Below are positions 1 through 40,478 of a stretch of 40,478 nt of DNA, piece after piece. Source of the DNA: a virus; the IMG/VR virus record IMGVR_UViG_3300034061_005821, positions 1-40,478 of that record; one strand, written 5' to 3'. The notes below the pieces were generated by a model that was not told the DNA's origin, searched no databases, and worked only from the letters and a program-made list of their open reading frames with translations. Numbering within the stretch: position 1 is the stretch's first letter; every line of letters starts with the position of its first letter. The position numbers were made by a program, and so were the translations under genes.

Positions 1-187
1 CTTTGGAGTTATATTTTCATTTTTGTGTTTATATCTAGCATTGCAATGCTTTGTTTTCTAATTACTTAAACTCCAATTTGTTTTCAAAAAAAACACATAC
101 TCCTTATAGGAAATGAGGTGTTTGATGTTAATTGATTGTGTTTCTTTTATTTTCCTTAATGTATAACAAATTTGTCTAACAATTAAA

Positions 188-374
188 GTGTGTGCGGGAT
201 ATGCAAGGTGTGTGCACACTATGGATATGAAGTGTGTGCGGCTGTTTTTACCACTCGCACACACCTTGTGTGCGGGGTGTGTGCGGGGTGTGTGCGAAAG
301 TGTGTGCGAGGTGTGCACATGGTGTGTAGGTTGATTTGAGCGTTTTTTTGAGTGTGCACACCAAGTGTGTGCGG
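188..374. repeat. GTGTGTGCG iteron-like cluster, candidate replication origin
   Basis: About eleven copies of GTGTGTGCG or close variants (GTGTGTGCA, GTGTGCACA) crowd into less than 190 bases. Most are direct, one is inverted at about 256-264, and several form GTGTGCACAC palindromes. AT-rich sequence lies on the side towards position 60. Regular short repeats next to AT-rich DNA outside any gene are typical of an iteron origin or of a multi-site operator. In the circular reading it separates the end of the early operon from the first late promoter. No Rep initiator gene is recognisable, so the origin role is inference; a packaging site is another option. Confidence 0.55.
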
Positions 375-417
375 TTAATGATATTGTAGAGTTATAAATG
401 ATTGTAAAACTAAAATT

Positions 418-448
418 AAAAAAAAGACCCGGAGCATCACCCCAGGCC
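418..448 (-). terminator. Terminator of the early operon
   Basis: On the minus strand GGCCTGGGG pairs with CTCCGGGTC (nine pairs including G-U) around a five-base loop, followed by eight U. It lies about 30 bases past the stop of the last early gene and is correctly oriented to end early transcription. Confidence 0.75.
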
Positions 449-480
449 TTTCCGATGAACCCAAATTAAAAAAAATTAGA

Positions 481-705
481 TCACACGGGTGATAAAATTG
501 ATTTAATTGTCTTTAAAGAGGCAGCAATGCCTTTGATATTTTTTTTATGTTTTTGTGAAAGTTCCGAGTTCATACACCAAGTTTCTTTTAAAATTGGTAT
601 GTTAGCCATATAGCCACCACTATACGGAGAATTATCAAACTTTAACTCATAGGCGAAGCCATATTCCTTTATTGTTGCTAACATAGCTTTTTCTTTATTA
701 TTCAT
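481..705 (-). CDS. Small early protein of unknown function
   Basis: A 74-residue product if translation starts at MNNKEKAM; an upstream in-frame ATG at 720 would add five residues (MFPRG). I prefer the inner start because a GAGGGA stretch lies just before it. The protein is mixed charge with no membrane segment or motif I recognise. It is the last gene of the minus-strand early operon and sits between a hairpin at 815-849 and the operon terminator, so it may have its own promoter. Confidence 0.5.
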   Translation of the reverse strand: MNNKEKAMLATIKEYGFAYELKFDNSPYSGGYMANIPILKETWCMNSELSQKHKKNIKGIAASLKTIKSILSPV

Positions 706-814
706 CCCTCTTGGAAACATAATTGTAAAATTGCAAAGCCGCCAATAATATGTAAACTACAATAAGCACAGGCAGCGTATGTGCTTAATACATTTGATAT
801 TTTTGTTTAATTTT

Positions 815-849
815 CACAGAGGGAAATCAATTTCCCTCTGTGCTTTTTT
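815..849 (+). terminator. Strong hairpin with U-tract on the plus strand only
   Basis: CACAGAGGGAAAT and its exact complement form a 13-bp stem with a two-base loop, followed by C and six T on the plus strand. For minus-strand transcripts the same stem has A residues on its 5' side but no U-tract after it. As an intrinsic terminator it therefore fits plus-strand transcription, although no plus-strand gene precedes it. It may instead protect early mRNA 3' ends. Confidence 0.6.
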
Positions 850-882
850 GGAGTCTTGTCATAGGTCATAAATAATCATTAA

Positions 883-1551
883 TCACCTAAACCCCTCAGG
901 AGCCTCCCTCAAAACCTCAAACTCATACACCCACACAAAAGGATTATCAAACCAATTCCCATCTCCGTTTATAAACTGCCAAAGCGTTCTAAATCCACCA
1001 TTATGGTATAACATCTCATATTTCCCTGTTTTATAATTTAGATACCTTGCAAAACCTCCTTCGCCCTCACACAAAACCCCTTCCTTCTCTGCATCAGCCT
1101 CACTAATATCAGTTAACCTCTCCACCCTTACATTAGTCACTTTCAGCCAAAGCCTGCAAGCCTCCTTTGGCATAAATAACGAAGGCCTCCAATTATTACA
1201 CCCAATAAAAGCATTGTCGGCCTTATAAACATACTTCCCAACACCTTTAAACAACTCCGCCTTAGGCACAATGGAAGTATCAAAATACGTCTCTCTTACC
1301 CAAATAATATCACCGATAGCGTTTGGGATTTTTGTGCCTAACCACATCTTGTTATCGTCCTCTACAAAATAGGCTTGGTCGTTTGTTAATCCTGCCAAGC
1401 TGGTTTTCTCTAAATCAAATCCAGCTTTAACCACACGCCTAGTTTGTGTTTTTGTTCCCCTCAACAACGCCTGTACCATAAGCGTTGAAAAAAGCATCGG
1501 GCGAAAAACACCACCCGATTTCACTATTTTTTTAGTCTTACTTGTTTCCAT
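883..1551 (-). CDS. ASCH-like phage protein
   Basis: The 222-residue product has the signature of a common phage family with an ASCH/PUA-like fold: FSTLMVQALLRGTKTQTRR at residues 21-39, a GDIIWVRET motif near residue 80, and a WRPSLFMPKEACR stretch followed by VERLTDISEADAEKEG. Family members are expected to bind RNA or modified nucleic acid, but their role in phages is unclear. The annotated start adds about 18 residues before MLFS; the family core begins near M19, so the true start may be there. It follows the P-loop/DUF3310 gene by about 20 bases and is probably co-transcribed in the nucleotide-metabolism end of the early operon. Confidence 0.7.
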   Translation of the reverse strand: METSKTKKIVKSGGVFRPMLFSTLMVQALLRGTKTQTRRVVKAGFDLEKTSLAGLTNDQAYFVEDDNKMWLGTKIPNAIGDIIWVRETYFDTSIVPKAELFKGVGKYVYKADNAFIGCNNWRPSLFMPKEACRLWLKVTNVRVERLTDISEADAEKEGVLCEGEGGFARYLNYKTGKYEMLYHNGGFRTLWQFINGDGNWFDNPFVWVYEFEVLREAPEGFR

Positions 1552-1571
1552 TTTCTTCTAAGTTTTTAGCC

Positions 1572-2111
1572 TCAATAAGGCCGGGTTAAAAAATTCATCT
1601 TTTCCTTATTTTTACCAATTACCTCCAGCTTAGCAATTCTCCTCTCCAGATAAAACTTCGCCTTTTTCAAGTCCTGCACCTCACTATCCTTCTTCCCTGC
1701 TCTTGCAATGTATTTCACCGTATTGCCTAGCAAAAAATCCAAGCCCCACGCCTCGATTACTTTTATAGCTTCGTATGCGTTGTCCTCACCTCCATAGTGT
1801 GCTGGGTGGTTTACTGCTTCTTTGGTTGTAGTTAGAGTCTTTTTAAAGTCACTAGCATGATGTAAATCATAGATTTGAAACTGATTCAAAACAGAATCTG
1901 GGATTTCATCAGTAGTCAACTGAGTTTCCACGATATGAGAGCTTTTGTCAATAGCACCAATTTTTATAAGTTTAATAATATCAGAGAGGTTTTGTTCTGT
2001 TTTAATATGACATGTGCCATTTATCTCCTCTACTAAGCTATTTATAAGTGTTGTTTTACCTGATCCTTGTGGTCCTAAGACCAAAATTGATTTAATTGTT
2101 TCTTTGCTCAT
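1572..2111 (-). CDS. P-loop domain fused to a DUF3310 domain
   Basis: Residues 13-20 read GPQGSGKT, a Walker A motif, at the head of a short N-terminal region. From about residue 100 the sequence is a textbook DUF3310 domain: VNHPAHYGG, a helix with YEAIKVIEAWGLDFLLGN, then TVKYIARAGKK and DLKKAKFYLERRI. DUF3310 is common in phage nucleotide-metabolism regions, sometimes annotated as a nucleotide-kinase-like domain, and normally stands alone. The N-terminal region of about 90 residues is short for a complete kinase and I see no clear Walker B, so ATP hydrolysis is uncertain. Its start overlaps the thyX stop by four bases, which implies translational coupling. Confidence 0.7.
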   Translation of the reverse strand: MSKETIKSILVLGPQGSGKTTLINSLVEEINGTCHIKTEQNLSDIIKLIKIGAIDKSSHIVETQLTTDEIPDSVLNQFQIYDLHHASDFKKTLTTTKEAVNHPAHYGGEDNAYEAIKVIEAWGLDFLLGNTVKYIARAGKKDSEVQDLKKAKFYLERRIAKLEVIGKNKEKMNFLTRPY

Positions 2112-2758
2112 AGTTCTAATGCTTTTGAAATGTTAGGAAAATTTGTTTTGAAAATATCTAAAATAGCAAGTCCGATTTGTTGATGCTCCAATTGTGTATG
2201 CCCGTCACAACGAATTTGCAGAAAGTGAATCCAACTTCTAATGCTTCCTTTCATGTAGATTTTTGTTTGGGTAGTCAATGGCAATATAAATCTTGCACAC
2301 TCCTTGGCTACACCAGCAGATAATAAATCCTTATATAAATTCTCACTATTTTTTAAGTGTTCTTTTATTAAGTTTGAGGCAACACTACCACAAACAATTG
2401 GGTCAAATACTTCTGAACTACTTTGCCTGTTTGTAGTTCCCGATTTCCTCAATTGCACAGCTTCAAATTCTGTCACTTCTGCATAGCGTTGTGAAAATTC
2501 TTGGAAAGAAAAAGAACGATGTCTTAAAATTTGTTGTGCAATGCCACGACTTGTAACAATTTCAACAGTCATATCGCACATTTCAAATGGTGACCAATGT
2601 TTATTTTTTACCATATAGGCAATAAGTTTATCCGATGTTTCGGAGTTCAACTGATTTGAAGGATTCGAAACCCTTGCTACATAAACAATTAATTCTTCTG
2701 CTGATAATTCTTTTTCTTCTACCAGCGACTTTGTAAGTGATACTAATTTTATTATCAT
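2108..2758 (-). CDS. thyX: Flavin-dependent thymidylate synthase ThyX
   Basis: Converts dUMP to dTMP using FAD, NADPH and methylene-tetrahydrofolate, supplying thymidylate for phage DNA synthesis. The diagnostic ThyX motif is present: R79-H80-R81 followed by S-F-S-F-Q-E-F-S-Q-R91. Upstream HWSPFEM and downstream RFILPLTTQTKIYMKGSIRSW are also typical of the family, and the 216-residue length is normal. It is coupled to the next early gene through a four-base overlap. I see no damage, so it is probably active. Confidence 0.93.
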   Translation of the reverse strand: MIIKLVSLTKSLVEEKELSAEELIVYVARVSNPSNQLNSETSDKLIAYMVKNKHWSPFEMCDMTVEIVTSRGIAQQILRHRSFSFQEFSQRYAEVTEFEAVQLRKSGTTNRQSSSEVFDPIVCGSVASNLIKEHLKNSENLYKDLLSAGVAKECARFILPLTTQTKIYMKGSIRSWIHFLQIRCDGHTQLEHQQIGLAILDIFKTNFPNISKALEL

Positions 2759-2779
2759 TTTTATATTTATTTTTTTAAT

Positions 2780-3127
2780 TTATTTAATCCTCCAAGTTCT
2801 CCAGCCGTCACCTCTCCTAAGTGTAGAGAATTTCATCCCGTGGCTTTTTTTAAGCCTAAAGGCATGGCTTTTGGTTCTATTTTTATAGTGTTCGCACTCT
2901 GTATAAATGCTTTCACCAAGTTCCATGGCTAGTAACTTATGCCTGCTATTAGCTTTTTCGTAAGGAACTATTACGCCTTTGGCTTCTATTTTATCTTTGT
3001 AAAACTCTTCAGCGATATTGTTTAATATATTTGCCACTTCTGCCTCTGTTTTCCTATGCCATGCGAAGTCGATAAGCAATTGGGAAATGTTATCATCGTT
3101 AAATGGTTTGTTTTCGTTCATTGTCAC
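2780..3127 (-). CDS. Unknown early protein, 115 aa
   Basis: A mainly helical, charged protein without recognisable motifs; the C-terminus is strongly basic (SHAFRLKKSHGMKFSTLRRGDGWRTWRIK would be cut by a normal domain model), which suggests nucleic-acid contact. The start ATG overlaps the stop of the upstream gene by four bases, and a second ATG follows two codons later. It lies between a 68-residue gene and thyX in the early operon. I do not recognise the family. Confidence 0.6.
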   Translation of the reverse strand: MTMNENKPFNDDNISQLLIDFAWHRKTEAEVANILNNIAEEFYKDKIEAKGVIVPYEKANSRHKLLAMELGESIYTECEHYKNRTKSHAFRLKKSHGMKFSTLRRGDGWRTWRIK

Positions 3128-3330
3128 TTTTTTCGTTTAATTATTGTGAACATTTCTTCCAATGAGTAGATTAACCATTTCTCGTCATTTTCTTGTAGCT
3201 CAAGCCCTTCACAAAACTCTTCTATGAGGCTATACATAGACTGACTATCAATATCATTGGTGTTTGCCCAGCCTGCTATCTCACTTGAGATTTTAGAGAT
3301 TAGGTCTTTTTGTTTTTCGTTTGGTTTCAT
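3124..3330 (-). CDS. Small acidic early protein, 68 aa
   Basis: An acidic, helical protein starting MKPNEKQKDLISKISSEIAG and ending in a basic KRKK tail. It lacks membrane segments or cysteine motifs. It overlaps the next gene by four bases and follows the previous one by twelve bases, so it is firmly within the early operon. Function unknown. Confidence 0.6.
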   Translation of the reverse strand: MKPNEKQKDLISKISSEIAGWANTNDIDSQSMYSLIEEFCEGLELQENDEKWLIYSLEEMFTIIKRKK

Positions 3331-3342
3331 TTTTCTTTTACA

Positions 3343-3726
3343 TTAAATTGAAATCGGCCTTCTATACATACCCTCCAAATACTTGTACAATTCATTCCTT
3401 TTTGCCTTGATTATATCCTCCTTCGTTTGAAGTTTTGGTGCTGCATTCTGTTTTGGAGCAGGCTTACTTGTCTTAGCCTGGTATTCCATCGGTTCATCAA
3501 CTTTTACGCCATTTGATCCTTTCACAAACACCGTTCTAATCTTGCGGGTGGCTTCGTAGTTGTTTAGCCACGCAATCAGCTTTACTTCAGTGATTAGCCC
3601 CAAGTCTATGAGTTTTTTCACCTCATGCATAGGCAATCGTCTCAGTACCTTGCTGTTTTTAAAAACATACACTTGTGCATAAGGCTGCCGCTGCCTCTCT
3701 GTCCATTTAGTTACGTACTCTATCAT
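3343..3726 (-). CDS. Unknown early protein with basic C-terminal linker
   Basis: 127 residues. The first 80 form an apparently compact, basic domain (VYVFKNSKVLRRLPMHEVKKLIDLGLITEVKLIAWL), followed by a Pro/Ala/Lys linker (KTSKPAPKQNAAPKLQ) and a helical tail. Its place between the DUF3127 OB-fold gene and the nucleotide-metabolism genes suggests a DNA replication or recombination accessory, but this is only context. Family not recognised. Confidence 0.6.
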   Translation of the reverse strand: MIEYVTKWTERQRQPYAQVYVFKNSKVLRRLPMHEVKKLIDLGLITEVKLIAWLNNYEATRKIRTVFVKGSNGVKVDEPMEYQAKTSKPAPKQNAAPKLQTKEDIIKAKRNELYKYLEGMYRRPISI

Positions 3727-3776
3727 TTCTTTTTTTTGGTTATGGGTAGAGCCTTCGCCCTACCCTTGTGTTTTTT

Positions 3777-4184
3777 TTACGACTCCTTTAGCCACTCTGG
3801 CAACTGCTCCTCAACTTTGCCCGCTGCTGGTACCGGTGCCACTGTTTCTGCTGCTGCTGGCATTATTCCGCTAGTTTGAGCAGCCTGTACTCGCTCCCTC
3901 TTTATCTCCACAATTCCAAAACATTGTAGGTCCATAAAGATTTTGTCTACCTGCTTGGCTTCGTCACGCCATTTACGGCCGTTTATGTTAAAACTGACCT
4001 CTATCTCCATCCCATAAGTCAGATGATCTACCAGTGTGATGTTTTGCCCCATCAGACTAAACTCTGCCAAGTTGGTATATTGGTTATTTCCCGTAATATC
4101 AACCGAAAATGTACGCTTTTGGGTGCCGTTTTGCCCAACTGCAAAAACTGGAGATGCTGAAATAAATTTGCCTGTAATGTTCAT
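3777..4184 (-). CDS. DUF3127 OB-fold protein, SSB-like
   Basis: The first 100 residues fit DUF3127, an OB-fold family of Bacteroidota: MNITGKFISASP, a strand-rich core with RTFSVDITGNNQYTNLAEFSLMGQ, then GMEIEVSFNINGRKW. The tail is an Ala/Pro linker ending in VEEQLPEWLKES, reminiscent of the flexible acidic tail of single-stranded DNA-binding proteins though not the canonical DDxPF tip. The probable role is binding single-stranded DNA during replication next to the primase-helicase. It is preceded by a 340-base gap rich in TGTAGTA repeats, which may control it. Confidence 0.7.
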   Translation of the reverse strand: MNITGKFISASPVFAVGQNGTQKRTFSVDITGNNQYTNLAEFSLMGQNITLVDHLTYGMEIEVSFNINGRKWRDEAKQVDKIFMDLQCFGIVEIKRERVQAAQTSGIMPAAAETVAPVPAAGKVEEQLPEWLKES

Positions 4185-4292
4185 TTGTTTTTAAAAATTT
4201 AGTTAAAAAAAATAATTGTACTAATCCTATATTTGAAATTTATAAAATTCTGCTTTTTTATGTGTTGTGTTTCAAAATGACCCCTTGTTTCC

Positions 4293-4493
4293 GACTACAA
4301 CTACTACAAGTTATAAAACGCTAATAATAAACTACTTAACCCTGTTCATTTGTAGTAAACCTGTTACTACATCTACTACAAATACTACAATCCTACACTT
4401 TTACTACACTTTTACTACACTTTTTTTTTGTTTTTTTATAGATAAATAATTAATTATCAATATCTTATAACTTTTGTAGTATTTGTAGTACGG
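4293..4493. repeat. TGTAGTA repeat array between SSB-like and primase genes
   Basis: The 340-base gap between the primase-helicase stop and the DUF3127 start contains roughly ten copies of TACTACA or its complement TGTAGTA, often extended to TTTGTAGTA, in both orientations. The clearest stretch is 4372-4419, with flanking copies at 4299-4309, 4350-4357 and 4474-4491. The surroundings are very AT-rich. Such an array next to a replicative primase-helicase could be a second replication origin or a multi-site operator. There is no convincing reading frame in the gap. Confidence 0.55.
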
Positions 4494-4525
4494 TTTTACC
4501 CTTTTTTTTTTCAATTGGTTTTTTT

Positions 4526-7279
4526 TTAAAGCCTCTGATAATTGCTATTTCTAGTCTCAAAATTCACCCCAAAATCACGCTGTATTTTGTCATAATTTAC
4601 TACACATGAACCTTTTACCGGTATAGACCTTTGTTGGTTATTTCCTTCGTTATCGTTCAGAAATCGGATAGACTTGCTTATATCTTCCCACGAACTATGA
4701 CCATCGCACACAGCCATCTCAGTTTGTATGGTGTCACGGTCAGGTGGAGTCTTCATAAAAACTTGTCGATACTTAGGTGCAAACAAATTGTACAATTTCG
4801 GGAAATTGAGCTTTATCTCTGACATACCTACCACTCCGCTAAGCGTAAAGTGTGTGTCTGGTATTACGAAGCCTTGCTCATATAATCCCTGTATAATCTC
4901 CCAGAACTCCGCTATAGCCTTGCTTTCGTTCATGATGCGGTGTTGACGGTCAATAGCCACCGTTCCTATGCGTACAAACTCATCCATAATAGCCTGCTGA
5001 TCTCCTGTTGCGGTGGTGATGTTTATACGGCCCACTGCTGCTAGTATATACGGTATAGTCATTACCTGACTCATATTTGTGAGTAGTCTCTCCGCCACGG
5101 CTATATGTTTAAATTCTGCTCTGAATGCCTCAAACAGGTTCTTGTAGGCTGTCACGAAGTTTTCGACTATATCGGCACGATATTGTAGTAAATCTACCGT
5201 CAGGCAGCCCAAACCGTTGTCTAGCATTTTTTCAAGCTCATAAAAGGCCGTGCGTTGTTCGGTCGTCTTTTGGTTCGATACAATCGGAACAAACAAACAT
5301 CTTGAGAAAAATATCGGATTTTCGGGCAGATAATTGCTCGTTAAAGCCAAGGCCGAGTACAGGTCTACCGAGTTGGTGTCAATACTGTTGGTGTCGGAGC
5401 TACGGTGGTAGCCGTCGTTGTCATAGGCCGCCTGCAATATGCCCTCATAAGGGAAATCGTTGTGAAATTCATCAAACCACGTAATAGCGTTGCTCGTCTG
5501 GCTCATAATCTTCACCAATGCCGCCTCTGTGTTTTTGTTTTTGAGGTTAACTCCTTCTTGTTTCCTACCAAACGCCGCAGTCAATACTCTCACCATCGAA
5601 CTTTTACCCGTACCGGCACCGCCTTTAAGAAACAATATGGGCGAAAAGCTTTTTTCTTTTACCGCAATATCTCTAAAAACAGAAAATATATAGAAACACA
5701 GCGGTATTAGGCTAAGCTCGTAACCGTGTGCAGTGTGGTACAGCTTTACAAATGTGCCGAAGTCAATTTTAAAATCTGTCAATTCGTGGCGTTTTTTCAT
5801 GATTGACTTGGGATTCGGCACGCTCAAATACATGTTTTTGGCCTTAATTATTCCAAATTCATCAGGTGTAATCAGCTGCCCACTGTGCCACACTAGGTTA
5901 GAGAATAGATAGCACTCTGTTTCAGCATTCCAGCCAAATCTAACCACTTTCAAGGCCGTGTCAAATTCGGTTTCGTCAAACAAGTATCCGTGCAATTCTG
6001 ACAGTTCTCCGTCGGTGATCCTTAGCGATATACTCTCGCTTGCAAATGCCCGCTTTAGCTTACTTGCTGAGCAGAAATCATCGTGACTCACCTCAATAAA
6101 CACAGACTCCGATGCATTAACCTTGCCCTCCAGCACCCATGTGAGTTCGTCTCGCTCGTCTTTGGTCTTGTACTTAATAAATATGAGGATATCGCATATA
6201 CGCTTAAACTGTCTGCCGCTGCGAATATTAATGTGCGGCGGGTTGTTGAAATAATAAACAGTCTTGAACTTTTCTTCACTATCTTCTTCTTCCGTGTTGT
6301 CGTTTTTAACTATTTTTTTAGTTCTCGTTTTATTCCCTGATTGGCTATTCCCTTCGGTAGGCTTGCTCTCCGAGCCGCCAGACATGGCGGCTTTACTTGG
6401 TTGTTTTGGCATTTTAATGTCCGCTCCGTAGTCGGCCGCTATGCTAAAAAACTTCGCTGGGCTAGTAAACCTTGTCGTTTTTAGGAGATTATCAAACTTT
6501 TTGTCGGTTAACTCCGCATCGTAGGCCGCATTTACACTACTCAATTCATGAAAATACGCACGTCCCGCTTCGCCATAAGTGGCCATACTGAAGCCCACCA
6601 TAAGCCATTCAGTGGAGTAATGCTGTGTAACATCTATGCCATTATCTACCAACTGACGGACTACGTACTCCAGGTGTGTAATATTTACCTTTTTCGATGG
6701 GTCAAACTTCCGCTCTGGCTTTATTGGTGCAAGGCCTTTGATGGTGTAGGTGTTGGCATCGGCATTGTAGAAAAAATGCGGGTCATAACTCAAAAAACAC
6801 GCCCGAGTAATATCAGAACCCGACACATCAGGCACTAAGCCATACTGCTGCTGACAATATAGGCTAATATCAACAAATGCCTTCTTAAAATCCTGATCAC
6901 CTATGTGTAGCAATGCCTTGATACCCCTGCCGCTTGGGCTGATAAACACCAACAAAAAGAACGCATCCGTACTGAGCACCTGCTTAATCTCCTGTGCGTT
7001 GGGCAGGTCGTCAAAATCCATAATGATATAGCCCGATGGCTGCACTAGCCCATCAATATTTCTTTGGCTAAACGTAGCCCCGAATGTCACGTAGTCTAGT
7101 TTCTTCTTGGCTGCGTTCAGTGCTTTCTTGTCGGCACTCTCACGGAGTACACTACACAATAGCTTGTATTTCTCCGAAACCAATAGATCACACACTTGCG
7201 GCAGACTTACTGCCTCCGATGGTACCTTATTGGTTATAGGCCCAGGGTAAAAACTGATATTTTTGTTTTCAATGTTCAT
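4526..7279 (-). CDS. Primase-helicase (BT4734-type primase, PriCT-2, SF3-like helicase)
   Basis: The 917-residue product is the replication core of the phage. Residues about 10-190 match the BT4734/VirE N-terminal archaeo-eukaryotic primase type: IIMDFDDL, then ISPSGRGIKALLHI and a downstream DVSGSDITRACFLSYDP. Residues about 205-285 resemble PriCT-2 (STEWLMVGFSMATYGEAGRAYFHELS). A low-complexity hinge follows. The helicase has Walker A GGAGTGKS near residue 551, Walker B AITWFDEFHND near 601 and a sensor-like ALTSNYLPE. It should prime and unwind phage DNA. The upstream 97-residue gene ends three bases before it. No frameshift is visible. Confidence 0.88.
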   Translation of the reverse strand: MNIENKNISFYPGPITNKVPSEAVSLPQVCDLLVSEKYKLLCSVLRESADKKALNAAKKKLDYVTFGATFSQRNIDGLVQPSGYIIMDFDDLPNAQEIKQVLSTDAFFLLVFISPSGRGIKALLHIGDQDFKKAFVDISLYCQQQYGLVPDVSGSDITRACFLSYDPHFFYNADANTYTIKGLAPIKPERKFDPSKKVNITHLEYVVRQLVDNGIDVTQHYSTEWLMVGFSMATYGEAGRAYFHELSSVNAAYDAELTDKKFDNLLKTTRFTSPAKFFSIAADYGADIKMPKQPSKAAMSGGSESKPTEGNSQSGNKTRTKKIVKNDNTEEEDSEEKFKTVYYFNNPPHINIRSGRQFKRICDILIFIKYKTKDERDELTWVLEGKVNASESVFIEVSHDDFCSASKLKRAFASESISLRITDGELSELHGYLFDETEFDTALKVVRFGWNAETECYLFSNLVWHSGQLITPDEFGIIKAKNMYLSVPNPKSIMKKRHELTDFKIDFGTFVKLYHTAHGYELSLIPLCFYIFSVFRDIAVKEKSFSPILFLKGGAGTGKSSMVRVLTAAFGRKQEGVNLKNKNTEAALVKIMSQTSNAITWFDEFHNDFPYEGILQAAYDNDGYHRSSDTNSIDTNSVDLYSALALTSNYLPENPIFFSRCLFVPIVSNQKTTEQRTAFYELEKMLDNGLGCLTVDLLQYRADIVENFVTAYKNLFEAFRAEFKHIAVAERLLTNMSQVMTIPYILAAVGRINITTATGDQQAIMDEFVRIGTVAIDRQHRIMNESKAIAEFWEIIQGLYEQGFVIPDTHFTLSGVVGMSEIKLNFPKLYNLFAPKYRQVFMKTPPDRDTIQTEMAVCDGHSSWEDISKSIRFLNDNEGNNQQRSIPVKGSCVVNYDKIQRDFGVNFETRNSNYQRL

Positions 7280-7282
7280 TAA

Positions 7283-7576
7283 CTACACTATGAAATTGTT
7301 TTTAACTTGATTTTGAGCCCAGCGGTAGAATACTCGGCAGGCTTCGGTAAATTCCTCAAAACTTATCTCCTGCACGCATCCATGAGAGAGCCCGTCGGCG
7401 ATATACCTAATCGTTCGGTTGCCAAATGTGTACGTTTCAAATCTCTTATCTGATCCGTCGGTAAATACCCGCACTGCCAGACCTTTGTCTTGGGCATCGG
7501 GAGAAGGGTCGGTGCTGCCAGTGCCATCTACCTTCAGGTAAAGAGCAAGGCCTTGATTTTTAAAATATCTAGGCAT
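7283..7576 (-). CDS. Unknown early protein, 97 aa
   Basis: A globular protein with mixed strands and helices: a GLALYLKVDGTGSTDPSP segment, then YTFGNRTIRYIADGL and a helical FEEFTEACRVFYRWAQNQVKN end. The primase-helicase starts three bases after its stop, so the two are co-translated and it may be a replication accessory. No family recognised. Confidence 0.6.
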   Translation of the reverse strand: MPRYFKNQGLALYLKVDGTGSTDPSPDAQDKGLAVRVFTDGSDKRFETYTFGNRTIRYIADGLSHGCVQEISFEEFTEACRVFYRWAQNQVKNNFIV

Positions 7577-7614
7577 TTTAATTACGTTTTATGATTGTTT
7601 TACTATGTTATGGT

Positions 7615-7635
7615 CGCATATTTAAACAATATGCG
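7615..7635. other. Short dyad between early genes
   Basis: CGCATATT and AATATGCG form an exact eight-base inverted repeat around TAAAC in the 76-base gap between two early genes. There is no U-tract, so it is more likely an operator or an mRNA hairpin than a terminator. Confidence 0.35.
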
Positions 7636-7652
7636 TCTGAACCTGAATAGGA

Positions 7653-7853
7653 TTACTTCTTTATAATCCTCCTAAAAATCCCTGTATATTCTTGCAGATG
7701 TCGGCACCAGGGGCATTCTACTAGCGGAGAGTTCACCTCGGTGTTTATGTCCGCCTTAAATTTACTTTCGCATCTGCGGCAAGTGATACTATCACGCATC
7801 AGCGGTGCTTGGCTGTAGTCTGGCACGGTGTATGTGCGTCGTTGCTTGCTCAT
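7653..7853 (-). CDS. Small zinc-ribbon protein
   Basis: 66 residues with CRRC at about residues 25-28 and CPWC at about 48-51, a Cys4 zinc-ribbon spacing. The tail is basic (IFRRIIKK). Such small ribbons in phage early operons usually bind DNA, RNA or a host polymerase subunit; nothing here identifies the target. Its start overlaps the upstream stop by four bases. Confidence 0.65.
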   Translation of the reverse strand: MSKQRRTYTVPDYSQAPLMRDSITCRRCESKFKADINTEVNSPLVECPWCRHLQEYTGIFRRIIKK

Positions 7854-8047
7854 AGTCTATGAAGTAGTTTTGTGTACAACCTGAGATTTTTCTGATATTC
7901 TTGTCTGATATGAAATTGGGTTTCATCGTCTTGCACAACCATTTCACAGGCTGCTATCTCGTTTAGCAATCTCTCCTTAGCGGCGGGTATATCTTCAAGC
8001 AATATGGTACTATTGCTAACGGTTTCTATTATCTCTTGTAGTGTCAT
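7850..8047 (-). CDS. Unknown small helical early protein, 65 aa
   Basis: Predicted almost entirely helical (MTLQEIIETVSNSTILLEDI, then a charged amphipathic helix). It overlaps both neighbours by four bases, which is a strong sign that the frame is translated. Function unknown. Confidence 0.6.
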   Translation of the reverse strand: MTLQEIIETVSNSTILLEDIPAAKERLLNEIAACEMVVQDDETQFHIRQEYQKNLRLYTKLLHRL

Positions 8048-8421
8048 GCCGCTAGTTTTAACATTATATTAGTACAATGTCCATAATTCAATGTTGCTAT
8101 TCCCCTTAGTAATGGGTGTAGTTTCTCATTAGTATCTGCTACTTGCAAGCAGTACTTATTGCACATGCCAGCCAGAGCCTTGCAGTCTGCTACATATAGA
8201 AGGTATTCGTGTAGCTCACCGTCGTGAAAAAACGGTAACTGTGCCTCTATTCGTTCTATGGCTGTAGTTAAAGCTGTCATTTCAGCGTTGTCAGTTATAA
8301 ATGACGGAGCCTCGTATTGGTATAAAGCAAAAATGGTCCGTACATCTTCTGCGTTTAGTGTTACCGAATTGGGCATATATCTGTCTACCAATTTTTGGAA
8401 GTATATTTTAATCTTCTGCAT
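8044..8421 (-). CDS. Unknown early protein, 125 aa
   Basis: A helical protein with several cysteines (CKALAGMCNKYC region) that do not form a convincing zinc motif. It overlaps the preceding small membrane gene by 14 bases and the following one by four, so it belongs to the same translationally coupled run. Family not recognised. Confidence 0.6.
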   Translation of the reverse strand: MQKIKIYFQKLVDRYMPNSVTLNAEDVRTIFALYQYEAPSFITDNAEMTALTTAIERIEAQLPFFHDGELHEYLLYVADCKALAGMCNKYCLQVADTNEKLHPLLRGIATLNYGHCTNIMLKLAA

Positions 8422-8539
8422 TTTTTTTCTCTTTGATTTTATCGTTTAAAACATCTAAAAAAAGCCACAATCCAGCTATCATCAGCACCACGGCCATAAA
8501 CATATCAATTCGGGTAGATGTACTATATAGCAGATTCAT
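8408..8539 (-). CDS. 43-residue single-span membrane protein
   Basis: Starting at MNLLYSTSTRID, this short protein has one hydrophobic segment (MFMAVVLMIAGLWLFLDVL) followed by a charged KIKEKKNAED tail. The frame is open up to 8620, but that longer form overlaps the preceding gene by almost 100 bases and adds a polar head that looks like read-over, so the inner start is preferred. Early phage membrane peptides often act in host takeover or exclusion; the role here is unknown. Confidence 0.5.
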   Translation of the reverse strand: MNLLYSTSTRIDMFMAVVLMIAGLWLFLDVLNDKIKEKKNAED

Positions 8540-8864
8540 AGGATTGAAGTTTTTGGCTTGATAATAATTTGGAGATTGTTTTTGCTCGCTTTGGGTTTTC
8601 AAACTCGCATAGCTTTTCAAGGGCCTTACACACCCGCATCGTTGGCACTAATCCCGCTATCCCTGCTCTTACATTTGACATTGCCGACTTTCCTTCTGTT
8701 GTCATAAAATAGGTATCAAATGGTACTAAATTCTTTAAAGTGTACGTCCCTGCACGTTTATGAAGTACCGCAAATTGCTCTCTCCAATACTCTACAGATA
8801 CCGAAAGGTCAGGTGAATCCACTACAATTGTTTTTTTTGTCATAAAAAAGGTGTTTGTTATCAT
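8523..8864 (-). CDS. First gene of the early operon, unknown
   Basis: 113 residues from 8864, or 106 from the inner start MTKKTIVV at 8843. The protein is mixed alpha/beta with a basic C-terminal half (ENPKRAKTISKLLSSQ). It is the first gene read from the early promoter, opposite the repressor gene, which is where a Cro- or antirepressor-like protein often sits. I see no clear helix-turn-helix, so that role is only positional. Confidence 0.55.
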   Translation of the reverse strand: MITNTFFMTKKTIVVDSPDLSVSVEYWREQFAVLHKRAGTYTLKNLVPFDTYFMTTEGKSAMSNVRAGIAGLVPTMRVCKALEKLCEFENPKRAKTISKLLSSQKLQSYESAI

Positions 8865-8869
8865 GTTTA

Positions 8870-8973
8870 TTACTAATTTTAAGCCCTAATTTTAAGCCCT
8901 AATTTTAGGACTTAATTTTAAGACCTAACAAAAGTATCAAACAAAAAAACAATTGTCAAACAAAATGACAATT
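8870..8973. promoter_or_regulatory. Early promoter and repressor operators
   Basis: For the minus strand, TACTTTTG (plus 8929-8936) is a perfect -7 TAnnTTTG, exactly 20 bases from TTG at 8957-8959: an ideal Bacteroidota promoter. The -33 lies inside the dyad AATTGTCA-7 bases-TGACAATT at 8951-8973. Just after the -7 element are four spaced copies of TTAAGnCCTAA between 8878 and 8929; the third is inverted. Both repeat sets are placed to block this promoter and fit operators of the divergent repressor. The repressor's own plus-strand promoter probably overlaps the same 150-base gap. Confidence 0.8.
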
Positions 8974-9011
8974 ATTTTTTTCATTAACATAAAACACATA
9001 AATATTCTACC

Positions 9012-9410
9012 ATGAAAAATTTTAATGAAAGGCTTGAAGCCCTAATGAACGAGAAGAAATATAACAATAGCAGTTTGTCTAGGAAGCTGAACAAAGTTCC
9101 CTCTACAGTCAAAAAATGGGTAGATGGTGATGGAATGCCTGAGCTTCCAATCTTTTACCAATTAGCCAATTTACTAGGCGTGAAGCCCTCTTATCTGCTA
9201 TTTGGGGACGAAGAAAAAGAACCATTGACTTTAGCAGAGCCAAATCCAGCCTACGGTATTCCGAAAGAAGATCTGATTGAGTTTTATGAGTGGAAGGCAA
9301 AAGAGGCAACAAGAAAAGCGGAAATGCTAAAGCAAATGGAATTAGATGAAGATAAGGTGGATTCAAAACCAGCTCCAAAAGCATTTACAATGAGGGAAAT
9401 CGAAAAGTAA
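9012..9410 (+). CDS. XRE-family phage repressor
   Basis: The N-terminal 70 residues form a Cro/CI-type helix-turn-helix: NERLEALMNEKKYNNSSLSRKLNKVPSTVKKWVDGDGMPELPIFYQLANLLGVKPSYLLFG. The rest is a charged helical tail that could mediate oligomerisation; there is no LexA-type peptidase domain, so induction is not by RecA-driven self-cleavage of the usual kind. It is transcribed away from the early operon across an operator-rich gap and towards attP and the integrase, the normal place for a lysogeny repressor. Confidence 0.82.
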   Translation: MKNFNERLEALMNEKKYNNSSLSRKLNKVPSTVKKWVDGDGMPELPIFYQLANLLGVKPSYLLFGDEEKEPLTLAEPNPAYGIPKEDLIEFYEWKAKEATRKAEMLKQMELDEDKVDSKPAPKAFTMREIEK

Positions 9411-9460
9411 AATTTTTTCCAAAATTATCACTTAAAGTAACATTCAGCACAGTAAAACCG

Positions 9461-9515
9461 ATGACAAAATCGTGACAATTAGTGCTAAAATGACAAAGAA
9501 AAACGGCAAAATGAC
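9461..9515. promoter_or_regulatory. TGACAA repeats left of attP, arm-type or operator sites
   Basis: Four direct TGACAA copies occur in about 55 bases. On the other side of the core, TTGTCA follows directly at 9605 and two further TGACAA copies lie at about 9669 and 9680. A flanking array around a core matches how tyrosine-integrase arm sites are laid out. The same TGACAATT half-site occurs in the repressor dyad at 8966-8973, so repressor binding is an alternative. Confidence 0.5.
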
Positions 9516-9566
9516 AACATTTCAAAATCTTTAACTCACTCATAATCAGCCTATTAATGTGAAAAA

Positions 9567-9604
9567 GTAGTGGAATTCAGGGGTTCGATTCCCCTTCCCG
9601 CTAC
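9567..9604 (+). other. attP core derived from a tRNA 3' end
   Basis: The segment folds as the T arm and acceptor strand of a tRNA: stem AGGGG (9579-9583), loop TTCGATT, stem CCCCT, then TCCCGCT and discriminator A at 9603. The rest of a tRNA (D arm, anticodon arm) is absent upstream. Phages that integrate into a tRNA gene carry this fragment in attP to restore the gene on integration. It lies 75 bases before the integrase. The amino-acid identity cannot be told from this part; the matching acceptor 5' strand would be AGCGGGA or GGCGGGA. Confidence 0.75.
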
Positions 9605-9678
9605 TTGTCATAAGTTACTGATTATCAGCACTTTGTGGCACATTTTAAAGGTTTGTTATTGGGTTCAATGACAAATTA

Positions 9679-10884
9679 ATGACAACACTCATAGCGTATT
9701 GGATTAAAAAACTTGAATTTTTTATGCCTACCGATGGAGAAAAATATCCGCATAAACTGCCTCGACTTGCTAAACCCAAGGACGAAAGTTTGGACAAGCC
9801 CTGGTATTGTGAATACTACGTTTGGGACGACACCGCACAGGCTCTAAAGCGTAAAAGAGTAGTTATAGCAGATGCCACAAAGCAAGAACGGCTAGAAAAC
9901 TACGAACTAACCGCCGACGTCATACGCGAACTACTAGTAGATAAAAACTCGTTTGTCAATCCAAACAAGCACAAACGCCGCAAGGCCGCCAAAACCGAAG
10001 TGCTAGTTATGCCAGCAATGGAGTTCTTTATCAAGTTTAGTCGTACCACCGTAAAAGAAAGTACCATCAGGTCTTACTCTTCACAGATCAATCGCCTCGA
10101 ACAATACCTCGACTATACTAATAGTAAAAACACAAAACTTGCGGAATTCAACGAAGATATGGCCTTGGATTTTGCCGACTGGCTCAGCACCGACAAACAG
10201 ATAGGCAACCGCACCCGAAACAACAATATCGCCACCATGGTAGGTATATTTAATTTTTTCAAGTCTCGTAAATATATTACTGCCAATCCTTTTGATGAGA
10301 TTAACCGACTGCCCACCGTGGCGAGATCTCACACCGCATTTATGCCCCATGAGGCTGCCCTATTTAAAGAGGAATGCCAATCAGATACTCAACTATGGCT
10401 TTTCTGCCAGTTTATATATTATGTGTTTGTAAGACCTCGTGAAGAGCTCCGACACATGAAAATTGGCGACATTTCCGACAAAAGCATAGTCATCAACTAC
10501 ACCAAGGCCAAAAACCGACGTACCGAACATATCATGATACCTACGGCACTAGAGGCTATTATCGTTCGTGAAAAACTTCGGGATTATCCAAAGGACTTCT
10601 ATGTATTTGGCAAACACGGCAAGCCCGGTATGCAGCCCACCTATTACCACCAGTTCTATCGCAGACATGCTAAGATATTAAGCCTGTGCGGACTTCAAAA
10701 CAAAAACATTGATATGTACTCTTGGAAACATACGGGCGTGATAGCCCTCTGGAACGCTACCCAAAACATGCAGCTGCTCAGGGAGCAATGCCGACATGCC
10801 GATTTGGGTAGCACTATGAAGTATTTGCGGGATTTAGGATTGTTTACGGATTACGATCAAATTAACAAGTTTCCTGAATTATAA
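9679..10884 (+). CDS. int: Tyrosine integrase
   Basis: The 401-residue protein has an N-terminal arm-binding region, a SAM-like core-binding domain around residues 110-205 and a C-terminal catalytic domain. The first catalytic arginine is R252 in VRPREELRHMKIGDI, the lysine is in TKAKNRR, the second histidine is H373 in CRHADLGSTMKYLRD and the nucleophile is Y382. The usual HxxR is replaced by Y347-S-W-K350 (SWKHTG), so the second arginine is a lysine. A second start at residue 16 (MPTDGEKYPHK) is possible. It recombines attP with a host tRNA gene. Transcribed away from the early operon, right after attP. Confidence 0.9.
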   Translation: MTTLIAYWIKKLEFFMPTDGEKYPHKLPRLAKPKDESLDKPWYCEYYVWDDTAQALKRKRVVIADATKQERLENYELTADVIRELLVDKNSFVNPNKHKRRKAAKTEVLVMPAMEFFIKFSRTTVKESTIRSYSSQINRLEQYLDYTNSKNTKLAEFNEDMALDFADWLSTDKQIGNRTRNNNIATMVGIFNFFKSRKYITANPFDEINRLPTVARSHTAFMPHEAALFKEECQSDTQLWLFCQFIYYVFVRPREELRHMKIGDISDKSIVINYTKAKNRRTEHIMIPTALEAIIVREKLRDYPKDFYVFGKHGKPGMQPTYYHQFYRRHAKILSLCGLQNKNIDMYSWKHTGVIALWNATQNMQLLREQCRHADLGSTMKYLRDLGLFTDYDQINKFPEL

Positions 10885-10890
10885 ATTTAA

Positions 10891-10910
10891 TACCACTGGA
10901 ATTCCAGGTA
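10891..10910. terminator. Palindrome between convergent genes
   Basis: CTGGAATTCCAG is a perfect 12-base palindrome, extended by TACC and GGTA with one bulge, located between the stops of the convergent integrase and 101-residue genes. There is no U-tract, so termination is plausible by position only. Confidence 0.4.
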
Positions 10911-10920
10911 ATTAAAACAT

Positions 10921-11226
10921 TTATGGTTTGTAATGGTCCATTAACCAATTTATAAAATCCTCGGCAGATTCTACATCTACCTGGTGATCTTTGTAGTGGA
11001 TTATTTTTTCGCTTGAATCGTATGCCCACCAAGCTATCTGTTCTAACATCTGCTCGAATACACTATCAGAACCATCGCACAGCATGGTGGCTATGCTAGT
11101 TTCTATCTTGCAGATAAAAGGATCGGTAAATGTGGTTAGGTCAAGTCCTTGTTTTATGATAGACTTGAGCGTTTCATCTGTTTGTTTTAGCAGCTTAATT
11201 GCATCTATGGCGTATTGTTTATGCAT
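10921..11226 (-). CDS. Unknown acidic protein, 101 aa
   Basis: A soluble, acidic, helical protein (TDETLKSIIKQGLDLTTF, FEQMLEQIAWWAYDSSEK, ESAEDFINWLMDHYKP). It is convergent with the integrase and sits alone on the minus strand, so it probably has its own promoter and could be a lysogenic conversion gene. Family not recognised. Confidence 0.55.
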   Translation of the reverse strand: MHKQYAIDAIKLLKQTDETLKSIIKQGLDLTTFTDPFICKIETSIATMLCDGSDSVFEQMLEQIAWWAYDSSEKIIHYKDHQVDVESAEDFINWLMDHYKP

Positions 11227-11346
11227 TTTGAAAAAAGTTTATATTATAAAGAAAATATGTCGTTTTATTTTAAAAAAATAATCACCAAAAGTTCATCAAA
11301 ATAGTAAATAGTTCATCTTTCATAATTCGTCAAATTCAGTAAAAAA

Positions 11347-11619
11347 ATGCAAAATCCAAATTTCATTCTTGTTGAAAACCCACACACGGGTAAGCATGTA
11401 AACATTATGCCACTGTTTGATTACCTGCAAAACGAATATAGCGGCAGTCCTATTACACACCTACAAGCTACTGAGCCGATTCAAGATGCTTTAGATTACC
11501 TTGCGGTGTCACTACCTACTGATGGAATAGACACCTACGAGCTCGTTCACCGTAATTGCGTAAATGATAGACTCATTACGCTTCGAAATACTTTTGGCGA
11601 TATGTTTAAGGTAGCATGA
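11347..11619 (+). CDS. Inverted paralogue 1, unknown small protein
   Basis: 90 residues, closely similar to the product of 11917-12186: both share LVENP-TGKHVNIMPL, LQATEPIQDALDYLAVSLP-DGIDT-EL and VNDRLITLRNTF--MFK. The two genes point in opposite directions and flank an XRE regulator gene. Conservation is highest in the centre and C-terminus, so both copies seem to be under selection. The ATG is preceded by an AT-rich 120-base gap that also serves the divergent 101-residue gene. No function is known to me. Confidence 0.65.
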   Translation: MQNPNFILVENPHTGKHVNIMPLFDYLQNEYSGSPITHLQATEPIQDALDYLAVSLPTDGIDTYELVHRNCVNDRLITLRNTFGDMFKVA

Positions 11620-11662
11620 CCAGCAGTCAAACGCTAAGGTCTCCGTTTGTTTCTGCATTGTT

Positions 11663-11920
11663 TTATAAGTTGAAATAAAAAGGATCACGAACGGGAATTC
11701 TACTAATATCAGACGTTATGAGGTCGTCCACAGACACCACAAAAAGTTTTGACAAAACTAGCAGGCACGTTATGGGAGGATTGCATCTGTACTCCTCCCA
11801 TGCCGACCAACGGCTGCGGGTAATATCGAGCATTTCGCTCATTTTTTCCTGAGTCAAATTATTGCTCTCTCGTAAGTAAGTCATATTTCGCACCAGTACT
11901 TTATTAACCGACCTGTTCAT
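11663..11920 (-). CDS. XRE-family regulator, 85 aa
   Basis: A single helix-turn-helix domain: LVRNMTYLRESNNLTQEKMSEMLDITRSRWSAWEEYRCNPPITCLLVLSKLFVVSVDDLI would be the full motif; the key helix is SRWSAWE. It has only a short C-terminal tail. It overlaps the start side of the 89-residue paralogue gene by four bases on the same strand, so the two form an operon, and it faces the inverted paralogue across a 40-base gap. Confidence 0.75.
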   Translation of the reverse strand: MNRSVNKVLVRNMTYLRESNNLTQEKMSEMLDITRSRWSAWEEYRCNPPITCLLVLSKLFVVSVDDLITSDISRIPVRDPFYFNL

Positions 11921-12186
11921 AGTGGCTTAAACATATTGCTGAATGTATTCCTAAGCGTAATCAGCCTATCGTTTACATAGTTGCGGCGTTTTAGTTCTTC
12001 GGTATCAATGCCATCAGAAGGCAGCGACACCGCCAAATAGTCCAGGGCATCTTGAATAGGCTCTGTGGCTTGCAGCAATGTAGGCTTACCGTTGTACTCC
12101 TCTTGTAAGTACTGAAACAATGGCATAATATTAACGTGCTTACCGGTTAGCGGGTTTTCTACTAGAAGAAATTTTGGAGTTTCCAT
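11917..12186 (-). CDS. Inverted paralogue 2, unknown small protein
   Basis: 89 residues and clearly paralogous to 11347-11619 (the stretch VNDRLITLRNTF is identical, and most differences are conservative). It is translated just before the XRE gene, with a four-base overlap that implies coupling. A small protein paired with an XRE regulator resembles a two-gene module of toxin-antitoxin or regulatory-switch type, but there is no catalytic motif to support a toxin call. Confidence 0.65.
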   Translation of the reverse strand: METPKFLLVENPLTGKHVNIMPLFQYLQEEYNGKPTLLQATEPIQDALDYLAVSLPSDGIDTEELKRRNYVNDRLITLRNTFSNMFKPL

Positions 12187-12246
12187 TGAATTGTTTTTTT
12201 TGATTTATGATTAAGAAATATTAAAGAACGATTTTTAAAAAAATAA

Positions 12247-12499
12247 CTACTGTAAATACTTGAACACCGCCTGCGAAGCTACTAGGCCAAATAAACTACC
12301 CAAGGCCGCACCGCTGGCGTATATAAGCCTGTCTGTATTGGTACCAAATGCCACACGTTTGACATTGAATGACCATATAAACGAAATAATAAACCCACAT
12401 ACTAATACACCTACATAATAGCCCTTTGATATAAAAAAAGTATTGACCGCCACAAAAAAACACTTGCAGGAAGCCTGTTGAAAATAAACTCATATTCAT
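12247..12499 (-). pseudogene. Membrane protein gene with a homopolymer frameshift
   Basis: The downstream frame (from a GTG at 12453) encodes two membrane segments, NTFFISKGYYVGVLVCGFI and a GAALGSLFGLVASQAVF end with NVKRVAFGTNTDRLIYA between. Its natural N-terminus, MNMSLFSTGFLQVF, is in another frame starting at 12499. The two join smoothly if the run of seven A at 12454-12460 (T on the coding strand) were six. The joined protein, about 83 residues, matches what I recall of a small phage membrane family. Either a real inactivating indel, a slippage site or a sequencing error. Confidence 0.6.
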
Positions 12500-12524
12500 T
12501 TTTTTGTTAAAGATTTTCAAGCAA

Positions 12525-12686
12525 TTACATAGCCTTTGCCATTGAGCGTCTTCGCTCCTGCTTGGCTGGTACATGCAGCTTTTGGCTGCGGATGAGCTTC
12601 AACACCCTGATGGTCTCTGCCATGCGGGTGAGGTCTGCGGTGCTCTGCTGCTCTAGCAGTTCTCTGAGTGCTTTTTTGAGTTTCAT
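12525..12686 (-). CDS. 53-residue basic protein
   Basis: Begins MKLKKALRELLEQQSTADL and ends AKQERRRSMAKAM, mostly helical and strongly basic at the C-terminus. It lies just upstream of the frameshifted membrane gene on the same strand. The GC content and codon use look like a real gene, unlike the AT-rich flanks. Could be a small nucleic-acid-binding or membrane-associated peptide; not recognised. Confidence 0.5.
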   Translation of the reverse strand: MKLKKALRELLEQQSTADLTRMAETIRVLKLIRSQKLHVPAKQERRRSMAKAM

Positions 12687-12706
12687 TTTGATTGTCTTGT
12701 TTTTAT

Positions 12707-12776
12707 GAATTAACGCTCTTTAGCGTTAATTCAGATTGTTTTCTAATTTTTTTGACTTACACTTAGTGTAAGTCAA
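12707..12776. repeat. Two adjacent perfect hairpins
   Basis: GAATTAACGCT/AGCGTTAATTC (11-bp stem, four-base loop, 12707-12732) and TTGACTTACAC/GTGTAAGTCAA (11-bp stem, three-base loop, 12752-12776) occur 19 bases apart in the gap after the Nmad5-like gene. Neither has a proper U-tract for the minus strand. They could be regulator operators, mRNA-protecting hairpins or weak terminators. Confidence 0.5.
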
Positions 12777-12784
12777 AATGTTTT

Positions 12785-13297
12785 TTATGCTGTTTTTGAT
12801 TGTGATATACGCCCACGCAATGAAGCTATATCTATCATAATTTCGGTGCGGCCTAGCTTTGGTAGGTGTGGCAATGCCTCGGGGAAGTGCTCACTTACAC
12901 GTTTGTAGGTGCTTAATGCAAGCAATGCTTGCTGTATGTCTGTATTGAGTTTTCGATATTGAGTTTTAAGTTTATCTTTTCTTTGAAATAACTTTATCTC
13001 AGCATCAGTGGGCAAATAATGAGAGTTAGCTTTTTCTGGCAACAAAACACTTTCACTATCGTTATCTTCATTAAAAAAAGGCACAAACCCTCCTATTTGG
13101 TAATTAGTAACTCCACTTTTTCTACGAAAATATAAAGGATAGTTTTCCCATACTTTTATCACATCTACTGGTAAACTTTCTATATAATTCTTCTTGACAG
13201 ACTTTTGTAGCTCTATTCTAAGTTCTTTAATAACCTTGTCTTCTGAAGCGGTCATACATTTGGCTACATGTTCGGCGATTGCTTTTGTGATTCTCAT
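12785..13297 (-). CDS. Nmad5-like phage protein (candidate)
   Basis: 170 residues. The layout resembles the Nucleotide modification associated domain 5 family: an N-terminal MRITKAIAEHVAKC helix, a central region with a ...PLYFRRKSG... strand, then a long helix and the C-terminal signature ALLALSTYKRVSEHFPEALPHLP. Nmad5 proteins are small phage proteins linked by genome context to modified bases; their reaction is not established. No nucleotide-modifying enzyme other than ThyX is recognisable here. It stands alone on the minus strand in the accessory region. Confidence 0.5.
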   Translation of the reverse strand: MRITKAIAEHVAKCMTASEDKVIKELRIELQKSVKKNYIESLPVDVIKVWENYPLYFRRKSGVTNYQIGGFVPFFNEDNDSESVLLPEKANSHYLPTDAEIKLFQRKDKLKTQYRKLNTDIQQALLALSTYKRVSEHFPEALPHLPKLGRTEIMIDIASLRGRISQSKTA

Positions 13298-13413
13298 ACT
13301 TTCTTTTTTTAATGTTTATGATAATTCGATGTGCAATATTAAAACCAAATATTTTTAAAACAAAACATTTTTTAGTTTTTTTGATTATCTTTTTATTTTT
13401 TTAAATTATTATT

Positions 13414-13421
13414 TAGTTTTG
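13414..13421 (+). promoter_or_regulatory. -7 element for the RHH gene
   Basis: TAGTTTTG matches TAnnTTTG perfectly, 17 bases before the ATG of the ribbon-helix-helix gene. No TTG lies at the expected -33 distance, so the upstream half is weak or needs an activator. Confidence 0.5.
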
Positions 13422-13438
13422 TAAAAAAAATATAAGGT

Positions 13439-13603
13439 ATGCCCAAAACAATCAGCGTTACAATTTCTGATGACACTTGGTTAGCATTAGCAAACATTCA
13501 ACATGAGCTACTCCTAACAAATCAAAAGAAAGTCAGCCTCTCCAAAATAATTTCAGACGTGGTTGACGAAAGTCTAAAACAAAAAAAAGCCTCTCAAAAT
13601 TGA
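13439..13603 (+). CDS. Ribbon-helix-helix protein, 54 aa
   Basis: Starts MPKTISVTISDDTWLALANI: a short beta strand followed by a helix, then VSLSKIISDVVDESLKQKKA, the classic ribbon-helix-helix pattern of small DNA-binding regulators and antitoxins. It is one of the few plus-strand genes in the window, has its own -7 element and ends inside the stem of its terminator. No toxin-like partner adjoins it, so a stand-alone regulator is more likely than a toxin-antitoxin pair. Confidence 0.65.
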   Translation: MPKTISVTISDDTWLALANIQHELLLTNQKKVSLSKIISDVVDESLKQKKASQN

Positions 13604-13617
13604 GAGGCTTTTTTTTT
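13581..13617. terminator. Bidirectional terminator after the RHH gene
   Basis: GCCTCTCAA pairs exactly with TTGAGAGGC, with eight A before and nine T after. The stop codon of the RHH gene lies within the stem. It serves both this gene and, in reverse, transcripts from 13659-14060. Confidence 0.85.
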
Positions 13618-13658
13618 ATAGTTTTTTGTTCAACCAATTAGTCTAATATCGCATCAAG

Positions 13659-14060
13659 TCATTCTTCTTTAATATCAACAATCTTAAGGTTTTCATTAAA
13701 CCAATACCCTTTCATATTGCTAACTCTTCCACCAAATGAGTTAGTAGCTGTATAAGTAATAAAAACTTGAATTACTGCACCATTTTTGTCTTTATCAATT
13801 ATACCTCCTTCCATATCAATAATTTTAAAACTGTCGGGATCTTTCAAAGTTTTTTTTGTAATGGTAATCGACATGAGCTTTGCAGAATCTACCCGGGCAT
13901 TCATTAAATCTTCATAGGCTCTCTTTTTATTCTCAATCTTTACCTGTTTCAACTCCTCGGGTGTCAAATCTGGAGTAAATACATTGATTAGAAAAATAAC
14001 AAGAATAGTTGCTAAACCTATTTTTTGCCAAGTCTTCAGTTTTTGAAAAATTTCTTTCAT
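13659..14060 (-). CDS. Membrane-anchored protein, 133 aa
   Basis: A cytoplasmic MKEIFQKLKTWQK head, one membrane segment (IGLATILVIFLINVF), a charged linker and a C-terminal domain of beta type with ITITKKTLKDPDSFKIID, typical of small periplasmic domains anchored by a signal anchor. It lies with other membrane peptides between the lysogeny and late regions, a usual place for superinfection-exclusion or lysogenic conversion genes, but no family is recognised. Confidence 0.6.
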   Translation of the reverse strand: MKEIFQKLKTWQKIGLATILVIFLINVFTPDLTPEELKQVKIENKKRAYEDLMNARVDSAKLMSITITKKTLKDPDSFKIIDMEGGIIDKDKNGAVIQVFITYTATNSFGGRVSNMKGYWFNENLKIVDIKEE

Positions 14061-14121
14061 GTGAAATATGAGTTTAAAATGTTTATGATTAAAAAATGGC
14101 TCGCAATATAACTAAAAACTT

Positions 14122-14217
14122 TTAGCCACGCCATTTACGCCATAGCCAACGCATGAGCTTAAAGGGTGCTGATAGGATATATATCCACATCTCTATGTAC
14201 CAAGGGGTGTATTTCAT
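14122..14217 (-). CDS. 31-residue Trp-rich membrane peptide
   Basis: A short frame starting MKYTPWYIEMWIYILSAPF and ending LMRWLWRKWRG. It is amphipathic to hydrophobic with five Trp and a basic C-terminus, like small inner-membrane peptides. It sits between a terminator (14229-14260) and the 133-residue membrane gene and points at the latter. It could also be chance; the amino-acid composition is what supports it. Confidence 0.35.
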   Translation of the reverse strand: MKYTPWYIEMWIYILSAPFKLMRWLWRKWRG

Positions 14218-14228
14218 TTTGCAAACAT

Positions 14229-14260
14229 AAAAAAAAACACCAAGATACTCGGTGTTTTTT
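14229..14260. terminator. Bidirectional hairpin terminator
   Basis: AAAAAACACC and GGTGTTTTTT pair around a nine-base loop. It insulates the small membrane genes from the late region. Confidence 0.65.
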
Positions 14261-14318
14261 ATGGCTCAGCTATAGAGTGAAAAAAAGTATAGTTTGGGGG
14301 TAACGTTGGCTGCTTGGT

Positions 14319-14387
14319 TCTCGACTACGCTCGAACTGACATTTCAGTTCCGCTCGAACTGACATTAGAGTTCCGTTCGAACTGACA
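14319..14387. repeat. Tandem copies of a Bacteroidota-type TCGAGCG repeat
   Basis: Three consecutive units contain GCTCGAACTGACATT, or in the last case GTTCGAACTGACAC, separated by AGTTCC. The unit resembles the TGTCAGTTCGAGCG(T/C)AGTCGAGA repeat that is scattered through many Bacteroidota genomes. It fills part of the 245-base gap between two terminators, where I see no gene. Confidence 0.6.
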
Positions 14388-14397
14388 CAAATTTAAT

Positions 14398-14437
14398 AAA
14401 AAAAGCTGCTATAGGTATAAACGATAGCAGCTTTTTT
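14398..14437. terminator. Terminator at the end of the late region
   Basis: AGCTGCTAT pairs exactly with ATAGCAGCT around an eleven-base loop, flanked by seven A and six T. It lies 25 bases past the stop of the tape measure gene and marks the end of late transcription. Confidence 0.85.
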
Positions 14438-14461
14438 GTCATTTTTCCCCTGACCTACTTC

Positions 14462-17400
14462 CTAGAAACTACTTCTGGCGTTTATGTCGGCCGTTTCTTT
14501 GAAGGCATTGGAGAGGGCATGAAAGTTAATAGAAGGGTCTTTATCGGCTATTACGGCCAAATAGCTCGACTGTGCCTTTAATTCCTTCGCCATCTGTGCC
14601 ACTGCGTTTTCTAGTGCGGTGGTAGATAGGTTATTGCTTATGTGCGAAGCCTGCTGCACGCTTGCGGGCGATGCGAGGTTTACCATGCCAGCGGTGGTGC
14701 TCACGTTGGGGCCATTGCGGTAGAGGTTGCTGCGGAGCACCATGGTTACCAAGTCACGATTAGATATTCCGCCAAGCATGGCGTTTGAGTGCTTGTCTAT
14801 AATACGCTCGCCACGGTCGGCCATAATAGGTACTTTGTCGGTGCCTGACGGAAATATGCCTTTGGGGTCGAGGTATTCGGTACCAGCCGCAAACTTAGGT
14901 ATCGTAAAATCCCAGTCAAAGGTCGGTGGGCTTAGCTTTGTCCAGTCTATTTGCCCCAGCATATCTCTAATCATTATCAATCGACTAGCCATCTCGTTGT
15001 ATTGATCAGACGTTATCTTTCCCGCATTAAAAGCATCCAATGCCTTGGCCATCATGTCGTCATATCCTTTTGTCACCAAATCATTCAGTATCTTAAAACT
15101 CTCCGCTAGTGCTGCATCTTTGGCTTTCCCGAGTGCTATCAGCTTGTCATTATAGGCAGTGTTTATATCTGTCATAATAGCAAGGTGTGCCTGCTCTGCG
15201 GTTTCGGTCGCTGTCCTTTTTGTTGCTTCGGCTTGTGCTAGTGCTATGTTCTTGGCAGTGGTGCGGGCTATTTCGTCGGCGGCATGCTTTATGCTCAGTG
15301 CCTCAAGTGCTTCTCTGCCTTGTTGTATAATCAAATCCGTCGCAGAGTATTCCTTTCGTTTTTGGCCTTCGTTATTGATTACAAATGTCAGCTCTGTGGT
15401 TAGCCATGCTTCAAGTTTAGCAAGTTGGGCATCACGGGCTTCTGTGGCTCGGTTTATGCCATCTATCTCGGCCTGCGTCATGTCTGCGGTTATGGGCTTT
15501 ATTTGGCTCGCAAATGCCGCCATTATGCCCGCCTTTTTGCCCTCAAACTCATTGGTTAAGCTCAGCTTGGTGTCGTTATTGCTTACCAATGCCAGCAACT
15601 CATCGTTGGTCTGTCGTTGTATTCCAAGGCTCTGTGCATTAAATATTTGATTGGCGAGTTGCTGCTCTAGGTCAAACTTCTTGTTTATGTTCGCTACTGC
15701 TGCGTCATATTGCTGATTAATCTTGGTTAAAACATCAGAGTGTATCTTGTTTTGGTTGTCAATCTCTTGGCTGTATAGCTTATTTTCGTTCTCTACGGCT
15801 TTGGTAAAGTTTTTGTTTATGGCCTCTCCTATAGCTAACTCTTGCTTGATACGCCTATCGTAACTATCATAGTCGCCTAGGTCAAGCCTTACGGGTGGTA
15901 CTTCTGTTATTTTTATGAGGGTTTCATAAACTTTATTCATCCTATCAACATCGCTATCATTTAAGAATGAATCCGCTAATTTCATAAACTCCTCCCCTGC
16001 TGCTTTCATTTCTGCTCTCAGGTCAGCGAGTTTGGCCATCTGCAAATCATAAGCCGAAGATACCCAATTGTCCATAGCCCTAAACAATGTTCCAATACCG
16101 GCAATAGTAGCACCAAGTACATCACCACTCGCCAAACGCCCAAGTGCATTTAATGCATTTTCGCCAATATTTACCCATGCTTGTTTATTTCTCAGGATAG
16201 CCTTCTCCGTTTCGGTGTTGGCATATTGCATCTGCCTACCTAACTCATTTTGGTAAAGTCCGAAAATCTCGCTCGCTACTGTAGCGGCAGCATCTACGGC
16301 AAATAGCATAATGTCACGCTCACGCTGTATGGCTTGGGTTGCCTTTTCGAGGTTGTCTGCCCTTTGTTTTTCTACATCATTGTAGTATATCTGAATCCTT
16401 TTCTTTAAAGAATCGAGAGATACATTTACATTTCTTTGGTGTGTTTTTGCCTCATCATCTTTGGCTTTCGTGATGTTTTTTTCTATTTCTTTTATCGCCT
16501 CGCCAAATATCTTGTTTCTTTCATATCGTTCTTTTAGCTGTTGGGCTTCCAGTTCTTTTATGATCTGCATGTGTTCTTTAAAACTTTCCTGTTGGGCGTC
16601 AAAGAGTTCGTTAAACCGTTTCTCTTCTTCTTTCCTCAGTTCCTCCTTTTCCTTATTTGCTTTCTTTTCGGCGGCGGTACGGTTTTTGGCTTCTCCTTCG
16701 GTGTTGGCAGTCATTTCTTTTTGCCCTTTTTTCATATCATTCACGTGGCTATCCCAGTCTTTGCCTGTCTTCTTCATGTCGGCAGTGCTGTCTGTCCATA
16801 TTTTATTAAAGCCTTTGGATATCGCACCAAAATTATCTGTACCGTTTTTCTTGAGGTTATTCCAAGATATTTCTAGTTGTTTCGCTTCTGCTTTAGCTCC
16901 TTTAAAATCTCCTTGAAGTGCTTTGCCTACCATACTCGTAGCATTGCCCAATACACGATAAACATCTATCACACCCACCACCGCAGCTCTTAGTAGCTGA
17001 AATGGCACAAGCACGGAATATAACACTGTGCCTAGTATCTTAACGGCCTTGCCCATGTCAAAAACTTGCCCCTGTGCTTGTGGAAACATCTTAAAAAACA
17101 ATTCTTTACCTATATTCCACAAGCCACCAAATGTGTCTGCTACACTATCTACCAATACACCGAGCGGCCCTATTTTGTCTATAAAATCACCAACAAACCC
17201 CACGCCTTTTACAAACAGATCGAGTATAAAGTGAAAGACTGGTTTTAGTTTTTCACCGAATTGTACGGTCACAAAGTCTATTTTGTCACCCAAATTACTC
17301 TGTTTGCCCGATAACTTATCTGACACTTCGCTCGTTACACCCGCCACTCCGTTATATTCGCCCATGGCCACTATAGCTTCATAGATGGCTTGTTCGTTGT

Positions 17401-18268
17401 TTTTTACGTTGGTGGTTTGTCCTTTAAAACTCAGGCTTACATTATCGCCTTCTTTCTTCATTTTAATACCAAACTCCTTTAGCCTTTCGCCTTCGCCCAT
17501 CTGAGCATCTAGCACGGCTTCTGTGAGTTGGTCAAAGTCCTTACCTTGGCTAGCTGCAAGGTCTGAGAGCTTCTTCATCTCTGCCGAGGTTGGCAATAGA
17601 CCTCTGTTTACCATTTTGTTAAACGAGCCCGTCATTTCGTCTAAGCTAAACGGCGTAGTGGCTGCTATTTCCTTTAGCATCTTAAGAGCTGCCGTGGCTT
17701 TTTCTTGGCTGCCGAGTGCGTTTTTAAGTACGGTTTCGTACTTTTCAAACTTGGCAGTAAGGTCAAACACCTGCATACCCACGTCCCACACTTGCTTGGC
17801 AAACTCTATCACCGCACCCGCCACAAAGGCTTTTTTGACTAGCCCTGCGTACTTTGTCCATGTCCCTTCCTGTGCTTTGGTGGTAGTGTCCAAGCCCCGC
17901 ACCTGCTGATTTATGTCAGCTATACGATCCCGCAGTGGCTCTATCTCCTTTAGCTTGTCTATCCATTCGGCCGAGCCTACTTTTAGCAGTTTGAGTTCTT
18001 GGTTTTTGCGTTTCATCAGGGCTTCAAGCTCCCGCATGCTGGCGTTTTGTACGTCTATGCCCTGGGTGGTTTTCTTAATTTCCTGTTGTATGTCTCGCTG
18101 TACTCGTGCCAGAGCTTTATACTCTTCGGTGTTTTTTTTGCCTTCCAGCTCCATTTCTTTTAGCTGGTCTTTCACATCTTTGGCCGAGGCATTGAGGGCA
18201 TCAAATGTTTTTAAGGCATCTTGTCCAAGTATCCGAATCTTAAGTTCGGCTATGTCGGTGAAGGTCAT
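14462..18268 (-). CDS. Tail tape measure protein
   Basis: 1268 residues, the longest gene in the window. The N-terminal third is a charged coiled coil (ASAKDVKDQLKEMELEGKK), followed by a region with TPFSLDEMTGSFNKM typical of phage tape measures. Two hydrophobic segments lie near residues 145-170 and 400-435, then long coiled coils. The C-terminus has the phage motif VPIMADRGERIIDKHSNAMLGG. It sets tail length and is threaded through the tail tube; the size predicts a long, non-contractile tail, consistent with no sheath gene being seen. It follows a terminator and a late-type promoter box about 150 bases upstream. Confidence 0.85.
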   Translation of the reverse strand: MTFTDIAELKIRILGQDALKTFDALNASAKDVKDQLKEMELEGKKNTEEYKALARVQRDIQQEIKKTTQGIDVQNASMRELEALMKRKNQELKLLKVGSAEWIDKLKEIEPLRDRIADINQQVRGLDTTTKAQEGTWTKYAGLVKKAFVAGAVIEFAKQVWDVGMQVFDLTAKFEKYETVLKNALGSQEKATAALKMLKEIAATTPFSLDEMTGSFNKMVNRGLLPTSAEMKKLSDLAASQGKDFDQLTEAVLDAQMGEGERLKEFGIKMKKEGDNVSLSFKGQTTNVKNNEQAIYEAIVAMGEYNGVAGVTSEVSDKLSGKQSNLGDKIDFVTVQFGEKLKPVFHFILDLFVKGVGFVGDFIDKIGPLGVLVDSVADTFGGLWNIGKELFFKMFPQAQGQVFDMGKAVKILGTVLYSVLVPFQLLRAAVVGVIDVYRVLGNATSMVGKALQGDFKGAKAEAKQLEISWNNLKKNGTDNFGAISKGFNKIWTDSTADMKKTGKDWDSHVNDMKKGQKEMTANTEGEAKNRTAAEKKANKEKEELRKEEEKRFNELFDAQQESFKEHMQIIKELEAQQLKERYERNKIFGEAIKEIEKNITKAKDDEAKTHQRNVNVSLDSLKKRIQIYYNDVEKQRADNLEKATQAIQRERDIMLFAVDAAATVASEIFGLYQNELGRQMQYANTETEKAILRNKQAWVNIGENALNALGRLASGDVLGATIAGIGTLFRAMDNWVSSAYDLQMAKLADLRAEMKAAGEEFMKLADSFLNDSDVDRMNKVYETLIKITEVPPVRLDLGDYDSYDRRIKQELAIGEAINKNFTKAVENENKLYSQEIDNQNKIHSDVLTKINQQYDAAVANINKKFDLEQQLANQIFNAQSLGIQRQTNDELLALVSNNDTKLSLTNEFEGKKAGIMAAFASQIKPITADMTQAEIDGINRATEARDAQLAKLEAWLTTELTFVINNEGQKRKEYSATDLIIQQGREALEALSIKHAADEIARTTAKNIALAQAEATKRTATETAEQAHLAIMTDINTAYNDKLIALGKAKDAALAESFKILNDLVTKGYDDMMAKALDAFNAGKITSDQYNEMASRLIMIRDMLGQIDWTKLSPPTFDWDFTIPKFAAGTEYLDPKGIFPSGTDKVPIMADRGERIIDKHSNAMLGGISNRDLVTMVLRSNLYRNGPNVSTTAGMVNLASPASVQQASHISNNLSTTALENAVAQMAKELKAQSSYLAVIADKDPSINFHALSNAFKETADINARSSF

Positions 18269-18319
18269 ATTGATTTATGATTTATGAGTTTTGAGTTATG
18301 AGTTTTGAGGTTTTGAAAC

Positions 18320-18349
18320 AAAAAAAGCGTCGGAGTCCGTCGCTTTTTT
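18320..18349 (-). terminator. Terminator or attenuator upstream of the tape measure gene
   Basis: GCGACGGA and TCCGACGC-like arms form a stem with one mismatch, flanked by A and T runs on both sides. It lies between promoter box A (18411-18454) and the tape measure start, so transcripts from that promoter should stop after about 85 bases unless they read through. Confidence 0.65.
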
Positions 18350-18410
18350 GCATTCATCATTTCTTAACCTTTAATTTAACTATGAAAAAAAGACTTCCAC
18401 TTGTTGGCCT

Positions 18411-18454
18411 GCAAGGTGGCGGTGTTTTGGGTTAGTTTCAAGTTTCTTTTTTCT
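18411..18454 (-). promoter_or_regulatory. Late promoter box A
   Basis: Contains the 19-bp sequence AGAAAAAAGAAACTTGAAA found identically at three other late sites. Its TTG lies 19 bases from CCACCTTGC, a weaker version of the TAnnnTTGC -7 element. Unlike the other copies, no start codon of a real gene follows at once; the next gene is the tape measure, beyond a terminator. Confidence 0.6.
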
Positions 18455-18458
18455 TTAG

Positions 18459-18502
18459 AGCCGCAATGCACTTCGACAAGCTCAGTGTGACACATTGCGG
18501 CT
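18459..18502. repeat. Palindromic element with nested insert
   Basis: The outer arms AGCCGCAATG and CATTGCGGCT match the plain 20-bp palindrome seen elsewhere. Exactly at its centre lies a second inverted repeat, CACTTCGACAAGCTCAGTG, followed by TGACA. The TTTACG flank follows as in other copies. It lies between the 174-residue gene and promoter box A. Confidence 0.75.
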
Positions 18503-18529
18503 TTACGTTTCGCATCGGCTCACTGAGTG

Positions 18530-19054
18530 CTACCCGCCTATCAATGCAGCTTTAATCGCATCTAGGCCTTCCTCGGCATTGATGGATTGTATGTCTCTTC
18601 TGATTTTGTTGAACAATAACATCTTGGTGCTGTTGTACACCCTTTTGTTTTTTTGGTGATTTACGGTCAGGTTTTGGCGGCGGCTCTTTAATATGGCCCA
18701 TGCTATTTTACTTTCAGCGTTGGCTATGCCTGATGGGCTACCCTCTCGCCCGCTCACGTAAGCAAAGCTATTGATTCCGACTTTCTTCACAAACTTAACA
18801 ATGGCCTCGGTGTTGGTGTAGCCATTGTAGGTGAGTGTCTTCATGTCTTTGTAACGCATATACTCCCTAAACTCAAACACTATCTCAGGCTCGTAGCGGT
18901 TGGCCAAGCCTTTGGTTATTTCGGCCACGGAGTTGATCAACTCTCCCGTGAGTTCTACCCCTGCCCTTTCCAATGCGTTTTTTAGCAAGGTACGGCCATA
19001 TACCGCACCTTCTGCCAAAACGTTGTTAATCTTTTGTTGCCGTTCGTCGCTCAT
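18530..19054 (-). CDS. Unknown tail-region protein, 174 aa
   Basis: A basic, helical protein (NVLAEGAVYGRTLLKNALERAGVELTGELINSVAEITKG, shortened here to its first helix NVLAEGAVYGRTLLKNALER). It sits between the large DUF5977 tail protein and the tape measure gene, three bases after the former. The position suggests a tail assembly or tape-measure chaperone role, but the family is not recognised. Its stop lies 28 bases before a palindromic element. Confidence 0.6.
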   Translation of the reverse strand: MSDERQQKINNVLAEGAVYGRTLLKNALERAGVELTGELINSVAEITKGLANRYEPEIVFEFREYMRYKDMKTLTYNGYTNTEAIVKFVKKVGINSFAYVSGREGSPSGIANAESKIAWAILKSRRQNLTVNHQKNKRVYNSTKMLLFNKIRRDIQSINAEEGLDAIKAALIGG

Positions 19055-19057
19055 GAT

Positions 19058-21118
19058 TTAGGTAAATATGATGTACCATTTGTCACCATTCGCTGGTATG
19101 GCAGGAAATGCAATAGCTTGAGAAAAATCTTTTGCATCTACGGCGGAACCCACCTGTAGTCCGTTTCTGTAAAAACGAACCGTTCTATTGGCTGCCGTGG
19201 CTGGTAGCTCATCGTTGTAGGCATGTACTTGATAATTACCGCCTGCTATAACGGGGTAATGTCTATCGTTGCGGTCAGCTGCAAACGTAAACACGTCGGT
19301 TTGATCTACCTGATAAGTTGGGCCATTAAACCACATGTTGCCCGGGCGATAACTGGCCGTTGTATTGAGGCTTATACCCGTCAAAGCCATTGCTGAAGGA
19401 TTACCCACCACCAACCGCAGCCACCACCTACCTGTTGGTATAGTACCCGGATTGTACACGCCTACCGTATTACATGGGCCATTGGCATTGGCATAGGTTT
19501 GGGTGTCAAGCGATTTGGCAAAGTTCTCAGCCTTGGCATTGGCATCTAATTGGCTGATGGTGCTACCGTATTCTAATGCAGGCACGCTGATAGTCGCAAA
19601 ATCACCCACAAGCCCAGTAGCACAAGTGGCGTTTTGAAAACTCCCCTTCATACTAAAAGCTGCTGATCTAAACGGCGTATTGGCCAATGCACAGATGGCT
19701 TGGGCTATGGGCGGTATATAACCCGCTTCGCCCTCTATGTTGTCCTTGGTTTCTATCGGCAGCACTGCCACGCCTGCGGTGGTAAATTTCTGTAAGCGTG
19801 ACACTTCAAATATACCGTTGTACTTGCCCTTGGCATCTAGTTGACATGCACCTGCTATGGGCTGCCAACTGAAATTCGTAGCCGATGGCAATTTGTCTTG
19901 TGGCAGATTGCTGAAGGCTGAATCGGTGTAGGCCTTACCCACCGATAGCGTAAATCCTACCTCATCCTGTGCATCGGTACTTCGCAGAATGTTTTTTGGC
20001 TGAGAAACTGGCACAAAACTAATTTTCCCCGCCGAGCTGCTCACATACATAGCGAGGTTATAAGTATGCACCAAATCCGCCAAGTACGCCGACTCTGACA
20101 AGTGCAACAAGCGGGTGTTTAATTCAAACACTTGCTGACTCTGTACCTTGCTCACAATTTCTTCGGGCTTTATGGCTTCAAAACTAAACCCACGAAACGC
20201 CTGTGCCGTAGTTGATTGGTTATTAATTACGCTTGCGTTTTCTCCGTAACAATCTACCACATCCAAGCCTCCTAGGCTATTTTCAAAAATAAGCGACACC
20301 GAGCTTGGCATTTGGTGCCGATCTATGGTGTACTTAACCGCCTGCGTGTATATAACATTGTTAAACATGTCTCTTAATACTACCGTGTAGCTTTTGAGGT
20401 TGGTTGGGTTTAACTTGGCTGTGTCTGTCGGACTACAAACCACCGAGGCTCCACAAGGAAAATGATACAATCTGCCCGGGCGTGGTTTTATCCTGAAGAT
20501 TGTTTTTGTAGCGGTGGTGCCATTAATGTAAGTTCCTACTACTTGCATTTGCATCTCGGTTATAACCTCGGGGCTATTGTATAGCCAACTCAAAAAATCT
20601 ATTCCCCCTCCTGCCATGTTGCGATCTAGTGGCTTGTAGCTCAAATACCCCTTGGCCGCCAGTATGTCATTATAAACACGGGTGCGGTTAGCTTCATAGT
20701 GTTCGGTACTTAAGCCTGCCCATATTGCCGTAGCGGTTGCCGTAGTAGCAAGCGTGGTTGTGGTGGGTGCTACACCTACGGGTTCTTGTATCACATAAGT
20801 TTTGCAAAAGTAATCTATCGTTTTGCCGTTGGCCAACATTGGTGAAAGGCTCGTAATGTCACACCCAAACGAAGATTCCAAATTGGCAAAAATAATATCG
20901 GAGATGTCAAAACTTGCACCAGGATACAGCGTGCTGCTGCCGTTAACTATGGCGGGTTCTTCATATCCGTAGAGGGTAGCCTCTAGTACGCCTACGTTGT
21001 TTTGCAATATAAACACCTCTACCTTGTAGCGAAGTGTCTCACGTGCGGGTATGCCTGCCACATTGTGGGCGGGTATGTTTACTATAATCGGATTGCGGGC
21101 TAGGGTAAACTGTTTCAT
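19058..21118 (-). CDS. Large tail protein with a DUF5977-type domain
   Basis: 686 residues, mostly predicted beta strands with many Thr, Asn and Ala as in tail-tip and fibre proteins. Near residues 495-560 it contains a DUF5977-type repeat: FQNATCATGLVGDFATISVP, then STISQLDANAKAENFAKS and TYANANG. This domain occurs in Bacteroidota surface and phage proteins. The C-terminal 120 residues look like a separate beta domain (WWLRLVVGNPSAMALTGISL). Between endolysin and tape measure genes, it is likely a tail-tip or receptor-contact protein. It overlaps the endolysin stop by four bases. Confidence 0.7.
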   Translation of the reverse strand: MKQFTLARNPIIVNIPAHNVAGIPARETLRYKVEVFILQNNVGVLEATLYGYEEPAIVNGSSTLYPGASFDISDIIFANLESSFGCDITSLSPMLANGKTIDYFCKTYVIQEPVGVAPTTTTLATTATATAIWAGLSTEHYEANRTRVYNDILAAKGYLSYKPLDRNMAGGGIDFLSWLYNSPEVITEMQMQVVGTYINGTTATKTIFRIKPRPGRLYHFPCGASVVCSPTDTAKLNPTNLKSYTVVLRDMFNNVIYTQAVKYTIDRHQMPSSVSLIFENSLGGLDVVDCYGENASVINNQSTTAQAFRGFSFEAIKPEEIVSKVQSQQVFELNTRLLHLSESAYLADLVHTYNLAMYVSSSAGKISFVPVSQPKNILRSTDAQDEVGFTLSVGKAYTDSAFSNLPQDKLPSATNFSWQPIAGACQLDAKGKYNGIFEVSRLQKFTTAGVAVLPIETKDNIEGEAGYIPPIAQAICALANTPFRSAAFSMKGSFQNATCATGLVGDFATISVPALEYGSTISQLDANAKAENFAKSLDTQTYANANGPCNTVGVYNPGTIPTGRWWLRLVVGNPSAMALTGISLNTTASYRPGNMWFNGPTYQVDQTDVFTFAADRNDRHYPVIAGGNYQVHAYNDELPATAANRTVRFYRNGLQVGSAVDAKDFSQAIAFPAIPANGDKWYIIFT

Positions 21119-21642
21119 GCTTCGGTGGTGCTTTCGGCTATATTGGAGTTAATTTTCATTGCTATTGCGGTGCTTGGCCTTATCCTGTAGTTCGGTTGGC
21201 GAATGGCAACCAGTCGGTGTTTAGATATCTTGGTAATATTCACGGCGTCTGATTGATTGCCACCTAACACATAATATGAGGTTTCGTTTTCGCCTACATA
21301 GAAACCAACATGACCGCCTCCCTTGCGTGCAAAAACCAGAATATCTCCCACACTGGCAGTTTTTGAAGGTTCCCCCCATTCTGCCCAATCTCTTGCACGG
21401 AGATAGTTGGTCACGGGTGCACGGCCTGTGCGTAGCACTACCACCGCCACAAACAGTCCGCACCAGGGGATAGAATCTTGGGTGTACCAAGCGTTTGCAC
21501 GGTCGCCGATTTCTTTTTGCCAATCAATAATAACCGAGTTGTTTTTGGGTCCTGGTGTTTCTACCACACCTATTAGCTTGACGGCCTCTTGTATCGTTCG
21601 TGGCATATCAGGCGAAAGGAGGAATTTAAATTCTGGTTTCAT
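21115..21642 (-). CDS. Endolysin, TIGR02594-type NlpC/P60-CHAP-like hydrolase
   Basis: 175 residues with the layout of the TIGR02594 family of papain-like peptidoglycan hydrolases: an N-terminal helix ending GVVETPGPKNN, catalytic cysteine C61 in WCGLFVAVVV, then ASVGDILVFARKGGGHVGFYVG with H111, and VLGGNQSDAVN. It should cleave peptide bonds in host peptidoglycan at lysis. There is no signal peptide, so it needs a holin. It lies downstream of an Rz-like gene, giving a partial lysis cassette, with the holin candidate far upstream near 38.7 kb. Confidence 0.82.
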   Translation of the reverse strand: MKPEFKFLLSPDMPRTIQEAVKLIGVVETPGPKNNSVIIDWQKEIGDRANAWYTQDSIPWCGLFVAVVVLRTGRAPVTNYLRARDWAEWGEPSKTASVGDILVFARKGGGHVGFYVGENETSYYVLGGNQSDAVNITKISKHRLVAIRQPNYRIRPSTAIAMKINSNIAESTTEA

Positions 21643-21702
21643 GTAACTTATGTGTTAATATCTGTATTAAAACCCATGCTATACCTACAAGGCATTGCCG
21701 AT

Positions 21703-22053
21703 TTACGGGATTCTTTCAAGTTTTTCTTTGCCAAAAACATTGACTCTGTACCGAAACAGTCCTGCTTTCAGTTCTGTGTTTTCTTTTCTCACCGCTTTGT
21801 TTTCGTTACGAAAAGATTGAACCACAGCTTGTAGGCTTTTTAGCATTTCGGCGTGGTTAGTGCTGTCTGTAACCGCCTGTGCTTTTAACCTTACCACTAC
21901 CGTATTGAGCGAGTCCTTAATCGCTTTGTCGGTTTTGATGGTCATTTTTGCTTCTTTCAGGTCAGCTTTTGTGGCTGATAGCCTAACCTGTAATGTGGCC
22001 GCATATAATACGAATATGCCTATGGCCGCTAAGATGATGTTTTTTAGACTCAT
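21703..22053 (-). CDS. Rz-like inner-membrane spanin candidate
   Basis: 116 residues: an N-terminal signal anchor (NIILAAIGIFVLYAATLQV) followed by a long charged coiled coil (KADLKEAKMTIKTDKAIKDS, QSFRNENKAVRKENTELKAG). This is the shape of an inner-membrane spanin, which links inner and outer membranes and acts last in lysis of Gram-negative hosts. It is followed directly by the endolysin gene. No outer-membrane lipoprotein partner (Rz1) is visible nearby. Confidence 0.65.
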   Translation of the reverse strand: MSLKNIILAAIGIFVLYAATLQVRLSATKADLKEAKMTIKTDKAIKDSLNTVVVRLKAQAVTDSTNHAEMLKSLQAVVQSFRNENKAVRKENTELKAGLFRYRVNVFGKEKLERIP

Positions 22054-22082
22054 TATTATTTTTGTTTATTGGTTACTCTGTG

Positions 22083-22154
22083 AGCCGTAATGCATGGCGG
22101 CTTTACTACTGCCTTGAGTCGGAACTCATTGCAGAGCCGCAATGCATTGCGGCT
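22083..22154. repeat. Two palindromic elements
   Basis: A degenerate copy (AGCCGTAATGCATGGCGGCT, 22083-22102) and a perfect copy (22135-22154) are separated by 32 bases. The TTTACG flank of the second copy supplies the stop codon of the 165-residue gene at 22155. Confidence 0.8.
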
Positions 22155-22628
22155 TTACGATACGTGATGTATCGTGGTGGTTTGGAGTGACAGTGAAAGT
22201 TCAGCACGCCATCCTATCAGGGTGCCTGTTCGCACAAACGCACGGCTTATGGCTTCCTCCTTGCCTATTTTGAACTCTACAATCGCTCTTTCTCGCTCTA
22301 GTTTATAGAGCATTGCCACCACCTTGTCCAGTTTAGCGTGTGCTGCTGCATAAGTTTCTTCTATAGCCACATAGTCCGCTGTGGCCTCGAGCTGAACAAT
22401 AAGCCACACCGCCGTGTTGAACTTATTGATGTAAAGATTGGTGCGGTTTCTGTCTGGCGAAATCTCAGGCTCATCTAGCCACAATAAGGGCACTGCAAAG
22501 TCTGGGTCTGACTGCATCCGCTCCTCTACCAAAAACACCTCACCGTATGCAAAATACTGTAAGTCCGTTTCTGCCTCAGCGTGGTCTTTAAATATCTTAA
22601 TGAAGTTCTCTAGTGTTCCTTGTATCAT
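22155..22628 (-). CDS. Unknown late protein, about 157 aa
   Basis: A soluble alpha/beta protein of the portal-to-tail region, plausibly a head-completion or tail-terminator type protein (IKFKDHAEAETDLQYFAYGE, LYINKFNTAVWLIVQ, RTGTLIGWRAELSLSLQ). The frame is open to 22652, but that longer form begins with a TTG inside a palindromic element, so MIQGTLENFIK at 22628 is the real start. The stop codon TAA is provided by the flank of the next palindromic element. Family not recognised. Confidence 0.65.
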   Translation of the reverse strand: MIQGTLENFIKIFKDHAEAETDLQYFAYGEVFLVEERMQSDPDFAVPLLWLDEPEISPDRNRTNLYINKFNTAVWLIVQLEATADYVAIEETYAAAHAKLDKVVAMLYKLERERAIVEFKIGKEEAISRAFVRTGTLIGWRAELSLSLQTTTIHHVS

Positions 22629-22644
22629 ATAATAATGGCTATTG

Positions 22645-22664
22645 AGCCGCAATGCATTGCGGTT
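22645..22664. repeat. Palindromic element
   Basis: AGCCGCAATGCATTGCGGTT, a one-mismatch copy located between the stop of the 251-residue gene and the start of the next gene. Confidence 0.8.
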
Positions 22665-22674
22665 GTACTATAAA

Positions 22675-23430
22675 TTATGTTTTAGATTGTCGTTGCTGTT
22701 CGGCTTTCACTTTGATCGCCTGATGCTTTAAGTACATAAATAAAGTATGCACCGGTAAGGCTGACACCTTATCGAAGTCGCCAAAGGTGTGGTTAGCTGC
22801 TATCTCTTCCAGCATGGCTATGCAGCCTTCGCCGTTCTGATATAGGTTAGTTCCTTCGTTGCCACCGCTAAAAACGTCAGGATACATCCGCATTACTTTC
22901 TCTAGGCTATCGGCGTAATAGTCTGCCAAGTACATTGCCAATTGTGGCTGCTTGGTGATAATACGAGCCGCTATAGCGTATCTGCTTTCATCTGATAGTC
23001 GCCACCATGCACCACGAAAAGTATGACCTATGTATTGGCTCTTCAGTTTGAGTACAAGATTGGCAGCTTGTTTATTTTCTATGGCTCCATTAGACATGAT
23101 AAGAAACACGGTAGCCATGGCATAATCTAAAGCCGCCAAATCTGCTAAGTGTTCTTTTAGCAGTTTGATGCGTACAAACGGCAACTTCCAGCTCACAAAC
23201 CACAAGTTATGGTATCTAAAATGCGGCTTGGTCAACGGCTGCAATAAGTCCTGTATAATCTGCTCCGATTCCACATTTATTACTGCTTGTGACTCTTTGG
23301 CGACTTTAGGATATAGTTTCTTAAATATTACCTTCAGTATCTCCAATATCATCACTGGATCAGCTTCACGGCTCTTGATGTACATCAGCCACGGGTATAT
23401 ACTCAATATTTTGGTTTTAGATAAATGCAT
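22675..23430 (-). CDS. Unknown late protein, 251 aa
   Basis: A mainly helical protein (FRYHNLWFVSWKLPFVRIKLL, shortened to NLWFVSWKLPFVRIKLL; LDYAMATVFLIMSNGAIENK; GAWWRLSDESRYAIAARII). It starts 14 bases before the stop of the DUF6712-like gene, which implies coupling. The position between connector-type and tail-type genes suggests a head-tail joining or assembly factor, without any motif to confirm it. Confidence 0.6.
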   Translation of the reverse strand: MHLSKTKILSIYPWLMYIKSREADPVMILEILKVIFKKLYPKVAKESQAVINVESEQIIQDLLQPLTKPHFRYHNLWFVSWKLPFVRIKLLKEHLADLAALDYAMATVFLIMSNGAIENKQAANLVLKLKSQYIGHTFRGAWWRLSDESRYAIAARIITKQPQLAMYLADYYADSLEKVMRMYPDVFSGGNEGTNLYQNGEGCIAMLEEIAANHTFGDFDKVSALPVHTLFMYLKHQAIKVKAEQQRQSKT

Positions 23431-24433
23431 ACTTGTTATTCGGGTCGTTTGCTAATCTACTTATAGGTTTGTCGGCTTGTGGTGCAGTATAGTAGGTGCT
23501 ATTAAAATAAGCGGGAAATACTAAGTCCGTAGCCGAATTATTGAGATAATTAAACAGTGCAAACTTAGCGGCATCTGCTGACAAACTCTCTTGCAGTTTT
23601 AACTCCGAACGGCGGGCATCTGACAAGATAGTTTTATCTTCGAGGCCACCTATTCTGGTTTTGGTTCGGAAGTCTTCCGAGATGTTCATCCAAGGCAATG
23701 CCGTCACCAGGGCACGGCTCGCTATAAGTCGGCACACCATGTCCAAGGCCGTGCGATATTGGTCAGATACGGCCTCTCCTTTCAGTATTTTTTGGTTTTG
23801 AGCTTGGAGGTCGTTATAAAACGCCGCTCCTAGCATTCCGCCTACTACACGCTGCTGTATGGTCAGTTGGGCTTTGATGGTTTTATAGAAAGTATGGCTA
23901 CCATTGGCAGCGGGAATAAACTCCGTGAGCCTTGCCGCTGAATAGATCAGCATGTCGGCGTAGAGTTGGAAAAACGGCGATTCTGTATATTCCTCAAACG
24001 CTTCGGGCTGCTCTGCCAATAGCGATAGTGCTTTTTCCAAATAATCGTCGGCTTTGTCACGTACCAACTCCAATGCTGCCATAGTCTTCCATTTTGGCGA
24101 ACTGCTGGTGTGTTGGCCATTCGGGTCTGCTTTGCCTGCGTCTGAATTGGCCATGCCTAGGCGATTGCTACTGTATAGGTCTGCGTAGTTTACCAATGCC
24201 GTACGGAGATAGCCTAGTAGTTCTTTTTCGGCTGCGGTGGCTGTGGCTTCTATATCTGTGCCATAGTCGTTGGTGTTTACCAGTCCGTCTAGGTAATTAT
24301 AGAATACTGGACCAATGGCGGGCTTTATATGCAGCTCGGCGGCATCTTGTAGATAAGGCCTCCAAGCATCGAGCGTAACTATGCCCTGCATGCCTCCTAA
24401 TATTTTGGTCAGTTGTTTTTGTTGTTTTATCAT
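23417..24433 (-). CDS. DUF6712-like phage structural protein (candidate)
   Basis: About 338 residues from MIKQQKQLTKILGG. The open frame extends to 24463, but that start is a TTG inside a palindromic element, so the ATG at 24433 is chosen. The protein is helical in the first half (LGYLRTALVNYADLYSSNRL, WKTMAALELVRDKADDYLEK) and resembles the DUF6712 group of Bacteroidota phage proteins found beside portal genes. A role as adaptor or connector is inferred from its place just after the portal gene. Confidence 0.55.
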   Translation of the reverse strand: MIKQQKQLTKILGGMQGIVTLDAWRPYLQDAAELHIKPAIGPVFYNYLDGLVNTNDYGTDIEATATAAEKELLGYLRTALVNYADLYSSNRLGMANSDAGKADPNGQHTSSSPKWKTMAALELVRDKADDYLEKALSLLAEQPEAFEEYTESPFFQLYADMLIYSAARLTEFIPAANGSHTFYKTIKAQLTIQQRVVGGMLGAAFYNDLQAQNQKILKGEAVSDQYRTALDMVCRLIASRALVTALPWMNISEDFRTKTRIGGLEDKTILSDARRSELKLQESLSADAAKFALFNYLNNSATDLVFPAYFNSTYYTAPQADKPISRLANDPNNKYAFI

Positions 24434-24455
24434 CGTGGTGTTTGGTATGTCGTAG

Positions 24456-24475
24456 AGCCGCAATGCATTGCGTCT
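24456..24475. repeat. Palindromic element supplying the portal stop codon
   Basis: AGCCGCAATGCATTGCGTCT, one mismatch from the consensus. The adjoining TTTACG flank contains the TAA stop of the portal gene at 24476-24478 on the other strand. Confidence 0.8.
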
Positions 24476-25747
24476 TTACGGCTGGTTAGGGTTAGCAGTT
24501 GAGTTCACGGGCGTGCTATCAAAGGTGTACGACTGTATGCGTTTTACGGCGAAGTCCACTGGCTTGCCAATAGCATCAGCCACCATATTAATGGGCTTCA
24601 CTATGGCCGCACGGTAGAGCTGCATCAGATAGTCTTGCATAAAATCAGCCTCTGATATGATTTCTTTGCCAGACGAGCCCATATTGCCACCTATCTGCAT
24701 ACCAGCTAATCGTGTACCTACGCCGTGGCCTGATAGTTGAGCCACAAACCCCATTTCGCCCATCTCAATAAAGGCCTTGTCGTTTACGGCGTTGTCAATT
24801 TTCTCAATCTTGGTTTCTTCCACCTGCTTATTCATGTCGTTGAATTCCACTTCGGAAAAAATCATCTTGTTGGCTTTGTCCACGCCAGAGATTGTATCGG
24901 TCAAATTCTTAAAATCTTCTGTTTTAATGTTCTTGATTTCCTCGTCTGATTTACCTTCTATGTCGTATCGTGACTTCGGGAACTTATAATGATACGTCAG
25001 ATAAGAGCCGTTCGCCATCGTGGCCTCATAATACTCAGGTATGCGGTTGGTTACTTCAGTCCACTTCTTTGTTCCCCACCAGCTTGGTAAGCCATAGAAT
25101 CTCTGCCCAGGCTTAGGCATGATTACATGTATGATAGACATCGGATATTTCTTTGGCTGTTTTGGGTCAAAGGCTGGCATAGCTTTCGCATCCACTTCAA
25201 GGTTTACTGTTTTGCTCTTGCCAAAAGATGTAGAAACCCAAAACGCCTTAATTGTGCGGTCGGTTGGTGCTGGTGTGGCGACTCTTACATCATTGTTGTC
25301 GAGTACTTTTAATATCGGTACTTCTGATGCTGCGGTCTCCCACTCTACCAACACGTTGAGTTCGTCGGCGAATGACAACTGATATGCCGCTGAGGGCATG
25401 TAGTCGTCAAGCTCCATGGCTTTGTAAAGTTCTTTGCGAAGTAAGTTGGTGGATAGTAGCTCTGTTGTGGCTACGGTAGGTAGTGCTGTTGCGGGGTCTA
25501 TTGGTGGCTCTTCTTTAAGTTCTAGGCCAGCACCGTGAATGAAGTTGGCTTTGGTCTCTATTACCTGCCATTTGTTGGGGCTTTCAGACGCCAGTGCGTG
25601 AAATTCTACTAGTATTTTATCATTTACGCCTCTTTTTAGGTATTTTTTTGCAGTCGCAAAATTAGCCACCTCTGGCATGTTAGCATCAGTGGATAAATGG
25701 CTGTTAATGCCTACCGCTACGGCTGTAAAATGTGTGATATTGCTCAT
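24476..25747 (-). CDS. Portal protein
   Basis: 423 residues. The N-terminal part has a strand-rich segment leading to WQVIETKANFIHGAGLELK, then a helix-rich middle, and RIPEYYEATMANGSYLTYHYKF followed by a domain with FIEMGEMGFVAQLSGHGVGTRL, consistent with a phage portal stem and clip. It should form the dodecameric vertex through which TerL pumps DNA. The assignment rests on this layout together with its place two genes after TerL. It starts directly after the stop of the 73-residue gene and is read from late promoter B. Confidence 0.65.
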   Translation of the reverse strand: MSNITHFTAVAVGINSHLSTDANMPEVANFATAKKYLKRGVNDKILVEFHALASESPNKWQVIETKANFIHGAGLELKEEPPIDPATALPTVATTELLSTNLLRKELYKAMELDDYMPSAAYQLSFADELNVLVEWETAASEVPILKVLDNNDVRVATPAPTDRTIKAFWVSTSFGKSKTVNLEVDAKAMPAFDPKQPKKYPMSIIHVIMPKPGQRFYGLPSWWGTKKWTEVTNRIPEYYEATMANGSYLTYHYKFPKSRYDIEGKSDEEIKNIKTEDFKNLTDTISGVDKANKMIFSEVEFNDMNKQVEETKIEKIDNAVNDKAFIEMGEMGFVAQLSGHGVGTRLAGMQIGGNMGSSGKEIISEADFMQDYLMQLYRAAIVKPINMVADAIGKPVDFAVKRIQSYTFDSTPVNSTANPNQP

Positions 25748-25969
25748 TTAATGAATTACTGTTTCGTTGTCAAATCGTACTATAAGATCTACATAGACAG
25801 AAAATGGCTGCTTACCATCAAACAACACCACTGTACCGTTGGATGGAGGCTTTGTGCTGCCCAATATGCCCGATTTCACGGAGCATGAGCCGTCGGTTTT
25901 GCGATATTCAATTTTGAACGAACGCACCGAATGGCGTATGTTGGCGAGTACTTGTGCTATGGTTATCAT
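25748..25969 (-). CDS. Small late protein, 73 aa
   Basis: Starts MITIAQVLANIRHSVRSFKI and continues with strands, including TVVLFDGKQPFSVYVDLIVRF. It is the first gene after late promoter B; its ATG follows the -7 element by only six bases. The portal gene begins immediately after its stop codon. Function unknown. Confidence 0.6.
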   Translation of the reverse strand: MITIAQVLANIRHSVRSFKIEYRKTDGSCSVKSGILGSTKPPSNGTVVLFDGKQPFSVYVDLIVRFDNETVIH

Positions 25970-25975
25970 TTGCGT

Positions 25976-26020
25976 GCAAGGTTAAAGGCTTGGAGGGTGG
26001 TTTTCAAGTTTCTTTTTTCT
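25976..26020 (-). promoter_or_regulatory. Late promoter box B
   Basis: The 19-bp box has its TTG at plus 26005-26007, exactly 20 bases from TAACCTTGC (25976-25984). The ATG of the 73-residue gene is six bases beyond, so the mRNA would have almost no leader. A terminator for the TerL transcript lies just upstream. Confidence 0.75.
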
Positions 26021-26058
26021 AAGTTGGGTACTTAAGGTTGTGGTATGATTTTGAATGC

Positions 26059-26090
26059 AAAAAAAACACCCTTTACGAGTGTTTTTTTTA
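26059..26090. terminator. Terminator after the large terminase gene
   Basis: An A-run with ACAC and a GTGT with T-run form a symmetrical hairpin around a loop of about nine bases. It ends the TerS-TerL transcript and isolates late promoter B. Confidence 0.75.
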
Positions 26091-26111
26091 GCTTAAATAA
26101 AATATTATTTT

Positions 26112-27638
26112 TTACCCAAAGTGTAATCCAGAATCTTTCCGTTTTTTCTTAACTACATATTGCTTGTACTTTGCCCATACGTAGTAATCTAATGCATCGG
26201 TGGAGTCGGTCGCGTGTTCTCTTCGTCTTGCGGTTTTTTCAGAGTTCTTGTTTTTCTTGAAACTGTGGTCGGTGTGAACACGTGTAGCTCGTAGTGCTAT
26301 CAGGAAATCCACCAGCTTCTTGTTTACTTTAAAAGCGGGTATGTGTTCGTGTGTGCCTGCACAGAATATGTTTAGCAGGTTGTACCGTAGCTTGCGTGGT
26401 GGGTAGCTCGTGAGTTCGTGGCGGTGTACTTTCCAGTTGTTTTCATTTAGCACCGTCACGTACTGTTCAAAAAACGGCTTGTTCATCTCCGATGTAGCAG
26501 CAGAGGTAGAGTTTCCGTTAGGGTCTCCATATATTTTGAACACCTTGCGGTCGTGGTTGGCGTAGCGGTCACAGAAGGTCTGTGCCATCTTGGTCACAAG
26601 TCCTAGTTTTTGTTCGGCCTTGTTTTGTGTGGGTTTTTCAAATATTGCATCTATTAACCGTTCCTCCTTATCAATAGTCTGGAATATGAGCGTCCAAACA
26701 ATATCCGTGTTAAAATCCAGTGTACCTGATATCTCCACTACTGGCGAGTATTCGAGGTGTTCCGATTCGTTGGTTTCGTTGAATGCATAGTAATAAGCAT
26801 CAGGAAGCGTGGTCATGCGTTCGTTCATTACTTCCACGTTGAACTTCCACGGGTCCATGGTAGCACGAAGGTTATCTGTGTAGTCGTCACCCAAAAAATA
26901 CAGGTTATCATCCGAGGTACTCTCTAAAAACAAATGCTTGGGTGGGTTTTTCTTTAACCATACCTTGCGTTCTTCGGTTGTCAAGTATTGTGTAGCTTCT
27001 CTGCGTTCGGCTTGCTCGTCAAGGTATTTTTTTTCACCGTCAAATACCCAGTTGCCTTCCGAGGTCTCGGGTGCTGAACTGATCACTACTAGGCCGCCTC
27101 GCCATGGGTGGCTGTAGTAAGGTGCATATACTGGCGAACGTAGCCCGGGCAATAAGACCGTCTCTATAAATTCAGTATATTCTACAATGGCGGCTTCTTC
27201 TACTATTACGCCGTCCACACTTAATCCTCTGTGGGTGTCTCTTCGGGTTTGGCTTACTACACGTAGGGTAAATCCATTACGCCAAAACACGCAGTTTTCC
27301 CATATTTTCCGTCGGGGCATTTTGTAAGGCCTATCAAACTCTGGCGGCGGTGCTTTGCCTATAACGTAATCTCCTGATGGGTTTTCTTCAGACCATTCCT
27401 CTATGCCCATCAGGTCTTTGAGTTCTGATAGTGCAGCTAACACCGTACTGTCTATTTGTGCGTAGGTTTTGCCCGCTATTACCCAAATGCCCTTCGGAAA
27501 TACATTGTAAAGCATGGCTATCTTAAATGCCACCACAGTAGTTTTGCCTGATCCACGACCGCCAATCCATGTTTTGTATTTGGCTCGTGACCTCAGAAAC
27601 TTGTGCTGCTTATAGTTCAATAGTACTTGCTTATTCAT
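26112..27638 (-). CDS. terL: Terminase large subunit
   Basis: The 508-residue packaging motor. Residues 26-33 read GGRGSGKT (Walker A), and the Walker B is VDGVIVEEAA about 115 residues later. The nuclease domain shows KIYGDPNGNS and, near the end, HATDSTDALDYYVW, both matching the RNase H-like metal site of terminases. It cuts concatemers and drives DNA into the prohead through the portal. It overlaps the TerS gene by eight bases. Length and motifs are complete. Confidence 0.92.
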   Translation of the reverse strand: MNKQVLLNYKQHKFLRSRAKYKTWIGGRGSGKTTVVAFKIAMLYNVFPKGIWVIAGKTYAQIDSTVLAALSELKDLMGIEEWSEENPSGDYVIGKAPPPEFDRPYKMPRRKIWENCVFWRNGFTLRVVSQTRRDTHRGLSVDGVIVEEAAIVEYTEFIETVLLPGLRSPVYAPYYSHPWRGGLVVISSAPETSEGNWVFDGEKKYLDEQAERREATQYLTTEERKVWLKKNPPKHLFLESTSDDNLYFLGDDYTDNLRATMDPWKFNVEVMNERMTTLPDAYYYAFNETNESEHLEYSPVVEISGTLDFNTDIVWTLIFQTIDKEERLIDAIFEKPTQNKAEQKLGLVTKMAQTFCDRYANHDRKVFKIYGDPNGNSTSAATSEMNKPFFEQYVTVLNENNWKVHRHELTSYPPRKLRYNLLNIFCAGTHEHIPAFKVNKKLVDFLIALRATRVHTDHSFKKNKNSEKTARRREHATDSTDALDYYVWAKYKQYVVKKKRKDSGLHFG

Positions 27639-28164
27639 CTAGGTCGTAGTCTATGTCTATCACGGCGGGGGCATTAATGGCTTTAAATGTCCATTTCGTG
27701 ACTGGATTTGTTTTCTTTTTACCTATTTGCTTCTGTAGCTCTAGCAATAGCACATCCGCTTGTTTCGATGCTTTGATAGCTTCTTCATATTTTTCCAGTT
27801 CAAATGCCTGTTGAGCTATTTTTTCATAAAAATTGACCCTTGCCGCAAGTTTGCCCGAAATTTCTAGAAGGTCGAAATTGCCATAAAGCTCATAACTTGC
27901 GGTTATGTCGTTGCGGATGGTTCGGGAATCTACATCATATTCTCTGGCCAAAGTTTCTAAGACATAGTGTTTTGACTTACCATCACATAGCATGGCCCAG
28001 GCTTTGCGTATGCGGTCAAGCCTGATACTGAGAGTTTCTGAAATCGCCTTCCCAGTGCGGTTGTGTTCGAGCATCTGCTGTATGTTGTCGTCGGAGTCAA
28101 CACCAATGGCATGGTTAGCCATCTGGAGTTTAAGCTCGGAGCGATTGATAGTCGGCTTTAGCAT
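27631..28164 (-). CDS. terS: Terminase small subunit
   Basis: 177 residues from 28164, or 163 from an inner start MANHAIGVD at 28122; the inner one fits better because the outer one overlaps the previous gene by 35 bases. A helix-turn-helix is visible in the segment LCDGKSKHYVLETLAREYDVDSRTIRNDI (core: LAREYDVDSRTIRNDI), as expected for a subunit that recognises the packaging site. A C-terminal coiled coil follows (KYEEAIKASKQADVLLLELQ). Directly precedes TerL. Confidence 0.8.
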   Translation of the reverse strand: MLKPTINRSELKLQMANHAIGVDSDDNIQQMLEHNRTGKAISETLSIRLDRIRKAWAMLCDGKSKHYVLETLAREYDVDSRTIRNDITASYELYGNFDLLEISGKLAARVNFYEKIAQQAFELEKYEEAIKASKQADVLLLELQKQIGKKKTNPVTKWTFKAINAPAVIDIDYDLDE

Positions 28165-28732
28165 CTTGTAGTTTTTGTTTTAGTTCAAAATTCTCGGGAT
28201 CGGTGGCGAGTTTCTTTTCCCATCTCATTATTTTGATGCGTAAATTCTCTGCTTGGCGGTATGGGCTGATATTTGAGGTTATTCCGTTGCTGTTAGCCGC
28301 AATTCCGTTGCCGTTAGCCGCAATGCATTGCGGCTCTACGGCGGCGGCATCGGCTATTCTAGTGTTGGTGTAGGCCTCTTTTCTTTTCAGCCTTAATGCC
28401 AATATTTTATCTGTAATGTGCTTGGCCGACTTATTGGTTGCCACAGTGTGCAACATATTGCACAATCGGGCTTTTTCTTTATCGATGGCTTCAATGGCTG
28501 ATTGTTGGTGTGGCTGTACGGGTTGAGCCGTGATGGATTGCGGCTTTGCGTCTTGAGCCGCAATGCATTGCGGGTTTGCTTCCTGAGCCGCAAGCCCCTC
28601 GTCTACCTTCGGGGTGACAGATTGCGGCGAGATTGCGGCAATTTTTTGATTATATTCTGCACGGGTAATGCTGCCGCCTTGGAGTTGCATTAGTAGTAGC
28701 GAGCGTAGTATGTTCTTTTTTTGCTCAGTCAT
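28130..28732 (-). CDS. Late protein with in-frame palindromic elements
   Basis: 200 residues from MTEQKKN. An ATG at 28759 lies inside the terminator hairpin and is not used. The ends look like a real conserved helical protein (NILRSLLLMQLQGGSITRAEYNQKI at the start, a charged coiled coil at the end). The middle contains the repeated peptides PQCIAA, PQCIAA and PQSIT, encoded by copies of the 20-bp palindrome read through in frame, plus the tandem motif NGNGIAANSNG. Function unknown; it is the first gene of the TerS-TerL transcript. Confidence 0.65.
   Translation of the reverse strand: MTEQKKNILRSLLLMQLQGGSITRAEYNQKIAAISPQSVTPKVDEGLAAQEANPQCIAAQDAKPQSITAQPVQPHQQSAIEAIDKEKARLCNMLHTVATNKSAKHITDKILALRLKRKEAYTNTRIADAAAVEPQCIAANGNGIAANSNGITSNISPYRQAENLRIKIMRWEKKLATDPENFELKQKLQDAKADYQSLRA
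28316..28629. repeat. Four palindromic elements within a coding sequence
   Basis: Copies at 28316-28335 (perfect), 28526-28545 (degenerate), 28556-28575 (near-perfect) and 28586-28629. The last has outer arms AGCCGCAA and TTGCGGC around a nested CCCCTCGTCTACCTTCGGGG-type inverted repeat. All keep the reading frame open. Confidence 0.8.
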
Positions 28733-28747
28733 TTTGTTAAGGTTTTC

Positions 28748-28786
28748 AAAAAAGGCCACACTAGATACTTGGTGTGGCTTTTTTTT
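28748..28786. terminator. Bidirectional terminator
   Basis: GCCACAC (28755-28761) pairs with GTGTGGC (28772-28778), with A and T runs outside. It ends the protease-capsid transcript and precedes the TerS-TerL unit. Confidence 0.8.
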
Positions 28787-28805
28787 AAGTCAATACGCTG
28801 ATTAA

Positions 28806-29006
28806 TTACTCACCGCATGCAGCTTTGCGAGCAGCTTCCATCTCGTCGTAGATGGCTTGTTTTTCTTCAGGAGTTCTTTGCAAACTTTCTGTTTCCACTT
28901 CCTGTACTTCCACTTCCTGTGTCTCCACTTCCTGTGTCTCCACTTCCTGTGTCTCCACTTCCTGTGTCTCCACTTCCTGTGCTGTTGGTGTTGTTTTCTC
29001 TTTCAT
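28806..29006 (-). CDS. EVETQ-repeat protein, 66 aa
   Basis: Starts MKEKTTPTAQ, then six copies of EVETQ or a variant, then ESLQRTPEEKQAIYDEMEAA. The acidic repeat comes from a 15-bp tandem DNA repeat. The non-repeat tail is conserved-looking and helical, which favours this frame being used. It overlaps the end of the 90-residue gene in another frame; the two may have been one gene before a frameshift. Confidence 0.5.
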   Translation of the reverse strand: MKEKTTPTAQEVETQEVETQEVETQEVETQEVEVQEVETESLQRTPEEKQAIYDEMEAARKAACGE

Positions 29007-29139
29007 TAAAAAGGAATTTATGATTTTTTGATTTTTTTAAATCAGCTATGACATAGTCGGGTAGGTCATTGCTAATAATTAGGCTACCAAACTCATTGTG
29101 ATGAGTAGTTTTGCCAAGATATTCGGGTTTAAAGTCCAT
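28867..29139 (-). CDS. 90-residue late protein with GSGDT repeats
   Basis: The first 45 residues form a compact domain (MDFKPEYLGKTTHHNEFGSL, then NDLPDYVIADLKKSKNHKFLF) of a type I associate with small structural proteins of Bacteroidota phages. The rest is a TGSGD repeat encoded by the same 15-bp DNA repeat that gives EVETQ in the next frame. The globular part strongly supports translation; the repeat tail may be a read-over after an old frameshift. Confidence 0.5.
   Translation of the reverse strand: MDFKPEYLGKTTHHNEFGSLIISNDLPDYVIADLKKSKNHKFLFNERENNTNSTGSGDTGSGDTGSGDTGSGDTGSGSTGSGNRKFAKNS
28891..28980. repeat. 15-bp tandem repeat, six copies
   Basis: Six head-to-tail units, the last four identical (GTCTCCACTTCCTGT). 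Because 15 is a multiple of three, both overlapping frames on the minus strand stay open through the array. Confidence 0.9.
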
Positions 29140-29162
29140 GTGCTTGGGATGTTTAGGTACTA

Positions 29163-29196
29163 TAATAGAGCCACCGTGTTTCGAATGGCTCTATTA
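29163..29196. terminator. Hairpin between tail-tube-like and 90-residue genes
   Basis: TAATAGAGCCA and TGGCTCTATTA form a perfect 11-bp stem with a 12-base loop. No clear U-tract follows, so partial termination or mRNA protection are both possible. Confidence 0.55.
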
Positions 29197-29214
29197 GTTT
29201 ATACCGGTGATGGA

Positions 29215-29745
29215 TTAAGCAAATGTTAAGGCCGCTACTACTGCGTTGTCTAACACTGGCGGAAACCAAGCATTGTTGCTACGGCTTGCTGTGTAAGTAA
29301 ATCCACGCTCGTCGTTGCCACCTTTGCCAATTTTGCCGTTTACTTGCACATTGAGCGGGTTCTGACGAGAGCCTAACACTATCCACTTGTTGTCCGAAAG
29401 TTCTTTAAGCACCACAACGCCTGCGTTCATGTACTTTTGGTTTTCGGCCAATATGGCTGTGCTATAGCCTGCTGCTTCCCACATAGCTTCGTGCCTAATG
29501 CCCTGATAACCATTACGCCCTTCGGTTGGGAAGTTTCCGTCGATACTATCAGACGGTGGTATTACTTTAGCAAATTTTATGGTTGGAGCCAACGGCGGAG
29601 CGGTGGTTACTAATCCTGCGTTTGCTTGAGCCGCTACTGGCCAATTGGCAGTAAGGCTTGTCGCTAATACTACATATACCCCTAATGCACCAGGAGGATT
29701 GGCGGCTTGTGAGCTATCTGCGGTTATTGAACTGAAATCTGGCAT
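29215..29745 (-). CDS. Tail-tube-like protein 1, candidate major tail protein
   Basis: 176 residues. It is clearly related to the N-terminal half of the 33287-34201 product: FSSITADSSQAANPPGALGV against FIAFTADSAQQHNPAGASWI, WPVAAQANAGLV against WPAAGDIQNGVI, and KWIVLGSRQNPLNV against TMRVLGKSSAGLQI. The final NDERGFTYTASRS is like the end of tail tube proteins. The gene follows the capsid gene after an array of palindromic elements. High expression expected if it is the main tube subunit. Confidence 0.55.
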   Translation of the reverse strand: MPDFSSITADSSQAANPPGALGVYVVLATSLTANWPVAAQANAGLVTTAPPLAPTIKFAKVIPPSDSIDGNFPTEGRNGYQGIRHEAMWEAAGYSTAILAENQKYMNAGVVVLKELSDNKWIVLGSRQNPLNVQVNGKIGKGGNDERGFTYTASRSNNAWFPPVLDNAVVAALTFA

Positions 29746-29787
29746 GATATTTTTTGATTTTGGATTTTACGATTTTCTATTATTTGT

Positions 29788-29897
29788 AGCCGCAACGCAT
29801 TGCGGCTTTACGATTGTAGCCGCAACGCATTGCGGCTTTACGATTGTAGCTATAATACGTTGCGGCTCAATTACTAGAGCCGCAACCCATTACTGCC
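29788..29897. repeat. Four tandem palindromic elements after the capsid gene
   Basis: Units at 29788-29807, 29818-29837, 29848-29867 and 29878-29897 repeat every 30 bases. The first two are AGCCGCAACGCATTGCGGCT with TTTACG flanks; the last two are degenerate. The flank of the last supplies the TAA stop of the capsid gene. Confidence 0.85.
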
Positions 29898-30881
29898 TTA
29901 CGCTGTAACAGCTTGGTAAACTTTTGATAGGTCAGCTATTCCAGCTCCTACTTTAAAGTCTTGCATCAGCTTAAGCGTGCGTGTTGGCTTGTCGTAGAAT
30001 GACTCCACGTTAGACAACAAGTTGTAGTCAATTGATGCGTGTAGGTTGCCAATTGGCGTAATCATCGGCTGATTAGTCCAAGATGCTTCTACGTTGATCA
30101 AGATATTGTTAGTATCGTGTAGGGCTACAAGACCATTTTCGTCTGGTCTCAATACATACTTGTACTTCTCTTCAAAATTGGCTTTGTAGGCTCTGAACTG
30201 TGCCAAAGACATCATACATACCATTTCGTCTTTCAAGAAGTCTTCTGTTGGTATCTCGCCGTATAGCAATTCCACCTGTGCAAGTGCATTCGTTGATGAC
30301 AAGGCCGTGATGGTCTTCTCTTTTACTTGCTGAGCAGTGGTCAACAAAATATCATCTGCAATTTGCTTGATCCAACCATTGAAAATAGTTGTACTGCTGC
30401 CGCCGTTTGCTGCCGAGTGGTTTTTCGATGCCAAGAAAAACGCTCTTCTCAAGAAATGCTCAATGCGTTGGAACTTCAAGTCTAACATGTCGCTGATGAA
30501 TGGGACTTCTTCAGGGTTAAATTTACCCTGCTTCACTCTCTGTAGGTACGTGTCGTACAATGCCTGTACTTGGTAGTCGATAAATTGCTCATCGGCTTTG
30601 GCTGGCTCGGCCATGTACGATGTGGTACTCAATGCCCCGAAGTCTTTCGGATTGAATGCACCTGTTTGACCCAACTGAATAGGGTCGCCTCCTGTGGCTT
30701 TGGCCATAACAATTCTGCCGTCTGTGCTGTCCATCATTGCGAATGATGCGAGTGGTAAAACTGGAATATTTTTACCTACTACACCTCCGAACCCAATGGA
30801 GTTTACTTTTTGAATAATTACTGCCTCGTGTGTGAGTTTGTAATTCTTTAGGTCGGTTTCTACTTGCTCTATTAAAGTCAT
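29898..30881 (-). CDS. Major capsid protein
   Basis: 327 residues, the right size for an HK97-fold capsid or, without a delta domain, a related one. It has an N-terminal helix (MTLIEQVETDLKNYKLTHEA), a central helical spine region (DYQVQALYDTYLQRVKQGKF) and a C-terminal part with LLSNVESFYDKPTRTLKLMQDF typical of capsid P/A domains. The strongest evidence is context: S49 prohead protease and a coiled-coil scaffold gene come directly before. Its stop codon lies in a palindromic element. Confidence 0.75.
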   Translation of the reverse strand: MTLIEQVETDLKNYKLTHEAVIIQKVNSIGFGGVVGKNIPVLPLASFAMMDSTDGRIVMAKATGGDPIQLGQTGAFNPKDFGALSTTSYMAEPAKADEQFIDYQVQALYDTYLQRVKQGKFNPEEVPFISDMLDLKFQRIEHFLRRAFFLASKNHSAANGGSSTTIFNGWIKQIADDILLTTAQQVKEKTITALSSTNALAQVELLYGEIPTEDFLKDEMVCMMSLAQFRAYKANFEEKYKYVLRPDENGLVALHDTNNILINVEASWTNQPMITPIGNLHASIDYNLLSNVESFYDKPTRTLKLMQDFKVGAGIADLSKVYQAVTA

Positions 30882-30911
30882 TTGATTATTGTTTTACGGA
30901 TTATTGGATTT

Positions 30912-31355
30912 TTACTTGTGCAACTTGGCGTATGCTTCGTTGGCGGCTTGCTGCATCGGCGATACTACCATCTGTGCTGGCTTTTTCGTGTCTTCAGCAT
31001 TTTTGAGCGTTATGCCCTGTTCTGCTTTCCAAGCACGGAGTGTTGCCAGTTCGGCTTCTTGGGTAGCTACAAGTGCGATTTGCTCGGCAAGGCTAGCATC
31101 TGCCGTAGCTTTCTCGCCTTTTAGCGTTGTCAACTCTGTAGTGGCTGCTGTTAGCTGCTCCAGGGCGTTGTCACGTTCGGTGGTCATTTCTGCCACTTGT
31201 GTAGTAAGGGCTGCAAGGCTCTCTGCTGACACTGCTTGTGCGGCTGGGGCATCGTTGAGCTGCGTTAGCTGCTCGGCGGTTAGTGTGGTCTCTTCTGTTA
31301 CCACTTCGGTGCCTGCAAATGTGGCTAAGAGTTCTTTGACGGTTGGAAATTTCAT
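30912..31355 (-). CDS. Scaffold-like coiled-coil protein
   Basis: 147 residues dominated by a coiled coil (ESLAALTTQVAEMTTERDNA, LEQLTAATTELTTLKGEKAT), rich in Ala, Thr and Glu, with a short basic C-terminus ending NEAYAKLHK. This is the usual composition of a capsid scaffold, with the C-terminal basic patch binding the capsid protein. It lies between the protease and capsid genes. The protease stop is two bases away. Confidence 0.75.
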   Translation of the reverse strand: MKFPTVKELLATFAGTEVVTEETTLTAEQLTQLNDAPAAQAVSAESLAALTTQVAEMTTERDNALEQLTAATTELTTLKGEKATADASLAEQIALVATQEAELATLRAWKAEQGITLKNAEDTKKPAQMVVSPMQQAANEAYAKLHK

Positions 31356-31356
31356 A

Positions 31357-32139
31357 TTATATGTTTTTTGTTATGAATTTTAAAAATGTGTCTTTGTCCA
31401 GGATGCCATCTATCAAGCCTTCTTTTTTGGCTTGTTTGGCGTTGAACACTTCGCCCGTTTGGGCATTATCGGTAAGTGTAGGGCGTGAGGCCAATACATC
31501 TGCGATAAATAGATCACGAATAGCGGTCAGGTTGTTTACAATGCCTGCTCTTATTTCTTCGGTGATAGGCTCCACCGAATTTAATAGCATCTTTTTTTCA
31601 GAACCTCGAGCTCGTATTACTTCGTAGCTTTTCTTCTCGTCTTTCTCTTGCTCCAGTATAGCCAATGCACCTAGTGAGCCTATCTGACTGCTGATACCTT
31701 CGGCGTGTATGCTGCGGCTGCCTGCTATAGCATAGTAATGTGCTGAGGCTGCCATGCCTTTGATGTAGCCATAAACTGGTTTCTTAGAATTTTTGGCGGC
31801 CATGTACAATTCTCTTGTACCAGATGCCTGTCCACCTGGGCCGTCTGCTTCTAGCACAATGCCTTTTATTTCGGAGTTGTCGTTGGCGTCGGCTATCATG
31901 TTCACAATATCCTCCGATCCTATGGCACATGCTTGACCGTATCGGGTCATCATGCCCACTATGGGTATATGTAACAAATATCCAGATGTGCGGGCATTCT
32001 GAAACTTAGTAACAAATGGACTACCACCTGCCATACGCACGTTGTCGATATTCAGCGTGCCTGCCAGATATTTCTGATACAATGCCCTGTGTGTAGGGCC
32101 GTGCATCATATAGGGTTCGTATGGGTTTAATTCTATCAC
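31357..32139 (-). CDS. S49-family prohead protease
   Basis: 260 residues of the SppA/S49 (ClpP-fold) type: a central GIVLEADGPGG stretch, nucleophile S132 in GMAASAHYYAIAGSR, and a lysine (K182 or K183) in RARGSEKKMLL about 50 residues later. It should cut scaffold and perhaps capsid termini during head maturation. The start codon is GTG, only three bases after the -7 element of late promoter C, so the mRNA would be almost leaderless. Confidence 0.85.
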   Translation of the reverse strand: MIELNPYEPYMMHGPTHRALYQKYLAGTLNIDNVRMAGGSPFVTKFQNARTSGYLLHIPIVGMMTRYGQACAIGSEDIVNMIADANDNSEIKGIVLEADGPGGQASGTRELYMAAKNSKKPVYGYIKGMAASAHYYAIAGSRSIHAEGISSQIGSLGALAILEQEKDEKKSYEVIRARGSEKKMLLNSVEPITEEIRAGIVNNLTAIRDLFIADVLASRPTLTDNAQTGEVFNAKQAKKEGLIDGILDKDTFLKFITKNI

Positions 32140-32142
32140 GGT

Positions 32143-32187
32143 GCAATTCTATGGGTTTAAGGGTATTGTTTCAAGTTTCTTTTTTCT
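32143..32187 (-). promoter_or_regulatory. Late promoter box C
   Basis: The 19-bp box has TTG at plus 32172-32174, exactly 20 bases from TAGAATTGC (32143-32151). The protease GTG start begins three bases later. A direct repeat ATGGGTTTAA occurs at 32121 and 32151. Confidence 0.78.
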
Positions 32188-32191
32188 GTGG

Positions 32192-32231
32192 AGCCGCATA
32201 GGTCACTGAGCGTAGCCGAAGTGCGACTCTA
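32192..32231. repeat. Palindromic element with nested insert, supplying a stop codon
   Basis: Outer arms AGCCGCA and TGCGACT enclose GTCACTGAGCGTAGCCGAAGTG, a different Bacteroidota-type repeat (split here as GTCACTGAGCGT and AGCCGAAGTG). The flank holds the TAG stop of the 32229 gene. Confidence 0.7.
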
Positions 32232-32633
32232 CTTGATGGGCTTAACTCTTTCTCTTATGGCTTCTCGGCGAAGTTTTTGTATCTCGGCTAGCTCTGCTTC
32301 GGTTTTAACATCTACAGTGATAGAGCTATTTACAAGGGCTTGCTTTATTAGCCTATTAAGTTCTTGCCGTGAGCTTTGTCTTTCTATCCTTTGTTTTGTT
32401 AATCTTTCTACCTCGAGTTGTTCCTGCCTATCTTCTTGTTCCATTTTTTTATTCAAAATAGTCTGGCCAGTTATTTCTTCAAACTTGGTGGCGGTGGTAG
32501 TGGTGCGTAAATAGGCTTTACCCTTCAGTATTACTGCTGTGGTTGCTACTACTGTAGTGTCGGTTTGAGCATGTGCTGTTGCGGCAATAACAACGATTAA
32601 TGCCATTAAAGTTAATTTTCTCATAATTTTCAT
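32229..32633 (-). CDS. Secreted coiled-coil protein
   Basis: 134 residues from MKIMRKL, or 131 from MRKLTLM at 32624. A classical signal peptide (LTLMALIVVIAATAHA) ends before QTDTT, the Ala-x-Ala-Gln site common in Bacteroidota. The mature part has a short beta segment (AVILKGKAYLRTTTTATKF) and a long charged helix rich in Gln, Glu and Arg (RQEQLEVERLTKQRIERQSS). Lies in the late structural region, after a LytTR gene which it overlaps by about 115 bases. Role unknown; perhaps a surface or exclusion factor. Confidence 0.65.
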   Translation of the reverse strand: MKIMRKLTLMALIVVIAATAHAQTDTTVVATTAVILKGKAYLRTTTTATKFEEITGQTILNKKMEQEDRQEQLEVERLTKQRIERQSSRQELNRLIKQALVNSSITVDVKTEAELAEIQKLRREAIRERVKPIK

Positions 32634-32916
32634 TTTTTTGAATTGATAATAAAATTGATACATTTCGGCGTGATACTTTAAACTCCTGCCCGTTAATCAT
32701 TTTTACGATTACCGCTGTTTTGTTGTCGGTTTTGGTTTTGGATATACTCTCGACATAAGCCAAGTTGATGGCTGTGCTTCTGTTTATGCGTGTAAGTCCA
32801 TATTGGCTCAAAGTACGTCCAAGTGTACTAGATAACACTTGGAGTTTTGTGCGGTGGCGGTATATCTCTGTGTAATTTGTATCCGCCACCGCATGTGTAA
32901 CTATATTGCTCTCCAT
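32518..32916 (-). CDS. LytTR-domain DNA-binding protein
   Basis: The first 90 residues form a stand-alone LytTR domain: NYTEIYRHRTKLQVLSSTLG, then YGLTRINRSTAINLAYVESI and VKMINGQEFKVSRRNVSILL. LytTR domains bind direct-repeat promoters in bacteria and usually carry a receiver domain, which is missing here. The last 35-40 residues are out-of-frame sequence of the next gene, so the functional end is probably near residue 95, with the stop lost or moved. It may control late transcription. Confidence 0.75.
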   Translation of the reverse strand: MESNIVTHAVADTNYTEIYRHRTKLQVLSSTLGRTLSQYGLTRINRSTAINLAYVESISKTKTDNKTAVIVKMINGQEFKVSRRNVSILLSIQKNENYEKINFNGINRCYCRNSTCSNRHYSSSNHSSNTEG

Positions 32917-33269
32917 ATACCTCCTGAATCTCGATGTAGTTTAAGTTTATGACCGATAGCGTTAGGCAGTATTTCGCTAGGGTTTGGCGATAGCGTGGTG
33001 GTGGTAGCTCCCGGCTTAATGGTTACTGCCGTGCTAAAAGTTATATCTCCTGTGCCTTGGTTGACCACATTACACACAAAGTTGGTAGTACTAGCACTGA
33101 GCGTGTAGGTACATGCCCCGCCTGTGTTAATGATCGTTTGATTATCGTGCGAGTTTGTTATGGTGAAATTACCGGTATTCACCACAATGGTTTCTGTGGT
33201 ATGCTTGAGGTTAAATGTCATGCTAATGCCTAGCAGTGCGAGCGTAATAAATAATGATAGTTTTTTCAT
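32901..33269 (-). CDS. Secreted fibre-like protein, 122 aa
   Basis: Signal peptide MKKLSLFITLALLGISMTF, then a beta-rich domain (TGNFTITNSHDNQTIINTGG, STTNFVCNVVNQGTGDITFS) ending in LKLHRDSGGIWRAI. The repetitive small-polar strands and the end are like the C-terminal domain of many phage tail fibres. A signal peptide on a fibre-like domain in a structural operon is unusual. It overlaps the LytTR gene by 16 bases. Confidence 0.6.
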   Translation of the reverse strand: MKKLSLFITLALLGISMTFNLKHTTETIVVNTGNFTITNSHDNQTIINTGGACTYTLSASTTNFVCNVVNQGTGDITFSTAVTIKPGATTTTLSPNPSEILPNAIGHKLKLHRDSGGIWRAI

Positions 33270-33286
33270 GATAGATTATTGATTGA

Positions 33287-34201
33287 TTATAGTTTTTGAA
33301 TAGAAACACGTCCGCCTATTGAAAACACTCCTCCTGCCAACGATGCCACGTTTGGCGTTGATGCTGAAATATTAAAAAAGGCCAAATTATTAATAGATAT
33401 TCTGTCTACAAATCCTGGTACAGTTGGACCAAATGCATTAGATGCCGCTGAAATTTTTCCTGTGATAAATCCGTCTGTCTTTTCTAAAAATCTAAATGTC
33501 CCTGATGCTAGAGCGGTTATATCAACTCTTCGAATCTCTACAAGATCATTCACGGCGAATTTCCTATCTATTGATACATTAAATGTATTTATGAGCTCGA
33601 TATTGTCAATACTTGTGGCACTTGTTAGTATTGGAAATGTACTTGACCTTAAATTTAATCCATACCCATCATTTCCTGAAAGTATATCGGTCTCCAGATT
33701 TGGGCTTAGTATTAGATTCTTGCGTGTTTGTACATTGCTAATGGCTTTTACTGTCGTTTTGTTTTCGCCGCCCTCTAAGCCAGAGTCCGACTCGTTGTTT
33801 ATCTGTAGCCCCGCCGATGATTTTCCAAGCACCCGCATGGTACCGTCTGATTTTCCAACGATAAAAACCGCAGTCGAGTTTACGTCTTTTTCAAGCTCCC
33901 TATTGATTAATTGTGTGTCGTTGGCTATTTCATAACCAAGTTCATGTCTGTAGAACTGATGCCCATATCGTCCTACCAATGAATCCTTGTAAAACAATGT
34001 GCCTGGTACTGGTGTAATGCGTGGCAATCCTGCATCAGCTCGTAGCAATGGCATGTTTACGATTACGCCATTTTGAATATCGCCTGCCGCTGGCCATGGT
34101 TTCATAAAGTGTTCGGTGTTAATCTTAATTATCCATGATGCCCCTGCGGGGTTGTGTTGTTGTGCCGAATCGGCCGTAAATGCTATAAATGCGTCTGACA
34201 T
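33287..34201 (-). CDS. Tail-tube-like protein 2, extended
   Basis: 304 residues. The N-terminal 170 match tail-tube-like protein 1 (29215-29745) throughout, including the GxxVLGKS-type turn. The C-terminal 130 form an added beta domain that ends SLAGGVFSIGGRVSIQKL, similar to the ends of the 34208 and 34516 products. It may be a tail tube variant, a tail-tip tube protein or a decorated copy. Lies directly after the 103-residue gene. Confidence 0.55.
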   Translation of the reverse strand: MSDAFIAFTADSAQQHNPAGASWIIKINTEHFMKPWPAAGDIQNGVIVNMPLLRADAGLPRITPVPGTLFYKDSLVGRYGHQFYRHELGYEIANDTQLINRELEKDVNSTAVFIVGKSDGTMRVLGKSSAGLQINNESDSGLEGGENKTTVKAISNVQTRKNLILSPNLETDILSGNDGYGLNLRSSTFPILTSATSIDNIELINTFNVSIDRKFAVNDLVEIRRVDITALASGTFRFLEKTDGFITGKISAASNAFGPTVPGFVDRISINNLAFFNISASTPNVASLAGGVFSIGGRVSIQKL

Positions 34202-34207
34202 GATGTT

Positions 34208-34519
34208 TTAGTTTCTTTGTGTAAAAAAAATGTGTCCTGAAAACAATGGCGTAGTGGTAGAGTCGGCAACCGGTAAATACAATGTCATTAAACCCGAAGG
34301 GCTTATAAAATATGTGATGTCTTTGACCTCATGATTGGCCGTATTAAAAAAACGTACTTTTACTTTAAAATTACCAGGTACTATACTACTGCTGTTGGGT
34401 AGCACTATCTGCACCGTTCCCGTATCAGGTATGTTGGTTACGTTCTGCTGCCAACGTGCTGGTCGGCGAGTGTAATGTGTCACACTGATGTAGCGTTGGG
34501 CGGTGCCGAAATTGATCAT
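34208..34519 (-). CDS. Small tail-region protein, 103 aa
   Basis: A beta-rich protein. Its second half, VRFFNTANHEVKDITYFISP through TTPLFSGHIFFTQRN, lines up with the C-terminal end of the 34516-35232 product (ITFFENG, ITPSAIKATLPTPDGTSYTF, TGEVFIEKRN). It looks like that added domain encoded as a separate protein. It overlaps the preceding gene by four bases. Confidence 0.6.
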   Translation of the reverse strand: MINFGTAQRYISVTHYTRRPARWQQNVTNIPDTGTVQIVLPNSSSIVPGNFKVKVRFFNTANHEVKDITYFISPSGLMTLYLPVADSTTTPLFSGHIFFTQRN

Positions 34520-35232
34520 GAAAGTGTTGGGTTTCGTTTCTCAATAAATACCTCTCCTGTAAATGTGTATGACGTACCATCGGGCGTGGGCAATGTGGCT
34601 TTTATCGCCGATGGCGTTATGGGTGTGCCTACTACATCGTCTCGTTTGATTCCGTTTTCAAAGAATGTGATTGCTATTGACTCGGAATTCAGACTATGGC
34701 TGATGGTGTCGCCGTCGCCTAGGTTAAAAACTGTTTTGTTTTCGGAGATAGCCTCGGTGCTATTGCAGGCTATCATGATGGTGTTCATTATCACAAAATC
34801 GGCGTTTATGGCGTTTTCGAGTTCTTCGGCTATGTGAAACGGCAACCCGCTTGTTACGGCAAGGTTCAGCATCAACGTATTTTCCGTTTCGTTTACCTCG
34901 CCATTGATGCTTATTCGATAACCTTTGCGATACTGCCCTAGCACATAACTAGTACCGTTGGCATCTGTCACAATGAGCACATAGCGGTTATAGTTGGTTT
35001 CTGCAACTAATCGTATGGCTGACTGCAATGCGGGTATTTTGGCCGAAACTTGGTAGTTATATGTCAATCCTTGTGGACCCCGTGAGGGAGTAAGACTTAT
35101 GCGTGCTTGGTCAGGTGCAAAATATACCTCAGTAAATAGCCCAACAATATCACCATCAGCCGAATATTGGCTGTGTTCTATCAGTTTTAAGGCTGTTATG
35201 TTGGCGTTATTTTGGGCAAATTTGTTAAACAT
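34516..35232 (-). CDS. Tail-tube-like protein 3, with added C-terminal domain
   Basis: 238 residues. The first 140 match the 135-residue product of 35232-35639: FAPDQARISLTPSRGPQGLTYNY against FAHDQASLSITPARSDSGTVYNY in shortened form FAPDQARISLTPSR / FAHDQASLSITPAR, and YVLGQYRKGYRISINGEV against YTIGKRNKGYKINISGEV. A C-terminal beta domain related to the 103-residue protein follows. A tail or head-tail connector role is inferred. Confidence 0.55.
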   Translation of the reverse strand: MFNKFAQNNANITALKLIEHSQYSADGDIVGLFTEVYFAPDQARISLTPSRGPQGLTYNYQVSAKIPALQSAIRLVAETNYNRYVLIVTDANGTSYVLGQYRKGYRISINGEVNETENTLMLNLAVTSGLPFHIAEELENAINADFVIMNTIMIACNSTEAISENKTVFNLGDGDTISHSLNSESIAITFFENGIKRDDVVGTPITPSAIKATLPTPDGTSYTFTGEVFIEKRNPTLS

Positions 35233-35639
35233 TATACTATTTCAAATGGCTCTCGGCTCTCTACGTTTAAACTTAGCTGCATCGTGTTGATGTCTGGCGA
35301 CACTTCACCGCTGATGTTTATTTTATAGCCTTTGTTTCGCTTGCCTATGGTGTAAATTGTGCCATTTTGGTCAGTACAGAAAAACACGTACCTGGTATAC
35401 AACGTTTCAGCAATAGTTCTAAGAGCATATTGTACTCTCGGGATGTTGCATGTGAGCTTATAGTTGTACACGGTGCCACTGTCAGACCTAGCGGGTGTTA
35501 TAGACAAACTGGCTTGATCATGAGCAAATGGCAAAATGATGGCTGTTCCAGTAATAGCCAAACTGTCGCTCACCCCAGTGTGTTCTACTAGGGTGAGGGA
35601 CTGTATGCTGGCTACGTTTTGTGTCGGGGTAATAAACAT
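35232..35639 (-). CDS. Tail-tube-like protein 4, 135 aa
   Basis: The short, domain-only paralogue of the 34516-35232 product. It contains TDQNGTIYTIGKRNKGYKIN, the same turn-and-strand motif as in the other three tail-tube-like proteins. Its ATG lies three bases after the -7 element of late promoter D, so its mRNA would have practically no leader. The following gene starts at its stop codon. Confidence 0.55.
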   Translation of the reverse strand: MFITPTQNVASIQSLTLVEHTGVSDSLAITGTAIILPFAHDQASLSITPARSDSGTVYNYKLTCNIPRVQYALRTIAETLYTRYVFFCTDQNGTIYTIGKRNKGYKINISGEVSPDINTMQLSLNVESREPFEIV

Positions 35640-35642
35640 GTG

Positions 35643-35687
35643 GCGAAAATGTGTTAAAAACGTGCGGGTTTCAAGTTTCTTTTTTCT
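35643..35687 (-). promoter_or_regulatory. Late promoter box D
   Basis: The 19-bp box has TTG at plus 35672-35674, exactly 20 bases from CATTTTCGC (35643-35651), a weaker -7 element. The ATG is three bases further, the same spacing as in box C. Confidence 0.7.
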
Positions 35688-35715
35688 AAAAGACCTATTT
35701 GGGTATTTTTGCCCT

Positions 35716-37365
35716 TTAGTTCTGCCAAGCAGATACGGCGTCTAGTTCGGTGGTATCAATTTTGCCGTTTTTGAGTTTTTTTGGTACAAATGACCTACCT
35801 CCTTCGTTTATTTCATTGGCCGAATACCACAATATTGCGGGAATTTTTTCAGGGTATTTTTTTATAAACTCTTGCATAAGTTTGCATTTTCGAGCAATTT
35901 GTTCGGTATTGGCTGATTCTACACTCCAGCCTACGCCATTGGATATTCCTAAATCTGTACGGCTATCAAGGTTTTCTATTCCTAAGCTCAACAATGGTAT
36001 AAGTTGTACATCTGTGTGTTTGTATTGTCTCATCCAAGATTCTCTGTCCGAAACTTCTTTGGCTATCTGTTGTTCCTGTGTAGCATTTCCGCCAATACTG
36101 GTGTTGTAAGAGCTTATGGCATTATTTCGTTTTTGTAGATATTCAGACCATTCAGTGGGATATCCATTATGGCTATAATAGACTACATATATGTCTCCGC
36201 CACCTTTGGCTCTAAAAGCCGACTGGTACTTTGGTAGCTCTGCAAAATCAGCCGATATCATGTACAATACAGGCTTGTTGCCTATTTTAAACCAATAATC
36301 TTTAAGCATTTGAGTGGTAATCTGGTCTATTTCCTCATTGGATCTACCAGTGTTGCACATAATCGTCATTTTCATGCCTAGTTTATTAGACATGTTTTGA
36401 AACTGCTGACGGGTTTCAGAGAGATAACTATCCACATTGTAGTAGTTAAACACCAAGAAGTCAAAACCCGCATCGCGATAATATTTAACCTCACGCTCGG
36501 TATCGGCAGGCGTTTTGTCATATTTGACATTTACCATTGTCTCAAGTTCGTCAAAAGTGTTACGTCCTAAACTTTCGTTGTATTTCATATTGTACCTAAT
36601 CTTTACTTTTTCAGGTGCAATGTGATCTCCATAAAACGGGACCAGGTTAAACTTATCGCCCCAGTAGGTTGCAGCATATCTGTTTCGGCTTATGTGGTTT
36701 ATTAGGTAGTCGTATTTTGGTTTAGGGTCATTCCAGTAGTCTCGTTCCCAATTATCCCACATAATCAGCCCCACTGGCACACTTATTTTGTCTTGATTAG
36801 GTACTGTTGGGTTTGTAACGGGTTTATTGGTTGATTTTATAAATTCTCCTTCACTGTTCTTTTGAAATCCAAGTTTTAAAAATTCAGCTTCAGGAAAATT
36901 AGTTGCTGGATATAAACCTCCCAATTCTGAATTCTGGCTAACTATACTGGGCAAACTGTTGATGTCTATTTTAGTTGCATGGTTATTGATTAAGTTTATT
37001 CCTCTTGCTACATAATAAGCACGTGCCGAATTAGTTTGCATGAGATAATACTGGCCATTTATTTTTTTAGCAATTAAAATCCTTTCTGGTACTGCCCAGT
37101 AGCCTAGAGATATTTCATCGCTCTCAATAGTTGGAGGTGTTGGTTTTGTTGGTCCAATCGGAAAAACGGGTGGTGTAATTACAATTGGTTCCTGTGTAGG
37201 TTTTGAAATAGCAACAAATGCATTTCTATACAAATATAGAGCCTTGTCTCTCTGTGAATAGTAGAGCTTTCCCTCGGACGGTTTCCTGACGTTTGCGGTG
37301 TCTTTGACGACGCTTTGTGCGTAAGATGCAAATGCAAAAAGTAATAAAATCAATAGTTTTTTCAT
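35716..37365 (-). CDS. Secreted GH99/WbsX-like glycosidase
   Basis: 549 residues from MKKLLILLLFAFASYA, a signal peptide cut before QSVVKD; the frame is open 16 codons further but overlaps the previous gene. After a Pro-rich linker and a small domain, residues about 190-540 resemble GH99-like (WbsX) enzymes: VGLIMWDNWERDYWNDP, EREVKYYRDAGFDFLVFNYYN and the diagnostic C-terminal ILWYSANEINEGGRSFVPKK, with two Glu that could be catalytic. GH99-like enzymes cleave mannose-containing glycans. It could be a depolymerase used at entry or release. Substrate unknown. Confidence 0.65.
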   Translation of the reverse strand: MKKLLILLLFAFASYAQSVVKDTANVRKPSEGKLYYSQRDKALYLYRNAFVAISKPTQEPIVITPPVFPIGPTKPTPPTIESDEISLGYWAVPERILIAKKINGQYYLMQTNSARAYYVARGINLINNHATKIDINSLPSIVSQNSELGGLYPATNFPEAEFLKLGFQKNSEGEFIKSTNKPVTNPTVPNQDKISVPVGLIMWDNWERDYWNDPKPKYDYLINHISRNRYAATYWGDKFNLVPFYGDHIAPEKVKIRYNMKYNESLGRNTFDELETMVNVKYDKTPADTEREVKYYRDAGFDFLVFNYYNVDSYLSETRQQFQNMSNKLGMKMTIMCNTGRSNEEIDQITTQMLKDYWFKIGNKPVLYMISADFAELPKYQSAFRAKGGGDIYVVYYSHNGYPTEWSEYLQKRNNAISSYNTSIGGNATQEQQIAKEVSDRESWMRQYKHTDVQLIPLLSLGIENLDSRTDLGISNGVGWSVESANTEQIARKCKLMQEFIKKYPEKIPAILWYSANEINEGGRSFVPKKLKNGKIDTTELDAVSAWQN

Positions 37366-37367
37366 AA

Positions 37368-37832
37368 TTATGATATTTGGATGGTTTCGTTGGTTTGTTT
37401 GGCTTCTCGCCATTGTCTTACTTTTATATAGCTTTCAAAATATAGCTCATCATAAAGGCATTCTGCTGGAATTTCGTGTCGTTTAAAAAATAATCTCACA
37501 ATCTCTCGGTAACTTATGGTATCGTCGATGCTTTTGTACAATTCGGCAAAATTTCTAAGGTCGTGCAAAAAGGTTTTTTCGATGATCTGTGCAAGGCTTA
37601 AGGTTTGCTGCTCTGTTACGTTAATATTCGTATGAAACCTTAATGTGGTTATTGATTTATCTAAAACCTTGCCTTTTTTAAATTCAAAATGCGAATCAAG
37701 TTCAATTGGCTGAGCCATCAGCATGTTCAGTATTGCCGAACCTATTACGGTTGTTTTGTTTATTTTGCCGTCTCTGTTTAGGTTTAAAAAGTAGTACCGA
37801 ACGGAGTCTTTAAGGTAGATCTGTACTGTCAT
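37368..37832 (-). CDS. Unknown late protein, 154 aa
   Basis: Beta-rich first half (MTVQIYLKDSVRYYFLNLNR, FHTNINVTEQQTLSLAQII) and a helical second half (YREIVRLFFKRHEIPAECLY, ESYIKVRQWREAKQ). The glycosidase gene starts two bases after its stop codon. There is no signal peptide. Context suggests a tail-fibre or chaperone function but I cannot place it. Confidence 0.55.
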   Translation of the reverse strand: MTVQIYLKDSVRYYFLNLNRDGKINKTTVIGSAILNMLMAQPIELDSHFEFKKGKVLDKSITTLRFHTNINVTEQQTLSLAQIIEKTFLHDLRNFAELYKSIDDTISYREIVRLFFKRHEIPAECLYDELYFESYIKVRQWREAKQTNETIQIS

Positions 37833-37934
37833 CTCTTTTCATTATTACATTTGAATTATGATGTAAAAGTAAATAAGATAAATCACTAATCTATAAAATT
37901 TTAGAACAAAATAGGTAAGGGGAATATTTTGTCA

Positions 37935-38540
37935 CTAAAACTTATAATGACTAAGGTCACGCCTGATATACCATTTGTTTTTCCAAACAAAAAGTTGAAA
38001 TTTATCAAAGGGAACCAGGCGATTCCAATTTCGTTCGCTATTATGGGTAAGTGTTGTACTAAGGTATGTTTCCTCATTTGAGTGATAACCTCGGATAGTA
38101 TCGGGAAAAGTCAGTCGGCATAGATTATCCACTGTCACATTGGCCATATTGGCATTGGTTGCATGGTTAGGGTATCCCAAGTAGGAGATAGTGTAGGTAA
38201 TAGAGTCGTCTTTCAATAGTGCCGGGTTAGGTAAGTTAATCGTTACGCTATCGCCGCATATTACTACATACTTTTCTTGTGTAGTGGTTAAGGTCACATT
38301 TTTGTTTGTAACTCCATAGCTTCGTCCTTCTATAAATCGTGGGCTTGTCTCTATCCGGTTGTGTATGCCATAAGCATCCATCAAATACGGCTGACCATCT
38401 TTTACACTTATGCCATAAAAGCCTGGTGCGGGTTTTGTGGTGTCGGCATTGAATACAGGTGTAGTACGTCTTCGTACCTGAGCTATTGTCTGCAAGGCAA
38501 ACAATAGCGTAAATAATGTCAAAATCAGGTATTTTTTCAT
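37935..38540 (-). CDS. Secreted beta-rich protein, 201 aa
   Basis: Signal peptide MKKYLILTLFTLLFALQTIA cut before QVRRR. The first mature part (APGFYGISVKDGQPYLMDAY) resembles the mature N-terminus of the glycosidase (GKLYYSQRDKALYLYRNAFV). A fibre-like beta domain follows (TTQEKYVVICGDSVTINLPN). It overlaps the holin-like gene by four bases. It may be exported and attached to the cell surface, or be a virion adhesin. Confidence 0.6.
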   Translation of the reverse strand: MKKYLILTLFTLLFALQTIAQVRRRTTPVFNADTTKPAPGFYGISVKDGQPYLMDAYGIHNRIETSPRFIEGRSYGVTNKNVTLTTTQEKYVVICGDSVTINLPNPALLKDDSITYTISYLGYPNHATNANMANVTVDNLCRLTFPDTIRGYHSNEETYLSTTLTHNSERNWNRLVPFDKFQLFVWKNKWYIRRDLSHYKF

Positions 38541-38836
38541 TTTTTAACAGGCGTTTTAGTTCTTACTAATACGGCTAGTCCTACCCCTAGAGAGAGATAG
38601 CCAACTTTTGAATTTTCGACGTTTACGTCCAGTCCAGACATGGTCTTGATCACTGCCGATAATTCAGGGTAGCTATTCAATAACATGGCAACCATCATCA
38701 TTATAGCTGCTACTACTATTTGTTTGCCTACTAGCCTATAGCCATTCCATCTATTCGTGGTCATGTAGTAGAATCCTGCCGAAAGTGCATATCCGGCAAT
38801 CATAATCAGAAACGCCATCAGTGTGTTTTGTATCAT
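38537..38836 (-). CDS. Holin-like membrane protein, 99 aa
   Basis: Three hydrophobic segments: NTLMAFLIMIAGYALSAGFY, KQIVVAAIMMMVAMLL and VGYLSLGVGLAVLV, with a basic KTPVKK tail. Size and layout fit a class I holin that would release the endolysin at lysis. It overlaps the 55-residue membrane gene by four bases upstream and the secreted 201-residue gene downstream. The endolysin is 17 kb away, so this is a candidate only. Confidence 0.6.
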   Translation of the reverse strand: MIQNTLMAFLIMIAGYALSAGFYYMTTNRWNGYRLVGKQIVVAAIMMMVAMLLNSYPELSAVIKTMSGLDVNVENSKVGYLSLGVGLAVLVRTKTPVKK

Positions 38837-39000
38837 TTTTTGTCTTGTTTATGTAGTTTAATCCATTTGTAAATTGTGAATGCCGTAACAAAGACAGCTG
38901 GTATGATTTTAATCAATAGATCTATGCCAGATATTTCGGCAATTTCCCAAGTGATGATAAGCATGAGCAGGAGTTTTACTTCCAAGTAGTGCATGTGCAT
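38833..39000 (-). CDS. 55-residue membrane peptide
   Basis: Starts MHMHYLEVKLLLMLIITWEI, then IDLLIKIIPAVFVTAFTIY and a charged WIKLHKQDKK tail: two membrane segments in a 55-residue frame. Its stop overlaps the holin-like start (ATGA) and it lies eight bases after the first late gene. The four-base overlap and composition support translation. A holin or antiholin partner is plausible. Confidence 0.6.
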   Translation of the reverse strand: MHMHYLEVKLLLMLIITWEIAEISGIDLLIKIIPAVFVTAFTIYKWIKLHKQDKK

Positions 39001-39008
39001 GATTTAGT

Positions 39009-40364
39009 TTATATTGTTAATTTTTGTAGTTTAAAGTCTCCAATTTCTTTTTTTACATCAATTCTCTGTTTGGTTATCACATAATGATGGTCTCTAATAA
39101 ATAAGCTCATATTTTGCCCGCCATTTTCATGGAAATCAAGCATAGCAGCTTGGTGTGGTTTGATTGGTAATTGTACATTTATCTCAAATGTATTGGCTAT
39201 GTGTCTTTCAAAATTACCATAGAAACTATTCGGCAAACTCACTCCTGATTTTACTAATTTCAGACTCCTGGTGCCAAGTGTGTGATGAGCGGTTCCGTTG
39301 TCATAAAATGCCAATTTAAACGTGTTCTTCTCCGATAATTGGTTGTTTACATCAGATACACCCTTTGCGTCTATTCTTGCTACACCAGCATCTACATCCA
39401 CCGTGCTAAATGATGTTTTTAGTTCAAAGTTCTCATTTGGTTGGGCAATTGTTGACAAATAGGTCGTATAGTCATTAATGTCCTTCGTAAATGCATCCGT
39501 AGGAGTATGTGTCAATACAAGCCTATTATTTACAATTGATTCTTTTATTACGTATTTCGGATCAAACCATATCTTGTTACCAGGGCTAATAAAGTATGGG
39601 TCTGCTAAATCAATTTTAATGGACTTACTACCAACAAACACCACAAGATTGAGTGCAATAGCCAACTCCTTAATGAACTGGGATATGGTCATATCAGGTA
39701 CATGGTCACTGTGCATGATGTTAGTACTTGCCCTTACATCTCTGAGGTTTACCAGTATAAGTTTGTCTAGGCTAGTGTTCGAGAAGAATGTACCAGTAAA
39801 TGCAATGCCAGTCTGTAGGCTGATACTATCAAACAACTTCTTAATGAAGAAGCACGGCACTAGTGGTGAGGTTAAGTTGTATGTAGTACCGTTGTGATTG
39901 TTAACCGTGCCACTATAGCTATTACTACCGAAGTACCCTGGGTTGTTGATCTTCGGGTAACAAAACAAATCAGAACTCAATGGCGTAACAGATGGTGTGG
40001 TAGGCTTGGTAGTTGTACCTGTTAACAATGTACTCAACACTTGCGGGAATTCGGTCAGGCTCTTATTAATTTGCTGCACCAGGCTAAGCTTTATCTCTTT
40101 ATCATCCACGTTGTGAATCTGCAATACACCTTCTTGAATAATATTGCCACCATTATTTAGCGTACCGTTCAACACAGTAGGCGTGCCAGTGTTTTGCTTA
40201 TGAAATCCTATTCGTTTTAAATTGTGCGGAGTAGTTGGTATTTTAAACGGGAACACCTTAGCCCCTGTCAGTACAGCAAACTCGACAATAGGATTAGATC
40301 TCTCTAGCACTATTGATTCGTTTGTGAACAAGTCTAACTGCTCTCTGTTGGCTCGTAGTTCCAA
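39009..40364 (-). CDS. Tail/baseplate protein, first gene of the late region
   Basis: 451 residues. The start EQLDLFTNESIVLERSNPIVEF followed by VFPFKIPTTPHNLKRIGF matches a Bacteroidota phage tail protein type in which a short strand region precedes a PF-x-IP-x-T-x-x-N motif. The rest is beta-rich with a central helical part (MTISQFIKELAIALNLVVFV) like tail-hub domains. No ATG or GTG exists in the usable frame; the TTG at 40362-40364 is the only normal start after the promoter. It is read from late promoter E. Confidence 0.6.
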   Translation of the reverse strand: MELRANREQLDLFTNESIVLERSNPIVEFAVLTGAKVFPFKIPTTPHNLKRIGFHKQNTGTPTVLNGTLNNGGNIIQEGVLQIHNVDDKEIKLSLVQQINKSLTEFPQVLSTLLTGTTTKPTTPSVTPLSSDLFCYPKINNPGYFGSNSYSGTVNNHNGTTYNLTSPLVPCFFIKKLFDSISLQTGIAFTGTFFSNTSLDKLILVNLRDVRASTNIMHSDHVPDMTISQFIKELAIALNLVVFVGSKSIKIDLADPYFISPGNKIWFDPKYVIKESIVNNRLVLTHTPTDAFTKDINDYTTYLSTIAQPNENFELKTSFSTVDVDAGVARIDAKGVSDVNNQLSEKNTFKLAFYDNGTAHHTLGTRSLKLVKSGVSLPNSFYGNFERHIANTFEINVQLPIKPHQAAMLDFHENGGQNMSLFIRDHHYVITKQRIDVKKEIGDFKLQKLTI

Positions 40365-40383
40365 TGCTTCGGTGTTTTTTTTT

Positions 40384-40428
40384 GCAACATTAACACAAAG
40401 CGATTGATGATGTTAGTTTCTTTTTTCA
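40384..40428 (-). promoter_or_regulatory. Late promoter box E
   Basis: A shorter match, TGAAAAAAGAAACT, with TAA in place of TTG. Exactly 20 bases further lies TAATGTTGC (plus 40384-40392), in the same register as the -7 elements of boxes B and C. The start codon is 19 bases beyond, further than in the other copies. Confidence 0.6.
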
Positions 40429-40478
40429 AAACTTATATTCCTCTTTTGTCTGAAGGTGTACGTACAAAAAAGGTATAG

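Follow-up and report, generated by a model that had tools for sequence, protein, structure and literature searches.

A putative set of exported proteins, including a GH99-like enzyme, encoded among the late genes of a temperate siphophage of a Bacteroidota host

The virus sequence filed in IMG/VR as IMGVR_UViG_3300034061_005821 (40,478 bases, analysed over its whole length and called the window hereafter) carries, among its head and tail genes, four genes for proteins with predicted signal peptides. We tentatively read this set, with a little less than even confidence in the picture as a whole, as an accessory Sec export module of a temperate siphophage, whose products would be soluble in the periplasm and whose enzyme, related by fold to GH99 glycosidases, would trim a host glycan around the time of lysis. 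The four genes, referred to by their lower coordinate, and the neighbours that define their setting are the following.

31357..32139, minus strand: S49/ClpP-like head maturation protease, following directly downstream of the exported genes
32229..32633, minus strand: signal peptide protein of 134 aa from the MKI start; signal peptide 1-22 followed by Gln, then a coiled-coil-like tail
32901..33269, minus strand: signal peptide protein of 122 aa; small beta-rich-looking domain; weak signal peptide, no Gln
35716..37365, minus strand: GH99-like exported protein of 549 aa from the MKK start; signal peptide 1-16 followed by Gln; GH99/GH71-fold domain 193-549
37935..38540, minus strand: signal peptide protein of 201 aa; signal peptide 1-20 followed by Gln; N-terminal module common to longer prophage fibre-like proteins
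38537..38836, minus strand: small holin-like membrane protein with hydrophobic segments, directly upstream of and overlapping 37935-38540
39009..40364, minus strand: tail-tip-like protein with homologues in 52/200 Lacihabitans-family genomes, where they adjoin the tape measure gene

The window is a temperate siphophage of a Bacteroidota host. It encodes integrase, primase, terminase, head protease and tape-measure genes, and is most closely related to prophages from the family of Lacihabitans soyangensis. The assignment of its capsid gene rests on weak homology to the capsid of a Microcystis phage and on homology to protease-adjacent genes of sister prophages. The late genes are found on the minus strand, as are the four genes of interest, which are flanked by the tail-tip gene and the head protease. 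An earlier note on this DNA had placed them in a virion operon; the setting among head and tail genes on the late strand agrees with this, and the coordinates and reading frames given there are correct. Searches of IMG/VR with the GH99-like, capsid and terminase proteins returned no close relatives, nor did searches of a phage collection with the GH99-like, 37935 and tail-tip proteins. The holin-like protein has no Pfam match.

Some further features of the region are of note. The tail-tip gene is found at the far end from the tape measure gene (14462-18268), while in four relatives (L002, L066, L068 and L071) it directly follows it. One gene within the exported set (32518-32916), which shares about 116 bp with the 32229 gene, encodes a protein with a LytTR DNA-binding domain (Pfam E 5e-7). 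Two pairs of late proteins look like paralogues (29215-29745 with 33287-34201, and 34516-35232 with 35232-35639), the members of a pair matching the same homologues in sister prophages. Finally, the endolysin of the window is a CHAP protein (21115-21642), unlike those of sister prophages, whose endolysin-like genes have signal peptide-like N-termini ending before Gln (L068:16792-17418, L072:18202-18822 and several other prophages).

All signal peptide calls were made with a home-made heuristic scorer, not SignalP. By this scorer A-x-A type signal peptides with n-, h- and c-regions are clear in three of the four proteins, namely MKIMRKLTLMALIVVIAATAHA^QTDTT in 32229, MKKLLILLLFAFASYA^QSVVKD in 35716 and MKKYLILTLFTLLFALQTIA^QVRRR in 37935, where ^ marks the predicted cut. 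The N-terminus of 32901, MKKLSLFITLALLGISMTFN..., is the weakest of the four and lacks both a clear AxA and the Gln at +1. The claim of signal peptides in four late genes holds, clearly for three of them and more weakly for 32901, which has no clear cleavage site; the claim that three are cut before Gln in Bacteroidota style stands, since exactly 32229, 35716 and 37935 obey the A^Q rule. This Q-rule is a signature of Bacteroidota signal peptidase I, the predicted Gln fraction averaging 71% across 334 species (PMC5837995). Sites of this kind were called in 3/54 window genes versus 13/2584 non-gene open reading frames of related loci, and in 1/61 of the non-gene frames of the window itself; in 500 shuffles of the N-termini of the window genes the count never exceeded one. 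As controls, the scorer flagged Lom and Bor of lambda and none of the tail fibres of lambda, HK97, Mu and five lytic Bacteroidota phages. A chance origin of the set is unlikely on these counts. Because the Q-rule sites are retained in a homologue that is about 50% identical, as well as in three adjacent genes of another prophage, export of the predicted signal peptide proteins is well supported; sequence and conservation likewise indicate that signal peptidase I cuts three of them before Gln. We rejected the idea that export is a general habit of Bacteroidota phages, as no signal peptide was flagged on the fibres of the five lytic isolates.

The true start of 35716 is likely the MKK codon at 37365, the listed start at 37413 being 16 codons too long. 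This codon lies 2 bp after the stop of the preceding gene (37368-37832), and 37935-38540 and the holin-like gene have 4 bp in common (ATGA); from this arrangement both genes appear to be translationally coupled to their neighbours.

The protein encoded by 35716 consists, after its signal peptide, of a phage-specific N-terminal module (residues 17-60), an accessory domain (about 82-180) and a GH99/GH71-fold domain (193-549). Its structure was modelled by AlphaFold2 on an eight-row alignment, with middling quality (mean pLDDT 61). When this model was compared to the PDB by Foldseek, the best 28 matches were GH99 enzymes or human MANEA, with E values down to 4e-9, and those that came next were GH71, while VIA-align of residues 193-549 gave a Z score of 19.6 to a glycoside hydrolase-like protein and of 16-17 to GH99. 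Moreover, the enzyme has an NExxE motif at residues 517-521, of which N517, E518 and E521 are invariant across eight homologues, and the spacing of E518/E521 in the sequence resembles that of the E333/E336 pair of BxGH99 named in PDB titles. Sequence searches gave a different result. At E<=1 the protein has no match to any Pfam family, L020 and L025 have no Pfam match at 0.01, and neither direct nor profile searches of the PDB sequences found a GH99 chain. Nor did the model retrieve a clear phage GH99 relative from viral predicted structures. The prediction that one of the four proteins is a glycosidase is therefore borne out at the level of the fold, by Foldseek and VIA-align on a predicted model, and at that level 35716 is supported as GH99-like while belonging to no filed GH99 family. 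The accessory domain is also present in two chromosomal proteins without family (L026:7548-9839 and L027:9041-11347).

A full-length homologue of 35716, with a signal peptide and the mature start QSVVKD, is found within the tail operon of a prophage of Lacihabitans soyangensis KCTC 23259 (L002). The catalytic domain of this homologue shares 86% identity with a copy on the chromosome of the same genome and 55% with the window protein, while the first 60 residues of the homologue are 38% identical to the window and at most 18% to the chromosomal copies. In a segment-wise comparison these 60 N-terminal residues are common only to the window and L002 prophage enzymes. Genes related to the catalytic domain are found on chromosomes in non-phage surroundings and have hydrophobic, signal peptide-like N-termini; in a more distant one (L028) a match to a C-terminal type IX sorting-like domain falls just under the cut-off. 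Since the catalytic part matches a host copy and the N-terminus only another phage, the sequences fit a phage leader that has been joined to, or recombined with, a secreted enzyme of the host, with transfer in either direction being possible. A tree of the catalytic domain, with its small number of rows, gives the window protein no place. Next to the GH99-like gene of the Lacihabitans prophage, L002:5112-5723 encodes a collagen-repeat lipoprotein.

Family profile searches with all four window proteins gave no match of known function, and although sister proteins with a signal peptide and Gln match PHROG tail families, the window's own proteins do not. The N-terminal module of 37935 also stands at the head of an 808-aa protein in L067 and of a 495-aa fibre-like protein in L065, the latter encoded near a capsid gene, and one longer prophage protein with this module matches a PHROG tail-fibre family. 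The exact module is rare, as a profile of it matches only 3/200 Lacihabitans-family genomes; weak matches occur across the class. The C-terminal region of 37935 is related to L074:10550-11566. The structure model of 37935 is poor and unfit for a fold search. The proposal of two fibre-like domains is only partly borne out, in that the 37935 module is common to fibre-like proteins, one of them in a PHROG tail-fibre family; 32901 and 37935 themselves, however, match no family of known function. Tailspike-like traits are seen in that C-termini are swapped behind a kept N-terminal module and in the position beside the tail tip. A search for S74 gave matches in 29/61 family genomes, and among about 12 examples with a readable N-terminus 11 had a signal peptide followed by Gln. 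The host chromosomes of these bacteria encode such "tail-fibre" proteins in abundance, and fibre-likeness therefore need not mean a virion part.

Related sets are found in sister prophages. In L074, the protease is directly preceded by three consecutive genes with signal peptides ending before Gln (338, 134 and 163 aa). The first (10550-11566) matches 37935 at both ends, the second (10198-10602) is the likely counterpart of 32901, which it resembles weakly (pairwise E 0.019), more by synteny than by sequence, and the third (9714-10205) is the counterpart of 32229, which it matches at a pairwise E of 5e-5, to which signal peptide and coiled-coil composition contribute. L068 and L069 have such exported proteins of the S74 and tail-spike family, and in G018 and G004 large ones, with an N-terminus in common with L076, are encoded beside the tail tip; others lie between the tape measure and tail-completion genes. 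An enzyme identity was sought for the large proteins of L076 (79-1860), G018 and G004, and none was established. We left G087:35349 (807 aa) and G099:32410 out of the count because each may be a host gene at a prophage edge; by eye, the former resembles an outer-membrane receptor and the latter a peptidase. Apart from lysis-type proteins, most of the prophage stretches scanned have no large protein of this kind, and the set is for this reason considered accessory: it looks like a real, conserved but patchy module.

A lipobox Cys is absent from all four window proteins, as is a match to the type IX sorting domain (Por_Secre_tail, NCBIfam). Placement on the cell surface, as the earlier note had suggested, is thus not supported, and without a surface anchor the default is the periplasm, followed by release at lysis. 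The premise that the four are virion proteins may also not hold. In the reading we prefer, the four genes are probably co-expressed with the late genes, judging from strand, spacing and overlaps. Their signal peptides would carry the proteins through Sec, signal peptidase I would cut three of them before Gln, and the products would stay soluble in the periplasm and leave the cell at lysis. Combining a phage-specific N-terminus with what is predicted to be a host-type secreted endoglycosidase of the GH99 fold, 35716 would most likely trim an envelope or matrix glycan of the host around lysis, so that progeny might not be trapped on debris and already infected cells might expose fewer receptors. 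The fibre-like partners may bind the same surface. Glycan trimming, a superinfection block and lysogenic conversion are all roles that we infer.

Among the alternatives, the one we regard as unlikely but worth serious consideration is lysogenic conversion, in which exported morons aid the lysogen by degrading environmental polysaccharides or by changing adhesion, with no tie to virion release. It would explain why the set is patchy across sister prophages, why the catalytic domain is of the host secreted type and why S74 proteins with signal peptides are plentiful in host chromosomes, and the exported Lom of lambda is also encoded among tail fibre genes. The tight packing of the genes and their overlaps with late genes, however, argue against it, and no match to a Bacteroidota-type promoter was found in the region, albeit in a weak motif search. 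An improbable alternative is that the proteins are tailspikes that fold in the periplasm and join the tails at or after lysis through their kept N-terminal modules. The combination of such modules with variable C-termini would be expected of tailspikes, as would the position of large genes of this kind beside the tail tip or between the tape measure and tail-completion genes, and some of the sister proteins match PHROG tail spike or tail fibre families. Against this, lambda, HK97, Mu and the five lytic Bacteroidota phages have fibres without a flagged signal peptide, and the S74 class consists mostly of host secreted proteins. We know of no precedent for exported tailspikes in a tailed phage. 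Quite improbable, in our view, is the more specific proposal that temperate Bacteroidota siphophages of this kind use Sec to export their receptor-binding or depolymerase proteins, which would be joined to the tails outside the cytoplasm, at or after lysis, and whose catalytic domains would be borrowed from secreted enzymes of the host.

It could also be argued that the N-termini are not functional signals at all, that they are membrane-insertion or chance hydrophobic segments and that the proteins are ordinary fibres assembled in the cytoplasm. The weak site of 32901 and the heuristic nature of the prediction speak for this, whereas the exact A^Q sites and mature starts kept in diverged homologues, together with the enrichment of signal peptides with Gln over controls, make it very improbable.

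If the preferred reading of an accessory export module is true, a lineage of Bacteroidota prophages sends enzymes and fibre-type proteins through the Sec pathway of its host, from genes that stand beside virion genes and are partly built from host secreted enzymes. This would give phages of environmental Bacteroidota a route to altered envelope glycans, with effects on progeny release and superinfection. It also cautions that "tail fibre" annotations of proteins with a signal peptide may not denote parts of a virion.

Several known systems resemble the set described here. No exported GH99-like enzyme from a phage structural operon is described in the limited set of papers searched. Lom of lambda is likewise an exported protein encoded among the tail fibre genes of a temperate phage; it is, however, annotated in its record as an outer-membrane protein and is a single moron that is neither enzyme nor fibre. 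The S74 "tail-fibre domain" proteins secreted from Bacteroidota chromosomes also combine a signal peptide and Gln with fibre-type domains, but they are mostly scattered through the chromosomes, and the window proteins have no S74. With the GH99 endo-alpha-mannosidases and mannanases (BxGH99, BtGH99, MANEA) 35716 has in common the fold and, judged by its spacing, an ExxE pair in a kept motif; it differs from them in being only about 15% identical, without a Pfam match, and in its added phage N-terminal module and accessory domain. The "Nixviridae" prophages of Porphyromonas gingivalis carry Q-rule signal peptide genes proposed to modify the host envelope (PMC10367356). As in the window, the proteins are prophage-encoded and have signal peptidase I sites that expose Gln (PMC10367356). 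The five genes concerned there are annotated without function (PMC10367356), whereas the window has a GH99-fold enzyme and fibre-type modules, and its set moreover shows synteny across prophages and a catalytic domain shared with the host. Phage proteins that follow the Q-rule are thus already known from Porphyromonas prophages; what is added here is the GH99-fold enzyme and its host-shared catalytic domain.
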